Below are positions 1 to 64,000 of a DNA stretch of 64,000 bases, in pieces (the stretch's first letter is position 1; each line of letters starts with the position of its first letter). A program made the position numbers and the translations under genes. Location: NCBI GenBank assembly GCA_947497985.1, contig CANMIX010000014.1, positions 1 through 64,000 on the forward strand, written 5' to 3'. This DNA comes from an uncultured Paracoccaceae bacterium (GTDB taxonomy: Bacteria > Pseudomonadota > Alphaproteobacteria > Rhodobacterales > Rhodobacteraceae). The notes under the pieces were generated by a model that did not search any database, was not told the DNA's origin, and worked only from the letters and a program-made list of their open reading frames with translations.

Positions 1-159
<159 letters not shown>

Positions 160-160
<1 letters not shown>

Positions 161-553
161 GCTTGGCCCAACCGCCGCCAAGCAGCTTGTCTGCGCCTGG
201 CGGTGGACGGGAGGGGCTGCCCTGTTTTGCCTGCACACCGCCGTGCAGGTATGGGCGCAGCCTTCAAGGCGAAGCGTGATCGCCAAAGCCTCAAGAACCA
301 GTTGCGTCGAGGCGAGGTAGTCTGGATTGTCGTAACTTGGCTCATCCGCCAACTCAAACCTGCGGGCGGCAGCGTTCAAGGTGCCGTCGCCCCATTTCGA
401 ATGCAGCCGCCCGGTTTGTTCAACATAGGCACAGGCGATCTGCGCCCCAGTGAAAATCTCAGAACACAGCCCCGCCCGCGCGCATGGTGCCACAGCCAAC
501 AACGCGCGGGCGGCTGCGCTGATATCACCGGGCAACACAGGTCGGCGCACCAT
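160..553 (-). CDS. Small GTA-linked protein (DUF7742-like), 3' end corrupted
   Basis: A minus-strand frame opens with ATG at 553, overlapping the TAA stop of the GTA host-specificity gene by one base (TAATG), so it is translationally coupled to it. The protein starts MVRRPVLPGDISAAARALLA and continues with a KWGDGTLNAAA segment and a DNPDYLAS segment. I associate this pattern with a small Rhodobacterales family (DUF7742) found next to GTA clusters; this is recalled, not searched. Its function is unknown. The frame stays open until it enters the homopolymer tract, so the true C-terminus and stop are not visible, and the last ~50 readable residues look atypical and may already be affected by sequence error. 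Confidence 0.55.
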
Positions 554-3500
554 TACGGAACGCTGATCCGGGCCGCTACACCAAGCCCAACCAAGGCCGA
601 CACCTGAGCCACCTCAACCATATCGCCTGACGTGGCCCCATCTGCCGCCTGCGCAGCCACATCATAGGTCCATTGACTGGTCACAACCTCCGCCTCACGC
701 AGCAGCTGACCACCGCGCAACAGGCGAATGCGGTAGGCCTCCCGCTCCTCAGCCAAGGGCACCTCGGGCAGGTCCCAATCATCACCTCCGATCCGCGTGC
801 GCCGGACCCAGCTGAGGGTCAGGTCGGCGCCCAGATCACCGCCGCTCCACGCCAGATGCACCGGTGACAGCGGACGCAGACCGCGCCCCTCGAAAGCTTC
901 GACCACATGCACGTAGGACGGATCATCATAGCCCCGCCGCGCCGTGCCCATTCGATAATGGCGGGCAAGGCGGCGTTGATCCGGTGACAGATCGATCTGC
1001 CCCGGCACCCCATTGAGCAGCACAACCCGACTGCCAACGGGCCATTCCTGAGCCATCTCAGCCTCGCTGCCCACCTGCCCGCGCAGCCGTCGTCGCAGCA
1101 GGTAGGTCTGGGGCGCGATCAGCTCGGCCTCGGCAAATTGCAGCACCTCCCACCCCCCAGGCGTGCCATCGCCAATGGCCAGCACATTGCCGCCGTTCAA
1201 CACAGCCAGCGGGTCAATGCTTTGCAAGGCACCGGAATACAGCCGCACCTGCAGCGCGGGTCCCAGATCCCAGCGGCCCGGTCTGGCGGCAGGCAGAATG
1301 CTCTCGGTCTCGCCAACAATCGACGGCGCGGCGAGGACCTCTTGCAGCGCATAATCGCTGTCTTGTGCGGCGCCGTAAACCGCAACCGATCCGGGCCACG
1401 GCGTGGCTGTGACCGCCAGATGCGGCGCGTGGGGCACTTCGTCTCCGCGCAGCAGCGGCAGATCCAGAAACAGCGGCAGCACCGGCACAGGTGGCACAAA
1501 ACGATTGATGCCGGGCAGATCCTCGGCCACTTGGGCCGGCGCATAGACCTCGGGCGCGATGCGCACCGCCTCAACCTCTTGCGAAGAGCCAATCGACAGG
1601 CGGTCAATCCGGTACAGGCCGGGTGCGGCGCTGTCAGCCTCCAGATCCAGCAGATCGCCCGCGCCCAGATGCAACAGCGACGGCGGCAGGCTGAGGGTGA
1701 CAGTATCGCGCGCTACCCGCGCCTCGGCCAGCCAGCGTTCCACCGTCTGACGTGCCTCGGCCCGGGTCAAGGCCAAGGGCAGCTCATTCTGGCTGACCGC
1801 ATGGGTGACCTCATCCGGCAGGACCGCTTCCTCGGACAAGAGCGCGTGATCGCCGCCCCATTCGGAAAACCGCAACCGCACCCGGCCTGTCAGCTCTGCC
1901 TCACCATCGCGGCTGTCAGCGCGCACCGGGGTCCCATCTTCACCCAAGGCCATCTGGTCCTGTGCAACCCGCGTCGCACCCTCTCCGGTGCGGGGGCGAA
2001 ACTGCAACAGACCGTCGCGTTCAATGGCATCAAACCCGTGTCGCAACATCAAAGGCTGCAAGGCCGCGCGGGCCGGCCCCACATCGCCAAGCCCATAGCC
2101 ACGCACCACCCCATAAAGATCACCCGTATCCAAATCCGTCACATCAGAGTTGGCACTGATCTCGGTCACCACTTCGGCCAAGGGGCGCTGTCCAACACGT
2201 CCGTTCAACCAATGGCCACGGGGATAATTCTCCCCATCACCCCAAACATCCACCGCATTGGGAAAGGCCGGAAACGGGCGCGCGTCCCAGGCCCAGACAA
2301 AGGCGCGGCTCATATCCAACATGTCACCGCTATAGATGGTCGAAGTTGGGTTGTTCTCGCCTTCTGTCCAATAGCCGTACATCGCCCGCAAGTATTGGAT
2401 CTGGATCAGATCATCGCGCTGGCCATTGGAAAACTTGGGCAGCCGACTTTCAGAGCTTTTGGGGTCAAGGAACTTGTTCGGTTGATTGGTGCCTTTGTCG
2501 ATGGCCGCGCAACCCATTTCGGTGAACCAGATCGGTTTCGACTGTGGCAGCCAATCGGTTGCCGTTTCCCCGCGCACGCCGCCAATGCGGTTGTGATGGC
2601 TGTTCTCCCACCAGCTGCGGATATCCTTATACCGCCAGACCCAGGGTTCATCATAGGCCCCGTCGGTGATCGGCGTGCGGATCTGCGCCTCGGCGGCGGT
2701 GTCAGAGTGGTAGAACCAATCATAGCCCTCGCCGCCCGCAACATTGGATTTCAGATAGTCCAGATCATAGATCGACGGCGCGCCCGCTGTGGCATCCAGA
2801 TGATCCGCCCCTTCGCGCCAATCCGACAGCGGCATGTAATTGTCGATGCCAATGAAATCGATCTCAGGATGGGCCCATAGCGGGTCGAGGTGAAAGTAAC
2901 GATCGCCCTCGGGGCTGGTATAACCCCAATATTCGCTCCAATCGGCGGCATATCCCAATTTGACATCCGCCCCCAAAAGGGCGCGCACCTGGCCGACCAG
3001 ATCGCGCAACGCCGCGACAAAGGGGAACCCCGCAACACCCCGGATCTGGGTCAAGGCGCGCAGTTCCGAGCCGATGCAAAAACTGTCCACTCCGCCGGCG
3101 GCTGCACATAGGGCCGCGTAGTGCAGAATAAACCGGCTAAAGCTCCGCTCATCCGGCCCGGTATAGGTCACGTTTCCGTCGCCTATGATAAAATCACTGG
3201 CCCGCACCGTGCCGACAAACTCCGCAACCTCGCTATCGGCCACCGCGCTTTGATCAGGTGAGCCTTCGCGCCCCGGAGCCACAGACAGGGTGATGCGTCC
3301 GCGCCACGGCAAATGCGCCTGTGTCCCAGCATCGCTCCACGGGTCAGGCAGTTCATTGCCAAATGTCTGATCCATAAGGATAAACGGGTAGAACATAACC
3401 GCCTTCCCCTGCCCTTTCATATGGCGGATTGCCTCAACCACCGCTGCATCCGCAGGGGTTCCGCCATAGATTGGCCGCCCTCCGTCCCGTTCGATCACCG

Positions 3501-4476
3501 GCGCACGGGCGCGCGTAATGCCTGAGACGGTCCAGGCCATGGAGCCGTCGACCGCGCCCTGTTCGACCTTGGGTTCCAATCGGCACTGCCCACAGCGCAA
3601 GTCACCGCCAAACCAGCTGACCACCAGAGAGACCGCGTTGCAGTGCGGCAGCTCCGCTGTGAGGGACGCAAGCGAGGTCACAAGGTCGGTTTCCCCACTG
3701 TGGGAATGGCTGTTCACAGCCTCGTTTTGGCCGGCCGAATGCTGCAACCACACGGGCGAGGATGCCAGCGAATATTCCCCTGTCCCCGGCACCAAGGCGA
3801 CGCCCTGCACCAGCTGTGGAAGGTCGATATCATAGGTTGCGCTCCCCTTCTGGGCGGCGCGCACCACCTCAAACGAGAACTGCGGCACCCGGTTGCCAAA
3901 CCGCTCCAATTGGATGTTCTCCACCACCACATAGGCGGTGCCGCGATAGGCGGGTGATTGACCTGCGCCCTCGATCGCCTCGATCAAAGGATCGGGCAGC
4001 TGGTCGCGGCTGCCCGGATACCAGCGCATGTTCAGATCCTTGGGCGCCACCTCTTCGCCATCGGCCCAGACGCGCGGGATATCCAGCACCTCCCCCTCAC
4101 AGACCGCAATCGCAAGGGAGATACTGTAGCTGTATTGGGTCACCGTGGGCTGTTTTGGCGCACCCTTGCCGCTGCCCCCGCCGCTGGTACTAGTGGTTTC
4201 CAAAAAGTCCGAGGCCCAGATCACCTGCCCGCCAACCCGCATCCGCCCATATAGGGTTGAGACCGGCGTGCCCTCGCTCGCCTCGCTGAGGCGAAACCGG
4301 TCCACGCGGCCCGTTTCCACCGCCGCGCCGCCGCGCCCCAACAGGCGTTCATCAATGGCCCGCCCAAGCGTGGCCCCAACCGCGCGGCCGATCACCGCTG
4401 TGGACAGGCCCAGAACCGTGCCGCCCGCCGCGCCACCAATGGCCGCACCCGCCGCCGAAAGAAGGATCGTCGCCAT
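553..4476 (-). CDS. GTA host-specificity / tail-tip 'megatron' protein (g15)
   Basis: At 1307 residues this matches the usual length of the RcGTA g15 tail-tip protein. The N-terminus is a Gly/Ala-rich hydrophobic stretch (about residues 1-45). The middle (about 420-760) has features of the GTA TIM-barrel-like domain, for example YFHLDPLWAHPEIDFIGIDN and the Trp-rich KPIWFTEMGCAAI. The C-terminal half resembles the phage-tail_3 putative receptor-binding region. In RcGTA this protein forms the tip of the tail baseplate and contacts the recipient cell. It is the last canonical gene of the cluster, 3 bases downstream of g14. Family assignment is strong; the exact domain borders are estimates. Confidence 0.93.
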   Translation of the reverse strand: MATILLSAAGAAIGGAAGGTVLGLSTAVIGRAVGATLGRAIDERLLGRGGAAVETGRVDRFRLSEASEGTPVSTLYGRMRVGGQVIWASDFLETTSTSGGGSGKGAPKQPTVTQYSYSISLAIAVCEGEVLDIPRVWADGEEVAPKDLNMRWYPGSRDQLPDPLIEAIEGAGQSPAYRGTAYVVVENIQLERFGNRVPQFSFEVVRAAQKGSATYDIDLPQLVQGVALVPGTGEYSLASSPVWLQHSAGQNEAVNSHSHSGETDLVTSLASLTAELPHCNAVSLVVSWFGGDLRCGQCRLEPKVEQGAVDGSMAWTVSGITRARAPVIERDGGRPIYGGTPADAAVVEAIRHMKGQGKAVMFYPFILMDQTFGNELPDPWSDAGTQAHLPWRGRITLSVAPGREGSPDQSAVADSEVAEFVGTVRASDFIIGDGNVTYTGPDERSFSRFILHYAALCAAAGGVDSFCIGSELRALTQIRGVAGFPFVAALRDLVGQVRALLGADVKLGYAADWSEYWGYTSPEGDRYFHLDPLWAHPEIDFIGIDNYMPLSDWREGADHLDATAGAPSIYDLDYLKSNVAGGEGYDWFYHSDTAAEAQIRTPITDGAYDEPWVWRYKDIRSWWENSHHNRIGGVRGETATDWLPQSKPIWFTEMGCAAIDKGTNQPNKFLDPKSSESRLPKFSNGQRDDLIQIQYLRAMYGYWTEGENNPTSTIYSGDMLDMSRAFVWAWDARPFPAFPNAVDVWGDGENYPRGHWLNGRVGQRPLAEVVTEISANSDVTDLDTGDLYGVVRGYGLGDVGPARAALQPLMLRHGFDAIERDGLLQFRPRTGEGATRVAQDQMALGEDGTPVRADSRDGEAELTGRVRLRFSEWGGDHALLSEEAVLPDEVTHAVSQNELPLALTRAEARQTVERWLAEARVARDTVTLSLPPSLLHLGAGDLLDLEADSAAPGLYRIDRLSIGSSQEVEAVRIAPEVYAPAQVAEDLPGINRFVPPVPVLPLFLDLPLLRGDEVPHAPHLAVTATPWPGSVAVYGAAQDSDYALQEVLAAPSIVGETESILPAARPGRWDLGPALQVRLYSGALQSIDPLAVLNGGNVLAIGDGTPGGWEVLQFAEAELIAPQTYLLRRRLRGQVGSEAEMAQEWPVGSRVVLLNGVPGQIDLSPDQRRLARHYRMGTARRGYDDPSYVHVVEAFEGRGLRPLSPVHLAWSGGDLGADLTLSWVRRTRIGGDDWDLPEVPLAEEREAYRIRLLRGGQLLREAEVVTSQWTYDVAAQAADGATSGDMVEVAQVSALVGLGVAARISVP

Positions 4477-4479
4477 CTG

Positions 4480-4929
4480 TCACTCCTGTTGTTGGTTGAG
4501 GTCGGGAAAGGCAAACCGCGCCACAATGCGCCGCTGCCACGGCATGCTCAGCGCGGTTTCGACCACACCGTGGCCCTGATACGCGTGGATAAATCGCGCC
4601 TGCGCGCCACAGACCGTTTGCAGGCCCAGATGTTTCGCCACCGCGCCGCTGCGCATCCGAAACAAGATCACATCCCCCGGTGCGGCCTGCATCAGCGGTT
4701 TGTCCCGCAAATGGCGCAGCGCTGCCTGCCACAGGCGTTCCTCACCCTGAGGTTCGGACCAGTCGCGGCTATAGGCAGGCGGAACCTCAGCCGGATCCCC
4801 ATAAAGGGCGCCATAGACGCCCCGTATCAGCCCCAGGCAGTCACAGCCTGCGCCGCGGATCGCGCCCTGATGGACATAGGGCGTTCCAAGCCAACGGCGC
4901 GCCTCGGCCACCGCCTGCGCGCCGCTCAT
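4480..4929 (-). CDS. GTA NlpC/P60 cell-wall peptidase (g14)
   Basis: This 149-residue NlpC/P60-type hydrolase has the catalytic Cys in GAGCDCLGLIRGV (about residue 29-31) and the catalytic His in AKHLGLQ (about residue 99). In GTA particles the protein sits at the tail tip and is thought to cut peptidoglycan so that DNA can enter the recipient. Its start overlaps the stop of g13 by 4 bases, and it is followed 3 bases later by g15. Length and order match the GTA family. Confidence 0.92.
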   Translation of the reverse strand: MSGAQAVAEARRWLGTPYVHQGAIRGAGCDCLGLIRGVYGALYGDPAEVPPAYSRDWSEPQGEERLWQAALRHLRDKPLMQAAPGDVILFRMRSGAVAKHLGLQTVCGAQARFIHAYQGHGVVETALSMPWQRRIVARFAFPDLNQQQE

Positions 4930-5810
4930 CTCCGGCTCCCGCCGGTGTTGGCATGTTCGCGGCGCGGCACCGCAATCATCCAGTCTTCACCCGGAATATC
5001 GGGAAATCCCTGATAGTTAAGGATATTGTTGAACTTTAGCCGGCAGGTTTCAAACCGTTTGTCACAGCCCGCTTCCAACCGCAGCAGATCCCCCGGCGCA
5101 AGCGCTGCGCGCAGTGGCTCCCACAGGGTGATTTCGCGGCTTTGTGACTTCGCAAGGTCGCGTTTTATCGCCCCCCACAAACCCGCAGCCTCGCCGGTCA
5201 ACACCCGTAGAACCCCGCGGGTGAACCACTCTGGCTCAAACCCCGGTTGCGGCGCAAATGTCAGGGCCTGCGCCTCGCGCACCGCGACCAATTCCGCCTC
5301 AACCGCATAGCCCGGTGTCGCCAGATCAAAGCCGCAAGCCGTATCGCCCAGAACCGCAGTACAGGGTTTTTGATAGATCCGCCCTTGTGGCTGGTTCAAA
5401 CGGTCAGTCAGCCCGCGCAGCTCGGCCCTGAACTGGCCGTCTTCACGGGCGATTTCGCCGATAAAGCCGCGAAACTGCAACCAACGCATGTCGGGCGCGG
5501 CCCAATTGACCAGCCAGCTTTGCACCTCTGCATCATCATACCGCCCGGCCTCGATATCAGCGTCGGTGATGGCCGCAGCAGACAAAGCCCCCAGCGCCTC
5601 GGTGTTGTCAACCGACAGGCCGGTGGCCTGTTCCAACTGGCGCGCGGTCAATCCGGTGTCGGCGCGAAAGGTCAGCCCGTCAAAGGCAAGATCGCAGTCA
5701 TGATCGGTAAAGCCAAACTGTTGCCCGTCACGTCGGGTGATGGCCCAGGCCCGGCACAGGGTGGTGCTGCCAGTAGCCAGATGAGCGCGCAATTCCTCAG
5801 GGATCGCCAT
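4926..5810 (-). CDS. GTA baseplate hub protein, DUF2163 family (g13)
   Basis: This is a ~294-residue DUF2163/BR0599-type protein, the GTA hub. Two Cys pairs are visible: PCTAVLGDTACGFD in the middle and GCDKRFETCR near the C-terminus. The GTA hub protein is known to hold an Fe-S cluster through four cysteines, and these are the natural candidates. The C-terminal NYQGFPDIPGEDWM is typical of the family. The ATG at 5810 overlaps the g12 stop in a TGATG arrangement, which I prefer to a GTG one codon upstream. Confidence 0.92.
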   Translation of the reverse strand: MAIPEELRAHLATGSTTLCRAWAITRRDGQQFGFTDHDCDLAFDGLTFRADTGLTARQLEQATGLSVDNTEALGALSAAAITDADIEAGRYDDAEVQSWLVNWAAPDMRWLQFRGFIGEIAREDGQFRAELRGLTDRLNQPQGRIYQKPCTAVLGDTACGFDLATPGYAVEAELVAVREAQALTFAPQPGFEPEWFTRGVLRVLTGEAAGLWGAIKRDLAKSQSREITLWEPLRAALAPGDLLRLEAGCDKRFETCRLKFNNILNYQGFPDIPGEDWMIAVPRREHANTGGSRR

Positions 5811-6442
5811 CACACACGCACCTCCACCACCGGAACATTGGGCGCTTCGCCGGCCTGAAAGGACGCGACGCTGGTCTGGATCCGGTCAGTGTCAAACCGC
5901 ACCGGCACGTCGAATTCAAACCCGGCCACCACCTCGGTTCCGATTTCAGGCGCAAAGACAAATTGCACTAACCCGCGCGTGGTATCGAGGCTGTAATCCA
6001 CCCCTTCGCGCAGCTCATCCTGGTTCAGCCCCACCTTCACAGTGCCCGCCACCGGTTTGGTGATCGGGCGCGCATAGCTGTTGGGGCCCGAAGTATAATG
6101 TTTGACCAGTTGAAACGCGCTGGTGATCCCGTCGCCGGTGCCAATGACCTGATCGCGAAAGGTCACATCCGCCGCAGCGGTTGCCGATTTGTAATCGGAC
6201 CAATCCTTCCAGCGAAAGCCGCTGACCTGTCCTTGGCGCGCCTCAAAAAAGGCGATCAGAACCTCGATGTCCCCCAACGCCCGCAAGCCAAGCCCCGCGT
6301 CATAGCGCCGGCGCGAATGGGCCCAGGGGGTGTTGCGTTCCTCGAACCCATTGGCCAGCGTCACCACATCGGTGCGCCGCTCTGGCCCACCGACCGAGCC
6401 AAAGCTGAGCGAGGCTGGAAATCTCACGTCGTGAAAGCTCAT
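5810..6442 (-). CDS. GTA distal tail protein, DUF2460 family (g12)
   Basis: The 210-residue DUF2460 protein begins MSFHDVRFPASLSFGSVGGP, a typical opening for the GTA distal tail protein that joins the tail tube to the baseplate. Internal segments such as FRWKDWSDYKS and the terminal VPVVEVRV fit the family. It lies between the tape-measure gene (15-base gap) and g13 (overlap), as in other GTA clusters. Confidence 0.92.
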   Translation of the reverse strand: MSFHDVRFPASLSFGSVGGPERRTDVVTLANGFEERNTPWAHSRRRYDAGLGLRALGDIEVLIAFFEARQGQVSGFRWKDWSDYKSATAAADVTFRDQVIGTGDGITSAFQLVKHYTSGPNSYARPITKPVAGTVKVGLNQDELREGVDYSLDTTRGLVQFVFAPEIGTEVVAGFEFDVPVRFDTDRIQTSVASFQAGEAPNVPVVEVRV

Positions 6443-6457
6443 GGGATTGTCCCTTCC

Positions 6458-7117
6458 TTAACGGTTGCGGTTGCCACGGCTCAGCGCGCGCGACATTTGC
6501 GCCGCGATCTGGCCTTGGCTGCGTTGAAAGCTTTGGGCGTCTTGGGTCTGGATGTTCATCACGATGGTGGGGCTGCTGCCGCCTCCGGCGCTGCGCACGC
6601 CCAATGATCCATCAGCGCCGCGCGCCAATGGCATAATCGCCTCGGGGCCCGCTTCGCCCATCAATCCGGTGCCGCCGCGCATGGGAAACTGGGTTGGCCC
6701 CGACACCACGCCACCGCGGGCGAACGGCGTCACGCGCCCCTGGCTAAAAGCGGCACCATCAGCAAAGGGCAACAGGCCACCCACCAGCCCCGCCAATCCA
6801 TCGCTAAGCAGATTGCCGGCCTGATTGGCCACGGGATTGACGGCCGCGTTATAAGTCGTGCGGATCACTGACCGCGCAACGGTTTCAAGGGTTTCTGACA
6901 GGTTCTTCCCATCAAAAACCAACCCATCAAAAGCCCGCCGCAACCCACGCGACAGGCCGCGCTCCAGCGTTTTGGCGTCCTCGCCTGTGGCGGCCAATGC
7001 AGCGCGCACACGCGACAGCTCACCGTCAAAGCTTGCCGCCATCTGCGCGGCGCCGCCCAACGAATTCTCCAAGGCTTCAGCGCTGAGTTCCAGCGCGGTG
7101 ATGTCTTCCAGGGCCAT
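6458..7117 (-). CDS. GTA tail tape-measure protein (g11)
   Basis: The 219-residue protein has an N-terminal helical part (LELSAEALENSLGGAAQMAA) and a central Gly/Ala-rich hydrophobic stretch (about 95-125). A C-terminal segment, FARGGVVSGPTQF then GLMGEAGPEAIMPLARG, is diagnostic of phage tape-measure proteins. It sets tail length in particles. It is short compared with phage tape measures but normal for the short-tailed GTA. Spacing to neighbours is under 20 bases on both sides. Confidence 0.92.
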   Translation of the reverse strand: MALEDITALELSAEALENSLGGAAQMAASFDGELSRVRAALAATGEDAKTLERGLSRGLRRAFDGLVFDGKNLSETLETVARSVIRTTYNAAVNPVANQAGNLLSDGLAGLVGGLLPFADGAAFSQGRVTPFARGGVVSGPTQFPMRGGTGLMGEAGPEAIMPLARGADGSLGVRSAGGGSSPTIVMNIQTQDAQSFQRSQGQIAAQMSRALSRGNRNR

Positions 7118-7126
7118 GTCGCTCTC

Positions 7127-7360
7127 CTATGGGATTTGGGTGTCTGTTGGCCTATCTGCGGGCGGTTTTGCGGGCGTGTCGGGAAAGCTGCGCATCAGAT
7201 CGCTGAGCCGGGTGCGATCCATGGGCGTCGGCTCGGGTGGCCCCAACAACAGACGCAGCTCTGCCGGGGTCAGCGCCCAAAACGCCTCCGGCGCAAGGCC
7301 AAGCCCCGCGATGCCGGCCCGCATCATGGCCGGCCAATCAAACGATCCGGACGGGTTCAT
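7127..7360 (-). CDS. GTA tail assembly chaperone-like protein (rcc01693 family)
   Basis: This 77-residue protein carries the family pattern FDWPAMMRAGIAGLGLAPEAFWALTPAELRLLLG (residues 7-40) and a Pro-rich tail. It belongs to the small rcc01693-type family found between g10 and g11 of GTA clusters, believed to act in tail assembly like the frameshift chaperones of siphophages. Its start overlaps the g10 stop by 4 bases. Confidence 0.88.
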   Translation of the reverse strand: MNPSGSFDWPAMMRAGIAGLGLAPEAFWALTPAELRLLLGPPEPTPMDRTRLSDLMRSFPDTPAKPPADRPTDTQIP

Positions 7361-7680
7361 TCCGGCCCCGCAAAGGCGCGTGCCAACAGTTCCGCCGCCG
7401 CGCGTGTAGCCGCCATCGGACCGCCTGCGATTTGGGCTGAGGCCAGCTCTGTCGCGGTGATTGCAGCGCCGCCGCCGCGTAGACCGGCCAACAACAACCC
7501 CATTAGATCACGCGAGGAAAACCCATTACTTTCAAACCTCTGCACCAAAGATATAAGGCTTTTCTCACCAAGGCTTTCCTCCAGCTCGGCCAGCGACCCC
7601 AGCGTCAAGCGCATCACCTGGGGCTGGCCGTTGAGGGTCAGCGCCACCTCTCCGCGGTATGGATTGACCGGGGTCTCCAT
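7357..7680 (-). CDS. GTA family protein, tail assembly (g10)
   Basis: A ~107-residue GTA-family protein starting METPVNPYRGEVALTLNGQP. An LTLGSLAELEESLG segment and a Gly/Ala-rich ending (LLAGLRGGGAAITATELASA) match RcGTA g10. The protein is thought to assist tail assembly. The ATG at 7680 forms TGATG with the g9 stop and is preferred to the GTG one codon upstream. Confidence 0.88.
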   Translation of the reverse strand: METPVNPYRGEVALTLNGQPQVMRLTLGSLAELEESLGEKSLISLVQRFESNGFSSRDLMGLLLAGLRGGGAAITATELASAQIAGGPMAATRAAAELLARAFAGPE

Positions 7681-8093
7681 CACGCGGCCTCAAACGTCAA
7701 AGCCCCGGCACTGGCGAGGCTCAGCTCATATGTGGCCTCCCCGTTGTGGGAGCCTGCATATTCCAGCGACGTCACCTGAAAAGCGCCTTCTACGGTTCCG
7801 AAGTCCGGGATAACCACTTGAAAAGAAGGCACTTCGCCGTCAAAGAACAGCTGACGGGCACGGGCATCAGTATCGGCATCGCGAAACACGCCAGACCCTG
7901 AAATAGCAGCGGATCGCACGCCGGCGCCGGCCAGCAATTCGCGCCAGCCTCCCTGACTTTCAAGGCTCGTGATATCAACGGTTTCGGCGTTGAAACTGAT
8001 GCGGGTGGCCCGCAGTCCCGCAAGGGTTTCAAAGGATCCACCGCCGGTCATGTCTACCTTGATCAAAAGGTCTTTGCCGTTTTGGGCTGCCAT
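7680..8093 (-). CDS. GTA major tail tube protein (g9)
   Basis: The ~137-residue protein MAAQNGKDLLIKVDMTGGGS is the GTA tail tube (phage major tail, TP901-1-like) protein. Typical segments are FETLAGLRATRISFNAETVD and the SLEYAGSHNGEATYELSLAS ending. I place the start at ATG 8093 because AAGGAGA stands 6 bases upstream; an in-frame ATG 7 codons earlier lacks such a site. It forms the tube through which DNA passes. Confidence 0.92.
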   Translation of the reverse strand: MAAQNGKDLLIKVDMTGGGSFETLAGLRATRISFNAETVDITSLESQGGWRELLAGAGVRSAAISGSGVFRDADTDARARQLFFDGEVPSFQVVIPDFGTVEGAFQVTSLEYAGSHNGEATYELSLASAGALTFEAA

Positions 8094-8150
8094 GTCTTGT
8101 CTCCTTGATGTCATCCGCGTCGCGGGGTGAAATTCATGGTTAACAGTGTG

Positions 8151-8570
8151 TTACGGTGCAGTGCTGACGTCATCCACATGAACCCGGAACCGCAGGCTGA
8201 CCTCGCGGCCACCGGATTTCAGCGTTCGGGCCACGGCACGGTCGAACCAGCGCCCAGTCACCGCACCGCGCGCAAGGGTCAGTGGCGCCGACAAGAGCGC
8301 GTCGCAAATGTCGCCAGCCACCTGTTTGGCGCCTGAAAAACCAGCGCTGTCGCTGATCACCCGCAACGTCATCAGATAGAGCGCGGCTTGGGTGCCTTGG
8401 TCGGATCGGTCGCGCGCTTCCTCGGTCCCGATCAGGACATAGACTGGGGGTAAGACACCACTGGGCAACGCATCATATATATGGCCCGCTGTAGATGCGG
8501 AAACCGCGCTATCCGATTGTAACGTCATATAAATTGCGGCCTGCAAGGCGGAAGATGTTGCATAGCTCAC
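8151..8570 (-). CDS. GTA tail terminator / completion protein, DUF3168 (g8)
   Basis: A 139-residue DUF3168 protein: MSYATSSALQAAIYMTLQSD, then HIYDALPSGVLPPVYVLIGT and an LRFRVHVDDVSTAP ending. In RcGTA g8 is the tail terminator that joins tail tube to neck. It overlaps g7 by 4 bases and is followed by a 57-base gap before g9. Confidence 0.9.
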   Translation of the reverse strand: MSYATSSALQAAIYMTLQSDSAVSASTAGHIYDALPSGVLPPVYVLIGTEEARDRSDQGTQAALYLMTLRVISDSAGFSGAKQVAGDICDALLSAPLTLARGAVTGRWFDRAVARTLKSGGREVSLRFRVHVDDVSTAP

Positions 8571-8905
8571 AGCGCGACCTCCTCGACTGCGAAACAGGTG
8601 AGGTAGCGCCCCAATGCATCCGCTTCGGCAACGGCTTGGATGAGAAACCGGCGATTGCCTTCGAGCAGATATTGGTCCGGGCGTGGACGCTCAGAACTGC
8701 CGTGGGGCGCGGCGCGCACCGTGATGCGGTAACGTTGCAGCGACAGCGCAGCCCCGTTTTGCGCCGCATTGCGACCGGTCAAAGCACGCACCTCGGCCCA
8801 AAGCTCTCCCAAGGGAGTCTCCACCTCGTGATAGCCGCCGGATCCATCGGCTGTGCGGTTTGGGGCGACCAAGGTCATCAAACGGTTCAGGTTCACGGCT
8901 TTCAT
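8567..8905 (-). CDS. GTA head-tail adaptor / stopper (g7)
   Basis: A 112-residue head-closure (SPP1 gp16-type) protein with segments MKAVNLNRLMTLVAPNRTAD, GGYHEVETPLGELWAEVRA and HGSSERPRPDQYLLEG. It closes the neck after DNA packaging. Start overlaps the g6 stop by 4 bases. Order and length are canonical. Confidence 0.9.
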   Translation of the reverse strand: MKAVNLNRLMTLVAPNRTADGSGGYHEVETPLGELWAEVRALTGRNAAQNGAALSLQRYRITVRAAPHGSSERPRPDQYLLEGNRRFLIQAVAEADALGRYLTCFAVEEVAL

Positions 8906-9510
8906 GCGCGACCTCCCAAGGCCAGGCGCAACACGCGGTGGCGTTCAATCAGCGAGGTGACGCCAAAGGGCATGCAGCCGCGATGGAGGCCGGTATCGTC
9001 GCGGTGTTCATAATAATGCGCCGCCAGCATCATCACCGCTTGCAGCAAATCGGGCGCCAACGTGTCGAAATCCGCTGCCAGCCCGGCCGTGAATTCGACG
9101 CGCATATGACCGCCAGTGGAAATCGTGGGAGGACAAGCGCTTGAGGGACGCAGTTGCGCGGACTGCGCGTCGCTTTCCAGCGTATAAAACCCCGCATCCA
9201 ACAGGTCCTCGACCCCGTCGCGATCAACCGAGACCAGCGCCGTCACGGCCGTCACCGGCACCAGTGGCAGCGTCAGAACGGCAGGGTCACGCCAGCGGTT
9301 GACAGTCAGCGCATAGTCCCGCGCGATCAGTACTTTTCCGATCCGGGTTTCAATGGCAGCAAAGCTGGCGCGCAGAAACCCAAGCAAGAGCGCGTCCTGC
9401 AGGCTTTCGGTGCCAAAGCCACGCCCCAGTCGCAAATGGGCCTTGAATGCATCAAGCGGCAGGGCCGCGTCTGGTATCTGGGTGCGTTCTGTCACGATCA
9501 TCGCGTTCAT
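8902..9510 (-). CDS. GTA head-tail connector (g6)
   Basis: The 202-residue connector-type protein (phage gp6-like / DUF of phiE125 gp8 type) has LPLDAFKAHLRLGRGFG near the N-terminus and LLQAVMMLAAHYYEHRDD near the C-terminus, a hallmark of this family. It docks beneath the portal. A 160-base gap separates it from the capsid gene upstream; I see no gene in that gap. Confidence 0.91.
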   Translation of the reverse strand: MNAMIVTERTQIPDAALPLDAFKAHLRLGRGFGTESLQDALLLGFLRASFAAIETRIGKVLIARDYALTVNRWRDPAVLTLPLVPVTAVTALVSVDRDGVEDLLDAGFYTLESDAQSAQLRPSSACPPTISTGGHMRVEFTAGLAADFDTLAPDLLQAVMMLAAHYYEHRDDTGLHRGCMPFGVTSLIERHRVLRLALGGRA

Positions 9511-9670
9511 CTCCGCAGGCGGGCGTTGGCGTTTCGGGTGGAGTTTAGGTCAGCGCGCACCCCTTGCGGTGCCTGGACGGTTTGGGTGCAGCAAGGCCGC
9601 GCAAACTGTGGGCACGCGCCGACCGACGAGAGCGGGCTGCCGCCCCCGTCATTCGGACCTCGTCGTCGGA

Positions 9671-10831
9671 TTACGAGGTGCCGAATTTCAGCAGTTTGAT
9701 CGCGGCAAAATCGCTGACGTCGCCGCCCACGCGTTTGGTGGCATAAAACAGCACATGCGGTTTGGCGCTGAAGGGGTCGCGCAGAACCCGCAGGTCGGGA
9801 CGTTCCGCAATGGTGTAGCCGCTGGCAAAATCACCAAAGGCAATTGAATAGCTGTTGGAGGCCACATCAGGCATGTCCTCTGCGATCAACACCGGATATC
9901 CCAGCAACATGGCCGGTTCGCCCGCCGCCAGACCGTCGCTCCACAGGAAGCGGCCATCGCCGTCTTTTAGCTTGCGCACATGGCCTGCGGTTTTGGAGTT
10001 CATCACAAAGGATCCGTTGGCGCGGTATTCGGCACCCAGGCTATAAACCAGATCAATGATCGGATCGCCGCCCTCCAAGGTGCCATCGGTGCCGGTGACC
10101 ACATAGCCCAGATTGCCCCAGCTCCAGCTGTCGTTGGCGGTCACAGGATGCGACAGGAAGCCGGTGGGTTTGTCGATGCCATCACCATTTACAAAGGCCT
10201 CGGCCTCGGCGCGGGCAAAGGTGGTGGCGATGCGGCCGGCCAGCCAGCCCTCGATCTCAAACGCGCTGTCATCAAGCAGACGCTGGGACACTTTGGGCAG
10301 CGCTGACAGCTCGTGCAGTGGGATGGCGATGCGTTCGATGGTGCCGGTTGTGGTCTCGGACGCATTTGCGGTCTCGGATGCCCAGCCAGACCCCATTTCG
10401 GCGTGGTCCACCAACACATCATATGACGTGGCCTCCACATGGACAACGGATGCAATTGCACGCACCGAGGCCGCAGAGGCCAGCACCGCGTTCACACTGT
10501 CCGAGGTGACAGGATCCACCAGATAGCCGCCATCGGTATTAACGGCCGTAGACAGCGCTTTGGTGTCAAATTCCAACCCGCGCATGGCGGCGTCGTCACC
10601 GGTGCGCAGATAGGTATCAAAGGCCTTTTGATGCGGTGCCTCAATATCGGCGGTTGTCGCCAGTTGTGGGCGGCTGTTGTGTTGTGCAGTCTGGCGAGTG
10701 GTTCGGTCCAACATGGTCATACGCTCATCTTGTTGTTGCAGTTTGGTTTTCACTTCGCTTTGCAAGCTGCTGATTTGGTTCACAAACCCATTCAGCGCTT
10801 GGTGCAGGTCATGGTCGGTCACGTCAGTCAT
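9671..10831 (-). CDS. GTA major capsid protein, HK97 fold (g5)
   Basis: The 386-residue HK97-type capsid protein has an N-terminal coiled-coil scaffolding delta-domain (about 1-60, LHQALNGFVNQISSLQSEVK) that is removed by the prohead protease. The mature shell domain begins near the GGYLVDPVTSDSVNAVLAS segment. The C-terminus YATKRVGGDVSDFAAIKLLK is typical of RcGTA capsids. It directly follows the protease gene (12-base gap), the usual head-maturation pair. Confidence 0.95.
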   Translation of the reverse strand: MTDVTDHDLHQALNGFVNQISSLQSEVKTKLQQQDERMTMLDRTTRQTAQHNSRPQLATTADIEAPHQKAFDTYLRTGDDAAMRGLEFDTKALSTAVNTDGGYLVDPVTSDSVNAVLASAASVRAIASVVHVEATSYDVLVDHAEMGSGWASETANASETTTGTIERIAIPLHELSALPKVSQRLLDDSAFEIEGWLAGRIATTFARAEAEAFVNGDGIDKPTGFLSHPVTANDSWSWGNLGYVVTGTDGTLEGGDPIIDLVYSLGAEYRANGSFVMNSKTAGHVRKLKDGDGRFLWSDGLAAGEPAMLLGYPVLIAEDMPDVASNSYSIAFGDFASGYTIAERPDLRVLRDPFSAKPHVLFYATKRVGGDVSDFAAIKLLKFGTS

Positions 10832-10843
10832 CGGCGGTCTCCT

Positions 10844-11404
10844 TCACAAGGTTTCGCGTTGCAATTGCTGGGTCGCGTGACGCAGGGCCTGTGCCAACGC
10901 ATGCAGGTTTTCGGTCCGTTCAGATTTCTGAGCAGGCGTGACACGGGCGGTTGGCAGCATTGGGAATGTCACCAGCGAGACCTCCCACAGATCCAGCTCC
11001 AACAGTTGACGCCCACCGCTGTCATTGCGCGCGCTTTTGGTGGTGCGGTAACCGATCGACAGACCATCCAACGCCCCGGCAGCGATCAGGGCTGCGGCCT
11101 CACCCCCTTGTCGGGTTTCGGTCAGGATCCGGCCCGAGACATAAAGCCCGGTCGCGTCTTCACGCAGGTCGTCCCAAACGCCAATCGGCTGGCTCGGGTC
11201 GTGTTGCCACAACATTTTGACCCGCCGGCCCTGCGTTTTCAGCCGTTCCAATGCTGCGGCATAGGCGCCCGGCATCACCTGATCACCGCCCTGGTCGACC
11301 TCGTTAAACCGTGAGGCATAGCCTTCGATCCGCGCGCCTTCGGTCAGGGTGATCGGTGCCGGGCTGTTGGCGAATTTGACTTCTAAATGCGGGTCCATAT
11401 GCAT
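10844..11404 (-). CDS. GTA prohead protease, HK97 family (g4)
   Basis: This 186-residue HK97 prohead protease (peptidase U35/S78) has family motifs: IEGYASRFNEVDQGGDQVMP, the catalytic His region KMLWQHDPSQPIGVW and the Ser region LSIGYRTT. It cleaves the capsid N-terminal domain. A GGGAGAAG Shine-Dalgarno sits 4 bases before ATG 11404. The next gene downstream is the capsid. Confidence 0.94.
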   Translation of the reverse strand: MHMDPHLEVKFANSPAPITLTEGARIEGYASRFNEVDQGGDQVMPGAYAAALERLKTQGRRVKMLWQHDPSQPIGVWDDLREDATGLYVSGRILTETRQGGEAAALIAAGALDGLSIGYRTTKSARNDSGGRQLLELDLWEVSLVTFPMLPTARVTPAQKSERTENLHALAQALRHATQQLQRETL

Positions 11405-11427
11405 TAACTTCTCCCGTTAATGATTTG

Positions 11428-11646
11428 TTAAGGTGTAATGATGAAGGACTGCGCCGCCTGTGCGAGGATCACGGCCGCGACGCCGTAGACCGTAAGCCAC
11501 AGGCGTTTTTCGAGCCGCTCCATCATCATCTCGATCCGGTCCAGGCGTCGGTTCAACGCTTCGTGTTGGATTTGATAGATCCGCTCATGGGCGGACAGGC
11601 GCAGGCCCGGTGAACAGTCAAAGGCGGCATAGGGTCCATCAGCCAT
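11428..11646 (-). CDS. GTA head formation protein (rcc01685 family)
   Basis: A 72-residue protein with a charged helical N-terminal part (SAHERIYQIQHEALNRRLDR) and one C-terminal hydrophobic helix (LTVYGVAAVILAQAAQSFII). It belongs to the small rcc01685-type family encoded between portal and protease in GTA clusters. Its start overlaps the portal stop by 8 bases. Confidence 0.88.
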   Translation of the reverse strand: MADGPYAAFDCSPGLRLSAHERIYQIQHEALNRRLDRIEMMMERLEKRLWLTVYGVAAVILAQAAQSFIITP

Positions 11647-12841
11647 CGGCCTGCTCCTGCATCTTGGGCGGCAGGCCCAGGAGGTGGCGTTTTTCGCTGT
11701 CGCTCAGGAAATCGGCGTCGGAAATCCGTCGCCACTGCGCCTCGCGTTCGGCGGCCAGGGCCGGCACCTGATCCAGATCGGGTGCCAAGGTCAGCGGCGT
11801 GCCCAGATAGCGCGACAGCCAATCCGCCAGATCCGCCGTCACCCGCGCCGCCAGCGGCAACACCGTCAGGCGGTAAAAGGCGCGGTTGGCCTCTTGGTAA
11901 TTGGCATAGGTCGCATCACCTTTGAGCCCCATCAGCATCGGCGGCACCCCAAAGGCGAGCGCGATTTCGCGTGCGGCGGAGTCCTTGGTCGCTTGGAACT
12001 CCATATCCGAGGGGGAGAACCCCATCGGTTTCCAGTCCAACCCGCCTTCCAACACCATAGGCCGGCCAGCGTTGCGCGCGCCTTGGAAGCTTTCGGCGAT
12101 CTCATCCGACAGGCGGCGAAACTGTTCCTCGCTCAAGGTGCCAAGCGCGTCCGAGCCGTTCCACACCAAGGCACCAGAGGGGCGCGCCGCATTGTCCAAG
12201 AGCGATTTGGACCAGCGAGAGGCTGAATTATGCACGTCCACCGCCATGGCCGCCGCCTGCAGCGGGGAAAACCCATAATGGTCGTCCTGGGGATGGAAAT
12301 TACGGATATGACAGATAGGAGAGATCACACTAGTGGCGGCAAAGCGGTGTTTGCGCCCGCCCACCGCATATTCATAGGCTTGCGGCCATCCATCACTGCC
12401 GGGCACCACCCGCATCCGGTCCGAGCGTAAGACATGCAGCTCCCCCGGCAGATCCTCCCCAAGGACCGCCGCCTCAACATAGGCATTGCCGGACAACAGC
12501 AAATGACCATAGAGCGCCTCAAGAAATTCAGCGCGCCCCTGTGCAGTATTGGGGCGGGTGACCAGCGACAGCATCGGGTGGCTGTCGTAGCGGCGCGTGC
12601 TGTCCTGCAGGGTCAAGGGCAGCGCGGCCGCGGCCTCGGCGATCAGTTTGACGGCGCGAAATCCCACCGGGTTGGCGGCAAATCCCGACCGGGTCAGGGT
12701 TGCGGTGTCCCGTGGGCTCCACGCGGCCTGGGTGGCAGAGGCCATATTGACCAGACGCGCGGCGGCGCTGGCTTTTGTTTCCACCGACGGGGCGGTTTTG
12801 GGCGCGCCAGATGGGGGACGGCGCAGGCGGTCAAACAGCAT
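11639..12841 (-). CDS. GTA portal protein, HK97 type (g3)
   Basis: This 400-residue HK97-type portal protein has the segments PVGFRAVKLIAEAAAALPL, GNAYVEAAVLGEDLPGELHV and ALAFGVPPMLMGLKGDATY, followed by NYQEANRAFYRLTVLPLA. All are characteristic of portals. It forms the dodecameric channel at the capsid vertex. It is separated from the terminase gene by ~200 bases that contain a strong hairpin, so it may head its own transcript segment. Confidence 0.95.
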   Translation of the reverse strand: MLFDRLRRPPSGAPKTAPSVETKASAAARLVNMASATQAAWSPRDTATLTRSGFAANPVGFRAVKLIAEAAAALPLTLQDSTRRYDSHPMLSLVTRPNTAQGRAEFLEALYGHLLLSGNAYVEAAVLGEDLPGELHVLRSDRMRVVPGSDGWPQAYEYAVGGRKHRFAATSVISPICHIRNFHPQDDHYGFSPLQAAAMAVDVHNSASRWSKSLLDNAARPSGALVWNGSDALGTLSEEQFRRLSDEIAESFQGARNAGRPMVLEGGLDWKPMGFSPSDMEFQATKDSAAREIALAFGVPPMLMGLKGDATYANYQEANRAFYRLTVLPLAARVTADLADWLSRYLGTPLTLAPDLDQVPALAAEREAQWRRISDADFLSDSEKRHLLGLPPKMQEQADG

Positions 12842-12986
12842 GGGTGGGCTCCTCTGGTGCGGTGGGGCAAGGGATCAAAGCGTGAGGAGAAGCATGGCTC
12901 ATGGGTCCTAACAAGGTCGTGCCGGGGCGTGCGGGGGACGCGCAACACTTGGTTAACCATGACGCTTAAGATGTTGTTTAAAATGC

Positions 12987-13014
12987 AAAACGGCCCGCAG
13001 ATACGGGCCGTTTT
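12987..13014 (-). terminator. Strong hairpin between GTA g2 and g3
   Basis: The inverted repeat AAAACGGCCCG / CGGGCCGTTTT has 11 perfectly paired positions around a 6-base loop, and each arm ends in a T (or A) run. It therefore resembles an intrinsic terminator on either strand. It lies 30 bases beyond the stop of the large terminase gene and ~145 bases before the portal start, inside what is usually described as one GTA operon. Confidence 0.7.
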
Positions 13015-13044
13015 ACCTGTTGCATTGGTGAGGTTTTGCCCCAC

Positions 13045-14409
13045 TTACAGGCTGCGCGCGCGGGGCATGGCAAAGGACTGTGCCGGGTCAATCATCAATT
13101 CGGTCAAAGCCCAGACCAGCGCATCCAACCGGTCGGGCGATCCTTGCCCCTGATAGCCTTGCGGCGTCATCTGGCACATCTGATCTTCCAAGGCTTGCAG
13201 GCCCGGAAGATGGCGGATTTTGCCCTGCTCATACAGGGCGGCCACCGGCTCGGCGCGCGCCGATTTTCCCTTGCGGGCGTGGCGCGGTTTGAAGGGCACC
13301 AACCCGTCCACCTGCCGCAAGACCGTCTCCACCAATGCGCCGCCCTGATTGACCTCGGCCACGATGCGGTCGGCGTTGTGATCGCGGGCGGCGTTGACGG
13401 CGGCAGTGGCCCATTCCAGCGGGCTGGCCCCTGTGACAGTGTGATCGGCCAAGACATAGGCGCGCCAATCCTTAGGGAGACCTTCGGTCACGGCGCCCAC
13501 AACAAGGATACCGCAGGCGTCAGATTTTTCATGATGGGACACCGCAGGGTCGACGGCGACCACCACCCGGTTCATGGGCGGTGCGCGTCTCACCTGTGTG
13601 GCCATCAGCTGTGTACTGCGCCACAGGGCGCCGTCTGCTTCGCCCAGCAAAGCGCCCTCCAGCTCTTGTTGACCAAGTCGCGTGCCGCCATAGCGGTTTT
13701 CGACCTCAGCCAAAAACGACTGCGCGAGGTTTGCCGCATTGGCCGAGGTTGGCGCGCTGGTCTGCACGGTTGAGGGGCTGTTGAGCAACTGGCGCAACAC
13801 ATCAACATTGCGCGGTGTGGTGGTGACGCAGACCTGCGGCTGCTCGCCAAGGCGCAGGGCGAATTGTAGCATATCCCAGGTGTCCTCACCCTTTTTCCAC
13901 TTGGCCAGCTCATCCGCCCAGGCGGCGTCAAACTGTGGCCCCCGCAGCGCTTCGGGGTCATGGGCCGAAAACGCCTGCGCCTCGGCCCCGTTAGGCCAGA
14001 CCAGCCGCCGTTCACTTGCCTTCCAGACCGGGCGACGATCTGGGGGCGAACAGGCGATAATGCCGCTGTCGCCCCGGATCATCACGTCACGCACCTGATC
14101 GTAGGTCTCACCGATCAGCGCCACGCGGGATGCGCGACCCGGTGCCAAAGCTGTCGCCCCCTCCACCTGCGCCCGCACCCATTCGGCACCGGCCCGAGTT
14201 TTTCCGGCCCCGCGCCCACCCAAGATCACCCAAGCGCGCCAGTTGCCCGCTGGTGGCAGTTGATGGTCCATCGCCCAAAAGGAAAACTCGAACAGTAGCG
14301 CCGCATAGGCCGGGCGTGAGAGCTCATTCAGAAATCGTGCCTCCTGGCTGCGTGGCGCGCAGGCGAGCCAGTCTGCTGTCGATCTCGGCGCGCACCGCGT
14401 CGAAGTCAT
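13045..14409 (-). CDS. GTA large terminase subunit (g2)
   Basis: Packaging motor with ATPase and nuclease halves. Walker A is ILGGRGAGKTRAGAEW and Walker B/adenine region is FDAAWADELAKWKKG. RNase-H-like nuclease acids appear in VVVAVDPAVSHHEKSDACG, RIVAEVNQGGALVE and SPDRLDALVWALTELM. The start is uncertain. The frame is open from 14487, but this overlaps g1 in another frame. Homologues carry a DWLA...FL..LS segment before the FWA region, so I favour ATG 14409. No convincing Shine-Dalgarno supports any of the starts, and a CTG behind AGGAGG near 14348 is a further candidate. Confidence 0.93.
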   Translation of the reverse strand: MTSTRCAPRSTADWLACAPRSQEARFLNELSRPAYAALLFEFSFWAMDHQLPPAGNWRAWVILGGRGAGKTRAGAEWVRAQVEGATALAPGRASRVALIGETYDQVRDVMIRGDSGIIACSPPDRRPVWKASERRLVWPNGAEAQAFSAHDPEALRGPQFDAAWADELAKWKKGEDTWDMLQFALRLGEQPQVCVTTTPRNVDVLRQLLNSPSTVQTSAPTSANAANLAQSFLAEVENRYGGTRLGQQELEGALLGEADGALWRSTQLMATQVRRAPPMNRVVVAVDPAVSHHEKSDACGILVVGAVTEGLPKDWRAYVLADHTVTGASPLEWATAAVNAARDHNADRIVAEVNQGGALVETVLRQVDGLVPFKPRHARKGKSARAEPVAALYEQGKIRHLPGLQALEDQMCQMTPQGYQGQGSPDRLDALVWALTELMIDPAQSFAMPRARSL

Positions 14410-14731
14410 AGGTGGGCGTTTGGGTGGAAGCATCGGTAATGAGGGCGCTTTGTTCGACAAGGGTTTTCTCCACCTTTTGGCAATCACGGATCAGGGTTTC
14501 GAGCTTGTTGATCTGGGGTTTCGCACCACCCGTTTCCGGGTTCACGGCGTCCTCTGCGCGCAATTGTTCGCGCAAGGCCTCGGCCTCGTTGCGCAAGGAG
14601 AGGATGGAATCATGGAGCGACCGCAACAGATCGGCGGTTTTACCAATCAGCGTTTCTGGAGGATGTTTCATGAGGGGATCAAGGTCCGGTTCGGGCACAT
14701 TAAAGCGCCGCAATGGACCGTCCTGCCGCAC
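14324..14731 (-). CDS. GTA small terminase subunit (g1)
   Basis: This helical protein of up to 135 residues (LLRSLHDSILSLRNEAEALR, then NKLETLIRDCQKVEKTLVEQ) matches RcGTA g1, the small terminase that feeds DNA to the motor. Unlike phage small terminases it is not known to recognise a specific sequence, in keeping with random packaging. The frame opens with GTG at 14731; ATG 14671 (MKHPPETLIG) is an alternative start giving 115 residues. Its 3' end overlaps the start of g2. Confidence 0.85.
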   Translation of the reverse strand: MRQDGPLRRFNVPEPDLDPLMKHPPETLIGKTADLLRSLHDSILSLRNEAEALREQLRAEDAVNPETGGAKPQINKLETLIRDCQKVEKTLVEQSALITDASTQTPTYDFDAVRAEIDSRLARLRATQPGGTISE

Positions 14732-14772
14732 CGTTTCGGCGGTGGCAGCTGCAAGACCACCTTACTCCAACA

Positions 14773-14796
14773 GTCAACAAAAGTCAATGTTGTCAA
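14773..14796 (-). promoter_or_regulatory. Three phased TTGAC repeats upstream of GTA g1
   Basis: On the minus strand, TTGAC occurs three times at 9- and 10-base steps (plus-strand GTCAA at 14773, 14783 and 14792), about one helical turn apart and 42-65 bases before the g1 start. One copy, TTGACA, could be a -35 element. The phasing also fits an activator binding repeated half-sites, as needed by a regulated GTA promoter. The assignment is inferred from position and pattern only. Confidence 0.4.
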
Positions 14797-15030
14797 ATAA
14801 ATGGCCGATATTATTGGTTCAAAACCCTTAAAGGCAGCGCACGCCGTTTGCGCAACACCGCGACAGGCAGCGTCGCGTTTTTCAGCAAATTCATCCAAGC
14901 CAATGTCACGATCCCGTGTCAGGGGCGTGTTCCATCTGAACATTCACAAGGGATGCGCTTATCTGGAGACGATGCAGCGACGTCTCCCCGTGCTGCTCAT
15001 CTTAACCTTAGTCATTGAACAAGGCCCGTT

Positions 15031-15474
15031 ATGGAAAAATCCAAACTTGCACTCGCGCTGTTGATCATGCGTATCAGCGCTGCTGCGTTTATGATCGCTT
15101 GGACCAGCTTGAAATTCCGTGTTCCGCAGTCCTTTGAAAACATCTTTCACAAATTCTATGGGCTGCATTTTGTCACCCAGGATCTGGCGTCAATTGTTGG
15201 CGGCATCCAGATGCTGGTTGTCCTGGCCTTTGCCATCGGTTTCCTGCGCACCTACACATATGGTGCGGTTTTGCTGATGCATGGCGTCGGCACCCTGTCG
15301 TCGATCCCCAACCTGATTGATTACACCACCTATCCAAACCAGCTGATGTGGGCGGCGGTGCCTGCGTTGGGCTCGATGATTGCGCTGTTCCTGTTGCGCG
15401 CAGACGACGCATTTTCGGTTGATGGGATGCGGATAAAATCTGCGGGCGGTGCTGCGGTAACTGTCGACGAGTAA
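15031..15474 (+). CDS. Small four-helix membrane protein, DoxX-like
   Basis: This 147-residue protein has about four hydrophobic helices (ALALLIMRISAAAFMIAW, GGIQMLVVLAFAIGFL, YTYGAVLLMHGVGTLSSI, LMWAAVPALGSMIALFLL), a layout like DoxX/DUF-type inner-membrane proteins. No catalytic motif is seen and its function is unknown. It stands alone on the plus strand between the divergent GTA promoter and a strong terminator, so it is a monocistronic unit. Confidence 0.7.
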   Translation: MEKSKLALALLIMRISAAAFMIAWTSLKFRVPQSFENIFHKFYGLHFVTQDLASIVGGIQMLVVLAFAIGFLRTYTYGAVLLMHGVGTLSSIPNLIDYTTYPNQLMWAAVPALGSMIALFLLRADDAFSVDGMRIKSAGGAAVTVDE

Positions 15475-15502
15475 CCCCACCTCACAACTTTTGCGCGTTT
15501 TG

Positions 15503-15535
15503 AAACCTGTCAGAGGATCCTCTGGCAGGTTTTTT
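15503..15535 (+). terminator. Intrinsic terminator after the DoxX-like gene
   Basis: AACCTGTCAGAGGATCCTCTGGCAGGTT folds into a near-perfect hairpin followed by six T residues. It insulates the downstream phosphonate-type cassette from read-through, so that cassette must have its own promoter. Confidence 0.85.
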
Positions 15536-15612
15536 CCTGCGTGCGCGCTGGATCTGGGGCGGCTTTCACAAAAGATTAAGGATCAAGTCACGCATCCGTC
15601 ACGAAGGACTGG

Positions 15613-15630
15613 AATTCATTCGCATGAATT
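15613..15630 (+). promoter_or_regulatory. Palindromic operator candidate A (PhnF-type)
   Basis: AATTCATTCGCATGAATT is a perfect inverted repeat with 7-base arms and a 4-base centre. It ends 17 bases before the start codon of the PhnD-like gene, with the ribosome site in between. Nearly the same sequence precedes phnF (32172-32189) and phnC (25676-25693). Palindromic GntR/HutC-type operators of this size are usual for PhnF-like repressors, so the site probably puts this cassette under the same regulator. Confidence 0.65.
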
Positions 15631-15647
15631 TCACCTGGAGAGAACCG

Positions 15648-16517
15648 ATGAAACTGAAATCTTTTGTACTGGGTCTGGGCCTGGCAGCGGCGTCTGCTTT
15701 TGGCGCAGCGGCAGAAACCTGGAAACTGGCCGTCACCGACGTTGAAGGTCTGGAGCGTCTGCAACTGGAATGGGGTCCGTTCAAGGACGCGCTGGAAAAC
15801 GCAACCGGCGACACGTTTGAATTCTACGCCGTAAACTCCCGCACGGCTGCCGCCGAAGCGCTGCGCGCAGAGACCGTCGATTTCGTGGTGTCTGGTCCTG
15901 CGGAATATGTGGTCATCAACAAGCTGACCAATGCCACGCCTCTGGTTGGCCTGGGCCGTCCTGACTACCACTGTGCTATCGTTGTGCGTGCGGACAGCGG
16001 CATCAACGTACCGGCAGATCTGAAGGGCAAGAAAGTGGCCTTTGGCGACATCGGCTCCACCTCGAACATGCTGTGCCCGATGCAGGCGCTGGCCGATCAC
16101 GGTATCGACCCGGTCAACGACATCGACAAGACCCACACCAGCCGCAACATCGCCCACGAAGCGCTGAAGAACGGCGACATCGACGCGCTGGGCTCCAACG
16201 CGGGCAGCTGGTTGAACGTACGCAACAAAGAGACCGACCTGCCTTATGGCTTCTTCAAGATCATCACCCGTTCCGGCGATCTGCCAAACGACATGATCAT
16301 GGTCGGCGCGCATGTTCCAACAGATGCAGCCCAAAGCGTAAAAGTCGCGATCCTGGACAACAAAGCATCCGTGATTGCGGGCATCACCGCCCATGAGGAG
16401 AACGACAAATACGTCGGCATGGATCTGGTTGCGATCGAAGACAGCGCCTATGACTATGTGCGCTCCATGTACACCACTGCGGGCTACCCGCAATTTGACG
16501 ACTTCATCGGTGACTGA
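15648..16517 (+). CDS. Phosphonate-type ABC transporter substrate-binding protein (second copy)
   Basis: The 289-residue periplasmic PhnD-like protein has a signal peptide MKLKSFVLGLGLAAASAFGA with cleavage likely after GAAAE. Family features include FYAVNSRTAAAEALRAETVD (the Y..R.A...L region), RADSGINVPADLKGKKVAFG and the SNAGSWLN region. I use ATG 15648, preceded by GGAGAG; an upstream in-frame ATG lies inside the operator palindrome. It is the first gene of a plus-strand cassette with its own ATPase and permease. The ligand is unknown: phosphate, phosphite or an organophosphonate are all possible. Confidence 0.88.
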   Translation: MKLKSFVLGLGLAAASAFGAAAETWKLAVTDVEGLERLQLEWGPFKDALENATGDTFEFYAVNSRTAAAEALRAETVDFVVSGPAEYVVINKLTNATPLVGLGRPDYHCAIVVRADSGINVPADLKGKKVAFGDIGSTSNMLCPMQALADHGIDPVNDIDKTHTSRNIAHEALKNGDIDALGSNAGSWLNVRNKETDLPYGFFKIITRSGDLPNDMIMVGAHVPTDAAQSVKVAILDNKASVIAGITAHEENDKYVGMDLVAIEDSAYDYVRSMYTTAGYPQFDDFIGD

Positions 16518-16530
16518 TCCGGTGAAAGAT

Positions 16531-17364
16531 ATGCTGGCACCTTCTAAGGCGTCAGACCGGACCGGGGCGCAGTGCGTCCCGGTTTCGGATCTTGTGATGT
16601 CCCCCCATGCGTCCGAAACGCTGCCCCGTCATGATGTGAGCGTTCAGCGGCTGACAAAGAATTTTGGCGACACGCCGATCTTTGCCGATGTCAGCTTTCG
16701 CCTGCTGCGCGGAGAGGCCGTGGCCTTGGTGGGCGCAAATGGCACCGGGAAATCCACCTTGCTGCGCTGTTTGCTGGGGTTGATCCCGGCGAGTTCCGGC
16801 ACGGTCGAGGTTCTGGGTCGGCGCATATCACAACCGCGCCCCGCAGACCTGCGCGCGCTGCGCTGTCGCACCGGGTTGGTTGCCCAAAAACACAATCTGG
16901 TGCCGCGCCTGTCGGTTCTGTCCAATGTCATTCACGGGCTGTTGGGACAACACAGCGGACCACGCTATTGGTCGCAAAGTTTTGCGCCCGCGCAGGCACG
17001 CGCCGCCGCCATGGAGGCGTTGGACCAGGTGGGTCTGGGACATCTGGCCGGCCGTCGCGCCGACCGGTTGTCGGGTGGTCAATCCCAACGGGTCGCCATT
17101 GCCCGCGCCTTGATCGGCCAACCACAGCTGTTGATCGCGGACGAGCCCTGCGCCTCGCTGGATCCGGCGGCTGGCGAAGAGATCATGGCGTTGTTTTTCA
17201 AACTGGTGCGTGAAAACGGGGTGACGGTGGTCTTTACCTCCCATCACGTGGATCACGCATTGGATTATGGTGATCGGGTGCTTGGCCTGGCCGGAGGCAA
17301 GCTGGCGCTGGATGCGACCGCGGCCTCTCTCAGCACGTCTGATCTGCGAGGGCTTTATGACTGA
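16531..17364 (+). CDS. Phosphonate-type ABC transporter ATPase (PhnC-like, second copy)
   Basis: The ABC ATPase shows Walker A GANGTGKST, signature LSGGQSQRV, Walker B LLIADEPCASLD and H-loop TSHHVDHA. It has an unusual ~40-residue N-terminal extension before the first strand (VQRLTKNFGDTPIFADVSF). Both ATG 16531 and ATG 16597 could start it; the former is 13 bases after the PhnD-like stop. It energises uptake with the adjacent permease, which it overlaps by 8 bases. Confidence 0.88.
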   Translation: MLAPSKASDRTGAQCVPVSDLVMSPHASETLPRHDVSVQRLTKNFGDTPIFADVSFRLLRGEAVALVGANGTGKSTLLRCLLGLIPASSGTVEVLGRRISQPRPADLRALRCRTGLVAQKHNLVPRLSVLSNVIHGLLGQHSGPRYWSQSFAPAQARAAAMEALDQVGLGHLAGRRADRLSGGQSQRVAIARALIGQPQLLIADEPCASLDPAAGEEIMALFFKLVRENGVTVVFTSHHVDHALDYGDRVLGLAGGKLALDATAASLSTSDLRGLYD

Positions 17365-18166
17365 TATCTCTTCTTTTCCACGTCGGGTGGAACGCCCCTC
17401 GGCGCTGGCGTTTCTGGGCTATGTTTTGGCGATTGCCATTGTGGTCTGGGCCTTTCAGGGCGCAGGGTTTTCACTGGACAAAGTCCTGACCTCACCGCCG
17501 CGTTTTGCCGACTTCATGTCGCGCGCCTTTCCGCCCAATCTGGAGCCGGACGTCCTGGCGCGTCTGGGCCGCAAAATGGTGGAGACGCTGCAGATCGCCT
17601 TTGCAGGGGCCGTGTTGGGGGTGGTTTTGTCCCTGCCCGTCGCCCTGTTGGCGGCGCGTGGTCTGATTGCGGGACCATGGATCAATGGCATCGTGCGCAA
17701 TATCCTCGGCTTTATCCGTGCGGTGCCTGACATCGCCTGGGCGCTGGTCTTTGTGGTCGCTGTGGGCCTTGGCCCCTTTGCCGGCACGCTGGCGATCATG
17801 ATCGACACGGTTGGGTTTTGTGGTCGTTTCTTTGCCGACGATATGGAGGCCGTCGACAAAGGGTCGGCGGAAGCGTTGACCGCCACGGGAGCCCGGCGTC
17901 TGGACGTCACAGCCTGCGCCACCCTGCCCGCAGCCGCGCCTGCCTTTGTGTCAACCGCGCTTTATGCGCTTGAAAAAGCCGTGCGGTCCTCCACCATTCT
18001 GGGCCTTGTCGGCGCGGGTGGGATCGGGATCGAGCTGAAAGTCGGCTTTGACCTGTTCGACTATCCCACCGCGATGACCGTGATCTTGATGATTGCCGTT
18101 GTTGTCATCGCCATTGAGGCCCTCAGCACTTGGGCGCGTAAAATCATTATCGGAGAGCAGCGATGA
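17357..18166 (+). CDS. Phosphonate-type ABC transporter permease (PhnE-like, second copy)
   Basis: A 269-residue inner-membrane permease with about six hydrophobic segments. A binding-protein-dependent transport motif precedes the C-terminus (STILGLVGAGGIGIELKVGF), which is the PhnE signature. Other PhnE-like parts are RNILGFIRAVPDIAWALVFV and GPFAGTLAIMIDTVGF. A single permease gene here contrasts with the split phnE1/phnE2 of the other unit, so it presumably homodimerises. ATG 17357 overlaps the ATPase stop. Confidence 0.88.
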   Translation: MTDISSFPRRVERPSALAFLGYVLAIAIVVWAFQGAGFSLDKVLTSPPRFADFMSRAFPPNLEPDVLARLGRKMVETLQIAFAGAVLGVVLSLPVALLAARGLIAGPWINGIVRNILGFIRAVPDIAWALVFVVAVGLGPFAGTLAIMIDTVGFCGRFFADDMEAVDKGSAEALTATGARRLDVTACATLPAAAPAFVSTALYALEKAVRSSTILGLVGAGGIGIELKVGFDLFDYPTAMTVILMIAVVVIAIEALSTWARKIIIGEQR

Positions 18167-18807
18167 AAACCGACACCGCAGACCAACATTGGAATGCGCA
18201 ATGGTCCAAGGACACAGTGGATGCAAAATGGCTGACACCTGAGGCGGACGTCATAACCTGGGCGGAAAAACTGCCCAAGGGTGCACGGCTGCTGGATCTG
18301 GGCGCCGGGGTTGGCCGTCATGCGCTGTGGCTTGCGGATCAGGGGTTTGGGGTTGTTGCCGTGGATGCCGCATCCGAAGGCCTGGCCGAGATTGACCGCG
18401 CCGGCGGCGTCACCACCCAATTGGCCCGGATGGATGATCTGCCCTTTGACGACGGGTCTTTTGATCACGTGCTCAGCTGGAATGTGATCTATCACGGTGA
18501 CGAAGACATTCTGCTGCGCACCATCGCCGAGATCCGTCGCGTGTTGAAACCGGGCGGCACGTATCTGGGCACGATGTTGTCGCACCGCCGCCTGCCGTTT
18601 GAGCGCGCCAAGGCCGAAGGCCAGGAAATCAGTCGCAACACCTGGGTGTTTGAGAGCGCGGCCTCTGACAAGAAACATCCACATTACTATTGTACGGCGG
18701 CGGAACTGTTGTCGCTGTTTTCTGGATTTGAAGTCCAGTGGCTGGAAGATCGGGAACATGAAAAGCCCGGATCCTACCACTGGCACCTGCTGATGGAGCG
18801 TCTTTGA
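18163..18807 (+). CDS. Class I SAM-dependent methyltransferase
   Basis: This 214-residue Rossmann methyltransferase has motif I LLDLGAGVGRHALWLADQG, an acidic residue ending strand 2 (VVAVDAA) and motif post-I/II MDDLPFDDGSFDHVLSWNVI. RRVLKPGGTYLGT follows. It resembles TehB/methyltransferase-11 types and its substrate is unknown. It overlaps the permease by 4 bases and is coupled to the amidohydrolase behind it, so it belongs to the same pathway. A role in modifying an imported phosphonate or a phosphonate-derived product is possible but unproven. Confidence 0.82.
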   Translation: MKTDTADQHWNAQWSKDTVDAKWLTPEADVITWAEKLPKGARLLDLGAGVGRHALWLADQGFGVVAVDAASEGLAEIDRAGGVTTQLARMDDLPFDDGSFDHVLSWNVIYHGDEDILLRTIAEIRRVLKPGGTYLGTMLSHRRLPFERAKAEGQEISRNTWVFESAASDKKHPHYYCTAAELLSLFSGFEVQWLEDREHEKPGSYHWHLLMERL

Positions 18808-18809
18808 CC

Positions 18810-20021
18810 ATGACCACAACCACTTTTACAGGCGCAAGCGTTTACCTGCCCGATCAAATCGTCGAGACCACGGTCACAATTTCCGAGGGCCAGATCGTTG
18901 AAATCGGCGGCCCGGTTCAGGGAACTGAGGTCGCAGCAGCGGGCCGCATTCTGGCCCCGGCGCTGTTGGACGTGCATGGGGACGCGTTTGAGCGGCAATT
19001 GATGCCACGTCCGGGCGTGTTTTTCCCGGTTGAGGCCGCGGTGATCGACACCGACCGCCAGTTGGCCGCAAATGGGATCGCTACCGCCTATCACGCGATC
19101 ACATTGGGATGGGAGCCGGGTCTGCGCGATGTTGCACGCGGGCGGGCACTGATGCAGTCCCTGTTGGATCTGGCCCCGCGTTTGACCGCTGAAAACCGGG
19201 TGCAGCTGCGCTGGGAGACCTTTGCGTTCGAGGCATTGGACACCATCGAATGGGCGCTGGGCACCGATCTATGCCCCTCGGTGGCGTTTAACGACCACAC
19301 CTCGATGACCATGCGGGCCTATGATGTGGCCATTCAGGATCGCGGTTTTGAACTGGGGCCGGATTTCTCAATCGCGGCACTGGATGATGCGCGGATGAAA
19401 CAGCGCACCGCCTCCAAGGCGACACGCGCGGGCCTGTCGCAAGAGGATTACCTCGCGCTGTTGGGCAAGGTTTGGGAGCGTCGCCAAGACGTGCCTGCCA
19501 TGATCGGCAAGGTTGCGGATATGGGCCGCGCCGCCGGTGCCGCAATGCTGAGCCATGATGACACCCGTGCCGAAACCCGCAGCTTTTTCCGCGAGCTGGG
19601 TGCAGGCGTATCGGAATTCCCGATGGTTCTGGAAGCGGCTGAGGCGGCGCGTGCGAACGGAGATCTGATCGTCTTTGGTGCGCCGAATGCGGCACGTGGC
19701 GGCAGCCATATCGGCTCGCTTGCGGCTGGTGACATGGTCGAGGCTGGCCTGTGTGACGCGCTGGCCTCTGATTATTTCTACCCGGCGATGTTGGCCGCAG
19801 TGGCGCGTCTGGACCAGGACCGCCGTGCCGAACGTCTGGCGATCTGGTCGCTGGTCTCCTCCGGTCCGGCCCGCGCCATGGGTCTGTCAGATCGTGGAGA
19901 GATTGCCGTCGGCAAACGCGGGGACCTGGTGCTGGTGGATTGGCCCGATGGGCACGCGCCCGCAATCGAAGGGACCTGGGTCGGCGGGCGCTGTGCCTAT
20001 CGCGGGGTGCCCCGTGGCTGA
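18810..20021 (+). CDS. PhnM-like amidohydrolase (second, divergent copy)
   Basis: A ~403-residue amidohydrolase-superfamily protein that aligns by eye with PhnM, the RPnTP diphosphatase of C-P lyase pathways. It retains metal-site motifs LDVHGDAFERQ, LSHDDT, the GAPNAARGGSH segment and ASDYFYPAMLAA. It is clearly different from the PhnM at 25806-26999 (for example HGDAFE instead of HGDMIE and a longer helical insert). ATG 18810 follows the methyltransferase stop; a TTG two codons earlier overlaps it. It may hydrolyse a triphosphate or related intermediate in a side pathway. Confidence 0.78.
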   Translation: MTTTTFTGASVYLPDQIVETTVTISEGQIVEIGGPVQGTEVAAAGRILAPALLDVHGDAFERQLMPRPGVFFPVEAAVIDTDRQLAANGIATAYHAITLGWEPGLRDVARGRALMQSLLDLAPRLTAENRVQLRWETFAFEALDTIEWALGTDLCPSVAFNDHTSMTMRAYDVAIQDRGFELGPDFSIAALDDARMKQRTASKATRAGLSQEDYLALLGKVWERRQDVPAMIGKVADMGRAAGAAMLSHDDTRAETRSFFRELGAGVSEFPMVLEAAEAARANGDLIVFGAPNAARGGSHIGSLAAGDMVEAGLCDALASDYFYPAMLAAVARLDQDRRAERLAIWSLVSSGPARAMGLSDRGEIAVGKRGDLVLVDWPDGHAPAIEGTWVGGRCAYRGVPRG

Positions 20022-20051
20022 TTTCAACCAAACACCCCGAGGGACCACATT

Positions 20052-20867
20052 ATGACCCCGCTCAAAATCGGTGCCTGCCTGCGGGCCTGTGAAATTGGTG
20101 ACCATCGCGACTGGCTGTTTGACGCTGGTCGCGACATCGAATTGCAGGACTTCATGACCTTTGCCGCCCTGACCGATGAACGCAAAGACCGGATTGCCGC
20201 CGCCAAAGAGGCCCTGCGGGGTCATCAGGGGCGCATCGGTATTCATGGCCCTTACGAGGGGTTGGATATCGACAACAAAGACGCCGAACTGCGCCCGCTT
20301 ATCACCAAGCGGATGCTTTTGGCGTTGGAGGCTGCCGCCGCCATTGGCGCGCGGCAGATGGCGCTGCATTCGCCTTATCGCAAGTGGTATCAGAACAACA
20401 TTCTGGCGCAGCCCGGCTACGTCGAAAACAAACTGGGCCGCATTCACCAGGTGCTCGGCCCCGTGGTCAAACAGGCCGAGGTCGAGGGCATCACCTTGGT
20501 GATTGAAAACATCGAGGACGTGGACCCCGCAACCCGTCGTCGTATGGTCGAAAGCTTTGCCTCCTCGGCAATTGCCCTGTCGATTGACACGGGCCACGCC
20601 CATCTGGCACGGCGCATGTCGGACGCACCGCCAGTGGATTACTTTGTACGCGATGCGGGCGCGCAGCTGCGCCATGTGCATTTGCAGGATCTGGATGGTC
20701 ACGCGGATCGCCATTGGGCACCCGGCGAAGGGGAAATCCACTGGGTCGAGGTCTTCCGCGCCTTGGCAGACTGCCCCAGCGCGCCGCATCTGGTGCTGGA
20801 ACTGCGCCGCAAAAGCGATATCCCCCAAGGGTTTGCCTATTTGCGGGATCTGGGGTTGGCCTGCTGA
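20052..20867 (+). CDS. Xylose-isomerase-like TIM barrel (sugar phosphate isomerase/epimerase)
   Basis: The 271-residue AP-endonuclease-2/xylose-isomerase-type barrel has metal-binding motifs at strand ends: IGIHGPYEG, ALHSPYRKW, LVIENIEDVD, LSIDTGHAHLA and HVHLQDLDGHADRHWAPGEG. All expected acidic and His ligands appear present, so it is probably active. It is the last gene of the plus-strand cassette and ends exactly one base before the convergent acetyltransferase gene. The substrate may be a sugar phosphate released from phosphonate ribosides; this is inference from context. Confidence 0.8.
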   Translation: MTPLKIGACLRACEIGDHRDWLFDAGRDIELQDFMTFAALTDERKDRIAAAKEALRGHQGRIGIHGPYEGLDIDNKDAELRPLITKRMLLALEAAAAIGARQMALHSPYRKWYQNNILAQPGYVENKLGRIHQVLGPVVKQAEVEGITLVIENIEDVDPATRRRMVESFASSAIALSIDTGHAHLARRMSDAPPVDYFVRDAGAQLRHVHLQDLDGHADRHWAPGEGEIHWVEVFRALADCPSAPHLVLELRRKSDIPQGFAYLRDLGLAC

Positions 20868-21494
20868 TCAGCGGTATTTCTCGATAAAGGCATCAATATC
20901 AAGGGCGCGGATGTCTGGCAGCGCGGCCTTGTATTTTTCACGGCTCCACTCCCAAACCGCGATCTGCAACAAGGCCTCGGTTTGGGACGGGGTGAACCGA
21001 CGCTTGATCTCGCGCGCGGGCACGCCGCCCACAACCGTATAGGGTGCCACATCACGGGTGACCACGGCCCCGGCGCCGATCACCGCGCCGGTGCCAATGG
21101 TCACACCCGCCGTCACCGTCACCCCATGGCCGATCCAGACGTCATGGCCAATGGTGACCCAGTTTTCCTTGCGCCATTCAAAGAACGCGTGGTCATCCTC
21201 TCCCAACCCATAGGCTTCGGCGCGGTAGACCGAGTGATGCTGCAGCGCGCGCCAGGTTGGGTGGTTGCCGGGATTGATGCGGGTTGCATTTGCGATCGAG
21301 CAGAACTTGCCGATCGTGGTCCAGACCACATGGCAGTTCTGGGTGATATAGGAATAATCCCCCATCTGGGAGGACTTCATCATCGTCCCTTTGCCCACCT
21401 CGGTCCAACTGCCAAGGGTGCAGTCGGTGACGCTCGCCTCTGGATGAATGGTAGGGTCTTCGCTGAGGAGGGATTTGGAACCGGCTCCGCTCAT
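20868..21494 (-). CDS. Hexapeptide-repeat acetyltransferase of phosphonate operons
   Basis: A 208-residue left-handed beta-helix transferase of the chloramphenicol/DapH-like class. Hexapeptide repeats surround [20 protein letters not shown] and [20 protein letters not shown], with the catalytic His region [15 protein letters not shown]. It fits the family of hexapeptide transferases habitually found in phn operons, thought to N-acetylate aminoalkylphosphonates or intermediates. Its start overlaps the kinase stop by 4 bases and it is the last gene of the phnC-led unit. Confidence 0.85.
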
Positions 21495-22021
21495 CTGAAC
21501 GTCTCCACAAAGGTGTTAAAGGGCGCGGCGCGGGTAAAGCGTTTCTTGGGCCGCGTGGACTGGTTATAAAAGGTGGCGGCCTTGACCTGCCCCGACTGCC
21601 AGTTGGTCAGGATGAACCACAGGAAACCGGGCAGCATATCGAGCCGTTCGGGACATTCGGCGGCCATATCGGAACGCACCTCGCCCCGGCCAAGGATATT
21701 GCGACGGATCACCCGGATCAGCCGCAGCCACAGCGGCGTGTCGAGCCAAATCACCAGATCTGAGCGTGCTTCGCGAATATCGTAAGTTCGCGAATTGGAG
21801 CCTTCAAAAACCCACGTATCCTCGGCCACGATCCGATTGATCCGCGCCAGCTGATCCGCCTTGTCCCGTTCGACCCAACCGGGCAGCCAGAACACATCGC
21901 GGTCCGTATGGTAGACCGGCAGATCCAGCGCCGCCCCTAGTTTCTTGGCGGCCGTTGATTTTCCGGACCCCGGCCCGCCAATGATCATGATCCGTTTCGG
22001 CGTTTCTTGTGTTTGCGTCAT
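21491..22021 (-). CDS. Small P-loop kinase (FlaR/adenylate-kinase-like)
   Basis: The 176-residue P-loop NTPase has Walker [18 protein letters not shown] followed by [17 protein letters not shown] lid-like part includes [15 protein letters not shown]. The pattern is of the 'DNA topology modulation/FlaR' or AAA_17/18 kinase type, not of PhnN as I know it. It sits inside the phn unit (4-base overlaps on both sides). No PhnN (ribose bisphosphate kinase that makes PRPP) is visible in the locus, so this enzyme may fill that role; this remains a hypothesis. Confidence 0.72.
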
Positions 22022-22875
22022 TTGGCTCCGTCCCAGGTTCCAATGATCCGGGCGCGGATCAGGCCTGAGAGATAATCAATGAGGTACACCATCGCAATAA
22101 TCAGAAAGATGATCGACCAGGCCTCGTCCCATTTATAGGCCGCGATACGATCCGACAGCAAAAACCCAATGCCACCTGCCCCGACGATACCCAAAATGGT
22201 GCCAGACCGCACGTTGGATTCAAAGTTGTAAAGCAGGATCGACAGCATCACCGGATTCACTTGTGGCGCGATGGCAAAACGGATCTGTTGCAGGCGGGAT
22301 CCGCCGGAGGCTTTGACCCCTTCGACAGGTTTATTGGATGTGTTTTCAATCGCTTCCGAGAACAGCTTGGCAAAGGTTCCAACCTCGGACACCGCAATCG
22401 CGAGGATGCCCGCCAATGGTCCCAGACCAAAGGCCCGGATAAAAATCAGCGCCAGGATCAGGGTTTCAAAGGCGCGGATCACATCATAGCCCCGCCGCAC
22501 GCCGAGACGAAAGAAGTTCAAGCGGTTGATATTCTTGGCCCCCAGAAACGACAGGGGAAAGGCAATGATTGCGCCCAGCAACGTGCCCATAAAAGCAATC
22601 GACAGGGTTTCGCCCAGACCTTTGAGGATCTCGGAAAACTCCTCCCAAGTTTGCCAGACATGAGGCGGGAACATAAAGGCCAAGACATTGCCGAGCCGTC
22701 CCAATCCATTCCAGATGCGCGCGGGGCTAAAATCAAACGCCCACAGGCAGTACCCCATGAGGGCCGCGATCCCGCCCAAGACCGCATAGCGGCGCAAGCG
22801 CTGTGGCAAGGGTTCGGAAAACGCTCCGGGCACGGCCGCGCGGGCCGCGTCGATATCTGCTTGTGTCAAGCTCAT
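22018..22875 (-). CDS. phnE: Phosphonate ABC transporter permease PhnE (E2)
   Basis: The 285-residue inner-membrane permease shows the PhnE transport motif SGTILGIVGAGGIGFLLSDR. Other PhnE-like stretches are TLSIAFMGTLLGAIIAFPLS and GPLAGILAIAVSEVGTF. The N-terminal ~35 residues are cytoplasmic. It overlaps phnE1 upstream by 4 bases; the two probably form a heterodimeric channel served by PhnC and PhnD of the same unit. Confidence 0.9.
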   Translation of the reverse strand: MSLTQADIDAARAAVPGAFSEPLPQRLRRYAVLGGIAALMGYCLWAFDFSPARIWNGLGRLGNVLAFMFPPHVWQTWEEFSEILKGLGETLSIAFMGTLLGAIIAFPLSFLGAKNINRLNFFRLGVRRGYDVIRAFETLILALIFIRAFGLGPLAGILAIAVSEVGTFAKLFSEAIENTSNKPVEGVKASGGSRLQQIRFAIAPQVNPVMLSILLYNFESNVRSGTILGIVGAGGIGFLLSDRIAAYKWDEAWSIIFLIIAMVYLIDYLSGLIRARIIGTWDGAK

Positions 22876-23819
22876 GGTCTGTCCTCCAGGCCGATGACTT
22901 TGTGGCGGATTTTCTCGGACCCAAAGTCAATCACGATGACGGTCACAAGGATGATCAGGAACAGGGCTGACAGGTCGGTGTATTCCTGAAAGCTCATGGC
23001 GGTGCGGAACTCTTGTCCCAGCCCGCCCGCGCCCACATAGCCGATGATGGACGACGAGCGGACGTTGATTTCAAAACGCAGCAAAGTGTAGCTGATGATA
23101 TTGGGCAGCACCTGTGGCACAGCACCATAGCGGATTTGGTCAAACCATGTGCCGCCGGCCGCCTTAACCCCTTCGAGGGGGCGCATGTCGATGTTTTCAT
23201 TCACCTCGGAATAGAGCTTGCCCAGGGCACCGCAGGAATGCAGCGAAATCGCCAGCACCCCAGCCATCGGCCCGACTGAGAAACAGAAGACAAAAATCAG
23301 CGCCCAGACCAGATCAGGCACGGTACGCGCGATCTCCAGATAGCGGCGGGTGATCCACAGAACGGCGCGATTGGGGGCCAGATTGCGCGCGGCCGGAAAG
23401 GACAACAAAAAGCCGCCGATCACTCCAAATACAGTCGCCATAAAGGCAATCAGAATGGTTTCCAGCAACAGGCGCAGCCAGGCCTTCCAGCGCCAGAACC
23501 ATTCGGCAAAATCTGCACCCAATGTGTCCCACCGCAAGGTCGGCAAGGTCTGTGACAGGTAATCGCCAAGCCGTGGCAGACCGGCCGGGATGATCCAGCG
23601 CCAATCGCGCGATCCATCCGGCAAGGTCACCTGGGTGATCTTGAAGAAATCTCCGATCCAGGCGGCAAAGCCAAAGACAAGGGCAAAGATCACCGTGCCA
23701 ATCAACCAGCCCCGACGGGCGGCGCGGCGTTTGGCGGCAAAGTCGCGTTCAAACTGGCTGAGAGGTGCCGCACCGTCCTGGGGCGCAGCTGTCAGCGAAG
23801 GGTCAGCGGTTAGGGTCAT
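22872..23819 (-). CDS. phnE: Phosphonate ABC transporter permease PhnE (E1)
   Basis: A 315-residue permease with an N-terminal hydrophobic helix (GWLIGTVIFALVFGFAAWIG), a periplasmic part containing the SRDWRWIIPAGLP stretch and the PhnE motif SSSIIGYVGAGGLGQEFRTA. It is longer than E2, as usual for the first of two tandem phnE genes. It follows phnD after an 80-base gap containing a hairpin (23854-23880) that probably lowers its expression relative to the binding protein. Confidence 0.9.
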   Translation of the reverse strand: MTLTADPSLTAAPQDGAAPLSQFERDFAAKRRAARRGWLIGTVIFALVFGFAAWIGDFFKITQVTLPDGSRDWRWIIPAGLPRLGDYLSQTLPTLRWDTLGADFAEWFWRWKAWLRLLLETILIAFMATVFGVIGGFLLSFPAARNLAPNRAVLWITRRYLEIARTVPDLVWALIFVFCFSVGPMAGVLAISLHSCGALGKLYSEVNENIDMRPLEGVKAAGGTWFDQIRYGAVPQVLPNIISYTLLRFEINVRSSSIIGYVGAGGLGQEFRTAMSFQEYTDLSALFLIILVTVIVIDFGSEKIRHKVIGLEDRP

Positions 23820-23853
23820 CGAAACCTCGGTCAGAGAGTACAGATCCGCAAGG

Positions 23854-23880
23854 AAAAGGGCGCGACTGGCGCGCCCTTTT
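23854..23880 (-). terminator. Hairpin between phnD and phnE1
   Basis: AAAAGGGCGCG / CGCGCCCTTTT form a stable 11-pair stem with a short loop in the gap between phnD and phnE1. On the minus strand it ends in a T run. Such partial terminators after a binding-protein gene are common and let PhnD be made in excess over the permeases. Confidence 0.7.
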
Positions 23881-23898
23881 GAGGGTCAAGTGGGGGAT

Positions 23899-24819
23899 TT
23901 AGGAGCCTGCGCGGCGTTGTTTCTTGATCCAGGCGCGCATGTCGACGATCCACTGGTAACGCTCTGCGTCAACGCGCTGGAAGCCAACTTTTGGATTGCT
24001 GTCTTCGGGATCAAACGAGGAGTACAGCTTGAAGCCTTCCTCGTCTGCAGTGACGAATTTCTCAAGAGCAACAGTGACGTCTTCGATCATCGCCTCTGGC
24101 AGGTTCTTGCGGAAAGTCCAAGGACCGGTGGTGATTTCAGGGCTCTGCCAGATTTTGCAGATTTGACCGGGCTCGATCATGCCCTTGGTTTCCATGCGCT
24201 GGTAGATGCCGTTGACATCATTGTTCTGGTAGGTCGCAGCTGTGTCAAAGGTGCCGTTATAGACGCCCTGAACATCCGCCTCGTGGCTGCCGCCAAAGGT
24301 CACGGTGCCAAAGAACTCTTCGGGGATGATGTTCTCTTTGTTGACCATGTTCCAGTAAGGAACCGCATAGCCGGATGTGGAGTCGGGGTCGGCAAATGCG
24401 TGCACTTTGCCTTCGGCGTCGGCCAGCGATTTGATGCCGCTGTCACAACGGGTGACAACGATGGAATAATACCCGGTGGTGCCGTCTTTTTTGACGTCGG
24501 TCAGGGTTGGAACAACGCCGCCGTTGGTCGCGGTGTAAGCGGCCGCGTAAGAGGAAGAGCCCAGACGTGCGATTTCGATCTGATCGGCGGCCAGCGCCTG
24601 GATCACACCGTCGTAGTTGCCGGCAGTGAAGATCTCGACCTCAATACCCAGCTCGGCCTCAAGGTATGTTTCCAGCGGCGTGTAACGCGCGATACGGTCT
24701 TTTTCATTCTCACCCGACAGAACGCCGAATTTCAGTACCTGGTAGTCGTCTTTCCAGCCCTCGGCCAGTGCCGGCGCTGCTACAAATGCCGCAAGAACGG
24801 CTGTGGTGATGAAACGCAT
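23899..24819 (-). CDS. phnD: Phosphonate ABC transporter substrate-binding protein PhnD
   Basis: The 306-residue periplasmic protein has a clear signal peptide MRFITTAVLAAFVAAPALA. Ligand-site segments typical of PhnD include FTAGNYDGVIQALAADQIEI, ARLGSSSYAAAY and FADPDSTSGYAVPYW. It is markedly different from the PhnD-like protein at 15648-16517, which suggests different ligands. It lies second in the phnC-D-E1-E2 unit. Confidence 0.93.
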   Translation of the reverse strand: MRFITTAVLAAFVAAPALAEGWKDDYQVLKFGVLSGENEKDRIARYTPLETYLEAELGIEVEIFTAGNYDGVIQALAADQIEIARLGSSSYAAAYTATNGGVVPTLTDVKKDGTTGYYSIVVTRCDSGIKSLADAEGKVHAFADPDSTSGYAVPYWNMVNKENIIPEEFFGTVTFGGSHEADVQGVYNGTFDTAATYQNNDVNGIYQRMETKGMIEPGQICKIWQSPEITTGPWTFRKNLPEAMIEDVTVALEKFVTADEEGFKLYSSFDPEDSNPKVGFQRVDAERYQWIVDMRAWIKKQRRAGS

Positions 24820-24855
24820 GTGGAACTCTCCCTGATCGCGTTTGGTCGTTAAAGA

Positions 24856-25659
24856 TCACGCAGGCACGCTGCTGCGCACCGAAGTTGACGTGACCGCCTC
24901 GTTAAAATCGCGCAGCCCATCCAGCCCGTAGATGTCGCGCACCACGTCATCGGTCAGCTGGGCTGCGGTTCCGTCAAAGAACACCCGCCCCTGACGCATG
25001 GCGATAATCCGGTCGCAATAGGCGCGCGCGGTGTCCAATGTGTGCAGGTTGACCAAAACGGTGATGCCGTCTTCGCGGTTGATGTCGCGCAGCCCGTCCA
25101 TCACCGATGTGGCATTGGCCGGATCCAGCGAGGCGATGGGTTCATCCGCCAGCATAATGCGCGGGTTCTGCACCAGCGCCTTGGCAATGGCGACGCGTTG
25201 TTGTTGACCGCCGGACAAGGTGCCTGCCCGTTGCAACGCCTGTGGCACCAGATCCAAACGGTCCAACGCCCGGATCGCCATGGCGCGCTCCGCGTCGGTG
25301 AAATTCATGGTCATCGACGAGATAAACCCATGTTCCGCCAGACGCCCGATCAGAACATTGGTCAGCACATCCAGACGGTCCACCAGATTGAACTGTTGAA
25401 AGATCATCGCGCAGTCGCGCCGCCATTGGCGCAGGGCCTTCCCTTTGAGGGTCGAGACCTCGACCTCGCCAAAGGTGATCGAGCCTGCGGTGGGATCTAT
25501 CAACCGGTTCAGCATACGCAGCATGGTCGATTTGCCCGCGCCCGAGCGGCCGATGACCCCCACGAACTGTCCGGGTTCAATCGACAGGGAAACATTGTCG
25601 ACCGCAAAAGTCTCACCAAATTGGCGGGAGACATTTGTCAGTGTCAGTGCTGAGGTCAT
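24856..25659 (-). CDS. phnC: Phosphonate ABC transporter ATPase PhnC
   Basis: The ABC ATPase shows Walker [10 protein letters not shown], signature LSGGQQQRV, Walker [13 protein letters not shown] and NLHTLDTAR at the H-loop. I choose ATG 25659 because CAGGAG lies 8 bases upstream and because further upstream the palindrome 25676-25693 would otherwise be coding. It heads the unit phnC-D-E1-E2-kinase-acetyltransferase. Confidence 0.92.
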
Positions 25660-25675
25660 CGGTCGGCTCCTGGTC

Positions 25676-25693
25676 AATTCATCCGAATGTTTG
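25676..25693 (-). promoter_or_regulatory. Operator candidate C upstream of phnC
   Basis: The plus strand reads AATTCATCCGAATGTTTG, matching the first ten bases of sites A and B at nine positions, with a weaker right half. It ends 16 bases from the phnC start codon, in the 146-base gap behind phnM. It is probably the third PhnF-type operator in the locus and implies that phnC begins a separate transcript. Confidence 0.5.
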
Positions 25694-25805
25694 ACCAAGA
25701 CCTACCCGGCTTGCGTGAACCCTTGCCGACAGGGCCGTGACGTTCCGGCGATGGTTTTGCGACAAGGCCGTGACAAGGGTCCATCCTGACACGGCCTGTG
25801 TCCGA

Positions 25806-26999
25806 TCAGGCGGCGGCGATGGCCGCTTGTTTCAAGGATTTGAGCTGCCCCGTGGTATGGATCAGCTCACCGCAGCGCAATGTGGCCAGCACCCGCGCGT
25901 GGGGGTCGCGGTCCACCAACACCAGATCGGCCCGCAGACCAGTGGCAATGCGTCCACGATCCATCAGACCCAACGCCTGTGCAGGGTTGGCGCTGACCAA
26001 TGCGGTGGCGCCTGCCAAACCGTTGGGATCCCCCTCGGCCAGCGCCACAACGGCTGCCAGCATCGCCGCCGGGTGATAATCCGCGGCCAGAATATGCAAC
26101 AACCCTTTGGCATGGGCTTCGCGCGCGGACAGGTTGCCCGAATAGCTTTGACCACGCATCGCGTTTGGCGCCCCCATGGCGTTCAACAGGCCCCGTTGGG
26201 CTGCAACTTCGGCGGCCTCAAACGTCACTGGAAATTCGCTGATCACCGCGCCGATTTCGGCCATCAAATGCGCTTTTTCGGCACTGTCATCATCATGGCT
26301 GGCCAGTGCGACACCGTTTTTACGGCATAGGTCGGACACGGCGCGCAGGTTGGACAGTATCACGTCCTGTGGACGGCTGCCCTGGGCGATGCGTGTGGTG
26401 ACACTCTGGCGGGCTTCCACTTCCGAGAGGCCTTCGACCTCGGCGATTTTGCGGATATAGCGTTCCACATCACGGTATTGCCCTTGACCAGGCGTGTGAT
26501 CCATGACCGAGACCAGATCAACCAGTTGTTCGCTGATCAGATCCTCCAACACGCCCACCGCATTGTCGAACGTGATGTCAAAGCGGGCGTGAATGCGGTG
26601 ATCGACGCTGCAGCTTTTGCGCAATGCGTGCAGTTTGCGGATGGTCTGGCTGGTGTGTTCAAACGAGCGGCGTTCGCCCAATTTGGCCCCGCGCGAGAAA
26701 CTGACCGCAGCGTAGGCCGTGGTGACACCGGCAGCAGCCAAACGAGCATCCAGATGCGGCAGCGCCACCTCCATCGGGAAGTCCACAGCGGGGCGCGGTT
26801 CCAGCTCCACCTCGATCATATCGCCGTGCATGTCGATAAAGCCGGGCATCAAAAGCGCACCCTGACAGTCGATCCCCTGCCCGGATCCCGCCATTGACCC
26901 GTCGTCGCAGATCTCGGCAATCAGCCCGTTTTCGACCCGCAGCGCGCCGTGTTCAACCACCCGTTCGGGCAACACCAGAGTGACATTAGACAACCACAT
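25806..26999 (-). CDS. phnM: Alpha-D-ribose 1-methylphosphonate 5-triphosphate diphosphatase PhnM
   Basis: This 397-residue amidohydrolase of the C-P lyase pathway removes diphosphate from the ribosyl-phosphonate triphosphate. Motifs are PGFIDMHGDMIEVELEPRP, ALASHDDDSAEKAH, the GAPNAMRGQSYSGN segment and LAADYHPAAMLAAV. Length and order match characterised PhnM. It follows phnL by 25 bases and is the last gene of the phnFGHIJKLM unit. Confidence 0.93.
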   Translation of the reverse strand: MWLSNVTLVLPERVVEHGALRVENGLIAEICDDGSMAGSGQGIDCQGALLMPGFIDMHGDMIEVELEPRPAVDFPMEVALPHLDARLAAAGVTTAYAAVSFSRGAKLGERRSFEHTSQTIRKLHALRKSCSVDHRIHARFDITFDNAVGVLEDLISEQLVDLVSVMDHTPGQGQYRDVERYIRKIAEVEGLSEVEARQSVTTRIAQGSRPQDVILSNLRAVSDLCRKNGVALASHDDDSAEKAHLMAEIGAVISEFPVTFEAAEVAAQRGLLNAMGAPNAMRGQSYSGNLSAREAHAKGLLHILAADYHPAAMLAAVVALAEGDPNGLAGATALVSANPAQALGLMDRGRIATGLRADLVLVDRDPHARVLATLRCGELIHTTGQLKSLKQAAIAAA

Positions 27000-27024
27000 C
27001 GTGGGCTTCCTTCTTCTGTTGGGT

Positions 27025-27705
27025 TTACGGCGTGAGGTCGATCACCCGGTCGATCAAATGCGCCACATCGTCGGGATGGTGAAACACACCAATCATCGCG
27101 GTGCCGTTGGATTTCAACTCGGCCAGTCGTGCCACCAAAGCCGCGCGCGCGCCTGCATCCAGCGAGGCCGTGGGTTCGTCGAGCAGCAACAGTTTCTGCG
27201 GTAGGATCAACGCGCGGGCCAGGTTGACCTTTTGCTGTTCACCGCCGGAAAATGTGGTGGGATAAGCACGCCACAGGCTTTGTTTGACGCCAAAGGCATT
27301 CAACCAATGACGCGCTTCCTCGCGGGCGGATGCCGCATCACGACCTGCCCGGCGCAGGGGTTCGGCCACCAATGCCTCGGCCGAGACCCGTGGGCGCGCC
27401 ACCAGAAACTGGGTCACAAAGCCGATCTCACTGCGCCGCAGCAAAGCCAGGTCGACATCGGCGGCGCGCAGCAGGTCAATTACTCCATATTGGGAATGAA
27501 ACAGCGCTTGGCCGGATTGGGCCAGATAGCTGCGATAAAGCGTGCGCAGGAGGGTGGATTTCCCCGCCCCGTTGTGCCCCTTAAGCAGCAGGAATTCGCC
27601 TGCATGAAGATCAAAAGAAACATCTGAAAACGCCGCGAGATGGCTGTTCAGATGATGCATGGTAAAGCCTTTAGTCAGGCGTTGGACCTCGAGAACGACA
27701 CTCAT
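27025..27705 (-). CDS. phnL: C-P lyase ABC-type ATPase PhnL
   Basis: A 226-residue ABC-type ATPase with Walker A GHNGAGKST, the PhnL-type Q-loop region IGFVTQFLVARPRVSA, signature FSGGEQQKVNLARA and Walker B LLLLDEPTASLD. PhnL acts with PhnGHI in building the ribosyl-phosphonate intermediate rather than in transport. It overlaps phnK by 4 bases. Confidence 0.92.
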   Translation of the reverse strand: MSVVLEVQRLTKGFTMHHLNSHLAAFSDVSFDLHAGEFLLLKGHNGAGKSTLLRTLYRSYLAQSGQALFHSQYGVIDLLRAADVDLALLRRSEIGFVTQFLVARPRVSAEALVAEPLRRAGRDAASAREEARHWLNAFGVKQSLWRAYPTTFSGGEQQKVNLARALILPQKLLLLDEPTASLDAGARAALVARLAELKSNGTAMIGVFHHPDDVAHLIDRVIDLTP

Positions 27706-28499
27706 AGCTTTGCGTGCACCAATTGTTGCGTATAGGGGTGTTGCGGGTCTTGGAAAATCTGGTCGACCAGGCCGGCCTCGACCACCTGGCCGCGCCGCAT
27801 GACCATGACCCGGTCGGCCAATGTACGGATCACGCCCAGATCATGAGAGACCAGAACCATAGTGATCTGGCGCTCTTGTTGCAGGCGTTTCAGCGTATCC
27901 AGCACCAGCGCTTGAACGCTGACATCCAGCCCGGTTGTGGGCTCATCCAGCAGCAAAAGCGCAGGTTCCAGCGCGATGGCTTTGGCCAATTGCACCCGCT
28001 GCTGCATGCCGCCTGACAGATCGCGCGGCGGATCATCCAATCGATCCAGTGGAAATTCAGACGCGGCCAGCGCCTCTTGTGCGCGGGCGCGCAACTCACC
28101 AAAGCGGCGTTCCCCGGCCACCAACAGACGTTCGGCCACATTGCCCGAGCTGGTGTGATCCATCAGCAGGCCCAGATGTGGGTTTTGATAGACAATGCCG
28201 ATCCGTTTGGCACACAGCATGCGCCGTTCAAAGCGATCCAGTTCAAACAGGTTGCCGGAAACCTCTGGCAGATCAAGGGTGTAGTCACCGCAGTCCGGGA
28301 TCTCTTCGAGGTTCATCATCCGCAACAGGGTCGATTTGCCAGATCCGCTCTCGCCCACGATGCCCAGCACTTCGCCCGGGTATGCCGTGGCAGAAACGTC
28401 GCGCACTGCAGCAACCGAGCCGTAGGATTTGCTGACGTTGCGGATGCTCAGCAGGGCTTTGGTTTTTACCAGACGGGGGGCGTCCAAAGTGATGGTCAT
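27702..28499 (-). CDS. phnK: C-P lyase ABC-type ATPase PhnK
   Basis: The 265-residue ATPase resembles oligopeptide-type ABC proteins: Walker A GESGSGKST, signature LSGGMQQRVQLAKA, Walker B LLLLDEPTTGLD and H-loop LVSHDLGVI. The typical PhnK ending is DPQHPYTQQLVHAKL. In E. coli PhnK docks on PhnJ of the core complex. It overlaps phnJ by 4 bases. Confidence 0.92.
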   Translation of the reverse strand: MTITLDAPRLVKTKALLSIRNVSKSYGSVAAVRDVSATAYPGEVLGIVGESGSGKSTLLRMMNLEEIPDCGDYTLDLPEVSGNLFELDRFERRMLCAKRIGIVYQNPHLGLLMDHTSSGNVAERLLVAGERRFGELRARAQEALAASEFPLDRLDDPPRDLSGGMQQRVQLAKAIALEPALLLLDEPTTGLDVSVQALVLDTLKRLQQERQITMVLVSHDLGVIRTLADRVMVMRRGQVVEAGLVDQIFQDPQHPYTQQLVHAKL

Positions 28500-29416
28500 T
28501 GCGCGTCCTCCATTTGGCCGTTGTTGTACCAGGTGGCCCCCATTTCAACCGTCTCCCCGTCGCGGGCACGGATTGTTTTGACGCCATAGTCACTGTCTGA
28601 AATCTCATGCGTTGAGGATCCATCAGGCAGCGGGATTTCGTTCATAAAGAACCCACGCGCGCCAGAGCGGTTGCAGGTCAGATCGCCGTGGTCTTCGACC
28701 TTGTAGGGGACATCGTCAAACACCAGCGGTTCGACCCGGGTAAAAGGTGGCACCGCAAAAATGCGTTTCTCGCGCCCTGCGGACAGGATGGTCAGATGCT
28801 GCGCCATATGCAGTTTCGGCACGTCCCAGCGCGGGATTGGTGATGGGGTCATAACATGGCGACCGTTGACCATCGCCGGATAGCTGGCCCCCTGCATCAC
28901 CCGCCCCGAACGCACGATCTGTTCGTAAAGCTGCAACCACATGCGCCCGTAATCCGCATCCGCATGCATCTGCCGCGCAATCGACATATTGGGCTGGACC
29001 GAGCGCAGCGGTTCCGGGTTTGGCACCTGCAACACAAGGGTCTGATGGGCGGCAAGCTTTTCTTCGGGGATGCGGTGGCGCGATTGGATCAAATCGGCCT
29101 GCAGCGTGTCCAGCGTGGTTGGGGCGCCGGACACATCGGCCAAAAAGCGGCGGATGGAGGCTGCATTGACGCTGTCGTCGGCACCTTGGTCGATGACTTT
29201 CACGCAGGTCTTTGGGTTGATCAGCGTCAGAGACACTTGCAAGCCACCGGTGCCCCAACCACGCGCCATGGGCACTTCGCGGCTGGCATAGGGCATTTGG
29301 CAGCCCGGCACGGCCACCGCTTTGAGCATCTTGCGCCGGATTTCGCGTTTGGCTGAAGCATCCAGAAACCCATAGCTCATCGGCTGCCAGGGTTTGGTGA
29401 GTGAGGACAGGCTCAT
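28496..29416 (-). CDS. phnJ: PhnJ-family C-P lyase subunit lacking Fe-S and catalytic cysteines
   Basis: The 306-residue protein is colinear with PhnJ over its whole length. Examples are AVPGCQMPYASREVPM, RGWGTGGLQ, KVIDQGADD, SRHRIPEEKL, QVPNPEPLR, MTPSPIPRWDVPK and GREKRIFAVPPFTRVE. In E. coli PhnJ (radical SAM, cleaves the C-P bond) Cys241, 244, 266 and 272 hold the cluster or form the thiyl radical. Here only the first is kept (Cys248); the others align with Ser251, Ile272 and Gly278 (HEISDSDYGVK in place of the usual CSDTDYC). The frame is intact and the glycine of the PG(C/Y)Q motif remains. It may be an inactive, differently acting or newly specialised homologue. Confidence 0.85.
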   Translation of the reverse strand: MSLSSLTKPWQPMSYGFLDASAKREIRRKMLKAVAVPGCQMPYASREVPMARGWGTGGLQVSLTLINPKTCVKVIDQGADDSVNAASIRRFLADVSGAPTTLDTLQADLIQSRHRIPEEKLAAHQTLVLQVPNPEPLRSVQPNMSIARQMHADADYGRMWLQLYEQIVRSGRVMQGASYPAMVNGRHVMTPSPIPRWDVPKLHMAQHLTILSAGREKRIFAVPPFTRVEPLVFDDVPYKVEDHGDLTCNRSGARGFFMNEIPLPDGSSTHEISDSDYGVKTIRARDGETVEMGATWYNNGQMEDAQ

Positions 29417-30477
29417 TCGGCGGGCTCCTGATCTTGAGGTTGGGCTTGCCGTTTGGCATTGGCATCACGCATTGCGTCCAGTGACGATTGGAAGGTGACG
29501 TAATGCGGCAGTTTAAAGTGGATACAAAAGCCTGAGCTCTCGACCCCTTCGGTGTGATAAAGAAAGAATTCTTCTTCGGTTGCGGATCCTTTGGCAGCCC
29601 CTTTGCTGTTCAGATCCAGCGTCGCGGCCGAGATGCATTTGACCTCGTTCCAGCCTAAAGTCGCGGCAAACCCAAGCGAGAGTTTCTCACCGGATTTCGA
29701 CACCACTTCGGCTTGCGAAACCTTGACCCGCCCGGCTGAAAATTCAGTGCCTTTGGGGTGTTTCACCATCACCTCGGCCTCGGCCAAACGCAGCTCATTC
29801 ACTGTGGGGTGCGCTTTGCCGTAGCCGCGCATCGCTGCATATCCCAATGCCAATGTGCCGCCAGTGTCCGCACGGGCAAGGCTTTGCAATGTGTGGGCGC
29901 GCTTAGATGGGAACAACACCGGCTCGCGGGTGATGTCGGGAATGTCATCCGGTCGGGTCAGGTCCGGCTCCGGCAAGTCCACAAGGTCATTTGCTGCCTG
30001 CCAAGCGGCCACCGAAGGCTGGGTTGCAGGCGCGGGTTGCGCAGCGGCGTCGACTGGCACCGGCACAAAGGGGGTTCCGGTCAATACATCGCTGGCCAAA
30101 ATCCGGTGCGAATAATCCAGGGTCGGCCCCAGCAATTGACCGCCGGGAATGTCCTTGAACGCGGCTGAGATACGGCGATGAGTGAACAGCGCGTTTTGTT
30201 GCACCGGCTGCGCCACTTGCAGTCGGGGCTGCGTGGTGCGCCAGGCGCGTAGCAACAATACGGCCTCATATAATTCGCCACCGGTTTGGGCCAGTGCAAG
30301 CGCCGCAATATCCTCGTCATAAAGCGAGGCCTCGCCCATGACCCGATCGATCAGATAGGGCATGGCAGTGCGGATTTCATTCACGCGGGCCGGGTCGATT
30401 TCGCCCATCTCGGCGCGAAACAGCCGTTCGGCCTGTTCGATCGCACGTGCACCGCCGCGGGTTGCCACATAGGCCAT
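29413..30477 (-). CDS. phnI: C-P lyase core subunit PhnI (divergent)
   Basis: This 354-residue PhnI keeps family blocks MAYVATRGGARAIEQAERLF, GEASLYDEDIAALALAQTGG, DIPGGQLLGPTLDYSHR and FCIHFKLPHYVTFQSSLDAM. The His pair of the zinc site is present (His320, His325; HxxxxH). In E. coli PhnI supplies nucleosidase activity. The stretch between about 255 and 300 differs from what I recall of canonical PhnI: it reads KLSLGFAATLGWNEVKCISA instead of the RGYGLVFGQ-type block. It is therefore divergent like its partner PhnJ, whose gene it overlaps by 4 bases. Confidence 0.87.
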   Translation of the reverse strand: MAYVATRGGARAIEQAERLFRAEMGEIDPARVNEIRTAMPYLIDRVMGEASLYDEDIAALALAQTGGELYEAVLLLRAWRTTQPRLQVAQPVQQNALFTHRRISAAFKDIPGGQLLGPTLDYSHRILASDVLTGTPFVPVPVDAAAQPAPATQPSVAAWQAANDLVDLPEPDLTRPDDIPDITREPVLFPSKRAHTLQSLARADTGGTLALGYAAMRGYGKAHPTVNELRLAEAEVMVKHPKGTEFSAGRVKVSQAEVVSKSGEKLSLGFAATLGWNEVKCISAATLDLNSKGAAKGSATEEEFFLYHTEGVESSGFCIHFKLPHYVTFQSSLDAMRDANAKRQAQPQDQEPAE

Positions 30478-31013
30478 TACAGCACCTCTACTGTTGTGGA
30501 TCGTGGCAGGCCCATGACCTGCGCGCCGTCCTGAAGAAACAGGTCAAATCCCATCGGATACCGGATCAGATTGTCGCGTGCGGACCAGAACCCATCTGGC
30601 AGACCGTCGACGCAGAGTGTCACGGTGCCATCAATTCCAGGCCCCGACAGGCGCAGACGAGGACCAGTATCCAGGGAGACGTTGATCACCACTGTAGCGC
30701 CCGCGTCGGGGTAAAGATCGCTGCCGGTCTTCACGTGGTCCAGCTGCGAGGGATCGGTCATTTTGCCAAGGAACACATGATCCGCCTCGGGCAACTCAGC
30801 AACCAGCGCGCCGGTCTGCATGACCTGTGGCAGCAAGCGTGGGTCGGCGCAGGCGACGCGGCATTCGTGGTCCAACAGGGCAGCGATAATCCCGGCTTCC
30901 CCTGCGGTGGGCAGGATCTGGATTTGCCCCGGTCGGCTGAGCGCGGTCAGCAGCGCCGAGAAACTGGCGTTGGCCAGCGTGTCGAGATCCGACGGTTGTG
31001 GGTGGGTCTGCAT
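30477..31013 (-). CDS. phnH: C-P lyase core subunit PhnH
   Basis: A ~178-residue PhnH with family features FSALLTALSRPGQIQILP near the N-terminus and YPMGFDLFLQDGAQVMGLPR at the C-terminus. PhnH has a PLP-transferase-like fold without cofactor and binds the PhnG2I2J2 core. ATG 31013 overlaps the phnG stop (TGATG) and is preferred to an upstream in-frame start at 31055 inside phnG. Confidence 0.88.
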   Translation of the reverse strand: MQTHPQPSDLDTLANASFSALLTALSRPGQIQILPTAGEAGIIAALLDHECRVACADPRLLPQVMQTGALVAELPEADHVFLGKMTDPSQLDHVKTGSDLYPDAGATVVINVSLDTGPRLRLSGPGIDGTVTLCVDGLPDGFWSARDNLIRYPMGFDLFLQDGAQVMGLPRSTTVEVL

Positions 31014-31447
31014 CAAAATGTCTCCATATCCACACGGGTTGCCTCGATCCGGCATAGGGTTGCGCGGTCCTGTTCGGCGTGGTCCGTGCGCTGTGTGGCG
31101 AGAAACGCGTGACAGTCTGCCACCGCGATGCCCACATCCAGCGCCAGATCAACCAGGGCCATCGCCATCGCCGCCTCAAGATCGCGCCCCTTGCGCATGC
31201 CGTAACCTTCGTGGGGGCCACAACGCAGATGCGCCTCGCTCACCAGAACTTCGCCAAGGTGAAAGGCGGTGCCCTGGGCGGTATCGCGCATAGGCAACAT
31301 GACCAGACCGGTACGGCTGTTCACCACCTCCAGATCGCCCAATTGCGGCACCAGTTCTTCGGCAAAAGGTTTCAGTGCATCCGGCGCACTGCGCGCCAGA
31401 ACACCGAGCACCTCGCTGTGGGCCCAATCCCTGTGGTGTTGGCTCAT
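31013..31447 (-). CDS. phnG: C-P lyase core subunit PhnG
   Basis: The 144-residue PhnG-like protein shows family features RTGLVMLPMRDTAQGTAFHL, GEVLVSEAHLRCG and GYGMRKGRDLEAAMAMALVD. PhnG helps PhnI and PhnH attach the phosphonate to ribose of a nucleotide triphosphate. It starts 3 bases after the phnF stop, confirming a phnFG operon. Confidence 0.87.
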   Translation of the reverse strand: MSQHHRDWAHSEVLGVLARSAPDALKPFAEELVPQLGDLEVVNSRTGLVMLPMRDTAQGTAFHLGEVLVSEAHLRCGPHEGYGMRKGRDLEAAMAMALVDLALDVGIAVADCHAFLATQRTDHAEQDRATLCRIEATRVDMETF

Positions 31448-31450
31448 GGG

Positions 31451-32164
31451 TTACTCCTCCAATGCGATGGTGAATTTGACCCGCACTGCGGACCAGATCA
31501 CCTGTTTGAAACTGATCGGCGTGCCATCCAGCAGCGTGTCCACAGCGCGCACCACCATCACCGGCGATTGAGGGTGCTGTTTCAGGATTTTGGCTTCTTC
31601 GGCGCGCGCCATGCGGCTGTGCAGCGTCGTCTCACCGCGCAGGTAATCGGTGATACCGTAGGTCTTGTAGGCTTCGGTGACAGAGCCCAGCACATCCATG
31701 CGTGCCGTGAAATCGGGAAAGCGGTCTACGTCGTGATAGGATGTGCCAACATTGATCGGCAGCCCATTGCCAAGGGTCATCCGGCGGCTTTCGTTGACCA
31801 CCGCGCCTTCGACCAAATTCAACGCCTCAGCGACCCGCTGGCGGGCGGGCACCATTTGGGCGTCCAGCAATTCGCGTTTCAGATCGACGCCCTGCCCCTG
31901 CAGATTGCGCCGCAGACGGGTGCGCTTGCCAATGGCATATTCCAACAACGGCCCGGTCTCGACAAAGGTGCCGCGCCCCTGCTCAACGCTCAACAAGCCT
32001 GCGCGCGCCAAGTCCGCGACCGCACGGCGCACGGAATGGCGACCTGCGCCGTATTTCTCGACCAATTCCGGCTCTACCGGAAGGCGGTCACCGGCTTGCA
32101 ATGCTCCGCTAGAGATGTCATTTGCAATTTCATCCCGCACCAGACGCCATTTTTCTTTCTGCAT
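31451..32164 (-). CDS. phnF: GntR-family phosphonate regulator PhnF
   Basis: The 237-residue protein has an N-terminal winged helix (SGALQAGDRLPVEPELVEKY, then GRHSVRRAVADLARAGLLSV) and a C-terminal UTRA ligand domain of HutC type. This is the PhnF architecture. It probably represses the phn units and itself; a perfect palindrome lies 8 bases before its start (32172-32189). It is the first gene of phnFGHIJKLM. Its effector is unknown, perhaps a phosphonate or pathway intermediate. Confidence 0.9.
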   Translation of the reverse strand: MQKEKWRLVRDEIANDISSGALQAGDRLPVEPELVEKYGAGRHSVRRAVADLARAGLLSVEQGRGTFVETGPLLEYAIGKRTRLRRNLQGQGVDLKRELLDAQMVPARQRVAEALNLVEGAVVNESRRMTLGNGLPINVGTSYHDVDRFPDFTARMDVLGSVTEAYKTYGITDYLRGETTLHSRMARAEEAKILKQHPQSPVMVVRAVDTLLDGTPISFKQVIWSAVRVKFTIALEE

Positions 32165-32171
32165 AAATCAC

Positions 32172-32189
32172 CATTCGTTCGAATGAATT
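32172..32189 (-). promoter_or_regulatory. Operator candidate B upstream of phnF
   Basis: On the minus strand AATTCATTCGAACGAATG contains the perfect inverted repeat CATTCG-AA-CGAATG. It ends 8 bases from the phnF start codon, overlapping the place where transcription or translation begins, as expected for autorepression. Its left ten bases are identical to site A at 15613-15630. Confidence 0.65.
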
Positions 32190-32279
32190 CAAACTATGCA
32201 GGCGCGGTAACAGGCAGATGACGCGTGGTTGAAGCTTTTGCCACAGGCGCGGGTACGCCTGCGGCTTGGGCAATTTGGG

Positions 32280-32684
32280 TTAAACGCCGCGTTCGGCAAA
32301 GACCTCTTTGGCGACGAACATGCCATTCAGAGCCGCCGGAAAACCGGCATAGACTGCCATTTGCATCAGAATCTCAACGATCTCATCGCGGGTGATGCCG
32401 ACATTCAACCCCGCCTCAATATGCACTTTGAGCTGCGGTGTGGCAGTGCCCAACGCGGTGAGCGCGGCGATGGTGGCAATCTCGCGATCCCGGTAGTTCA
32501 GACCGGGACGGCTGTAGATATCGCCAAAGGGGAATTCAAACAAAAGCGTGGCAAAGTCCGGAGCGATGTCCGCCAGCGCATCAATCACCCGCTGCCCGGC
32601 ATCGCCGTCGATCTCCTCCAAAGCCCGTTTGCCACGCTCAAGGCGGGTTCTATCCTGTGTCATGCTGCGTGCGTCCTTTTCCAT
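32280..32684 (-). CDS. Carboxymuconolactone decarboxylase-family protein
   Basis: A 134-residue AhpD/CMD-like helical protein with segments RPGLNYRDREIATIAALTAL, HIEAGLNVGITRDEIVEILM and QMAVYAGFPAALNGM. The catalytic Cys pair of peroxidase-type AhpD is absent, so it is closer to gamma-carboxymuconolactone decarboxylase. Its substrate is not known. Another ATG 7 codons in (32663) is possible. It stands alone, downstream of rpiB on the same strand. Confidence 0.85.
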   Translation of the reverse strand: MEKDARSMTQDRTRLERGKRALEEIDGDAGQRVIDALADIAPDFATLLFEFPFGDIYSRPGLNYRDREIATIAALTALGTATPQLKVHIEAGLNVGITRDEIVEILMQMAVYAGFPAALNGMFVAKEVFAERGV

Positions 32685-32821
32685 GTGACCAATATGTCTG
32701 TGGCACGGTTTAAATCCGTCCAGACACCACGACGGCTACAGAGGTGGAGCAGGTCTAGGTCAAGCGGGAATACGCGCGCGCATCTCCTGTTTGTCCACAG
32801 ATTACGGCACGCCAAAACACC

Positions 32822-32852
32822 AAACCCGCGCCGGATAACCAGCACGGGTTTG
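32822..32852 (-). terminator. Terminator-like hairpin after rpiB
   Basis: On the minus strand AAACCCGTGC pairs with GCGCGGGTTT around a 10-base loop and is followed by a short T-rich stretch (TGGTGTTTT). It lies ~40 bases past the rpiB stop and probably separates it from the decarboxylase-like gene. Confidence 0.55.
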
Positions 32853-32893
32853 CAGATTATCTTCGTAAAAGGCCGTAACCTTTGGAGGTGATC

Positions 32894-33334
32894 TTAGCCC
32901 TCGATCATATCCACGCGGGTGGCGTGGCGGCCGCCTTCGAAGTCAGCGCCAAGGAAGGCCTCGACGATCTCGATGGCAAGGCTTTCGCCGACCACGCGTG
33001 CACCAATCGACAGCATGTTGGCGTTGTTGTGTTCGCGGGTCATGCGGGCCGAGAACGGATCGGCGCAGACGCCACAGCGGATGCCGGGAACCTTGTTTGC
33101 TGCCATCATGATCCCCTGACCTGTCCCACATAGGATAATGCCCAGATCCGCGTCACCGGCAGCAACGCGTTCTGCGGCGGCTTTGCCGTGCAGCGGGTAA
33201 TGGGTGCTTTCAGGGGTTTTCGGGCCAATGTCGTCGACCGTGAAGCCAAGGGTTTCAGCGTGTTTGGCAATCACCTGGCGCAGCTCAATCGCGGCGTGGT
33301 CGCTGGACAGGACAAGGCGTTTTGATGTGGACAT
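32894..33334 (-). CDS. rpiB: Ribose 5-phosphate isomerase B
   Basis: The 146-residue RpiB/LacAB enzyme interconverts ribose 5-phosphate and ribulose 5-phosphate. Motifs are LSSDHAAIELRQ at the N-terminus, ILCGTGQGIMMAANKVPGIR (catalytic Cys region) and HNNANMLSIGARVVG. Its closeness to the phn locus, which releases ribose phosphates, may be useful, but it has its own promoter region and common neighbourhood elsewhere. Confidence 0.93.
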   Translation of the reverse strand: MSTSKRLVLSSDHAAIELRQVIAKHAETLGFTVDDIGPKTPESTHYPLHGKAAAERVAAGDADLGIILCGTGQGIMMAANKVPGIRCGVCADPFSARMTREHNNANMLSIGARVVGESLAIEIVEAFLGADFEGGRHATRVDMIEG

Positions 33335-33579
33335 GGCAGCAGTTCCGTTTGACTAGAGGGGCTGTTTGCTGGACCGCATATATACAGCGACGGCCAAGGT
33401 CCAGCCCATCGCGCGATCTGTCGCGGCTTTGTCCCACCGCCGCGCTCTGCCCCTGCACATCAGGGCCGTTTTAGAATTTTACACTTTTTTTGGGAATTCG
33501 GCCATTTTTCCTGTCACACATGCGCGGCTCGGACTGTCTTATATTATATCGCAACTTCAAACAGGTTTGAGCCGGTCCC

Positions 33580-34389
33580 ATGACCCGTGTGAACAAGACA
33601 GATATTTTATTGGCCCAGGACGGTGATGCTGGCGCTTTGGAACGCCTTGTTCGCGGCGTGCAGGATCAGGTTTTTAAACTGGCCGTGCGCATGTTGGCGG
33701 ACCCCACCGCGGCTCAAGATGCCACCCAAGAGATCCTGATCCGGATCGTCACCAAACTGTCGACATTTCGCGGTGACAGCCGGTTTGAGACATGGACCTA
33801 TCGCGTTGCGACCAACTACCTTTTGACGGCGCGCAAGGTCATCGCCAGCGATCCGGGCCTGTCGTTTCAGATGTTTGCCGAAGATCTGTTGGATGGGTTG
33901 GAGGATGAGGCAAACCTGCCGCCCGAAGACCATGTGATGCTGAATGAGTTGCGGATCAAATGCACGATGGCGATGCTCTTGTGTCTCGATCGCGACCACC
34001 GCGCGGCCTATGTCCTGGGCGATATCCTCGACTTTGACCATGTCGAGGCTGCCGATGTTTTGGACATTTCCTCCGCGACCTATCGCAAACGCCTATCGCG
34101 GGCGCGCGCCCGTGTGCAGGATTTCACGGCTTCGATCTGCGGGCTGACCACATCCTCTGCCCCCTGTTCCTGCCACAAGCGTCTGCCCAAGGCGATGTCA
34201 CTGGGCCGGATCGGTACCGCGCCTTGCCCCGACTTAAAGGACGCCCCGCCCTTTCACGAAATTGAGGCACTTGCGTCGCAGACCCAGACCAAGATTGCGA
34301 CCGCAAAATTGCAACGGGCCACCGGTCCGTTGATGTCTCCCAAAGACTACGCCGCCGAGGTTCTGAGACTGGTAGATCCTCCCGGCTAG
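33580..34389 (+). CDS. ECF-type RNA polymerase sigma factor with long C-terminal extension
   Basis: The 269-residue sigma-70-family protein has region 2 in VFKLAVRMLADPTAAQDATQ with DSRFETWTYRVATNYLLTAR, and region 4 in AYVLGDILDFDHVEAADVLD then SATYRKRLSRARARV. About 85 residues follow region 4, with clustered cysteines (SICGLTTSSAPCSCHKR) that could bind metal or sense redox state. No anti-sigma gene is adjacent. Its only partner is the exported SnoaL-like protein 37 bases downstream. Confidence 0.87.
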   Translation: MTRVNKTDILLAQDGDAGALERLVRGVQDQVFKLAVRMLADPTAAQDATQEILIRIVTKLSTFRGDSRFETWTYRVATNYLLTARKVIASDPGLSFQMFAEDLLDGLEDEANLPPEDHVMLNELRIKCTMAMLLCLDRDHRAAYVLGDILDFDHVEAADVLDISSATYRKRLSRARARVQDFTASICGLTTSSAPCSCHKRLPKAMSLGRIGTAPCPDLKDAPPFHEIEALASQTQTKIATAKLQRATGPLMSPKDYAAEVLRLVDPPG

Positions 34390-34426
34390 ATCCCCCCAAG
34401 ACCCAACCTAAAAAAGGAAAAAAACA

Positions 34427-34900
34427 ATGAAACATGCATTCGCGTGGCTGATGGCGCTCGCCTTGGTTTTCCCTCAACTCGCAACAGCAGAAGAGACAGA
34501 TATGACCCAAGATCAAACGGACGTTCTGAACGCCATCCAAACCATGACCAGCAATTTCCAAGACAAGGATATCGCGGGCGTTATGGCAAGTTATGAGAGC
34601 AAGGCGACCGTTTTGTTCCAACCCGGTGAGCCCGTATCAGAGGCTGCGCAGCTGGAGCAAATGTTCACCGGCATGTCGGCGATCAATCCGGTTTTTGAAT
34701 ACTCCGGTCACGAGGTTATCGTTAATGGCGACATCGCCATCCACATCGCGCCCTGGACCATGACCGCCAAGACACCAGACGGACAAGAGCTGGGTCAATC
34801 CGGCCTGTCCATCGCGGTTCTGCGACGTCAGGACGACGGCAGCTGGAAAATGGTCATCGACAACCCACATGGATCACGACTGCTGGCTGAAGCCGAATAA
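34427..34900 (+). CDS. Exported SnoaL-like (NTF2-fold) protein
   Basis: This 157-residue protein has a signal peptide MKHAFAWLMALALVFPQLAT. An NTF2/DUF4440-like domain follows: LNAIQTMTSNFQDKDIAGVM, then YESKATVLFQPGEPV and VLRRQDDGSWKMVIDNPHGS. Function unknown; such folds bind small ligands. It follows the sigma factor with an AAGGA site and no terminator between, so the two are probably co-transcribed. SnoaL folds are fused to some ECF sigma factors (ECF41), which makes this separate exported version notable. Confidence 0.82.
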   Translation: MKHAFAWLMALALVFPQLATAEETDMTQDQTDVLNAIQTMTSNFQDKDIAGVMASYESKATVLFQPGEPVSEAAQLEQMFTGMSAINPVFEYSGHEVIVNGDIAIHIAPWTMTAKTPDGQELGQSGLSIAVLRRQDDGSWKMVIDNPHGSRLLAEAE

Positions 34901-34926
34901 GCACCACCCCTCTCACACAGAATCGG

Positions 34927-34957
34927 AAAACCCCGCACCATTTGGATGCGGGGTTTT
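34927..34957 (+). terminator. Intrinsic terminator after the SnoaL-like gene
   Basis: AAAACCCCGCA and TGCGGGGTTTTT form a strong GC-rich hairpin with a U-tract, between the convergent SnoaL-like gene and mltG. It may serve both strands. Confidence 0.88.
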
Positions 34958-34983
34958 TCTGTGCTGGTCGGACGCGGCAGGCA

Positions 34984-36138
34984 TCAATTGTTCTGACGCT
35001 GCGCCTCGATCTCGCGCCATTTGGCGACATTGGCGTTATGCTCCGCCAAAGTCTCGGCAAAGGCGTGACCACCGGTGCCATCGGCCACAAAGAAGATGTA
35101 GTCGGTGGTGTCTGGGTTTACGGCCGCTTCCAGCGAGGCAAGCCCCGGATTGGCAATAGGTGTCGGTGGCAGGCCTTCGATCACATAGGTGTTCCAAGGT
35201 GTTGCACGACGCAGTTCAGACTGGCGCAAACCACGGCCTAACACGCCTTTGCCTTCGGTGACGCCATAGATCACGGTCGGGTCCGTTTGCAAACGCATGC
35301 CGCGGTTCAAACGGTTGGTAAAGACCGAAGCCACCTGACGACGTTCCGCCGCAATACCGGTTTCCTTCTCGATGATTGAGGCAAGGATCAGCATCTCTTC
35401 TGGGCTGGTGACGGCAGCATTGGGTGCACGGGCAGCCCAAGCAGCAGCAATACGTTCCTGCTGTCGATCCAGCATCTGCGTCAGAACCGCACTGCGCTGT
35501 GTGCCGGGGCGCACCTCATAGCTGTCGGGGGCCAAGGCTCCTTCTGCTGGAAGATCACCGGTCGCACCGTCAAGCACGTCCAGGGATTTCAATGCTTCGA
35601 CGATCTGCCAGCTGGTGACACCCTCGGCCAATGCAATGCGGTAGCGTGTGTCAGATTCGCCGCGTACGCGGGTGTAGTCGCTTGGTGTCTCATCAATGCC
35701 CGGCTGGAACTCCGCCTTTTCGACAAAACGATTGGTGGCAGGATCCAATTCGCGCACTTCGGCCAGTACCCGGGTCACACCCACACGGTACACCACTTCG
35801 GTCCCGCAAGTAGACGCGCCGCCACGGGTGATCTGATCGGTGATCCCTTCCATGGTGGAGCCCGGTTGAACTAAATAACTGCCGGCCTTCAACTGACTGG
35901 TTTTCTCAGCGTATTTGGCCCCCATGCGAAAGATCGGGGCCGAGCTGACCGCCCCTTCATCCGCCAGTTTGTCACTGATGCGGTTGAAGTTGGTGCCACT
36001 TTCCACCCGCAGGCAGATGGCGGCCTCCAACGGGCCGTCTGACGTATACTGCGACTTTCCCCACAGGATGACGCCGCCAAGCAGGAACAGCGCCACCGCG
36101 AGAACGGTCAGCATATTGGAGGCCAGGCTACGCCACAT
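34984..36138 (-). CDS. mltG: Endolytic murein transglycosylase MltG
   Basis: The 384-residue MltG/YceG protein has one N-terminal membrane helix (LTVLAVALFLLGGVILWG), a LysM-like part (CLRVESGTNFNRISDKLADE) and a catalytic domain with the Glu in LILASIIEKETGIAAER. It also has QTDPTVIYGVTEG and STPYNT-like ATPWNTYVIEGLPPTPIANP. It cuts nascent peptidoglycan glycan strands and may terminate elongation. It begins directly after the fabF stop, the usual alphaproteobacterial arrangement. Confidence 0.94.
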   Translation of the reverse strand: MWRSLASNMLTVLAVALFLLGGVILWGKSQYTSDGPLEAAICLRVESGTNFNRISDKLADEGAVSSAPIFRMGAKYAEKTSQLKAGSYLVQPGSTMEGITDQITRGGASTCGTEVVYRVGVTRVLAEVRELDPATNRFVEKAEFQPGIDETPSDYTRVRGESDTRYRIALAEGVTSWQIVEALKSLDVLDGATGDLPAEGALAPDSYEVRPGTQRSAVLTQMLDRQQERIAAAWAARAPNAAVTSPEEMLILASIIEKETGIAAERRQVASVFTNRLNRGMRLQTDPTVIYGVTEGKGVLGRGLRQSELRRATPWNTYVIEGLPPTPIANPGLASLEAAVNPDTTDYIFFVADGTGGHAFAETLAEHNANVAKWREIEAQRQNN

Positions 36139-37404
36139 TTATTCGGTCTTTCCGAAGATGACCGAGGCGTTGGTGCCGCCAAAGCCAAAGGAGTTGGACA
36201 GGGCCACGTTGATCTTGCGCTCACGTTTTTCGTTGGGCGCTAGGTCAACCGGGGTATCCACGGCCGGGTTGTCGAGGTTGATGGTCGGCGGCGCAACTTG
36301 GTCACGAATCGCCAGGATCGAGAAGATCGCCTCGATCGCGCCTGCAGCCCCCAACAGGTGGCCGGTGGCAGATTTGGTGGAGGACATGGTGACATTCACC
36401 GCATGATCGCCCAGCATGCGTTCAACCGCACCCAGTTCGATTGTATCCGCCATGGTCGAGGTGCCATGCGCATTGATATAGTCCAGATCCTCGGGCTTCA
36501 GCTTGGCGCTGGCTAGGGCTGCATTCATCGAACGCTCGGCTCCATCGCCATCCTCGGACGGAGCCGTGATGTGATAGGCGTCACCGGACATGCCGTAGCC
36601 CAGAACCTCGGCATAGATTTTTGCACCGCGCGCTTTGGCGTGGTCATAGTCTTCCAGAACCACAACGCCGGCACCTTCGCCCATGACAAACCCGTCGCGG
36701 TCTGCGTCATAGGGGCGGCTGGCGGATTTGGGATCATCGGCACGTTTGGTGGACAGCGCCTTACAGGCGTTAAACCCGGCAATGCCGATTTCACAAATCG
36801 CGGCTTCTGCACCGCCTGCAATCATCACCTCGGCTTCACCGGCGCGAATGATACGTGCCGCATCGCCAATAGCATGTGCGCCGGTCGAACAGGCGGTCAC
36901 GACAGAATGGTTCGGTCCTTTGAACCCGTGGCGGATCGACACCTGACCAGAGATCAGGTTGATCAACGCACCGGGAATAAAGAAGGGCGACACGCGGCGG
37001 GCGCCTTTTTCTTTGATCATCACGGCGGTGTCCGCGATGGACGACAGACCGCCAATACCAGAGCCGATCATGACGCCGGTGCGCAGACGGCTCTCTTCGT
37101 CCTCGGGGGTCCAGCCTGCATCCTGCACGGCCATTTCTGCGGCGGCGATACCGTACAGAATAAAGTCGTCGATTTTCTTTTGATCTTTTTTGATCACCCA
37201 ATCATTGGGATTAAAAGTCGCCTCGGTCCCATCGCCGCGCGGAACTTCGCAGGCATAGGTGGTGGCGACACCGCTGGCTTCCGCATCAAAGCGTGTGATT
37301 GGGCCAGCCCCAGACTGCCCATCCAGCAGACGAGCCCACGATTCCTCGACGCCGCTCGCCAGCGGAGTTACCAGACCCAATCCTGTCACAACTACTCGAC
37401 GCAT
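36139..37404 (-). CDS. fabF: Beta-ketoacyl-ACP synthase II FabF
   Basis: A 421-residue KAS II that extends acyl chains on ACP. The catalytic triad is visible: Cys in VVTACSTGAHAIG, His in YINAHGTSTMADT and His in SATGHLLGAAGA. Length is standard. It forms a pair with mltG downstream. The HisA-like gene and a 387-base gap separate it from acpP. Confidence 0.96.
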   Translation of the reverse strand: MRRVVVTGLGLVTPLASGVEESWARLLDGQSGAGPITRFDAEASGVATTYACEVPRGDGTEATFNPNDWVIKKDQKKIDDFILYGIAAAEMAVQDAGWTPEDEESRLRTGVMIGSGIGGLSSIADTAVMIKEKGARRVSPFFIPGALINLISGQVSIRHGFKGPNHSVVTACSTGAHAIGDAARIIRAGEAEVMIAGGAEAAICEIGIAGFNACKALSTKRADDPKSASRPYDADRDGFVMGEGAGVVVLEDYDHAKARGAKIYAEVLGYGMSGDAYHITAPSEDGDGAERSMNAALASAKLKPEDLDYINAHGTSTMADTIELGAVERMLGDHAVNVTMSSTKSATGHLLGAAGAIEAIFSILAIRDQVAPPTINLDNPAVDTPVDLAPNEKRERKINVALSNSFGFGGTNASVIFGKTE

Positions 37405-37791
37405 TCTTTGCTCTCCTCTGCCTCGGCAATACCGGACACCAAATAGCTTGGAATGACGTATGGGCGCAAGTGGCGGTTAACCAGTAGCTGAAACCGCGAT
37501 CACATGGAATTTTTCCGATAATTTTGTACAGCGCTTAAGACTTTCGTAATTAATTCAAGTGCAGGTTGAACGCACTGCATATGGGACTACCCCCCAAAGC
37601 ACACCCACTTTTGGTTCCAAGGGTGAGACCGCGCGGGTTGAGGACCCCCTGCCTCGACCCGTGCAATCTCACAATGCAATCCCGTAGAACCAAAAGACAT
37701 CACCGCAGGCTGCAGAACGCCCTGATTCTCAGCGATTCTCCGATGTCGTGCGCAGTTAAAACATCTCTCTGCTTGGGCGCGATCACCCAAA
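37405..37791. other. Intergenic region between fabF and the HisA-like gene
   Basis: No open frame here has a plausible start with a ribosome site or a recognisable product. The part nearest fabF is AT-rich (around 37500-37560) and probably holds the fabF promoter. I see no strong terminator, repeat or RNA gene. Confidence 0.6.
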
Positions 37792-38535
37792 TCACAACAT
37801 CGCGGCAATTGGTTCCGGTTCAGGTTGCGCAGTCACAAGCGCATGGGCGAGATCAAAATGCTGCTGGATCAAGGCCGTTCCGACCAGGGCACCTGCAATA
37901 TTGCGAACGTATTTCAGCCGGGCGATATCGTCCAATGTACGCACAAGCCCGCTGGCAATCACCGGAGAGCGTACGGATCGGGCAAGTCCAGATATCAGCG
38001 CCAGCGGCTCTTCCACTTCGCTGATGTCATTGTCGATGTCCGTCACGATAAACCCCGCTAACGGCAAGGGATCATAGGCGCGCATCATGGATTTTGGCTC
38101 CCATGCGCCAGTGGCACGCCAACCCTCGGTCATCACTTTGCCCTGCCAGACATCCACTGACACGACGATCTGATCCGGGTGACGTTGCGCCAGTTCCATA
38201 ATCAGACGCGGATCGCGGGCTGCCATCGTTGACAAAACGACCCGGCCCACACCGCGGTCTATCCAATCAGTGACGTGTTTTTCGGTGCGCAAGCCGCCTG
38301 CGAATTGCACCGGCACCTGCGCCGCGCGGACAAGATTGGCCATAAAGCCTGTCTGATTGTAATCCCCCTGCACCGCATTCAGATCGGTCAGATGGATCCA
38401 TTCCGCCCCCGTTGCGGCATAGTCGCGCACACAGGCCTCGGGATCGCTGTGCCAGATGACAGGATCATCCAGACATCCCTGTTCCAGAACCACACAGGCA
38501 CCGTTCAAAATCTGCAGTGTCGGATATATCATCAT
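37792..38535 (-). CDS. HisA-like TIM-barrel protein with altered catalytic site
   Basis: A ~247-residue phosphate-binding TIM barrel related to HisA (ProFAR isomerase). It has FAGGLRTEKHVTDWIDRGVG, IVSVDVWQGKVMTEGW, IVTDIDNDI and a final phosphate site IASGLVRTLDDIARLKYV. Canonical HisA begins with an ALDLIDG-type strand whose first Asp is the catalytic base; here it reads YPTLQILNG, with Gln and Asn replacing both Asp. The second catalytic Asp (SVD) is kept. It is thus probably a paralogue with another function. ATG 38535 follows GGGAGGG; a longer frame upstream is not supported. Confidence 0.78.
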   Translation of the reverse strand: MMIYPTLQILNGACVVLEQGCLDDPVIWHSDPEACVRDYAATGAEWIHLTDLNAVQGDYNQTGFMANLVRAAQVPVQFAGGLRTEKHVTDWIDRGVGRVVLSTMAARDPRLIMELAQRHPDQIVVSVDVWQGKVMTEGWRATGAWEPKSMMRAYDPLPLAGFIVTDIDNDISEVEEPLALISGLARSVRSPVIASGLVRTLDDIARLKYVRNIAGALVGTALIQQHFDLAHALVTAQPEPEPIAAML

Positions 38536-38732
38536 GGTCTGCGCCCTCCCCTTTGCGCGTCTCAGATGACCTGCCCCAATAACCCAACGTTTTGCGTTTT
38601 TATGGGCGCACCATATCACATTCAGCGCGGCGAATGGATGACCTTCTGTGGGGAGTCTTCCGGCGCGCGCATTTCCGCCCATCCGGGCTCCTCAACAAAA
38701 AAATGCGCCGCCCCGGTCTGGGACAGCGCCTA

Positions 38733-38760
38733 GAAAACAGAATGATCCGTTTTCGGATCG
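38733..38760 (-). terminator. Terminator after acpP
   Basis: On the minus strand GATCCGAAAACGGATC forms a six-pair stem with a 4-base loop a few bases after the acpP stop, followed by ATTCTGTTTTC. It is short but well placed to end the highly expressed acpP transcript. Confidence 0.55.
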
Positions 38761-38764
38761 AAGC

Positions 38765-38998
38765 TTAGGAAGCTTCGGTAATGAATTTGACTGCGTCGCC
38801 AAAAGTCTGGATGGTCTCGGCCGCATCATCAGGGATCTCGATGCCGAACTCTTCTTCGAAGGCCATAACCAGCTCAACGGTGTCCAGGCTGTCTGCGCCC
38901 AGGTCGTCGATGAACGATGCGTTCTCGGTTACTTTTTCTTCTTCAACACCCAGGTGCTCTACAACGATCTTTTTAACACGATCTGCGACGTCGCTCAT
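38765..38998 (-). CDS. acpP: Acyl carrier protein
   Basis: The 77-residue AcpP carries the phosphopantetheine serine in [20 protein letters not shown], followed by [19 protein letters not shown]. It carries acyl intermediates in fatty acid synthesis. Located between fabG and fabF as in most bacteria, though with gaps of 229-283 bases on each side, so it is likely a separate strong transcript. Confidence 0.96.
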
Positions 38999-39281
38999 GT
39001 CATTTCCTCATTTTTTTCAGGGCAGATGCCCGGTTTTGCCGTTGCCCGATCGGGGTGGCGTTTATTGCCCGATCTGGGCGGTTGGCTCCCCCTTATAGGA
39101 GGAGACCCGCACTGTACAGATGCACATGCGGGCACGAATATGCGCCGCCCTATAACACAGACTGTAGCCGACGCAAACGTTTTCACATCGTTAATCTTAC
39201 AGGGAAGAAGACGACGTGACGTCTGGCGCAAGATGGGCGTCTGTCGGGGCTAAAGCAAGCCCTGCCCCGACAAATTCCCAA

Positions 39282-40019
39282 TCAGAGCATAGCCATGCCG
39301 CCGTTGACGTGCAGCGTGGTGCCCGTGGTGTAACCTGCCTCTTGTGAGGCCAGGTACAAAACAGCCGAGGCGATCTCCTGGCTGGCGCCCATGCGACCGG
39401 CGGGAATTTGGGTCAGAATGCCCTCTTTCTGCTTGTCGTTAAGCTTCTCGGTCATTGCGGTTGCAATGAAACCAGGTGCCACAGCGTTCACCGTGATGCC
39501 GCGATTGGCAACCTCGTAAGCCAGCGATTTGGACATGCCCACCATGCCCGCCTTGGAGGCGGCATAGTTGCCCTGACCGGGGTTGCCCGTTGCGCCCACT
39601 ACGGATGAAATATTGATGATGCGGCCCCAGCGTGCCTTCATCATGCCGCGCAGAACGCCACGGCACAGACGCATGGTAGAGGTCAGGTTCACGTCCAGAA
39701 CGCTCTGCCATTCCTCATCCTTCATACGCATGAACAGGTTGTCGCGGGTGATGCCTGCGTTATTGACCAGAATATCAACCGAACCCATCGCCTCAGCCGC
39801 TTGTTTTGGCAGCGCCTCAACCGCCTCGGCGTCAGACAGGTTGCAGGTCAGAACATGGGCACGTTCGCCAAGCTCAGCTGCCAATTCGGACAGCGGGCCC
39901 TCGCGGGTGCCAGAAAGCGCAACGGTTGCACCCGCTGCGTGTAGGCTGCGCGCGATATCGCCACCGATGCCACCAGATGCGCCGGTGATCAGGGCATTTT
40001 TGCCAGTCAGATCAAACAT
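39282..40019 (-). CDS. fabG: 3-oxoacyl-ACP reductase FabG
   Basis: This 245-residue short-chain dehydrogenase has the NADPH motif TGASGGIGG, the NNAG motif and catalytic Ser-Tyr-Lys (INISSVVGATGN and YAASK). The ending GYTTGTTLHVNGGMAML is characteristic of FabG. It reduces beta-ketoacyl-ACP. It follows fabD with 65 bases between, so the two probably share a transcript. Confidence 0.96.
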   Translation of the reverse strand: MFDLTGKNALITGASGGIGGDIARSLHAAGATVALSGTREGPLSELAAELGERAHVLTCNLSDAEAVEALPKQAAEAMGSVDILVNNAGITRDNLFMRMKDEEWQSVLDVNLTSTMRLCRGVLRGMMKARWGRIINISSVVGATGNPGQGNYAASKAGMVGMSKSLAYEVANRGITVNAVAPGFIATAMTEKLNDKQKEGILTQIPAGRMGASQEIASAVLYLASQEAGYTTGTTLHVNGGMAML

Positions 40020-40084
40020 ATGATTTCCTCTATCTCACAAATGGGCGCCGCTGGTCCTGCCGCAGCTGCCCTTGGGGAATTTAG

Positions 40085-41017
40085 TTACGCGCCAAGGATG
40101 GCTGTGACGTTTTCAGGCGTGCCCACTTGCTTGGACACCAGGCTGCGGTCGATCTTGCGGATCATGCCGGACAAAGCCTTGCCTGCGCCGATTTCCCAGA
40201 ATTCGGTCACGCCTTTGGCGGCCATCGCTTGCACGCTTTCGCGCCAGCGCACGGAACCTGTCACCTGCTCTACCAGCAATTGGCGGATTTCATCCGGGTC
40301 GGTCACCGCATCGGCGCGCACATTGGCAATCAACGCCACGGCGGGGGATTTGATATCGACACTGGCCAGCGCTTCGGCCATGACATCAGCGGCGGGCTGC
40401 ATCAGGGCACAGTGGAAAGGTGCGGAGACCGGCAGCATCACCGCGCGTTTTGCGCCTTTTTCTTTGGCGATCTCGGCCGCACGTTCCACAGCGGCCTTGG
40501 AACCGGACACCACAACCTGGGTTGGGTCATTGTCATTGGCAGCCTGACAGACATCTCCCTGCGCGGCCTCATCAGCAACAGCGCGAACCGCCTCCAGATC
40601 GAGACCGAGGATCGCAGCCATGGCGCCTTCGCCCACGGGAACAGCGCTTTGCATCGCCTGACCCCGGGTGCGCAGCAGGCGCGCGGTATCCCCCACAGAA
40701 ATCGCACCAGCCGCCGCCAGCGCGGAATACTCACCCAGCGAATGTCCCGCAACAAACGAAGCCTTATCGATGCCAACACCTTCGGCTTCGAGCGCACGCA
40801 TCGCCGCCAGCGAGGTCGCCATCAGGGCCGGTTGCGCGTTTTGTGTCAGGGTCAGCGTTTCAATGTCGCCTTCCCAGATCAGCTGGCTCAGGCTTTCACC
40901 CAAGGCGGCGTCCACCTCGTCAAAGACGGCTTTGGCTGCCGGGTAGGCCTCTGCCAGTGCGCGCCCCATACCGATGGTCTGGGCACCCTGTCCCGGAAAC
41001 ACAAATGCGATTGTCAT
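40085..41017 (-). CDS. fabD: Malonyl-CoA:ACP transacylase FabD
   Basis: A ~310-residue MAT with FPGQGAQTIGMG at the N-terminus, the catalytic Ser in AGHSLGEYSALA and the His in PVSAPFHCALM. Standard length. ATG 41017 has GAGG upstream; the preceding in-frame TTG is less likely. It is the first gene of the fab cluster on the minus strand. Confidence 0.96.
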   Translation of the reverse strand: MTIAFVFPGQGAQTIGMGRALAEAYPAAKAVFDEVDAALGESLSQLIWEGDIETLTLTQNAQPALMATSLAAMRALEAEGVGIDKASFVAGHSLGEYSALAAAGAISVGDTARLLRTRGQAMQSAVPVGEGAMAAILGLDLEAVRAVADEAAQGDVCQAANDNDPTQVVVSGSKAAVERAAEIAKEKGAKRAVMLPVSAPFHCALMQPAADVMAEALASVDIKSPAVALIANVRADAVTDPDEIRQLLVEQVTGSVRWRESVQAMAAKGVTEFWEIGAGKALSGMIRKIDRSLVSKQVGTPENVTAILGA

Positions 41018-41201
41018 CAAAAGACCTCGTCGTTTTTTGCCATTTTGCCTGATTTACATGCGCTTTAAGCCCGGCACAAGCAATGCCCGCGTCTGACGCA
41101 GGTCAATCGTGCAGAATTGGGTAATTCACATCACAGAACAGGCGTGAAATGTAGGTCACAGACCACGTAATACGCCCGTTTGCCAAAAGGAACTTTCGCC
41201 T

Positions 41202-42554
41202 GTGTCGCTGACCAATTCATTCTCCCGCTACGGATCCGTCGCCAAGAGTTTTCACTGGGCCACGGTTCTGCTGATTTTCACAGCCTTCCCGGTTGGCTAT
41301 TTTGCCAACGAGCTGGCCCATCAGATCAACGCCGCTGACTTTGACGGGGACGCGGGCATCATTTCGCGCGCCACGCTGTTGTTTTCCCTTCACAAAACCC
41401 TTGGCGTGACCGCTTTTTTCACGGCCCTTCTGCGCATCCTTTGGGCGATCACCCAGGAAAAACCGGGGCTATTGCATCCCGACACTAAAGGCGAAGCACT
41501 GGTCGCCGAGGCCGTGCATTGGCTGCTGTATGCCTTGATGTTGCTGGTGCCTTTATCCGGTTGGATCATGCACGCCTCCGAAGTGGGATATGCGCCAATC
41601 TGGTGGCCCTTTGGTCAGGGTCTGCCCTTTGTGCCCCAATCCCATACGCTGGCTGAAATCGCTGCCGGGGTGCATTGGCTGTTTGTCTGGACCCTGTTTG
41701 GCGTGGTGGGTCTGCATGTGGCCGGTGCGTTGAAACATCATATCATCGACAAGGATTCCACGTTGATGCGCATGCTGCCGCGCAGTGGCGCGCTGCCAAC
41801 ACCGCCGGAACAATCCCGTGATCTGAAACCTTTGGCGCTTGCTTTCGTTACTTTGCTTGCCGTCGTAGGCGTTGGCCGTAGCATCGGAGCCTTTGCCGGT
41901 CACGATCACGACCACGGCCCCAAATCGGTTCAGGAACAGGCCTCAGTCGACAACCACGCCCATGATCACGGTGCTCACGACCACGCCGCCCATGACCATG
42001 GCGAACATGACCACAACGTGACCAACCAACCAGAGCATACCGCAGAGGACACCGCCAAGGGGCCGGACAATTGGACGGTGGAAAGCGGCACTCTTGGCAT
42101 CGCGGTCCTTCAAGGGGGCAGCACGGTTGACGGTGGGTTTGCCGACTGGTCTGCGGACATTACTTTTGAAGACCCCGCAGAACCCGGCCCGGCCGGCACC
42201 GTGACCGTCACCATAGACATCACCTCGCTCAGTCTTGGGTCGGTCACCACGCAGGCTTTGGGGTCTGATTACTTCAACGCGTCGACCTTCCCAAAAGCGG
42301 TTTTCAACGCTGGTATCGAGAAACTGGACAGTGGTTTTCAGGCCGTAGGCACGCTGACCATTCGCGATAAGACACAGCCGTTTACCCTGCCCTTTGATCT
42401 GGACATTGATGGGGACACAGCGACGATGGTTGGTGCCTCCAGCCTGCAACGGCTCGACTATGATGTGGGGCTTGCACAACAGAATGAGACGACTGTGGGA
42501 TTCACAGTTGAGATCATGGTCAATCTGACCGCCAGACGCGCTGCCGGCGATTGA
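41202..42554 (+). CDS. Cytochrome b561-like and YceI domain fusion with His-rich linker
   Basis: A 450-residue fusion, from a GTG start. The N-terminal ~235 residues form a di-haem cytochrome b561 (COG3038) with about four main helices and His residues in SFHWATVLLIF, LFSLHKTLGVTAFF, EAVHWLLYALML and VHWLFVWTLFGVVGLHVAG. Next comes a linker with many HDH/HDHG units (about 232-275) that could bind Zn or Cu. A YceI domain (about 288-445) follows, starting WTVESGTLGIAVLQGGSTVD. YceI binds isoprenoid lipids, so the fusion may pass electrons to or from a quinone-like molecule in the periplasm. It is monocistronic. Confidence 0.87.
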   Translation: MSLTNSFSRYGSVAKSFHWATVLLIFTAFPVGYFANELAHQINAADFDGDAGIISRATLLFSLHKTLGVTAFFTALLRILWAITQEKPGLLHPDTKGEALVAEAVHWLLYALMLLVPLSGWIMHASEVGYAPIWWPFGQGLPFVPQSHTLAEIAAGVHWLFVWTLFGVVGLHVAGALKHHIIDKDSTLMRMLPRSGALPTPPEQSRDLKPLALAFVTLLAVVGVGRSIGAFAGHDHDHGPKSVQEQASVDNHAHDHGAHDHAAHDHGEHDHNVTNQPEHTAEDTAKGPDNWTVESGTLGIAVLQGGSTVDGGFADWSADITFEDPAEPGPAGTVTVTIDITSLSLGSVTTQALGSDYFNASTFPKAVFNAGIEKLDSGFQAVGTLTIRDKTQPFTLPFDLDIDGDTATMVGASSLQRLDYDVGLAQQNETTVGFTVEIMVNLTARRAAGD

Positions 42555-42611
42555 GGCGCGCAGACCCACTGATCACCAAACATCAGAAAGCCGCGCTTTG
42601 GCGTGGCTTTC

Positions 42612-44405
42612 TCACCCAGTGAAAGACGGCCTAAAATCCGCAATCGGTTGTGGCGCCATAAAGGCAACAGGCCCGCCGAATTCAATTGGCAAGCCAGTCT
42701 GACAGAGATCGCGCAATCTGGCGTAACGGCGTGCCGGCGGGCCATAGCGCCGCGTGATTTCAACCCGCATGCGTTTCTTGTCCTCGTGGAACTGGAACGC
42801 CGTCGCCAATTCCGGATAGGCCGCAATCAACGACAAGCGGGCCGGCCCCGTCAAACCCACAAGCGCAACAGGGCCGGGGTACATGCTTTCGGACCAGATA
42901 CCATCGACCTGAACGATGCCGTGTTGCGGCAACAGAAAATGAATGTAGCTCACCTCTTGCACATCATCGGCGACGGTAATTCCCAAATACCCACAGGCCG
43001 CCAGATGTTTGGCCCGCACCAGAATGTCGTCGCATAAAAACCCATGCTGCGGAGAAACCAAAAGGGATGTCCGATTGCCCAGGGCGCCGGGCGCCAAACG
43101 AATGGGGCGTTGGCTTGGGCTTGCATTTAACACCTTGCGATCCACGCTCTGCTGATTGACCCAAAGCACCGGCATCAGACCTGCGTCTAGAGTTTGAACC
43201 AAATCACCTGGGCGCAGGTCTTCGACGGGTTTCTCGCCCTTGGCGGTCAAGATCCGCGCACCGGGTGTGTAACAGGGAATGCCAATTGAGTTGAGCTGTG
43301 CCGTGGTTGACAGCTGCGCCGGATCGACACCTTTCAACGTTACGGTTTCGCCGTCCGGAAAAGAGATAACTGCATTGCCGCCGCCATCATCGGACACCGA
43401 AACGTCCCACGCCAACACCGCGCCATCTGTCCCGGTTCCGCCAGTCAGATCAGAGACATCCAATTGGTCGGCCGTAAAACCATTGCCGTCGCCATCAGAC
43501 ATATCAAAGTCAGTAATGGCATCATTGCCAAAGTTATCCTCGAAGGAAAAGACATCTTCTCCGTCGCCGCCCGTCAGCGTGTCATCACCCGCCCCGCCCA
43601 CGATCGTGTCGTTGCCCGCGTCCCCGTCAATCGTATCCGAGCCTGCTCCACCAAGGATCAGATCATCCCCTGTTGTGATCTGATCCCCGTCCGCATCCGT
43701 GTAGCCCAGCGACATCGAATCTGCGCCGGCAGTTCCATCCACCTGGTCGTTAAGTTTGGCAGTTTCGTCGGGCGTGAGCTCGCCTTGGTAGATGGTAAAA
43801 TCGCTGACTGTACCATCCAAATAGTGCTCTAGATTATCCGCAACGCCGTCGCCGCTTTTCCATTGGCTTGCGCCCAAAGTCCACGGTTCGCTGTTACCAC
43901 CAAGCGAGATATCCGCCCCATCGGTCACGGGATCGGTGTTTGTTCCAACCAAAACACCGTCAACATACAGCTCCATCCCATTGTCCGGGCCAAAGCTGTA
44001 GGTCAGCGTGTATTCTTGTCCTGGTGTAATCGTGAGGCCTGACGGTTTGATATAGTAGCTGTCACTGTCAGACTGGTGTCTAATCCATAGTGAGCCATCC
44101 TCTTCGACACGGACGGTGAAATGCCCACCGTTGTCATAGCCGGATGAATCCCGTGAAACGATGGTTTGCTTGCTGCCGATACTGTCGACAGAAAACGTCA
44201 TCTCGATCGTCGCATGATCAATCTCATACTCGGTGCTGGCCGGGATCTCAGCGTAATCGCCGCTGCCATCCAATTCCAACACCCCGCCTGTGACGGACGC
44301 ATCGCCCTGAAGCAGCGCATCATTGTCGTTCGTTGAAGTATCGTTTAACGGATCGGAGCCATCGTCAAAGCTCCAATGTCCAATAATTTTTGCATCCACA
44401 CTCAT
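42612..44405 (-). CDS. LamG - RTX calcium-binding - Hint domain protein
   Basis: This protein of ~597 residues has a concanavalin/LamG-type N-terminal domain (about 8-210, with GHWSFDDGSDPLNDTSTNDN and FTIYQGELTPDE) and RTX-type Gly-Asp nonapeptides (LGGAGSDTIDGDAGND, GGAGDDTLTGGDGED). A Hint_2 domain begins at Cys near residue 378 (PCYTPGARILTAKGEKPVED) with LLVSPQHGFLCDD later. There is no classical signal peptide; RTX repeats suggest type I secretion. ATG 44405 has GGAG before it. The C-terminus past the Hint domain is short, so cleavage may act in trans or the Hint domain may be degenerate. Confidence 0.85.
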   Translation of the reverse strand: MSVDAKIIGHWSFDDGSDPLNDTSTNDNDALLQGDASVTGGVLELDGSGDYAEIPASTEYEIDHATIEMTFSVDSIGSKQTIVSRDSSGYDNGGHFTVRVEEDGSLWIRHQSDSDSYYIKPSGLTITPGQEYTLTYSFGPDNGMELYVDGVLVGTNTDPVTDGADISLGGNSEPWTLGASQWKSGDGVADNLEHYLDGTVSDFTIYQGELTPDETAKLNDQVDGTAGADSMSLGYTDADGDQITTGDDLILGGAGSDTIDGDAGNDTIVGGAGDDTLTGGDGEDVFSFEDNFGNDAITDFDMSDGDGNGFTADQLDVSDLTGGTGTDGAVLAWDVSVSDDGGGNAVISFPDGETVTLKGVDPAQLSTTAQLNSIGIPCYTPGARILTAKGEKPVEDLRPGDLVQTLDAGLMPVLWVNQQSVDRKVLNASPSQRPIRLAPGALGNRTSLLVSPQHGFLCDDILVRAKHLAACGYLGITVADDVQEVSYIHFLLPQHGIVQVDGIWSESMYPGPVALVGLTGPARLSLIAAYPELATAFQFHEDKKRMRVEITRRYGPPARRYARLRDLCQTGLPIEFGGPVAFMAPQPIADFRPSFTG

Positions 44406-44576
44406 AAACAACTCCGTCGCGCACTCAGCGCAGGGTGCTGTAACACATATGAAAATTTGGTTTTATTCGTTTCAAAAATAGCGTCGAATTTTAATCAACT
44501 TTAAGTCCATTGCTCAATTCGGTTGCGGATGCCTCCCCCCGGCTGCGGCGGCGGCAAATGACGTTGCATGCCCTTA

Positions 44577-44591
44577 TGTTATATCATATCA
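44577..44591. promoter_or_regulatory. Zur-box-like palindrome upstream of the COG0523 gene
   Basis: TGTTATATCATATCA differs at one position from the alphaproteobacterial Zur-type pattern TGTTATA-NN-ATAACA as I recall it. It lies 97 bases before the COG0523 GTPase start, in the gap between that gene and the divergent RTX-Hint gene. Zinc-dependent repression of the GTPase would fit its likely metal-chaperone role. It could also affect the divergent gene. Confidence 0.45.
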
Positions 44592-44687
44592 CCTTCCTAA
44601 ACAGGCATTATCCGGATGGTCTTGCGATCGCGGATCACAACATAGAACAGCGCTTTTACGGCGGCCCATAGGGCGACAGGAGCTTAC

Positions 44688-45803
44688 ATGACCGAGACCC
44701 GTTTACCCGTAACACTCCTCACCGGATTTCTGGGGGCCGGCAAATCGACCCTATTGAACAAAATCCTCTCGGACGGCGCATCCGGCCGGATCGCGGTGGT
44801 TGTGAATGAATTCGGCGAGGTTGGCCTGGATCACGACCTGATCGAGGCCACCGGCGAAGAAGTGGTCCTGTTGTCGTCGGGCTGTATCTGCTGTTCGATC
44901 CGGGGCGATCTGGCTGAGACGCTTTTGAACCTGATCCAACGGCGCGATGCGGGGGAATTGGATTTTGAGCGTATTGTAATCGAGACCACCGGCCTGGCCG
45001 ATCCGGTTCCGATCCAACAAACCATGCTGGTGGACCGGACGCTGTCCAGCGTCGCCTATTTGGACGGGATCGTGACGCTGGTTGATGCGATAAACGGGCA
45101 AAAGACCTTGGACGCCCAGTTTGAGGCCGTATCCCAAGTCGCGACTGCAGATCTGGTTCTGCTCACCAAAACTGATCTCGCCAATCCCGAAGACATTCGC
45201 GGCCTGCGCAAACGTTTGGAGGCCCTGAACCCGACCGCGCGTATGGTTAACGTGGGGGCCGCTGTCGAGGATCCGTCGATGTTGTGGGCGCTTTCGGGCA
45301 TGCGCCGCGATGCCACCACCCAAAACGCATTGACCTGGATGTCGCGGGAGCCAGAACCAGCGCCAACCGCAGACCCTTTTGCCAATCTCTCAGGGTTTAA
45401 CGTTCAGCCCAAAACTCAGAGCATCTCAGCCCATGACGCGCGGATCGCCACCGCCTCCATCACGCTGGACGACCCGTTGGATGATACAGTTTTTGACAAA
45501 TGGCTCGACACGCTTGTGGCGCTCAAGGGGCGCAATCTGTTGCGGGTCAAGGGGATCGTGTTCCTAAAGGACATGGAGCATCCCTTTGTCTTTCACGGGG
45601 TGCAGCATATTTTTGACCTGCCGGTCCCCTTGAAGAATTGGCCCAAAGGCAACACCACCTCGCGCGTGGTCGTCATTGCCCGCGACATGACCGATGCACA
45701 GCTGGAACGCAGTCTGGACATGTTGCGCGCAACCAAAGCGGACAAAGACCAGCCTGCAGTTTTTCCAGGTTGGGCAGAGGTCGAGGCGGAAAACTGGTCG
45801 TAA
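44688..45803 (+). CDS. COG0523-family GTPase (CobW/ZNG-like metal chaperone)
   Basis: The 371-residue G3E GTPase has Walker A GFLGAGKSTLLNKIL, the metal-binding CxCC motif SSGCICCSIRGDL, the VNEFGEVG and ETTGLADP segments, and LLTKTDLAN for guanine recognition. A CobW C-terminal domain follows (RGRNLLRVKGIVF-like: LKGRNLLRVKGIVFLKDMEH). Such proteins insert or allocate metal, often zinc, when it is scarce. A Zur-like site upstream supports zinc. It could instead serve cobalamin synthesis, but no cob genes are nearby. Confidence 0.88.
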   Translation: MTETRLPVTLLTGFLGAGKSTLLNKILSDGASGRIAVVVNEFGEVGLDHDLIEATGEEVVLLSSGCICCSIRGDLAETLLNLIQRRDAGELDFERIVIETTGLADPVPIQQTMLVDRTLSSVAYLDGIVTLVDAINGQKTLDAQFEAVSQVATADLVLLTKTDLANPEDIRGLRKRLEALNPTARMVNVGAAVEDPSMLWALSGMRRDATTQNALTWMSREPEPAPTADPFANLSGFNVQPKTQSISAHDARIATASITLDDPLDDTVFDKWLDTLVALKGRNLLRVKGIVFLKDMEHPFVFHGVQHIFDLPVPLKNWPKGNTTSRVVVIARDMTDAQLERSLDMLRATKADKDQPAVFPGWAEVEAENWS

Positions 45804-45876
45804 CCTACACGCGCTGAAACAAAAATCGCCGCCCCAGTATGGGACGGCGGGATATTCATTTGCGCAGGTTGTGCGA

Positions 45877-46455
45877 TTACTTGGCCTTACCGGCCTCGAT
45901 CGAGATCACAACCGGAATTTCGTCGGTGACGAACGGGACGTTCTTACCCAGACCAAAATCAGTCCGCAGCAGGGTCGTGGTGGCGTTGAAACCAGCCCAT
46001 GGACCATTGGAGAAGGGGTGCGCGTCTGTTTTGCCGTTCATCTCAGCATGCAGAACAACAGATTTTGTCACGCCGTTCATGGTCAGATCGCCGGTGATCA
46101 GTGCAGTGTCTTGACCGGTCACTTGGATGTTGGTGGATACAAATGTGACATTTGCGTTTTCAGCGGCATTAAAGAAGTCGTCCGCCATAAAGTGATTAAA
46201 GCGCGCTTCCCAGCCGGTCAGCATGGTTGTCACTGGGAATTCGATCGATACGGAAGAATTGGCAACATCTTCCTGGTCAAACATGATCTCGCCTTCAAAG
46301 CCTGAGAACATGCCGTAAACGGTGGAAAAACCCAAATGGTCAAAAGAGAACAGGATGTTGCTGTGACCGGGATCCAAGACATATTTCTCGGGTGCAGCGA
46401 CAGCTGCGGTTGCGCCTGCGGCGATCAAAGCGGCTGCGGTCAAAATGCGTTTCAT
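45877..46455 (-). CDS. Exported YceI-family protein
   Basis: A 192-residue periplasmic protein with signal peptide MKRILTAAALIAAGATAAVA. The YceI lipocalin-like domain follows: KYVLDPGHSNILFSFDHLGF, then GMFSGFEGEI and TMNGVTKSVVLHAEMNG, ending EIPVVISIEAGKAK. It probably binds a polyisoprenoid such as a quinone precursor. It is separate from the YceI domain of the fusion at 41202, so the window has two YceI copies. Confidence 0.92.
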   Translation of the reverse strand: MKRILTAAALIAAGATAAVAAPEKYVLDPGHSNILFSFDHLGFSTVYGMFSGFEGEIMFDQEDVANSSVSIEFPVTTMLTGWEARFNHFMADDFFNAAENANVTFVSTNIQVTGQDTALITGDLTMNGVTKSVVLHAEMNGKTDAHPFSNGPWAGFNATTTLLRTDFGLGKNVPFVTDEIPVVISIEAGKAK

Positions 46456-46641
46456 GGGATGGCTCCATTGAGATCAATTTCTGTCTCGGCAAGATGCCGA
46501 GTTCCCGTAAAAAGGGAAGCTGTTTTTTCTAACAATCACTGTGTGTTGATAAACAAAGGTTCCGCACAAAAGGCACATAAGTCCGAGTACAGGATTGGAA
46601 GTGTCGAAACCGGCCGCTTGGCTGGTGTTTTTGGCCGGGTC

Positions 46642-47493
46642 TTATCTTTCGTTAAGCGTGGTCAGCGCGGTCATAAACCCCGGGTAAAGGTCTGCCGCAA
46701 TGCCCACCAGTCCCGCCTCTCCCAGTCCCGCCTTTCCCAGTCCCGCCTTTTCTGGGCCGCCGGTTTCGGGCTGCAACGCAGCGACACGCCCGCGTGCCTC
46801 CTCGATCAGGATCTGACCGGCCGCAAAATGCCAGGGATCCAAATGGCGGTTCCAATACCCGTCAAGGCGCCCGGCTGCGACATAGGCAAGGTCAAGGGCT
46901 GCAGCACCCAATTGGCGCACCCCGGCGCTGGCCGTCAGAACGTTTTGATACTGGGAAAGCGCCTGTGGTAACGCCTGCGACCCACCGGGCGGCATGCCAG
47001 TGGACAGCATCGCCTCACTTAAACGGCTCTTACCAGAAGTATGCAGACGAATATCGCCATTCAGCCAAGCACCACTGCCGCGTTCCGCGACAAATAGATC
47101 CTTGCGGACTGGATCATAGACCACGCCCGCGACGATCTCACCGTTGTGTTCTAGCGCGACCGAAATCGCCCAATGCGCCAGACCGCGCAGAAAATTGCCG
47201 GTCCCATCCATCGGGTCGACGATCCAACGATGCGCACCGTCTGTGCCAGGAACCGCGTCGCGGCCCTCTATCAACATCCCATAGGTTGGTTGCGCGGTGG
47301 CGAATGTGTCCTGCAAGTCCTGAGCGCAGCGTTGATCTGCGGCCTCGACAAATCCGACAAGTTCCGCGGCGGTGACGTGACGGTTCTGGAGTGTTGCAAA
47401 ATCCTCCTCCATCCGCGCCCCAGCGTTCTGGACTGCTGTGATCATCGTCCCAAGCGTACCCGTCTGTTCCACTATGCCATCCCCTGCATTCAC
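46642..47493 (-). CDS. Inositol monophosphatase-family phosphatase
   Basis: The FIG/IMP-superfamily phosphatase of up to 283 residues has the metal-site motif WIVDPMDGTGNFLRGLAHWA preceded by the Glu in LIEGRDAVPG and followed by a C-terminal Asp site (RLDGYWNRHLDPWHFAAGQI). The usual GVIG-type start region is ITAVQNAGARMEED; the frame opens with GTG at 47493, while GTG 47472 (AGGGGA upstream) and ATG 47445 are alternatives. The C-terminus contains a short GLGKAGLGEAG repeat encoded by a 15-base tandem repeat. Confidence 0.88.
   Translation of the reverse strand: MNAGDGIVEQTGTLGTMITAVQNAGARMEEDFATLQNRHVTAAELVGFVEAADQRCAQDLQDTFATAQPTYGMLIEGRDAVPGTDGAHRWIVDPMDGTGNFLRGLAHWAISVALEHNGEIVAGVVYDPVRKDLFVAERGSGAWLNGDIRLHTSGKSRLSEAMLSTGMPPGGSQALPQALSQYQNVLTASAGVRQLGAAALDLAYVAAGRLDGYWNRHLDPWHFAAGQILIEEARGRVAALQPETGGPEKAGLGKAGLGEAGLVGIAADLYPGFMTALTTLNER
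46711..46755. repeat. 15-base tandem repeat within the phosphatase gene
   Basis: Three consecutive units of TCCCGCCTTTCCCAG (one and three mismatches in the outer copies) encode repeated KAGLG/EAGLV pentapeptides on the minus strand. The repeat stays in frame and may vary in number between strains through slippage without breaking the gene. Confidence 0.8.
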
Positions 47494-47597
47494 TCACCAA
47501 AAACCAGCACATCTTAACCGCCTCATCCGGAGCTGCAAACAAAACGGGAGGCACGCTGACAGCGCCCTCCCTTCTGAAACCTCGGTATCAATGGGTG

Positions 47598-48164
47598 TTA
47601 CGACAAGATCGGCAAATGCCCTGACAGGCGATCGCGCAAAAGGGCGCGCGCTTTGCGGTCAGGGATCGGCAATTCGGCCAAAGCCGCGCCGTCGCGATCA
47701 ACCACGCGCAGGCATTTCGCCTCAAGACACACGCCGCCCAAGCTGTCAAAGGAGCGCCGCAGCAAAAGCTCATCTTGACCGCTGCGGTTGCGGCGCACCA
47801 GTCGGAGTTCGCGGGCGTCGGGGTCAAAACAGACCTCGGGGCTGAACCATTCTTCGGCCCGGCTGAATAGCAACCAGCCCAATAGAACCATCAAACCGCT
47901 TGTCACCGCAAACGTCAGTAGCGAACCGGGCGACAACGTCACCCCATATGCCAAAACGGCCCCGCCACTGGTACTGATCAGCAACCCCGCGCCCTGAACG
48001 CAGCGCAATGCAAACCCAAGCGTCGCCATCGACCGCACAGGCCCGCGATCAGTCGGTTGAACAGAAGACATTTCAGACTGCGCCGCGTCGCGCATCGCAT
48101 TTGCGCGCGCCATGGAGAATTGTGCAGCTTGCATACGCCCGTCAGGCAGATCCGCCATTGTCAT
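47598..48164 (-). CDS. Hypothetical membrane protein with two helices
   Basis: A ~188-residue protein I do not recognise. It has a cytoplasmic N-terminus (MTMADLPDGRMQAAQFSMAR) and two close hydrophobic helices (ALRCVQGAGLLISTSGGAVL; LLTFAVTSGLMVLLGWLLFS). A hydrophilic C-terminal domain of about 90 residues follows (CFDPDARELRLVRRNRSGQD). ATG 48164 is chosen because AAGGGAG stands 7 bases before it; an in-frame ATG at 48206 lacks one. It is monocistronic between a phosphatase gene and the divergent rpsF operon. Confidence 0.65.
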   Translation of the reverse strand: MTMADLPDGRMQAAQFSMARANAMRDAAQSEMSSVQPTDRGPVRSMATLGFALRCVQGAGLLISTSGGAVLAYGVTLSPGSLLTFAVTSGLMVLLGWLLFSRAEEWFSPEVCFDPDARELRLVRRNRSGQDELLLRRSFDSLGGVCLEAKCLRVVDRDGAALAELPIPDRKARALLRDRLSGHLPILS

Positions 48165-48470
48165 TGTCCACTCCCTTCTATGAGCCCGCATGGCATCGAT
48201 GGACATGTGCCGCCGTGTGCCATTAACCCTTCGTTAAAGCCTTTCTCGCCTTCAATTGCGGCGCAATTTGGGCTGAGACGTGGTGAGAAATCGCAAAGGA
48301 TTGGGCAGAACATAAGGACCATCCCAATGCACCTTGCGAAAACCGGAGAACCCTGTATATGAGGCACTCCTTCCGCATCACTTTTCGATCCGCGCAGACT
48401 CTCGTGGTGGGGCCGCGGAAGGTCATCTGCCCTACCTTTGAAATGCGCCTTGAAAGAAACAGGAGCTCAC

Positions 48471-48824
48471 ATGCCCCTTTATGAGCATGTTATGATTGCG
48501 CGTCAGGACCTGTCCAACACGCAAGCTGAAGGCCTTATCGAACACTTCGGTGCTGTTTTGTCCGACAATGGTGGTTCCATTGTCGACAGCGAGTACTGGG
48601 GCGTGAAGACCATGGCCTATAAGATCAACAAAAACCGCAAGGGCCACTATGCCTTCCTGAAGTCTGATGCACCTGCGCCAGCGATCCAGGAAATGGAACG
48701 CCTGATGCGCCTGCACGACGACGTTATGCGCGTTCTGACCATCAAGGTCGAAGAGCACGCCGAAGGCCCGTCGGTTCAAATGCAGAAACGTGACGAACGC
48801 GACAACCGTCGCGAGCGCCGCTGA
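48471..48824 (+). CDS. rpsF: 30S ribosomal protein S6
   Basis: A 117-residue S6 with opening MPLYEHVMIARQDLSNTQAE, central KTMAYKINKNRKGHYAFLKS and a basic tail RDERDNRRERR. ATG 48471 follows CAGGAG. It heads the conserved rpsF-rpsR-rplI operon. Confidence 0.97.
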   Translation: MPLYEHVMIARQDLSNTQAEGLIEHFGAVLSDNGGSIVDSEYWGVKTMAYKINKNRKGHYAFLKSDAPAPAIQEMERLMRLHDDVMRVLTIKVEEHAEGPSVQMQKRDERDNRRERR

Positions 48825-48852
48825 TCTTAGCTTGAGAAAAGGACGCTAAACC

Positions 48853-49080
48853 ATGGCAGCCAAACCGTTTTTCCGCCGTCGCAAAGTATGCCCGTTCTCG
48901 GGCGACAATGCGCCGAAAATCGACTATAAAGACACTCGTCTTCTGCAGCGCTATATTTCCGAGCGTGGCAAGATCGTGCCGTCCCGTATCACTGCTGTTT
49001 CTGCCAAGAAACAACGTGAACTGGCCCGCGCAATCAAACGTGCCCGTTTCCTGGCGCTGCTGCCCTACGCCGTGAAGTAA
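48853..49080 (+). CDS. rpsR: 30S ribosomal protein S18
   Basis: A 75-residue S18: [20 protein letters not shown], then [20 protein letters not shown] and a basic ending [17 protein letters not shown]. It binds beside S6 on the ribosome platform. Second gene of the operon, 28 bases after rpsF. Confidence 0.97.
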
Positions 49081-49092
49081 GGAGAGACTGAT

Positions 49093-49710
49093 ATGCAAGT
49101 TATCCTTCTGGAACGTGTGGCCAAACTTGGCCAAATGGGTGAAGTTGTTGACGTAAAGCCTGGCTTTGCACGCAACTACCTGCTGCCGCAAGGCAAGGCC
49201 AAAACCGCTTCTGAAGCGAACCTGGCCTCTTTCGAAGCCCAGAAAGCGCAGCTTGAAGCGCGCAACCTGGAGACCAAGAAAGAAGCAGAAGCCCTGGGTG
49301 AAAAGCTGGACGGCCAGCAGTTCATCGTGATTCGCTCTGCTTCCGACGCAGGCGCGCTTTATGGCTCCGTTACTCCACGTGACGCCGCCGAAGCCGCAAC
49401 TGCAGCTGGTTTCACCGTAGACAAGAAACAGGTCGCTCTGATCAACCCGATCAAAGAGCTGGGCCTGCACTCTCTTGCTGTGAACCTGCACCCGGAAGTT
49501 TCCGTTGAGATCAAAATGAACGTGGCGCGGTCGGAAGAAGAAGCCGAACTGCAAGCCTCGGGCAAATCGATCCAAGAGTTGGCCGCCGAAGAGGAAGCCG
49601 CTGCGGAATTCGAAATCGCTGAACTGTTTGACGACATCGGCAGCGCCGCATCTGATGATGACGACGCACCGGTTGCAGACGAAGCACCAGCGGAAGAGAC
49701 CGAAAGCTAA
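49093..49710 (+). CDS. rplI: 50S ribosomal protein L9
   Basis: At 205 residues this L9 has the usual N-domain ([20 protein letters not shown] and [13 protein letters not shown]) and connecting helix. The C-domain contains [18 protein letters not shown]. The ~45-residue acidic Ala/Glu/Asp-rich tail beyond the bacterial core (about 160-205) is an extension common in Rhodobacterales. It is the last operon gene, before a terminator. Confidence 0.96.
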
Positions 49711-49737
49711 GCTTTCGTTTCCTCTAAACTGTTTTGC

Positions 49738-49766
49738 AAAGGCCGTCCCCTGTGGGCGGCCTTTGT
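49738..49766 (+). terminator. Terminator of the rpsF-rpsR-rplI operon
   Basis: AAAGGCCGTCCCC and GGGCGGCCTTT pair into a strong stem and are followed by GTCTGT. It lies 27 bases after the rplI stop. Confidence 0.8.
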
Positions 49767-49966
49767 CTGTGTCTGCCCCTGCATTCTTCAGCGGCTGACA
49801 ATAACAAAACTTCCCGACGACTGTTGCCGTGCTCGACACAATCCCTCGCGCAATCACGGATTGATTGCAGGTGGTCTGTTCACATCTTGAGGAGCGGTCA
49901 CTTCTACTGTTGCAGCGTGTCAAATGTTAATCGATTTTCCACACACTGCATACATTGGAGCTATTT

Positions 49967-50656
49967 ATGTCTTTAAAATTCAACATTTTATCTAGCCTGC
50001 TCGCCTTCGGCCTGGCCACAAGCGCGCAGGCCGTCACCATCACTGGTTATGATCTCCTTAACGTCAACCAGGCGCCCGAGGATTCATATGATGGCACCTT
50101 GCGTGGTTCCGCCGAAGGCATTCCCGGCCTGGTGGATTACGTCGGCGGCGGCGGAATTTTGAACGATGGCCTGTTGCCAGATGAGCGCGCGGGCACACAG
50201 TCGTTTTTCGGACGTAACGTCGTGGAAAACGCATCGATCACCCTCTACTTCGATCGCGCCGTTCGGATTGACTCAATTGAATTCCTCATCGGTCAAGGGG
50301 TGGGCGACACCAATAGAATTCCTGGCTCATTGTTGGAACTGACAGCCGTGGGCGGTGGCGGCGATTTTGTGACCTCGCTGTCTGCGGAAGGGTTTGGATC
50401 CATTGGTCGATCCGGCACCCAGATTAACGAGCGCTTTGATTTTGCCGGCACCGATTTTGCCGAGGTCGAGCTGGACTCAATCACCCTGCGGAATTTCTTC
50501 ACAACTCCGACCGACGGATTCCCGGGCTTCTTCTTGGGCGAAATCGTCGTGAACGAATTCACCGACATAGCCCCCGTGCCCCTGCCCGCCTCTGGCCTGC
50601 TGTTCCTGGGCGGCTTGGCTGGCTTTGGCATGCTACGTCGCCGCAAAGGCAGCTGA
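49967..50656 (+). CDS. Exported VPLPA-CTERM sorting-signal protein
   Basis: This 229-residue protein has a signal peptide MSLKFNILSSLLAFGLATSA cleaved near AQA. A Gly-rich beta-type domain (about 25-195) follows. The tail is a sorting signal: motif VPLPASGLLFLGGLAGFGML, then RRRKGS. VPLPA-CTERM proteins are processed by an exosortase-type system and often occur with exopolysaccharide functions. The passenger domain is not recognised. ATG 49967 is preferred to a TTG four codons earlier. Confidence 0.85.
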   Translation: MSLKFNILSSLLAFGLATSAQAVTITGYDLLNVNQAPEDSYDGTLRGSAEGIPGLVDYVGGGGILNDGLLPDERAGTQSFFGRNVVENASITLYFDRAVRIDSIEFLIGQGVGDTNRIPGSLLELTAVGGGGDFVTSLSAEGFGSIGRSGTQINERFDFAGTDFAEVELDSITLRNFFTTPTDGFPGFFLGEIVVNEFTDIAPVPLPASGLLFLGGLAGFGMLRRRKGS

Positions 50657-50681
50657 AACCGTAAAGCCTAGAAAAAAAGTG

Positions 50682-50714
50682 ACCGGCGCGCTGCTTAGTG
50701 CCGGTTCTATTTTA
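50682..50714 (+). terminator. Terminator-like hairpin after the VPLPA gene
   Basis: ACCGGC pairs with GCCGGT across a 12-base loop, followed by TCTATTTT. The stem is short but it lies 25 bases after the stop codon. Confidence 0.5.
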
Positions 50715-50718
50715 AGGG

Positions 50719-51057
50719 ATGGGGCCCAAATTCAACTTTAGATGGATAAAAATTACCATCTGGGCCCGCCGATGCTCTGTCGGGCCAGCGCCCGTATTGG
50801 AGCGCCGACGGGTTCAACCATCGGCTGACGCCGGTGACCTATCTTCCAGACGGGTCCCCACCGTGTGGAGGACAACTTCAGAACGGAGTTGGGCGCAGGT
50901 CCATACCCACGTGTGGGCCTGCGTACGCCCTGTTCAAAACCTCTGCATCAGCAGCATGCAAATTTGATGAGTTACAGTCCCTCATGCGTCGGTTACTTGA
51001 AGCACAACGATCATTTGCAAATGGGCATCGTTACACTTCAAACGCTAAGGAACTGAT
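50719..51057. other. Intergenic region with inverted repeats, no supported gene
   Basis: Several frames are open but none has a convincing start or product. A hairpin GCAGGTCCA...GGGCCTGC lies around 50898-50926. The final 60 bases before the lipoprotein gene are AT-rich and probably contain its promoter. I cannot tell whether the middle is a decayed gene. Confidence 0.5.
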
Positions 51058-51432
51058 ATGCCTGTTAAAGTTCAACACGCCCTGGCCGCGTTTGGCCTCG
51101 CACATCTTGCGGCCTGCGGTTTGTCACCAAACGATGACACATTACATCTGACGGGGCCTGCCAACGCATTTTACCACACAGACCTGGCCGAATGTCAGGC
51201 CCAGATTGCGCAGATCGACACCCACCTTGTCAGCAGAGGCGCCCAAACCGGCGCAGTCATTGGCGCCGTTGCCGGTGCAATTGACGCCGATAATAATCTC
51301 GAAGGTGCATTGGTCGGTGCAGCACTGGGAGCCGGGTTGGGCGCCTTGGAGGGAGAGGTCGACCGCCAAGACGGCAAACGCGACATGACCGTGCGCTGCA
51401 TGCAAAACAAAGGACACCCGGTGGTCGGTTAA
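51058..51432 (+). CDS. Glycine-zipper lipoprotein
   Basis: A 124-residue protein with a lipobox LAAC (acylated Cys at about residue 20) after a short signal peptide. Its Gly/Ala-rich zipper segments are GAQTGAVIGAVAGAIDADNN and EGALVGAALGAGLGALEGE, as in OsmB/17-kDa-antigen-like outer-membrane proteins. It probably inserts in or lines the outer membrane. No operon partner; a strong terminator follows. Confidence 0.78.
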   Translation: MPVKVQHALAAFGLAHLAACGLSPNDDTLHLTGPANAFYHTDLAECQAQIAQIDTHLVSRGAQTGAVIGAVAGAIDADNNLEGALVGAALGAGLGALEGEVDRQDGKRDMTVRCMQNKGHPVVG

Positions 51433-51450
51433 GCCCTGCCCAGATAGGAA

Positions 51451-51497
51451 AAGAGAGAGCCAAGATATGAGGGAAACAGATCCGGCTCTCTCTTCTC
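51451..51497 (+). terminator. Terminator after the glycine-zipper lipoprotein
   Basis: AAGAGAGAGCC pairs with GGCTCTCTCTT across a ~21-base loop, followed by a pyrimidine run. It lies 18 bases after the stop codon. Confidence 0.7.
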
Positions 51498-51732
51498 TGT
51501 CTCGGTCAGGCAAGAGGCAATAAGCCCAACCGTGCCGATGGGGGGAAGCGCCTCCAACTTCGCAACCAAATTGCAGAAATTCCCCTCTCTTAACAATTTC
51601 TTAGTCTGTAAAATTTGCGAGAACCTGCGCATGAATGCGCGGGGGATCGCGCAGACAGAACTCTTCTCTTGGCGCAGGATGCGATTGTTGCACACTGCTG
51701 CTCACTGCCGGTTTGACACAAAGGACATATCA

Positions 51733-52203
51733 ATGGACCGACGCAATCTCTTGGCCTGCTTTGGCTGTACGGCTCTTGTGGCCGCTTGCAGCGCCTCAGA
51801 CCCCGTGGCAGCCCCTGTGGTCTATGACCCACCTCTGTTTCCCAATGAAACACCGGAATTGCGGCAGAAGATCAATTTCTGGGCCGACCATTACGAGGTG
51901 CCGCGCAGTCTGGTTCACCGTCTTGCCATTCGGGAAAGCACCCACCGCCCCTGGGCCATAAACCGGCCCTATTACGGCCTGTTGCAAATCTTGCCTGCAA
52001 CGGCGCGCTCCATGGGGTTCAAAGGTCAGCCGCAGGATTTGTTGGATGCCGACACCAATTTGGAGTTTGCGGTGAAATACCTGCGCGGCGCCTGGCTTTT
52101 GTCGGACGGCAGCCAGGATACAGCTGTGAAACACTACTCGCGCGGCTACTACTACGAGGCCAAGCGCCGCGGGTTGTTACAGGAAACTGGCCTGCGCCCA
52201 TAG
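51733..52203 (+). CDS. Lytic transglycosylase-like lipoprotein
   Basis: A 156-residue SLT-type lipoprotein. The signal peptide MDRRNLLACFGCTALVAACS ends in a lipobox (VAAC). The SLT domain has catalytic Glu in HRLAIRESTHRPWAINRPYY, then GLLQILPATARSMGFKG and NLEFAVKYLRGAW. The ending ALKHYNRGY-like VKHYSRGYYYEAKRRG fits. It probably cuts peptidoglycan from the outer membrane or periplasm. ATG 51733 gives a proper signal peptide; the upstream in-frame extension does not. Confidence 0.88.
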   Translation: MDRRNLLACFGCTALVAACSASDPVAAPVVYDPPLFPNETPELRQKINFWADHYEVPRSLVHRLAIRESTHRPWAINRPYYGLLQILPATARSMGFKGQPQDLLDADTNLEFAVKYLRGAWLLSDGSQDTAVKHYSRGYYYEAKRRGLLQETGLRP

Positions 52204-52465
52204 CGTTTTGCTTAATGCGACGCCATTGTCACACATGCGGTTCACGCGGTGGAAATGCCGCAGAACGTGTCGTATTTCCTCGTGGATCGCATTTTAATTG
52301 ACTTTCAAGGGTATGATGGGACGTATTTTTTATTCAATATAATTAATAGGATAGCCAAATTGACGCATAACGCACTCGTGAGGGTTTCCGTAAAACTTTC
52401 GTAACCACTGCCAGCAATGTTACGGGAATATACCAACTTTGCACCGGCAGAAAACCGTCCTCCTC
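52204..52465. promoter_or_regulatory. AT-rich promoter region of the Hint gene
   Basis: An AT-rich stretch (52290-52365) contains TTGACT at 52298-52303 and TATTTT at 52324-52329, a weakly spaced sigma-70-like pair. The start codon lies ~140 bases further. No gene is visible. Confidence 0.3.
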
Positions 52466-53503
52466 ATGGCTACGACATTTCAAGTTATCTATCTTGGCAA
52501 CCTACCTGACATCGACTCCGAAGAAGGCAACTGGGTTGCCGAGAGCGCGAATGATCTGGTCGGGCTAGAATTCGGGTCGGCCGATGATCCGCTGGCGGGC
52601 AGCACCGCGACCTGGAGCCAGATGGGCGGGAGCGACCGCACGTATGACATGAACAATGATCGCGATTCAGATGAGTTCTCGATCAATGGCGGTGATGCGC
52701 AAACGTTTGACGGCGTTGCGGTCTATGACGCCACAATTACCTATACAGACGGCACGACGGCCAATATCACCGCCGTGGTCGCGCAGGATGCAAATGGTGA
52801 ATCCTATCTAACGCCCGAGTTCAGTGACAATTCTGACCAAGCCGCGCTCGAAGCGAAGATGATCCAATCCATCTCCCTCGATTCCGTTGTTGGTGACGAA
52901 TATGTCGGCCTGATCTCATCGCGTGTCGATATGGAAATGGTCACCTGTTTTACCGAAGGCACCAAAATACGCGCCGAACACGGGGACGTCCCGATCCAAC
53001 ACCTGACCCGCGGTGACCGTGTGATGACGCTAGATCATGGGCTGCAAAGCATTCGCTGGATTGGCAGTTCAACCGTTGCCGCCCGTGGCGTGCTTGCGCC
53101 GATCCGGTTTGCCTCTGGCACCCTTGGCAACAACCGCCCTCTGCGGGTTTCTCCGCAGCACCGAATGCTCGTTCAAGGCAGCGCGCTGGAGCTCTGTCTC
53201 GGTGAGGCTCAGGCACTGGTCCCCGCCTGTCATATGGTCAACGGCCACAACATCACACACGACCCCGGTGGCTCAGTCACCTATTATCACCTGATGTTTG
53301 ACCGCCATGAAATGATCTGGGCCGAAGGCGCGTTGAGTGAAAGCTTTTATCCCGGCGAACAAGGGTTTGACGCGCTCAGCCCTGACGCCCAACGTGAGAT
53401 ACTGAGCCTGTTTCCCAACCTGACACAGCAGTCGCCACAGACCGCTTATGGCCCCCTCGCCCGACAACAGCTGCCCAAACAGGTCTGGCACGCACTCCAA
53501 TAA
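52466..53503 (+). CDS. Hint-domain protein
   Basis: A ~345-residue protein. An N-terminal part rich in Asp and Asn (about 1-165, STATWSQMGGSDRTYDMNND) is followed by a Hint_2 domain starting at TCFTEGTKIRAEHGDVPIQH, with HGLQSIRWIGSSTV and SPQHRMLVQGSALEL. The C-terminal region LMFDRHEMIWAEGALSESFY is shared with the Hint domain at 42612-44405. Function unknown; such proteins are often exported in roseobacters. ATG 52466 has no strong ribosome site; a TTG nine codons upstream is possible. Confidence 0.8.
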   Translation: MATTFQVIYLGNLPDIDSEEGNWVAESANDLVGLEFGSADDPLAGSTATWSQMGGSDRTYDMNNDRDSDEFSINGGDAQTFDGVAVYDATITYTDGTTANITAVVAQDANGESYLTPEFSDNSDQAALEAKMIQSISLDSVVGDEYVGLISSRVDMEMVTCFTEGTKIRAEHGDVPIQHLTRGDRVMTLDHGLQSIRWIGSSTVAARGVLAPIRFASGTLGNNRPLRVSPQHRMLVQGSALELCLGEAQALVPACHMVNGHNITHDPGGSVTYYHLMFDRHEMIWAEGALSESFYPGEQGFDALSPDAQREILSLFPNLTQQSPQTAYGPLARQQLPKQVWHALQ

Positions 53504-53707
53504 CGCTCGATCTACACCGGTCTTCAAATACGCCACCGCAGCGCGCTTGCGCGCTGCCACGCCCAACAGCCTGCGATCCTCGTGTTCGAGGATCTTCAGG
53601 TTGGCGGGAGCCCCCCCGGCGCTCCCAACACGCACCTCCAAATACCCGGTACAAAAAAGGCCGCCCACGTAGGGCGGCCTTCTTTATTCAAAATGCTTGG
53701 GCAAAGA
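53504..53707. other. Short gap with palindrome AGCGCGCTTGCGCGCT
   Basis: A perfect palindromic hairpin (53539-53555) lies in the gap between the convergent Hint and trigger-factor genes. It may act as the Hint gene's terminator, although it lacks a clear T run. Confidence 0.4.
53652..53690 (-). terminator. Terminator of the trigger-factor gene
   Basis: On the minus strand AAGGCCGCCC pairs with GGGCGGCCTT around a TACGT loop and ends in TTTTTG. It is a strong intrinsic terminator 18 bases past the tig stop. Confidence 0.88.
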
Positions 53708-55039
53708 TTACTCTTCGTCCAGAGCCTCAACCGCTTTTTGCAGATCGTCTTTGGAAACTTCTTTTTCCGAGACGTTTGCCTGCTCAACGATGTGGTCGAC
53801 AACTTTGTCTTCGAACAGAGGCGCGCGCAGCTGTTGCTGCATCTGTGGGTTCTGTTGAACAAACTCAAAGAACTGACGCTCTTGGCCAGGATACTGGCGC
53901 GCTTGGTTCATGATCGCTTGCGTCATCTCTGCGTCAGAGACTTCAACTTCGGCCTTTTGACCCAGCTCGGCCAGCAGCAGACCCAGACGGACGCGACGCT
54001 CAGCCAGAGTGTTGTGCTCTTCTGTTGCTTCGATTTCCGGGTGGTCGTGACCTTCCACTTCGGGGTTTTCTTCGTGCCACAGTTGGTGTGCGATTTGCTT
54101 GGCTTCTGCTTCAACCAGCGACGGTGGCAGGTCGAAAGACACCAGACCATCCAGTTGGTCCAGCAGGCCACGCTTCATAACAGCGCGGGACGCGCCAACA
54201 TATTCAGCTTCCAGACGCTCAGCGATCTGACCCTTCAGGGCTTCCAGATCTTCTGCACCAAATTTCTTGGCCAGCTCGTCATTCACTTCCGCTGCTTTGG
54301 GCGCTTTGACTTCTTTTACCTTACAGGTGAAGACAGCCGCTTTGCCCGCCAGGTGCTCTGCACCGTACTCTTCTGGGAAAGAGACGTTTACGTCTTTTTC
54401 TTCACCAGCTTTGGTGCCAACCAGCTGCTCTTCAAAACCAGGGATGAAGGAGTTGGAGCCCAGTGTCAGCGGGTAATCATCGCCTGCGCCGCCTTCAAAG
54501 GCTTCGCCATCAACTTTGCCCAGGAAGTCGATGACAACTTGGTCGCCGTCTTCTGCTGCAGCACCGTCTTCACGCGCTTCGAAATCGGTTGCGGTCGAGG
54601 CCAGGTTTTCCAGAGCTTCGGCAACGCCAGCTTCGTCAGCTTTGACAACAAGTTTCTCCAGCTCAACGCCCGAGAAATCAACGTCAGGAATTGCTGGGAG
54701 CGCCTCATAGGTCATCTCAACATTGACGTCGTCGCCTTCTTTCCAATCTTCATTGGTCATTTTGACGTCGGGCTGCAGCGCAGGGCGGTCGCCGCTGTCT
54801 TCAAAGTGCTTGTTCATCGCACCATCAACAGTTTCCTGCATCGCTTCGCCCATCAGGCGCTCGCCGAACTGCTTTTTCAGCAGAGCCATAGGCACTTTGC
54901 CTTTGCGGAAGCCTTTCATTTCGACTTCGGGCTGTGCCTCGACCAGCTTTTCATTCACTTTCGCGTCCAGCTCAGCTGCCGTGATGGTGATTGCGTAGCC
55001 GCGTTTCAAACCTTCGTTCAGTGTCTCGGTGACCTGCAT
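53708..55039 (-). CDS. tig: Trigger factor
   Basis: A 443-residue ribosome-associated chaperone and peptidyl-prolyl isomerase. The ribosome-binding domain begins [20 protein letters not shown] and contains [19 protein letters not shown], which holds the GFRxGKxP signature. A PPIase domain ([19 protein letters not shown]) and a C-terminal helical domain ([20 protein letters not shown]) follow. ATG 55039 follows GGGGAA; the ~50-residue upstream extension is not supported. Confidence 0.96.
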
Positions 55040-55308
55040 CGTATTCCCCATAAGAGATTCGGGGCATGCGCGCAGACGCAGCCCACAGACAATTTGTGGC
55101 GTTCTATGTGTCCCGCACGTCCGGCGCAAGAGGCATTGCCCATTTGTAAGGCTCACAATGGATAAAACCGTCATTTTTCCGGATCGCACATCGGTTACCC
55201 CACATTAACCAAGTCTTCAGACTCTCGCGCAGCGCCCCCTCCTTTCCCGATTTTTGCCATTTTGTCGGCCTAGCGTTTAACCTCCACTTGCATCTGGGGA
55301 GATGGGAC

Positions 55309-55515
55309 ATGCAAATTGCCACAGGCCGCGCGCTGAATGGGTTCACACAAACCACGCTGGACGTCGCGTTGGATATTCAGGAATTGGTGTTGCGCCGCCG
55401 CATGTTGTTCCGACTGCTGCGCGGATTTGATTTCGACGCCCCGGTTGCCCGCAATGAGGCAATCACGGATACAGTTCCCACCTGGATGCAAACGCCCGAA
55501 TTCGCGCCCCGCTGA
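55309..55515 (+). CDS. Small hypothetical protein
   Basis: A 68-residue protein MQIATGRALNGFTQTTLDVA with a basic RRRMLFRLLRGF centre and a Thr/Pro-containing tail. ATG 55309 is preceded by GGGAGATGGG, a good ribosome site, and the frame ends just before the convergent NRPS gene. I do not recognise it and there is no partner; translation is plausible but unproven. Confidence 0.5.
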   Translation: MQIATGRALNGFTQTTLDVALDIQELVLRRRMLFRLLRGFDFDAPVARNEAITDTVPTWMQTPEFAPR

Positions 55516-55530
55516 CCGGCGCTTATGCGA

Positions 55531-58500
55531 TCACGCGCCGTTTTGTTTTGCGGAATTCGACGCTGTCGCGGTGGATGCGTCCAGTAGCCTTTTCCGGGTG
55601 CGTTCCAAAAGCATGCGCTGTTGTAGTTCCAAAAAACCGGTGAACTGCAGCGCAAGTGTTGTCACATGCGGCTCTTCCAACATGCTGAGATGGCCACCCG
55701 CGGCGTCGATGACAGTAAAGCCGCTTTCGGCGACGGGCGCCCAGCCCAGCCCGCTTTTGATGCCCGCTGCGCTGTCAAAGAAATTGTCTTGCGCACGAAA
55801 GATCGTCAGCGGCACATCAATGGGGCGTGGCTCATAGGAAGCGACGGCCAATTCATTCAACGCGACCAACCTGGACACGGAGGTTGGCGTCTGACCGTTG
55901 CCTTGCGCTGCAGCCTTTTGCGCCCGGCGGCGCGCCTGGGCATAGCGGACGTTATCCAACCTGCGGCTTAGGATATGACGCGGTAGCGCCAAACCTAAAT
56001 GACGCGCCTGGCGGAAATGCGATTTTAGCCGAGCGAGGCCTGACTGCTCCAACCGCCCTCCGGGGCCTGTCGCATCGAACATGGCAAAAAAGGCAACGTC
56101 TCGCCCGGCAGCTCGAAACTGACGCGCCATCTCGAATGCCACATATGAGCCAAGCGAAACCGACATAAGATTGATCGGCCCTTCCGGGTAATATTCCATG
56201 ATATCCAGCACATAACGCCGCGCTGTGAATTCAATGCCGGTGGGTGTATTTTCATCCAAAGCACCAACAGACACGCCAAGCATGGGTTGGTTTTCCCCAA
56301 GATGACGCGCCAAGGGGCGGAAATAACACTCCTCCTTGCCCAGAACATGAACCGCAAACAACGGCGGTCGATTGCCCTTGGGCTGGATTGGAACAATGTG
56401 TTTCGGCGCGCTGCTGCCGGTCTCCAGAATGCGGGCAAGACCACGTGCAGTGGGGTTTTCTTTTAGATCCATAATACCCAACTGCGCACCGGTCTCGGTC
56501 TCAATCCGCCCCAAAAGTTCGACAGCTGTCAAAGAATGACCACCCAGATCATAGAAATCGTCGGTCACTGAGATGGATTTCTCCCCCAGAACACGCGCCA
56601 TGATGGTTTGCACCCGGCGCTCTAACGCGGTCTCTCCGCCTTCAGGGAGTTTGACAACTTTGGCCCGGTGGTCGCCCGACCGTGGCAGGGCTTTCAAATC
56701 GACCTTGCCGCCCGCTGTTGTGTGGAATGCGTCAACGTATTGGATTTCAGGGCGCATCTGCGCGGGCAAACGGTGCCGAAGGTTTTGGCCGATTGCGATC
56801 AGATCCGGCGTTCCATCCACTTTGACCCAGGCCATGAGGCGAGCCGTTGGCTGGTCACGATCAATCACGTCCACAATCACCTCGGCCTCCGGCAGGATGT
56901 CCTCCATTGCGCGTTCCACATCCCTCAGATCAATGCGAAATCCGCGCAGTTTGACCTGCCGGTCGCTGCGCCCCAGGAACCGCAACTGGCGGTCTTCCCC
57001 CCATGTTGCCCGGTCACCGGTCAGGTAAAGACGACCGGTTCCTGCAAAACCATCAGGGCGAAAGGCGGCGCGCGTCTGTTCTGGCAGGCCCAGATACCCC
57101 TGCGCCACGGCCGCGCCACCAATGGCCAGCTCCCCCTCCACACCCTGCGGGCACAGGCTGCCATCGGCGGCCACAACATAGGCCGTAGCGTGGGCAGTTG
57201 GCCGTCCAATCGGCACCTCTTGGCACGCGGTCATCTCGGTGGCTTCAAAAAACGTGCTGGTAATGGTGGCCTCGGTTGGACCGTAGCCGTTCATCCACCG
57301 GGTGTTCGGGGCGACATGTTGCCATTTCTGCAGCACATTGGGCTTCACCAACTCGCCGCCGACAATTGCAAGCCGGAGGCAATCCGGAACGCTGCGACCC
57401 TGCTCCACCAAATATTGCGTCAAAACCGTCCAAAAGGCTGTGGGCATGTTGGCGACTGTAACGCGATGTTTTTCCAAAGCAGCAAAGAAGGCCGCAGGTG
57501 ACTGGGCCATGGCTTCATTGCGCAAAACCAAGGTAGCTCCCGCCAGAAGGGTCGGGATGATCTCCTCAAGGGCGACGTCAAAGGAGAGGCTGGCAAACTG
57601 CAAAACGCGATCTGCCTGTCCAAGGTCAAACGTCGGGATAATTGCCGCCGAATGCGCGGCAATATTGGTCCGCGTGACCACGACCCCTTTGGGAACCCCG
57701 GTCGAGCCTGAGGTGTAAATCACATAAGCCGGTGCATCCGGGTCAAAGTTGCCAACCTGCGGGGACGTCTTAGCGCTGGGGCAGACGGGCGATACAGGTG
57801 AAATCTCATCAGGTAAATCTGCATCCACATTGTGCGTCAGCGCTGTTTTGGCACCGCTGTCGACCAACATGTGGTGTTGGTGGGCCGCAGGATATGTCGG
57901 GTCCACTGGAACAAATGCCGCTCCGAGTTTCAAAACTGCAAGGACAGAGACAATAAAATCAACCGAGCGTTCTAGGGAAATCGCAACCATATCCCCTGCC
58001 CCAACCCCTCGCTCCTGCAGCAGACGGGCCAGACCGTTCGCGCGTTGATCCACCATCGCAAAAGTGTAGGGCTCTGTCGGCGATACGGTGCGTTGACCGG
58101 CATCGTTTTGCGCTTCAGCCGCCACATTTTGCACCGCAACCGCATCCGGCTGCGTCTGCACCATGTTTTCGAACCGATCCATGATATCGTCAGGCGAGGC
58201 TTCAAGCACCCGTTCCGGGCGCCCCAAATCCACCAGTGCGGCCCGTTCCGGCCCCGACATCATGTCCAACTCACCTAGCAGGGTCTCGGGTGTGGCGCGG
58301 GCCATGGCGTTAAGGAGCGCGATCAGGTGGTCGCGCAGCGACCGCGCGATTGTTTCGGTGACTAAATGACGGTCAAATTCGAGCACGATTTTGAGCGTTT
58401 CTTCGCCATAAACCGCTAATGTCAGCGGTAGGCCGCCTTCTTCATGTAGAGATATTTTCGGCTGCAGATTTCCATGGTAGCGATCAAATACAAGCGATTC

Positions 58501-59610
58501 CATGCTGCCCCGTTCGAACATCACCACCGTGCTAAACAAAGGCTGGTGCCCCCCAAGGCCGCCCCATGTTCTGACATCGCTGATGGGTGATTGTTCGAAC
58601 GGGTGCATGGCGCGGATGTCTTTCCGCAGACCATTCACCAATGTTCCAAGCGTTTTATCACGCCCGATCAACAGGCGCAGGGGCAAGGTGTTGATCAGAC
58701 AACCAACCGTGTTCTGACTGTCGGAAACCGCAAACCGCCCGGACCGAACCGTCCCCATTGTAACATCGTCGCGCCCTTGCCAGCGCGCCAAAACAAGACC
58801 CCAGGCCGCTTGTATAAAATTCGCCAGCGTGCCGTCACAGGCGGCCGCCATCTGGGTAAGCGGTTTGGTAATCTCGGGACCAACTGTGACGCTTAGCGCA
58901 TCCTTGCGACCGACCACCATATCCGGGTCGGTCCCCGCACCTGCAGGCGTGCACGGCAGGGTCAATGCGCCGCTGTTTTCAAACTCTTTCAGATAGTGCT
59001 CAAAAAACGCCTTGGCCTGCGTGCTCTTTTCGCCGCCCAGGGCGATTTCGGTGGCGACCTGCCGAAACGGTTTAGGCGTAACTTTCGGGTCAGGCAGCGC
59101 GCCCGTTTCCAATCCGGCCAGCAAATCAGCGAGGATCTGTGCCATGCTGCGTCCATCGACAATCGCATGGTGGGCCGTGATAATGACATACCCGCTCTCA
59201 TCGCTGCGGCGGAGCCACGACAACCGCCAGCCGGGGCCGTTTTGCAGATCCAGACCTTTGTCGCGGTCTTCACATAAAAATTCGTTTAGGGCCGCGTCAT
59301 GGGATTGCGGCCTTCGTTTGGACCAATCCCGCGCATCCAAGGCGACATCTACGTGGTCCAAAGTGAACTGCAAGGGGCGGCGGACTTTCTGCCAGGAAAT
59401 CACACTGCGCAACACATCATAGCGCGCAATCAATTCTTGCCAGATCGCGATCAATTGGGTCTGCTGCGGAAATCCATGATCGAACCGTAAAACCATTTGT
59501 TCCAGATTGACCCACGGCTGGTTGGAGCCCGCACTTTCGTAAATCATCGCCATCTGCATGGCGGTGACGGGAAATCCTTCGCCGTTATTGTCCAATCTTT
59601 GTTCGGTCAT
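55531..59610 (-). CDS. Single-module non-ribosomal peptide synthetase (C-A-PCP-TE)
   Basis: A 1359-residue NRPS. The condensation domain (about 12-450) has the HHxxxDG motif HHAIVDG at 147-153. The adenylation domain (about 478-985) has YTSGSTGVPKG at 632, NGYGPTEATI, LTGDRATWGEDRQ and the catalytic Lys in AGGKVDLKAL. A carrier domain (Ser1026 in DLGGHSLTAVEL) and a thioesterase (about 1080-1330) follow. The thioesterase nucleophile is Ser1152 in MSVSLGSYVA, where the usual GxSxG begins with Ser. The D after FASLSF (core A4) is kept, so it activates an alpha-amino acid. My hand reading of the specificity residues is D-V-E-N-I-G-G-I-T; I do not assign a substrate. No tailoring genes, MbtH or phosphopantetheinyl transferase lie nearby. 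Confidence 0.93.
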   Translation of the reverse strand: MTEQRLDNNGEGFPVTAMQMAMIYESAGSNQPWVNLEQMVLRFDHGFPQQTQLIAIWQELIARYDVLRSVISWQKVRRPLQFTLDHVDVALDARDWSKRRPQSHDAALNEFLCEDRDKGLDLQNGPGWRLSWLRRSDESGYVIITAHHAIVDGRSMAQILADLLAGLETGALPDPKVTPKPFRQVATEIALGGEKSTQAKAFFEHYLKEFENSGALTLPCTPAGAGTDPDMVVGRKDALSVTVGPEITKPLTQMAAACDGTLANFIQAAWGLVLARWQGRDDVTMGTVRSGRFAVSDSQNTVGCLINTLPLRLLIGRDKTLGTLVNGLRKDIRAMHPFEQSPISDVRTWGGLGGHQPLFSTVVMFERGSMESLVFDRYHGNLQPKISLHEEGGLPLTLAVYGEETLKIVLEFDRHLVTETIARSLRDHLIALLNAMARATPETLLGELDMMSGPERAALVDLGRPERVLEASPDDIMDRFENMVQTQPDAVAVQNVAAEAQNDAGQRTVSPTEPYTFAMVDQRANGLARLLQERGVGAGDMVAISLERSVDFIVSVLAVLKLGAAFVPVDPTYPAAHQHHMLVDSGAKTALTHNVDADLPDEISPVSPVCPSAKTSPQVGNFDPDAPAYVIYTSGSTGVPKGVVVTRTNIAAHSAAIIPTFDLGQADRVLQFASLSFDVALEEIIPTLLAGATLVLRNEAMAQSPAAFFAALEKHRVTVANMPTAFWTVLTQYLVEQGRSVPDCLRLAIVGGELVKPNVLQKWQHVAPNTRWMNGYGPTEATITSTFFEATEMTACQEVPIGRPTAHATAYVVAADGSLCPQGVEGELAIGGAAVAQGYLGLPEQTRAAFRPDGFAGTGRLYLTGDRATWGEDRQLRFLGRSDRQVKLRGFRIDLRDVERAMEDILPEAEVIVDVIDRDQPTARLMAWVKVDGTPDLIAIGQNLRHRLPAQMRPEIQYVDAFHTTAGGKVDLKALPRSGDHRAKVVKLPEGGETALERRVQTIMARVLGEKSISVTDDFYDLGGHSLTAVELLGRIETETGAQLGIMDLKENPTARGLARILETGSSAPKHIVPIQPKGNRPPLFAVHVLGKEECYFRPLARHLGENQPMLGVSVGALDENTPTGIEFTARRYVLDIMEYYPEGPINLMSVSLGSYVAFEMARQFRAAGRDVAFFAMFDATGPGGRLEQSGLARLKSHFRQARHLGLALPRHILSRRLDNVRYAQARRRAQKAAAQGNGQTPTSVSRLVALNELAVASYEPRPIDVPLTIFRAQDNFFDSAAGIKSGLGWAPVAESGFTVIDAAGGHLSMLEEPHVTTLALQFTGFLELQQRMLLERTRKRLLDASTATASNSAKQNGA

Positions 59611-60156
59611 CGCACCCTGCGTCTCGCACGAACATCGCGCGCTTGTGCCCTAAAAACGGTTCTTCGTTTTAACCGATGTTCCAAAATTCCGTCGAAATTT
59701 CTTGAAACCCTGTGAAATTTCTTCAGCCGCGCATGTTTTCTCCAAACAATAATTGGAAAAATACGGATATTATCACACGCTAGGAAACAGCAACCAGATG
59801 CAACCTAACTGCACCTTTTGCTACACAGTTTTGTGTTTTCAAACCGGCACTTTAACGACCTATATACCTTAAAATGCCACGGCAAAGCCGCGGAACCGAA
59901 CACGTGTTTATCATCACCTTGCGCACCGTCCCGCGAAAAAATCCGGGCGCCGACACTGCAAAATCCTTTGAAATGCCCTAATTTGCATATTTACAGGAAT
60001 TGCGAACAAAGGCACGCACTCTCGGGTTGTTTTTTGTGAACGAAAATCTACCCGCGCTGAAAAACTGCAAGTGCTACATGCCGTAATCTTTTTTTACCGC
60101 CTGTTAACCATCTTTTTTTGTTTCCGATTTATAAAGAAATACAAGGAGAGAGAGAA
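59611..60156. other. AT-rich intergenic region upstream of the NRPS
   Basis: This is noticeably more AT-rich than its neighbours, with no supported gene. It probably contains the NRPS promoter on the minus strand and, at its right end, the ribosome site AAGGAGAGAGAG of the small membrane protein. No terminator or RNA gene is evident. Confidence 0.5.
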
Positions 60157-60375
60157 ATGTCGCCGCACCAATCGTCTGTTGTGCCCGTCCATCCCCAACG
60201 CACTGGCCCCAGCGCCGAGAACGTCAATCGGGATGCGCGCAAGGATGAAGAGACGTCGCCGCGCCTTTCGGGAGGTAAAGAAATGACCAAAGCCCCACAC
60301 GGTTGGTGGATTTTTCCGGCTATTTTATGCGCCCTTGTGTTTTGGGGCACCATCCTGTTCTGGCTGTTGCTGTGA
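60157..60375 (+). CDS. Small membrane protein with two possible starts
   Basis: From ATG 60157 (AAGGAGAGAGAG 3 bases upstream) the protein has 72 residues. It has a polar N-terminus and one C-terminal membrane helix (WWIFPAILCALVFWGTILFW). An internal ATG at 60283, behind GGGAGG, gives a 30-residue form MTKAPHGWWIFPAILCALVF. Both sites look functional, so either or both forms could be made. Function unknown; the helix suggests an inner-membrane micro-protein. Confidence 0.6.
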   Translation: MSPHQSSVVPVHPQRTGPSAENVNRDARKDEETSPRLSGGKEMTKAPHGWWIFPAILCALVFWGTILFWLLL

Positions 60376-60991
60376 CCAGCTTGGCGGTGGTTCAAAGCAG
60401 TTGAGGATTTCAACTCATCCACAAATTGTCACGGCCTGCCCTCTACCCTGTTTTGGGCTGTCTCTTACGGGCACAGCGCTTGCCTGATGCGATCTTGAAT
60501 ACAGCAGGTGCTTGCACACCCCTGAGCAGACAATCGGCGTGACCTTTCAGGCGTTTGTCGACGCGTCACATTGGGATCGCCGTTAGCATACGCTACGGCA
60601 GAATGTCTGCAAATATCGCTCGCCAAAGTCGGTCCCTGATTTGAGACGTGCGTTCTGAAGCAACCAACACGGCCCCCTCACACGCAGAACTCCCGCAATC
60701 CCGATAAAGCGTTTACGTTGCCCACAAGGGCCTCACAGAAATCCCAAAACGGACGATCTACTGGCCGGGCACCTCCCCGCAGCCAAACATATTCGTATAC
60801 ATGGCAAACGCCCCCAAACGGAGGCGGCGACACTCGACTGTCAGGTATCTATGTCCGGTGACTTTTGAGGAATGAGCTACGCCATATGAACGTTGCGTTC
60901 AGCAAATCGCCAGCAGGACATTCCACCATCGGAATATTTCACCACGCCCCACCCAACTGCTGAAAATAGGTGGAAGGAATAAAACTAAAAA
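60376..60991. other. Gene-free region before the mobilisation genes
   Basis: All frames are interrupted and no start with a ribosome site stands out. It marks the passage from ordinary chromosomal genes to the mobilisation module, so an element boundary, oriT or both may lie here. I cannot point to a specific att repeat. Confidence 0.5.
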
Positions 60992-61132
60992 ATGGTGCGC
61001 AGCGAAAGAACTGCTTCGAACCAAATTGTTGACGAGTCGTGTACTGATTTCAATGAGATTTTTGAAGAACTTGAACGCTGGAGCAACGTTATCAAAGACC
61101 AGAGGCATGAGCTGCGAGGGCCGCGTCCATGA
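60992..61132 (+). CDS. Small ORF coupled to mobC
   Basis: A 46-residue frame MVRSERTASNQIVDESCTDF continues with FEELERWSNVIKDQ and ends in ATGA with the mobC start, a typical translational coupling. A GGAAGGA stands 13 bases before the ATG, rather far. The helical, charged sequence could be a relaxosome accessory protein. It is a candidate only. Confidence 0.45.
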   Translation: MVRSERTASNQIVDESCTDFNEIFEELERWSNVIKDQRHELRGPRP

Positions 61133-61485
61133 GCCGTGTCGCCCCGTTTTCATTGAGATTGACCACTGAGGAACGCCAGCAGCTTGAAGCCCAAGCTGGG
61201 ACGATGCCAGTCGGTTCCTATATCAAGTCCGTGGTTTTTGCCGACGAAGCTCCCAAATATCGTAGTCGGCGGAAACCACCTGTTGCGGAGCAACAGCTCT
61301 TGGCTGAGGTGTTGGCTCGCCTTGGCCAGACACGCCATGCCAACAATCTCAACCAGATCGCCAAACACCTCAACCAAGGCACGCTCGAATTGGATGAGGA
61401 ACTGGCAGCAGATCTGAACGCTGCGATTGCCGATGTTACGTGGATGCGTGCCAAGCTGATGGAAGCACTTGGGGTGAAGTCATGA
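61129..61485 (+). CDS. Relaxosome accessory protein MobC-like
   Basis: This 118-residue protein has an N-terminal ribbon-helix-helix-like part (FSLRLTTEERQQLEAQAGTM) and the MobC motif RHANNLNQIAKHLNQGTLEL. It helps the relaxase open DNA at oriT. It overlaps the relaxase start in ATGA. Confidence 0.85.
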   Translation: MSRVAPFSLRLTTEERQQLEAQAGTMPVGSYIKSVVFADEAPKYRSRRKPPVAEQQLLAEVLARLGQTRHANNLNQIAKHLNQGTLELDEELAADLNAAIADVTWMRAKLMEALGVKS

Positions 61486-62765
61486 TCGTGGTGGCTTCTC
61501 AACGATCCGGAGCAGTCGCGTTGGCTGATCACCTGATGAACACCCGTGACAATGATCACGTTGAGCTGATCGATATGGATGGTTTTATCGCGGATGATCT
61601 GCATGGGGCACTGAAAGAAACCCATGCGATCTCGAAGGCCACCCGCTGTAAGCAGTTTTTGTTTTCGGTCTCACTTAATCCGCCTGAAGCTGAGGTCGCT
61701 ACAGATGAGGATTTCAAAGACGCCGCAGACCGTGTGGCGAAGGCTGTTGGCCTGAGTAATCAGCCACGCGCTATCGTCGTTCACGAAAAAAATGGACGCC
61801 GCCATGCGCATGCGGTGTGGTCGCGCATTGTTGTGGACGAAATGAAAGCGGTTCACCTTCCCCACTTCAAAACCAAGCTACGGGATGTGTCACGAGATCT
61901 GTTTTTGGATCACGGCTGGGTACTGCCCAACGGGTTGGCGACCTATGGCAATAAGAACCCATTGAACTTCACACTGTCGCAATGGCAGCAAGCCAAACGC
62001 CAAGGATACGACCCGCGGGAAATTAAACAAATTTTCCGCGACGCTTGGGAGCGCAGCGATGGCCTGAAGGGATTTCGCACAACATTGGAAGATCGCGGCT
62101 TTCATCTGGCCCAAGGTGACAGACGTGGGTTTGTTGCACTGGATCTGCAGGGAAAACCCTATTCCATCAGCAAATGGACAGGTGTTCGGGTCAAAGACTT
62201 AAAAGCTAAATTAGGCGCCCCTGCTGCGCTTCCCGCTGTATCAAAGGTTGAGCAAAACATACGTCAGCGCATGACGGCTCAGGTGAAGACCTATATTCGT
62301 GAAGTTAAGTCCCGCCATCGCGAAGAAATGTCGCCGTTTGTTGAATCCTGCGCCGCCATGATTGCTGCGCAACGTGCTGAACGCAAACATCTGAAAGACA
62401 AACAAGACGAGCGATGGGCACAGGAGTTAAAGACCCGTTCAGATCGCCTGAACAAAGGCTTACGGGGGATTTTTGACAGACTGACTGGCAAATCCGCCAA
62501 GATCAAACAGCAAAATGAACGTGAGGCGGTTGCCTGCGCTAAACGCGATCAAGCACAACGCGACGACCTAATCACAGCGCAGATCAAAGACCGCCGAGAC
62601 CTGCAAAAGAGCGTACGATCCGTGAAAGCGAAGCATAAGCAAGATCGCAAGATTCTTACCAAAACAATTGCGGATTATTTGCGGCGACCACCCATTGATG
62701 CCGAGCGCGAAAAGATCGCATCGCGATCACGCAAGCGATCTCGTGGGATAGATCTATCGCCCTGA
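61482..62765 (+). CDS. Relaxase (MobA/VirD2-like)
   Basis: A 427-residue conjugative relaxase. The N-terminal relaxase domain has the metal-binding His motif NGRRHAHAVWSRIVVDEMKA (HxHxxW) and a Gln-rich SKATRCKQFLFSVSLNPPEA segment. A C-terminal region of about 200 residues is basic and helical (KQDERWAQELKTRSDRLNKG). It nicks oriT and pilots the strand to the recipient. ATG 61482 overlaps the mobC stop; no earlier start is needed. The catalytic Tyr usual near the N-terminus is not obvious to me, which should be checked. Confidence 0.83.
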   Translation: MIVVASQRSGAVALADHLMNTRDNDHVELIDMDGFIADDLHGALKETHAISKATRCKQFLFSVSLNPPEAEVATDEDFKDAADRVAKAVGLSNQPRAIVVHEKNGRRHAHAVWSRIVVDEMKAVHLPHFKTKLRDVSRDLFLDHGWVLPNGLATYGNKNPLNFTLSQWQQAKRQGYDPREIKQIFRDAWERSDGLKGFRTTLEDRGFHLAQGDRRGFVALDLQGKPYSISKWTGVRVKDLKAKLGAPAALPAVSKVEQNIRQRMTAQVKTYIREVKSRHREEMSPFVESCAAMIAAQRAERKHLKDKQDERWAQELKTRSDRLNKGLRGIFDRLTGKSAKIKQQNEREAVACAKRDQAQRDDLITAQIKDRRDLQKSVRSVKAKHKQDRKILTKTIADYLRRPPIDAEREKIASRSRKRSRGIDLSP

Positions 62766-62868
62766 TCACACAGAAGTTTACCCGGAATTACCGCCCTATT
62801 ACCCACGAGAATCACACGCGTAATGTTTGATGTGAGAGACACTTTCAACCCTGATGAGGAGAAGTGTC

Positions 62869-64000
62869 TTGAAACACTCACCTATCTATTCACAGCAGTG
62901 CATCGCCATCGTGCTTTTGGCCTCACTGCTTTGTATCTCGCTTCCAGATGCTGCACTCGCGGATCTGGTTTGGCACAATGGTCGCTGGATCGATGAACGT
63001 TCGCTGCGTAATGCCAATGGATTTTCTTTGGAAACGATGATGTCGCTCTCTCGCATTGCGGTCATGGGCGGCGCTACCCTACTCGGCTTTATGATTGGCT
63101 GGTTCTTTTCACCCGAAGCAAAAGAGCTTCGCCGCGCCATCCTAGGCCTTCTCGCCATTTTGGCTGGGCTTTACATTCTGATGGTCGATGACGCTGTGAG
63201 CTGGAGCATGGCGTTTTTGATCGGCCTGTGTGGCTTTTGTTGGGGCATTGGGTACTGGCTTGGACGCGGTCTGCAAGGGCTTATGAAACCGCCATCTACG
63301 TTTGGGTCCGCAAAATGGGCGAATGGCGATCATCTGAATGACAAGAACCTCTTTGATGGCGAAGGCATCTTCTTGGGCAAGTTCCGCGTCGGCGAAACCG
63401 TGCGGAATATCATCTACAAAGGGGATCGTCATCTCTTCACCTATGCTCCCACACGTGGCGGCAAAGGTGTCTCGCAGATCATTCCAAACCTGCTGCGTTA
63501 TCTGGGTTCTGTTTTGGTGATCGATCCCAAAAGCGAAAACCTGCAAGTGACAGCCAAAGCTCGTATGGAAATGGGACAAGAAGTTTACGCGATTGATCCA
63601 TGGAATATCGGCGCGACCAAAGTTGGACTGGAACCTGCACGGATCAATCCGCTGGATTGGCTGAAACTCGCAGATATCGACGCACCAGAAAACGCGATGA
63701 TCTTGGCGGATGCACTGATCAAGAAAAACAACAATGGGGATGCTTTTTGGCAAGAAGAATCCAAGTCATTGCTGCAAGGCCTGATCCTTCTGGTGGCATT
63801 TGATGGACATTATGAGGGTAAGCGTAATCTGGGCACAGTTCGGGATCTGTTGTTGGTGACTGGCGATGATCAAATCGAGTTGTTCACCTATATGGCCAAT
63901 TCGATCCACCCGCTCATTGCCAGCACCGGTGCACGGTTCTTGCAAAAAGATCCAAAGCTCTTGTCCAATGTTCTGGCATCTGCACAGGCTGAGACACATT
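62869..64000 (+). CDS. TraG/VirD4-type coupling protein, 3' part outside window
   Basis: From TTG 62869 (GAGGAGAAG upstream) a frame stays open to the window end, over 375 residues. The N-terminus has hydrophobic helices (CIAIVLLASLLCISLPDAAL, then AVMGGATLLGFMIGWFF and MAFLIGLCGFCWGIGYWL). The ATPase domain begins with a Walker A FTYAPTRGGKGVSQIIPNLL and VIDPKSENLQVTAKAR. Walker B lies beyond the edge. It links the relaxase-DNA complex to a type IV secretion channel. Its presence indicates that a conjugation module continues to the right. Confidence 0.88.
   Translation, partial: MKHSPIYSQQCIAIVLLASLLCISLPDAALADLVWHNGRWIDERSLRNANGFSLETMMSLSRIAVMGGATLLGFMIGWFFSPEAKELRRAILGLLAILAGLYILMVDDAVSWSMAFLIGLCGFCWGIGYWLGRGLQGLMKPPSTFGSAKWANGDHLNDKNLFDGEGIFLGKFRVGETVRNIIYKGDRHLFTYAPTRGGKGVSQIIPNLLRYLGSVLVIDPKSENLQVTAKARMEMGQEVYAIDPWNIGATKVGLEPARINPLDWLKLADIDAPENAMILADALIKKNNNGDAFWQEESKSLLQGLILLVAFDGHYEGKRNLGTVRDLLLVTGDDQIELFTYMANSIHPLIASTGARFLQKDPKLLSNVLASAQAETH

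Follow-up and report, generated by a model that had tools for sequence, protein, structure and literature searches.

The 64,000-nucleotide stretch of DNA analyzed here (the window) carries on its minus strand a phnFGHIJKLM operon whose phnJ gene, phnJ2 (28496..29416), codes for a PhnJ paralogue devoid of three of the four cysteines of the Fe-S site. The coordinates given for this gene in the preliminary description proved correct; stop codons interrupt the stretch when it is read on the plus strand, and on the minus strand it forms an intact reading frame of 306 amino acids. As that description had also stated, phnJ2 adjoins phnF, phnG, phnH, phnI, phnK, phnL and phnM. All of these genes have intact frames and lie on the minus strand. 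The operon begins with phnF (31451..32164), the gene for a GntR/UTRA regulator, which is followed by phnG (31013..31447), phnH (30477..31055) and phnI (29413..30477). Beyond phnJ2 lie phnK (27702..28499), coding for the ABC ATPase of the core complex, phnL (27025..27705), coding for a further ABC ATPase, and phnM (25806..26999), coding for a ribosyl-triphosphate diphosphatase that scores above the cut-offs of both NF011988 and TIGR02318, so that the core genes phnG, H, I, J, K and L are found together with phnM. PhnK and PhnL were named by their best family matches (TIGR02323 and TIGR02324, respectively), and both fall below the NCBI equivalog cut-offs (232 against 303 bits for PhnK, 233 against 256 bits for PhnL); these two subunits are therefore divergent as well.

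The genes for a phosphonate transporter follow on the same strand: phnC (24856..25698; transporter ATPase, above the cut-off of TIGR02315), phnD (23899..24819; phosphonate-binding protein, with the PhnD chain 3p7i as the nearest solved structure), and the permease genes phnE1 (22872..23819) and phnE2 (22018..22875), both above the cut-off of TIGR01097. Next to them is a minus-strand gene for a hexapeptide transferase (20868..21494) that scores above the cut-off of the phosphonate-associated family TIGR03308. The frames of the transporter and transferase genes are intact as well. A small P-loop kinase gene (21491-22021, minus strand; 'DNA topology modulation' family, below cut-off) is inserted between phnE2 and the transferase gene, and is present near phnJ2 in some loci only. 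The plus strand carries an accessory cluster (15624..20867), often adjacent to the operon in other loci too, which codes for a second phosphonate-type transporter (PhnD-like, PhnC-like and PhnE proteins, the second PhnD-like protein at 15624-16517), a methyltransferase, a PhnM paralogue above the cut-off of NF011987, and a TIM-barrel protein resembling xylose isomerase. Genes for a major head protein, a head protease, a portal protein and a large terminase lie near the phn region as well (9671-14487, minus strand), and resemble those of a gene-transfer agent or prophage.

The assignment of PhnJ2 to the PhnJ family along its full length, already made from the sequence, is borne out by the Pfam profile PF06007, which it matches over positions 3-271 of 275 (383.7 bits against a cut-off of 25; E 5e-115), and by its alignment with residues 8-273 of the Escherichia coli protein (E 4e-80). 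NCBIfam returned no PhnJ match for either PhnJ2 or canonical PhnJ; its silence on PhnJ2 is uninformative because the canonical protein goes unmatched too. According to the available part of PMC9947105, the four cysteines of E. coli PhnJ (positions 241, 244, 266 and 272) form a putative Fe4S4 site and Gly32 is the proposed radical site; Cys272 and Gly32 are described as the pair that passes on a hydrogen radical in the accessible text of PMC11978286, where the four cysteines and Gly32 also serve as marks of a working PhnJ. Measured against this set, the alignment upholds what had been read from the window alone: Cys244, Cys266 and Cys272 are replaced by Ser251, Ile272 and Gly278, respectively, and Cys248, equivalent to Cys241, is the sole cysteine of the site that is kept. 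PhnJ2 hence lacks the four-cysteine signature of the catalytic subunit of the radical SAM C-P lyase. It shares with the E. coli enzyme (PDB 4XB6, 7Z15-7Z19) homology over the full length, the predicted fold, the residues of the phosphoribosyl pocket, the equivalent of the radical glycine (Gly38) and the operon partners, but differs from it, apart from the three cysteines, in a longer C-terminal tail (306 versus 281 residues overall). Canonical PhnJ proteins are 48% identical to PhnJ2, and carry Tyr and Ala at the positions at which 100 of the 104 distinct PhnJ2 sequences listed have Cys39 and His207, respectively.

Within the family, 394 genomes were searched, almost every one from a different genus, and 203 of them have a PhnJ match. 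Among 33 genomes followed up with the window protein, and picked mostly because they had two matches or odd scores, 24 contain PhnJ2 (the window's own genome counted); the other 23 PhnJ2 proteins are 73-88% identical to that of the window, each from another genus. A scan of genome contigs yielded 553 matches, of which the best 80 were taken as further phnJ2 loci; in the order to which Devosia marina belongs, 16 of the 397 genomes examined contain PhnJ2, D. marina among them. From 120 partly overlapping loci, including the best 80 of the 553 matches, 104 distinct PhnJ2 sequences were derived. As judged from these sequences, PhnJ2 constitutes a clade in Rhodobacterales and Hyphomicrobiales. In a PhnJ tree of 104 rows, the 38 PhnJ2 rows are set apart from all others by a branch with 100/100 support and a long stem, although the bootstrap was not fully settled; the question posed at the outset, whether the Cys-less type forms a clade of its own with intact neighbours, can thus be answered in the affirmative, as the operon is kept too. 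The core genes phnGHIJKL are complete in 96 of 100 loci (19/20 and 77/80, in two sets that overlap in part), as scored by best BLAST match with no length cut, and the four loci that lack the complete core are 4.6-12.7 kb long.

The substitutions at the Fe-S site are shared throughout. None of the 104 distinct PhnJ2 sequences listed possesses a cysteine at positions 251, 272 or 278, whereas all four cysteines are present in each of 33 canonical PhnJ proteins from this family (the 30 with the best scores and three others) and in all 30 canonical PhnJ proteins fetched from the class. The loss of the cysteines must therefore reflect more than chance or error. Between 24 PhnJ2 and the 33 canonical proteins, 50 sites differ that are fixed, or fixed bar one row, in both groups (positions that are gaps in canonical rows excluded). 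At the same time, Gly38, Gly53 to Thr56, Arg113, His114, Gln130 and Cys248 are invariant in all 104 sequences listed. Cys39, which adjoins the radical glycine, had initially appeared to be a universal catalytic cysteine (24/24, then 87/87 sequences), an idea that was dropped when divergent Hyphomicrobiales were found to carry Tyr or Ser there (4 of the 104 listed). The median dN/dS, determined by a simple method on 34 usable of 36 pairs among nine chosen sequences, is 0.11, with dS saturated. The operon with phnJ2 is under purifying selection, and the preliminary description was right in holding that phnJ2 is no pseudogene, given its intact frame and the conserved clade. Residues held to be essential in E. 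coli PhnJ are gone, as sequencing errors or the decay of a duplicate might bring about, but such an origin is extremely improbable for a protein that recurs in 24 genera of one family sample with a kept operon, invariant residues and a dN/dS near 0.11, and the 100/100 clade already contradicts it. Chance, pseudogene formation and assembly error are consequently ruled out by the clade, the dN/dS values and the invariant residues.

The predicted structure is consistent with this family membership. An AlphaFold model built on an alignment of 89 rows attained a mean pLDDT of 85, the C-terminal domain included, compared with 41.5 when only 24 close relatives were supplied, and Foldseek placed E. 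coli PhnJ (7z17_D; TM 0.83/0.91) at the top of its matches. Since many canonical PhnJ rows entered the alignment, the model mainly indicates that PhnJ2 is compatible with the PhnJ fold and should be regarded less as an independent finding.

The PhnI-PhnJ interface harbors a second, putative active site. In the E. coli complex, Arg107, His108, Gln124 and the loop 47-50 of PhnJ contact the phosphoribosyl cyclic phosphate (PMC9947105, in the part available). The corresponding PhnJ2 residues are the invariant Arg113, His114, Gln130 and segment 53-56, and the window's PhnI likewise retains the zinc ligands, with His223, His320 and His325 in the positions of E. coli His219, His328 and His333; these histidines are invariant in 86 of 86 aligned rows. 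The phosphoribosyl/zinc pocket has therefore been kept while the Fe-S site has gone. PhnI also contains His195, His240 and a clade-specific cysteine, Cys318, which is located two residues before His320 and adjoins the zinc site and His195; it is found in 86/86 rows from PhnJ2 systems, against a leucine in 33/33 canonical PhnI proteins. In 16 further loci, the zinc histidines and Cys318 are all kept. A move of the Fe-S ligands to another subunit was considered and rejected, as none of the subunits shows several new conserved cysteines: there is a single one in PhnI (Cys318) and in PhnM (Cys225), none in PhnL, and one each in PhnH (79/84), PhnK (76/85) and PhnG (55/80) that is not invariant. The PhnM cysteine, Cys225, is present in 84 of 84 aligned rows of the operon's protein.

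A third PhnJ type was encountered in two loci (L058 and L059, from genomes G131 and G315). These resemble the PhnJ2 systems in that their PhnI possesses the GFC motif with Cys318 as well as His240, and their PhnJ is 49-53% identical to PhnJ2, but it retains all four cysteines and forms a separate branch of the tree; no match above 60% identity to this type was found in 385 genomes of the class. Because Cys318 occurs there together with the complete set of PhnJ cysteines, it cannot by itself be taken as a sign that the radical site has been lost.

The genome from which the window derives contains a second phnJ (contig C3:263030-263842) with all four cysteines, situated in an operon of its own that includes phnN. 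Such canonical alphaproteobacterial operons (that of the window's genome and that of locus L033, for instance) share with the phnJ2 operon the core genes, the transporter and a related hexapeptide transferase, and differ from it in the four PhnJ cysteines, in the possession of their own phnN and in the leucine at the position of PhnI Cys318 (33/33). In an Alphaproteobacteria MAG (L120) and a Marivita MAG (L125), the contig of the phnJ2 operon also carries canonical-like genes for PhnCDE and the transferase. A canonical-scoring PhnJ accompanies PhnJ2 in 49 of 58 genomes tested (28/32 and 21/26), mostly judged by score and not by its cysteines. Of the 24 PhnJ2 genomes of the family sample, 21 contain another PhnJ (once in two pieces), a larger share than in the 370 genomes that lack PhnJ2, of which 179 have any PhnJ match (Fisher p 1.9e-4, uncorrected for kinship).

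In nine genomes PhnJ2 was the only PhnJ found, namely those of Devosia marina (G394), Haematobacter genomosp. 1 (G399), and G074, G297, G808, G986, G1009, G1045 and G1079; completeness is 99% for G074 and G297, and no figure is given for the other seven. A tenth, G335, is only 79% complete and is thus an unsafe case. Four of the PhnJ2-only genomes are spread over three positions of the PhnJ2 tree. The earlier concern that a second canonical phnJ might make phnJ2 redundant is hence justified as far as the presence of a copy goes, but the redundancy itself is not borne out, since PhnJ2 is the only type seen in nine genomes and conservation across the clade is strong.

The frequent company of a canonical PhnJ also fits a helper role of PhnJ2, and the chief rival to the interpretation that we develop below builds on it. 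PhnJ2 would then be a catalytically dead structural subunit, kept for the docking of PhnK and PhnL, in a complex that does no more than ribosylate certain phosphonates, whose C-P bond is cleaved by canonical PhnJ or another enzyme. The loss of the radical-site cysteines and the co-occurrence in 21 of 24 genomes agree with such a role, as does the PhnK-docking domain of PhnJ described in the available part of PMC9947105. We nevertheless deem it unlikely, though deserving of serious attention, because the nine PhnJ2-only genomes keep the operon, including those at three separate places in the tree, and because the residues of the ligand pocket are all invariant in the sequences listed.

The same co-occurrence could be understood in still another way. 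Radical chemistry might have been retained, with a radical on Gly38 installed in trans by canonical PhnJ or another radical SAM activase, and with Cys248, Cys39 or PhnI Cys318 as the thiyl residue. The invariance of Gly38, Cys248 and PhnI Cys318 speaks in favor of this proposal, which we nonetheless consider rather improbable: Cys39 is replaced in 4 of the 104 sequences listed, no other PhnJ was seen in nine genomes, Cys318 also occurs in two loci with all PhnJ cysteines, and no radical SAM protein was detected among the 19 window proteins scanned with Pfam (phnC, phnE1 and phnE2 products were scanned with NCBIfam only and lie outside this set). The latter result bears on the preliminary description too. 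Its view that normal radical SAM cleavage by PhnJ2 alone is hard to see stands, with three of the four cysteines absent, and it is therefore reasonable to think of another mechanism or substrate, as it proposed; the Pfam scan lends no weight to its further suggestion that the locus may use another lyase.

Evidence on the end of the pathway comes from PhnN. This enzyme scores above cut-off in all nine PhnJ2-only genomes (in nine of ten with G335, in which none was found at 79% completeness), and its gene lies within about 13 kb of phnJ2, at roughly 3-12 kb, in seven of the nine; it is on another contig in G986 and G1009. PhnN above cut-off was recorded in 16/16 genomes with both PhnJ types, in 8/10 canonical-only genomes (with a strong match in 10/10) and in 1/10 genomes without phnJ; in the window's genome it is encoded at the canonical locus. 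The presence of PhnN in all nine PhnJ2-only genomes suggests that the PhnJ2 pathway, too, delivers its phosphorus as ribose 1,5-bisphosphate. It is possible that PhnN is a left-over of a lost canonical operon in these organisms; in D. marina, a canonical-like phnM, transferase and transporter lie beside phnN. PhnP was dropped as a product marker, as TIGR03307 was above cut-off in none of 41 genomes and yielded weak general matches only, canonical-only genomes included, and DUF1045 (PF06299) is not a specific substitute for it, being present in 6/10 genomes without phnJ.

With regard to gene regulation, the Pho-box consensus was used to search the 150 nt upstream of phnF; of the 80 named loci, the 74 distinct ones were included. 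A site with at most 4 mismatches in 14 positions was found in 54 of the 74 regions and one with at most 3 in 40, compared with 4.6% and 0.5%, respectively, of base-shuffled controls that preserved base content only, the related rows not being independent; nothing in the remaining 20 regions came within 4 mismatches of the consensus. Relative to the phnF start codon, as placed by alignment with the window's gene, 40 of the 54 sites begin 54-65 nt upstream. The window's own Pho-box-like site (32207..32224, minus strand; 60 nt before phnF) has 4 mismatches of 14 and is weak taken alone, and two upstream regions of the canonical operon of the same genome have 6 mismatches. The sites of the clade, identified by sequence match, argue for phosphate-starvation control and a nutritional role. 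One might instead envision a non-phosphorus oxyanion or organo-compound, such as an arsenic or sulfur analogue, as the substrate, or a function in regulation in place of nutrition, for which the linked second transporter and methyltransferase, both unusual, could be quoted; such a role is very unlikely, however, in view of the Pho-box-like sites, the phosphonate-type PhnD and the linkage to PhnN.

The reading that we tentatively favor, with a confidence somewhat short of even, is that the complex operates under phosphate starvation, ribosylating a phosphorus compound and releasing its leaving group at the PhnI-PhnJ zinc site by non-radical chemistry. Several features speak for a working pathway of phosphorus acquisition, namely the pocket, the zinc ligands, PhnN and the Pho-box-like sites; the known radical chemistry is hard to reconcile with a PhnJ in which three of the four Fe-S-site cysteines, including Cys272, are missing. 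On this view, the C-P-lyase-like operon of the window is a divergent second one, whose products are probably formed during phosphate starvation. PhnCDE would import the phosphorus compound, PhnG, PhnH, PhnI and PhnL would join it to the ribose of ATP or GTP, and PhnM would trim the ribosylated compound. In the complex that the subunits presumably form, the conserved PhnI-PhnJ2 pocket would then hold the product, and a non-radical expulsion of the leaving group appears most likely because PhnJ2 has neither the Fe-S ligands nor the radical-carrying Cys272. Zinc and histidine at the interface (PhnI His320, His325 and His223; PhnJ2 His114) may drive the attack of the ribose 2'-OH or of water on phosphorus, perhaps with the help of PhnI Cys318. 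Phosphorus would end up on C1 of ribose 5-phosphate, and PhnN would make PRPP from this putative product. Rather than methylphosphonate, the substrate would presumably be a compound whose P-X bond is open to heterolytic cleavage; activated phosphonates, phosphoramidates and phosphate esters are examples.

Two groups of features lie outside this non-radical mechanism. It does not need the conserved Gly38 and Cys248, and it leaves the cluster of methyltransferase, PhnM paralogue and TIM-barrel protein unexplained. A match to one of these three, pieces counted, is found near phnJ2 in 42 of the 80 named loci. Close orthologues of the TIM-barrel protein (at least 70%) are encoded in 12 of 16 genomes with both PhnJ types and in none of 25 others; the notion that this protein is a required partner of PhnJ2 was rejected, as no close orthologue was found in any of the five PhnJ2-only genomes tested. 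In one locus with both types (L079), the TIM-barrel gene is reduced to a 31-residue piece.

Another genome reportedly carries a second C-P-lyase-type operon that is said to support growth on methylphosphonate. A fosmid with a Rhodobacteraceae C-P lyase supports growth on this compound according to the accessible part of PMC3840354. A literature search by title and start of the abstract, with subscription papers mostly outside its scope, brought up no cysteine-less PhnJ among the papers listed, and the available portions of PMC9947105, PMC9381506, PMC8774927, PMC5649143, PMC11978286 and PMC3840354 make no mention of one.

The PhnJ2 system, if active, would bear on a puzzle in the structural work on C-P lyase. 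The Fe-S site lies about 30 Å from the radical glycine, and the putative active zinc site is at the PhnI-PhnJ interface, as set out in the part of PMC9947105 available; PhnJ2 systems separate these two sites, with the zinc site present and the Fe-S site absent. Counts of phnJ serve in surveys as a marker for methylphosphonate-driven methane release and phosphonate use (PMC8774927 and PMC9381506, as far as accessible), and PhnJ2, which is far above the Pfam cut-off, may well be counted as phnJ in them, above all in Rhodobacterales. Many marine and some soil bacteria carry, usually beside the normal set, a second complete set of phosphonate-degrading genes with PhnJ2, which evolution has kept intact and which probably gains phosphorus in another way. 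We put forward as a conjecture, plausible but still rather doubtful, that it constitutes a widespread, oxygen-tolerant branch of C-P lyase that would cleave the P-X bond of a phosphoribosyl-linked substrate by zinc/histidine-based and perhaps cysteine-assisted chemistry, with neither radical nor Fe-S cluster, and would thereby open up a class of environmental phosphorus compounds for which no enzyme has yet been assigned. Activity of PhnJ2 would mean that C-P lyase can pursue its phosphoribosyl strategy without radical chemistry.
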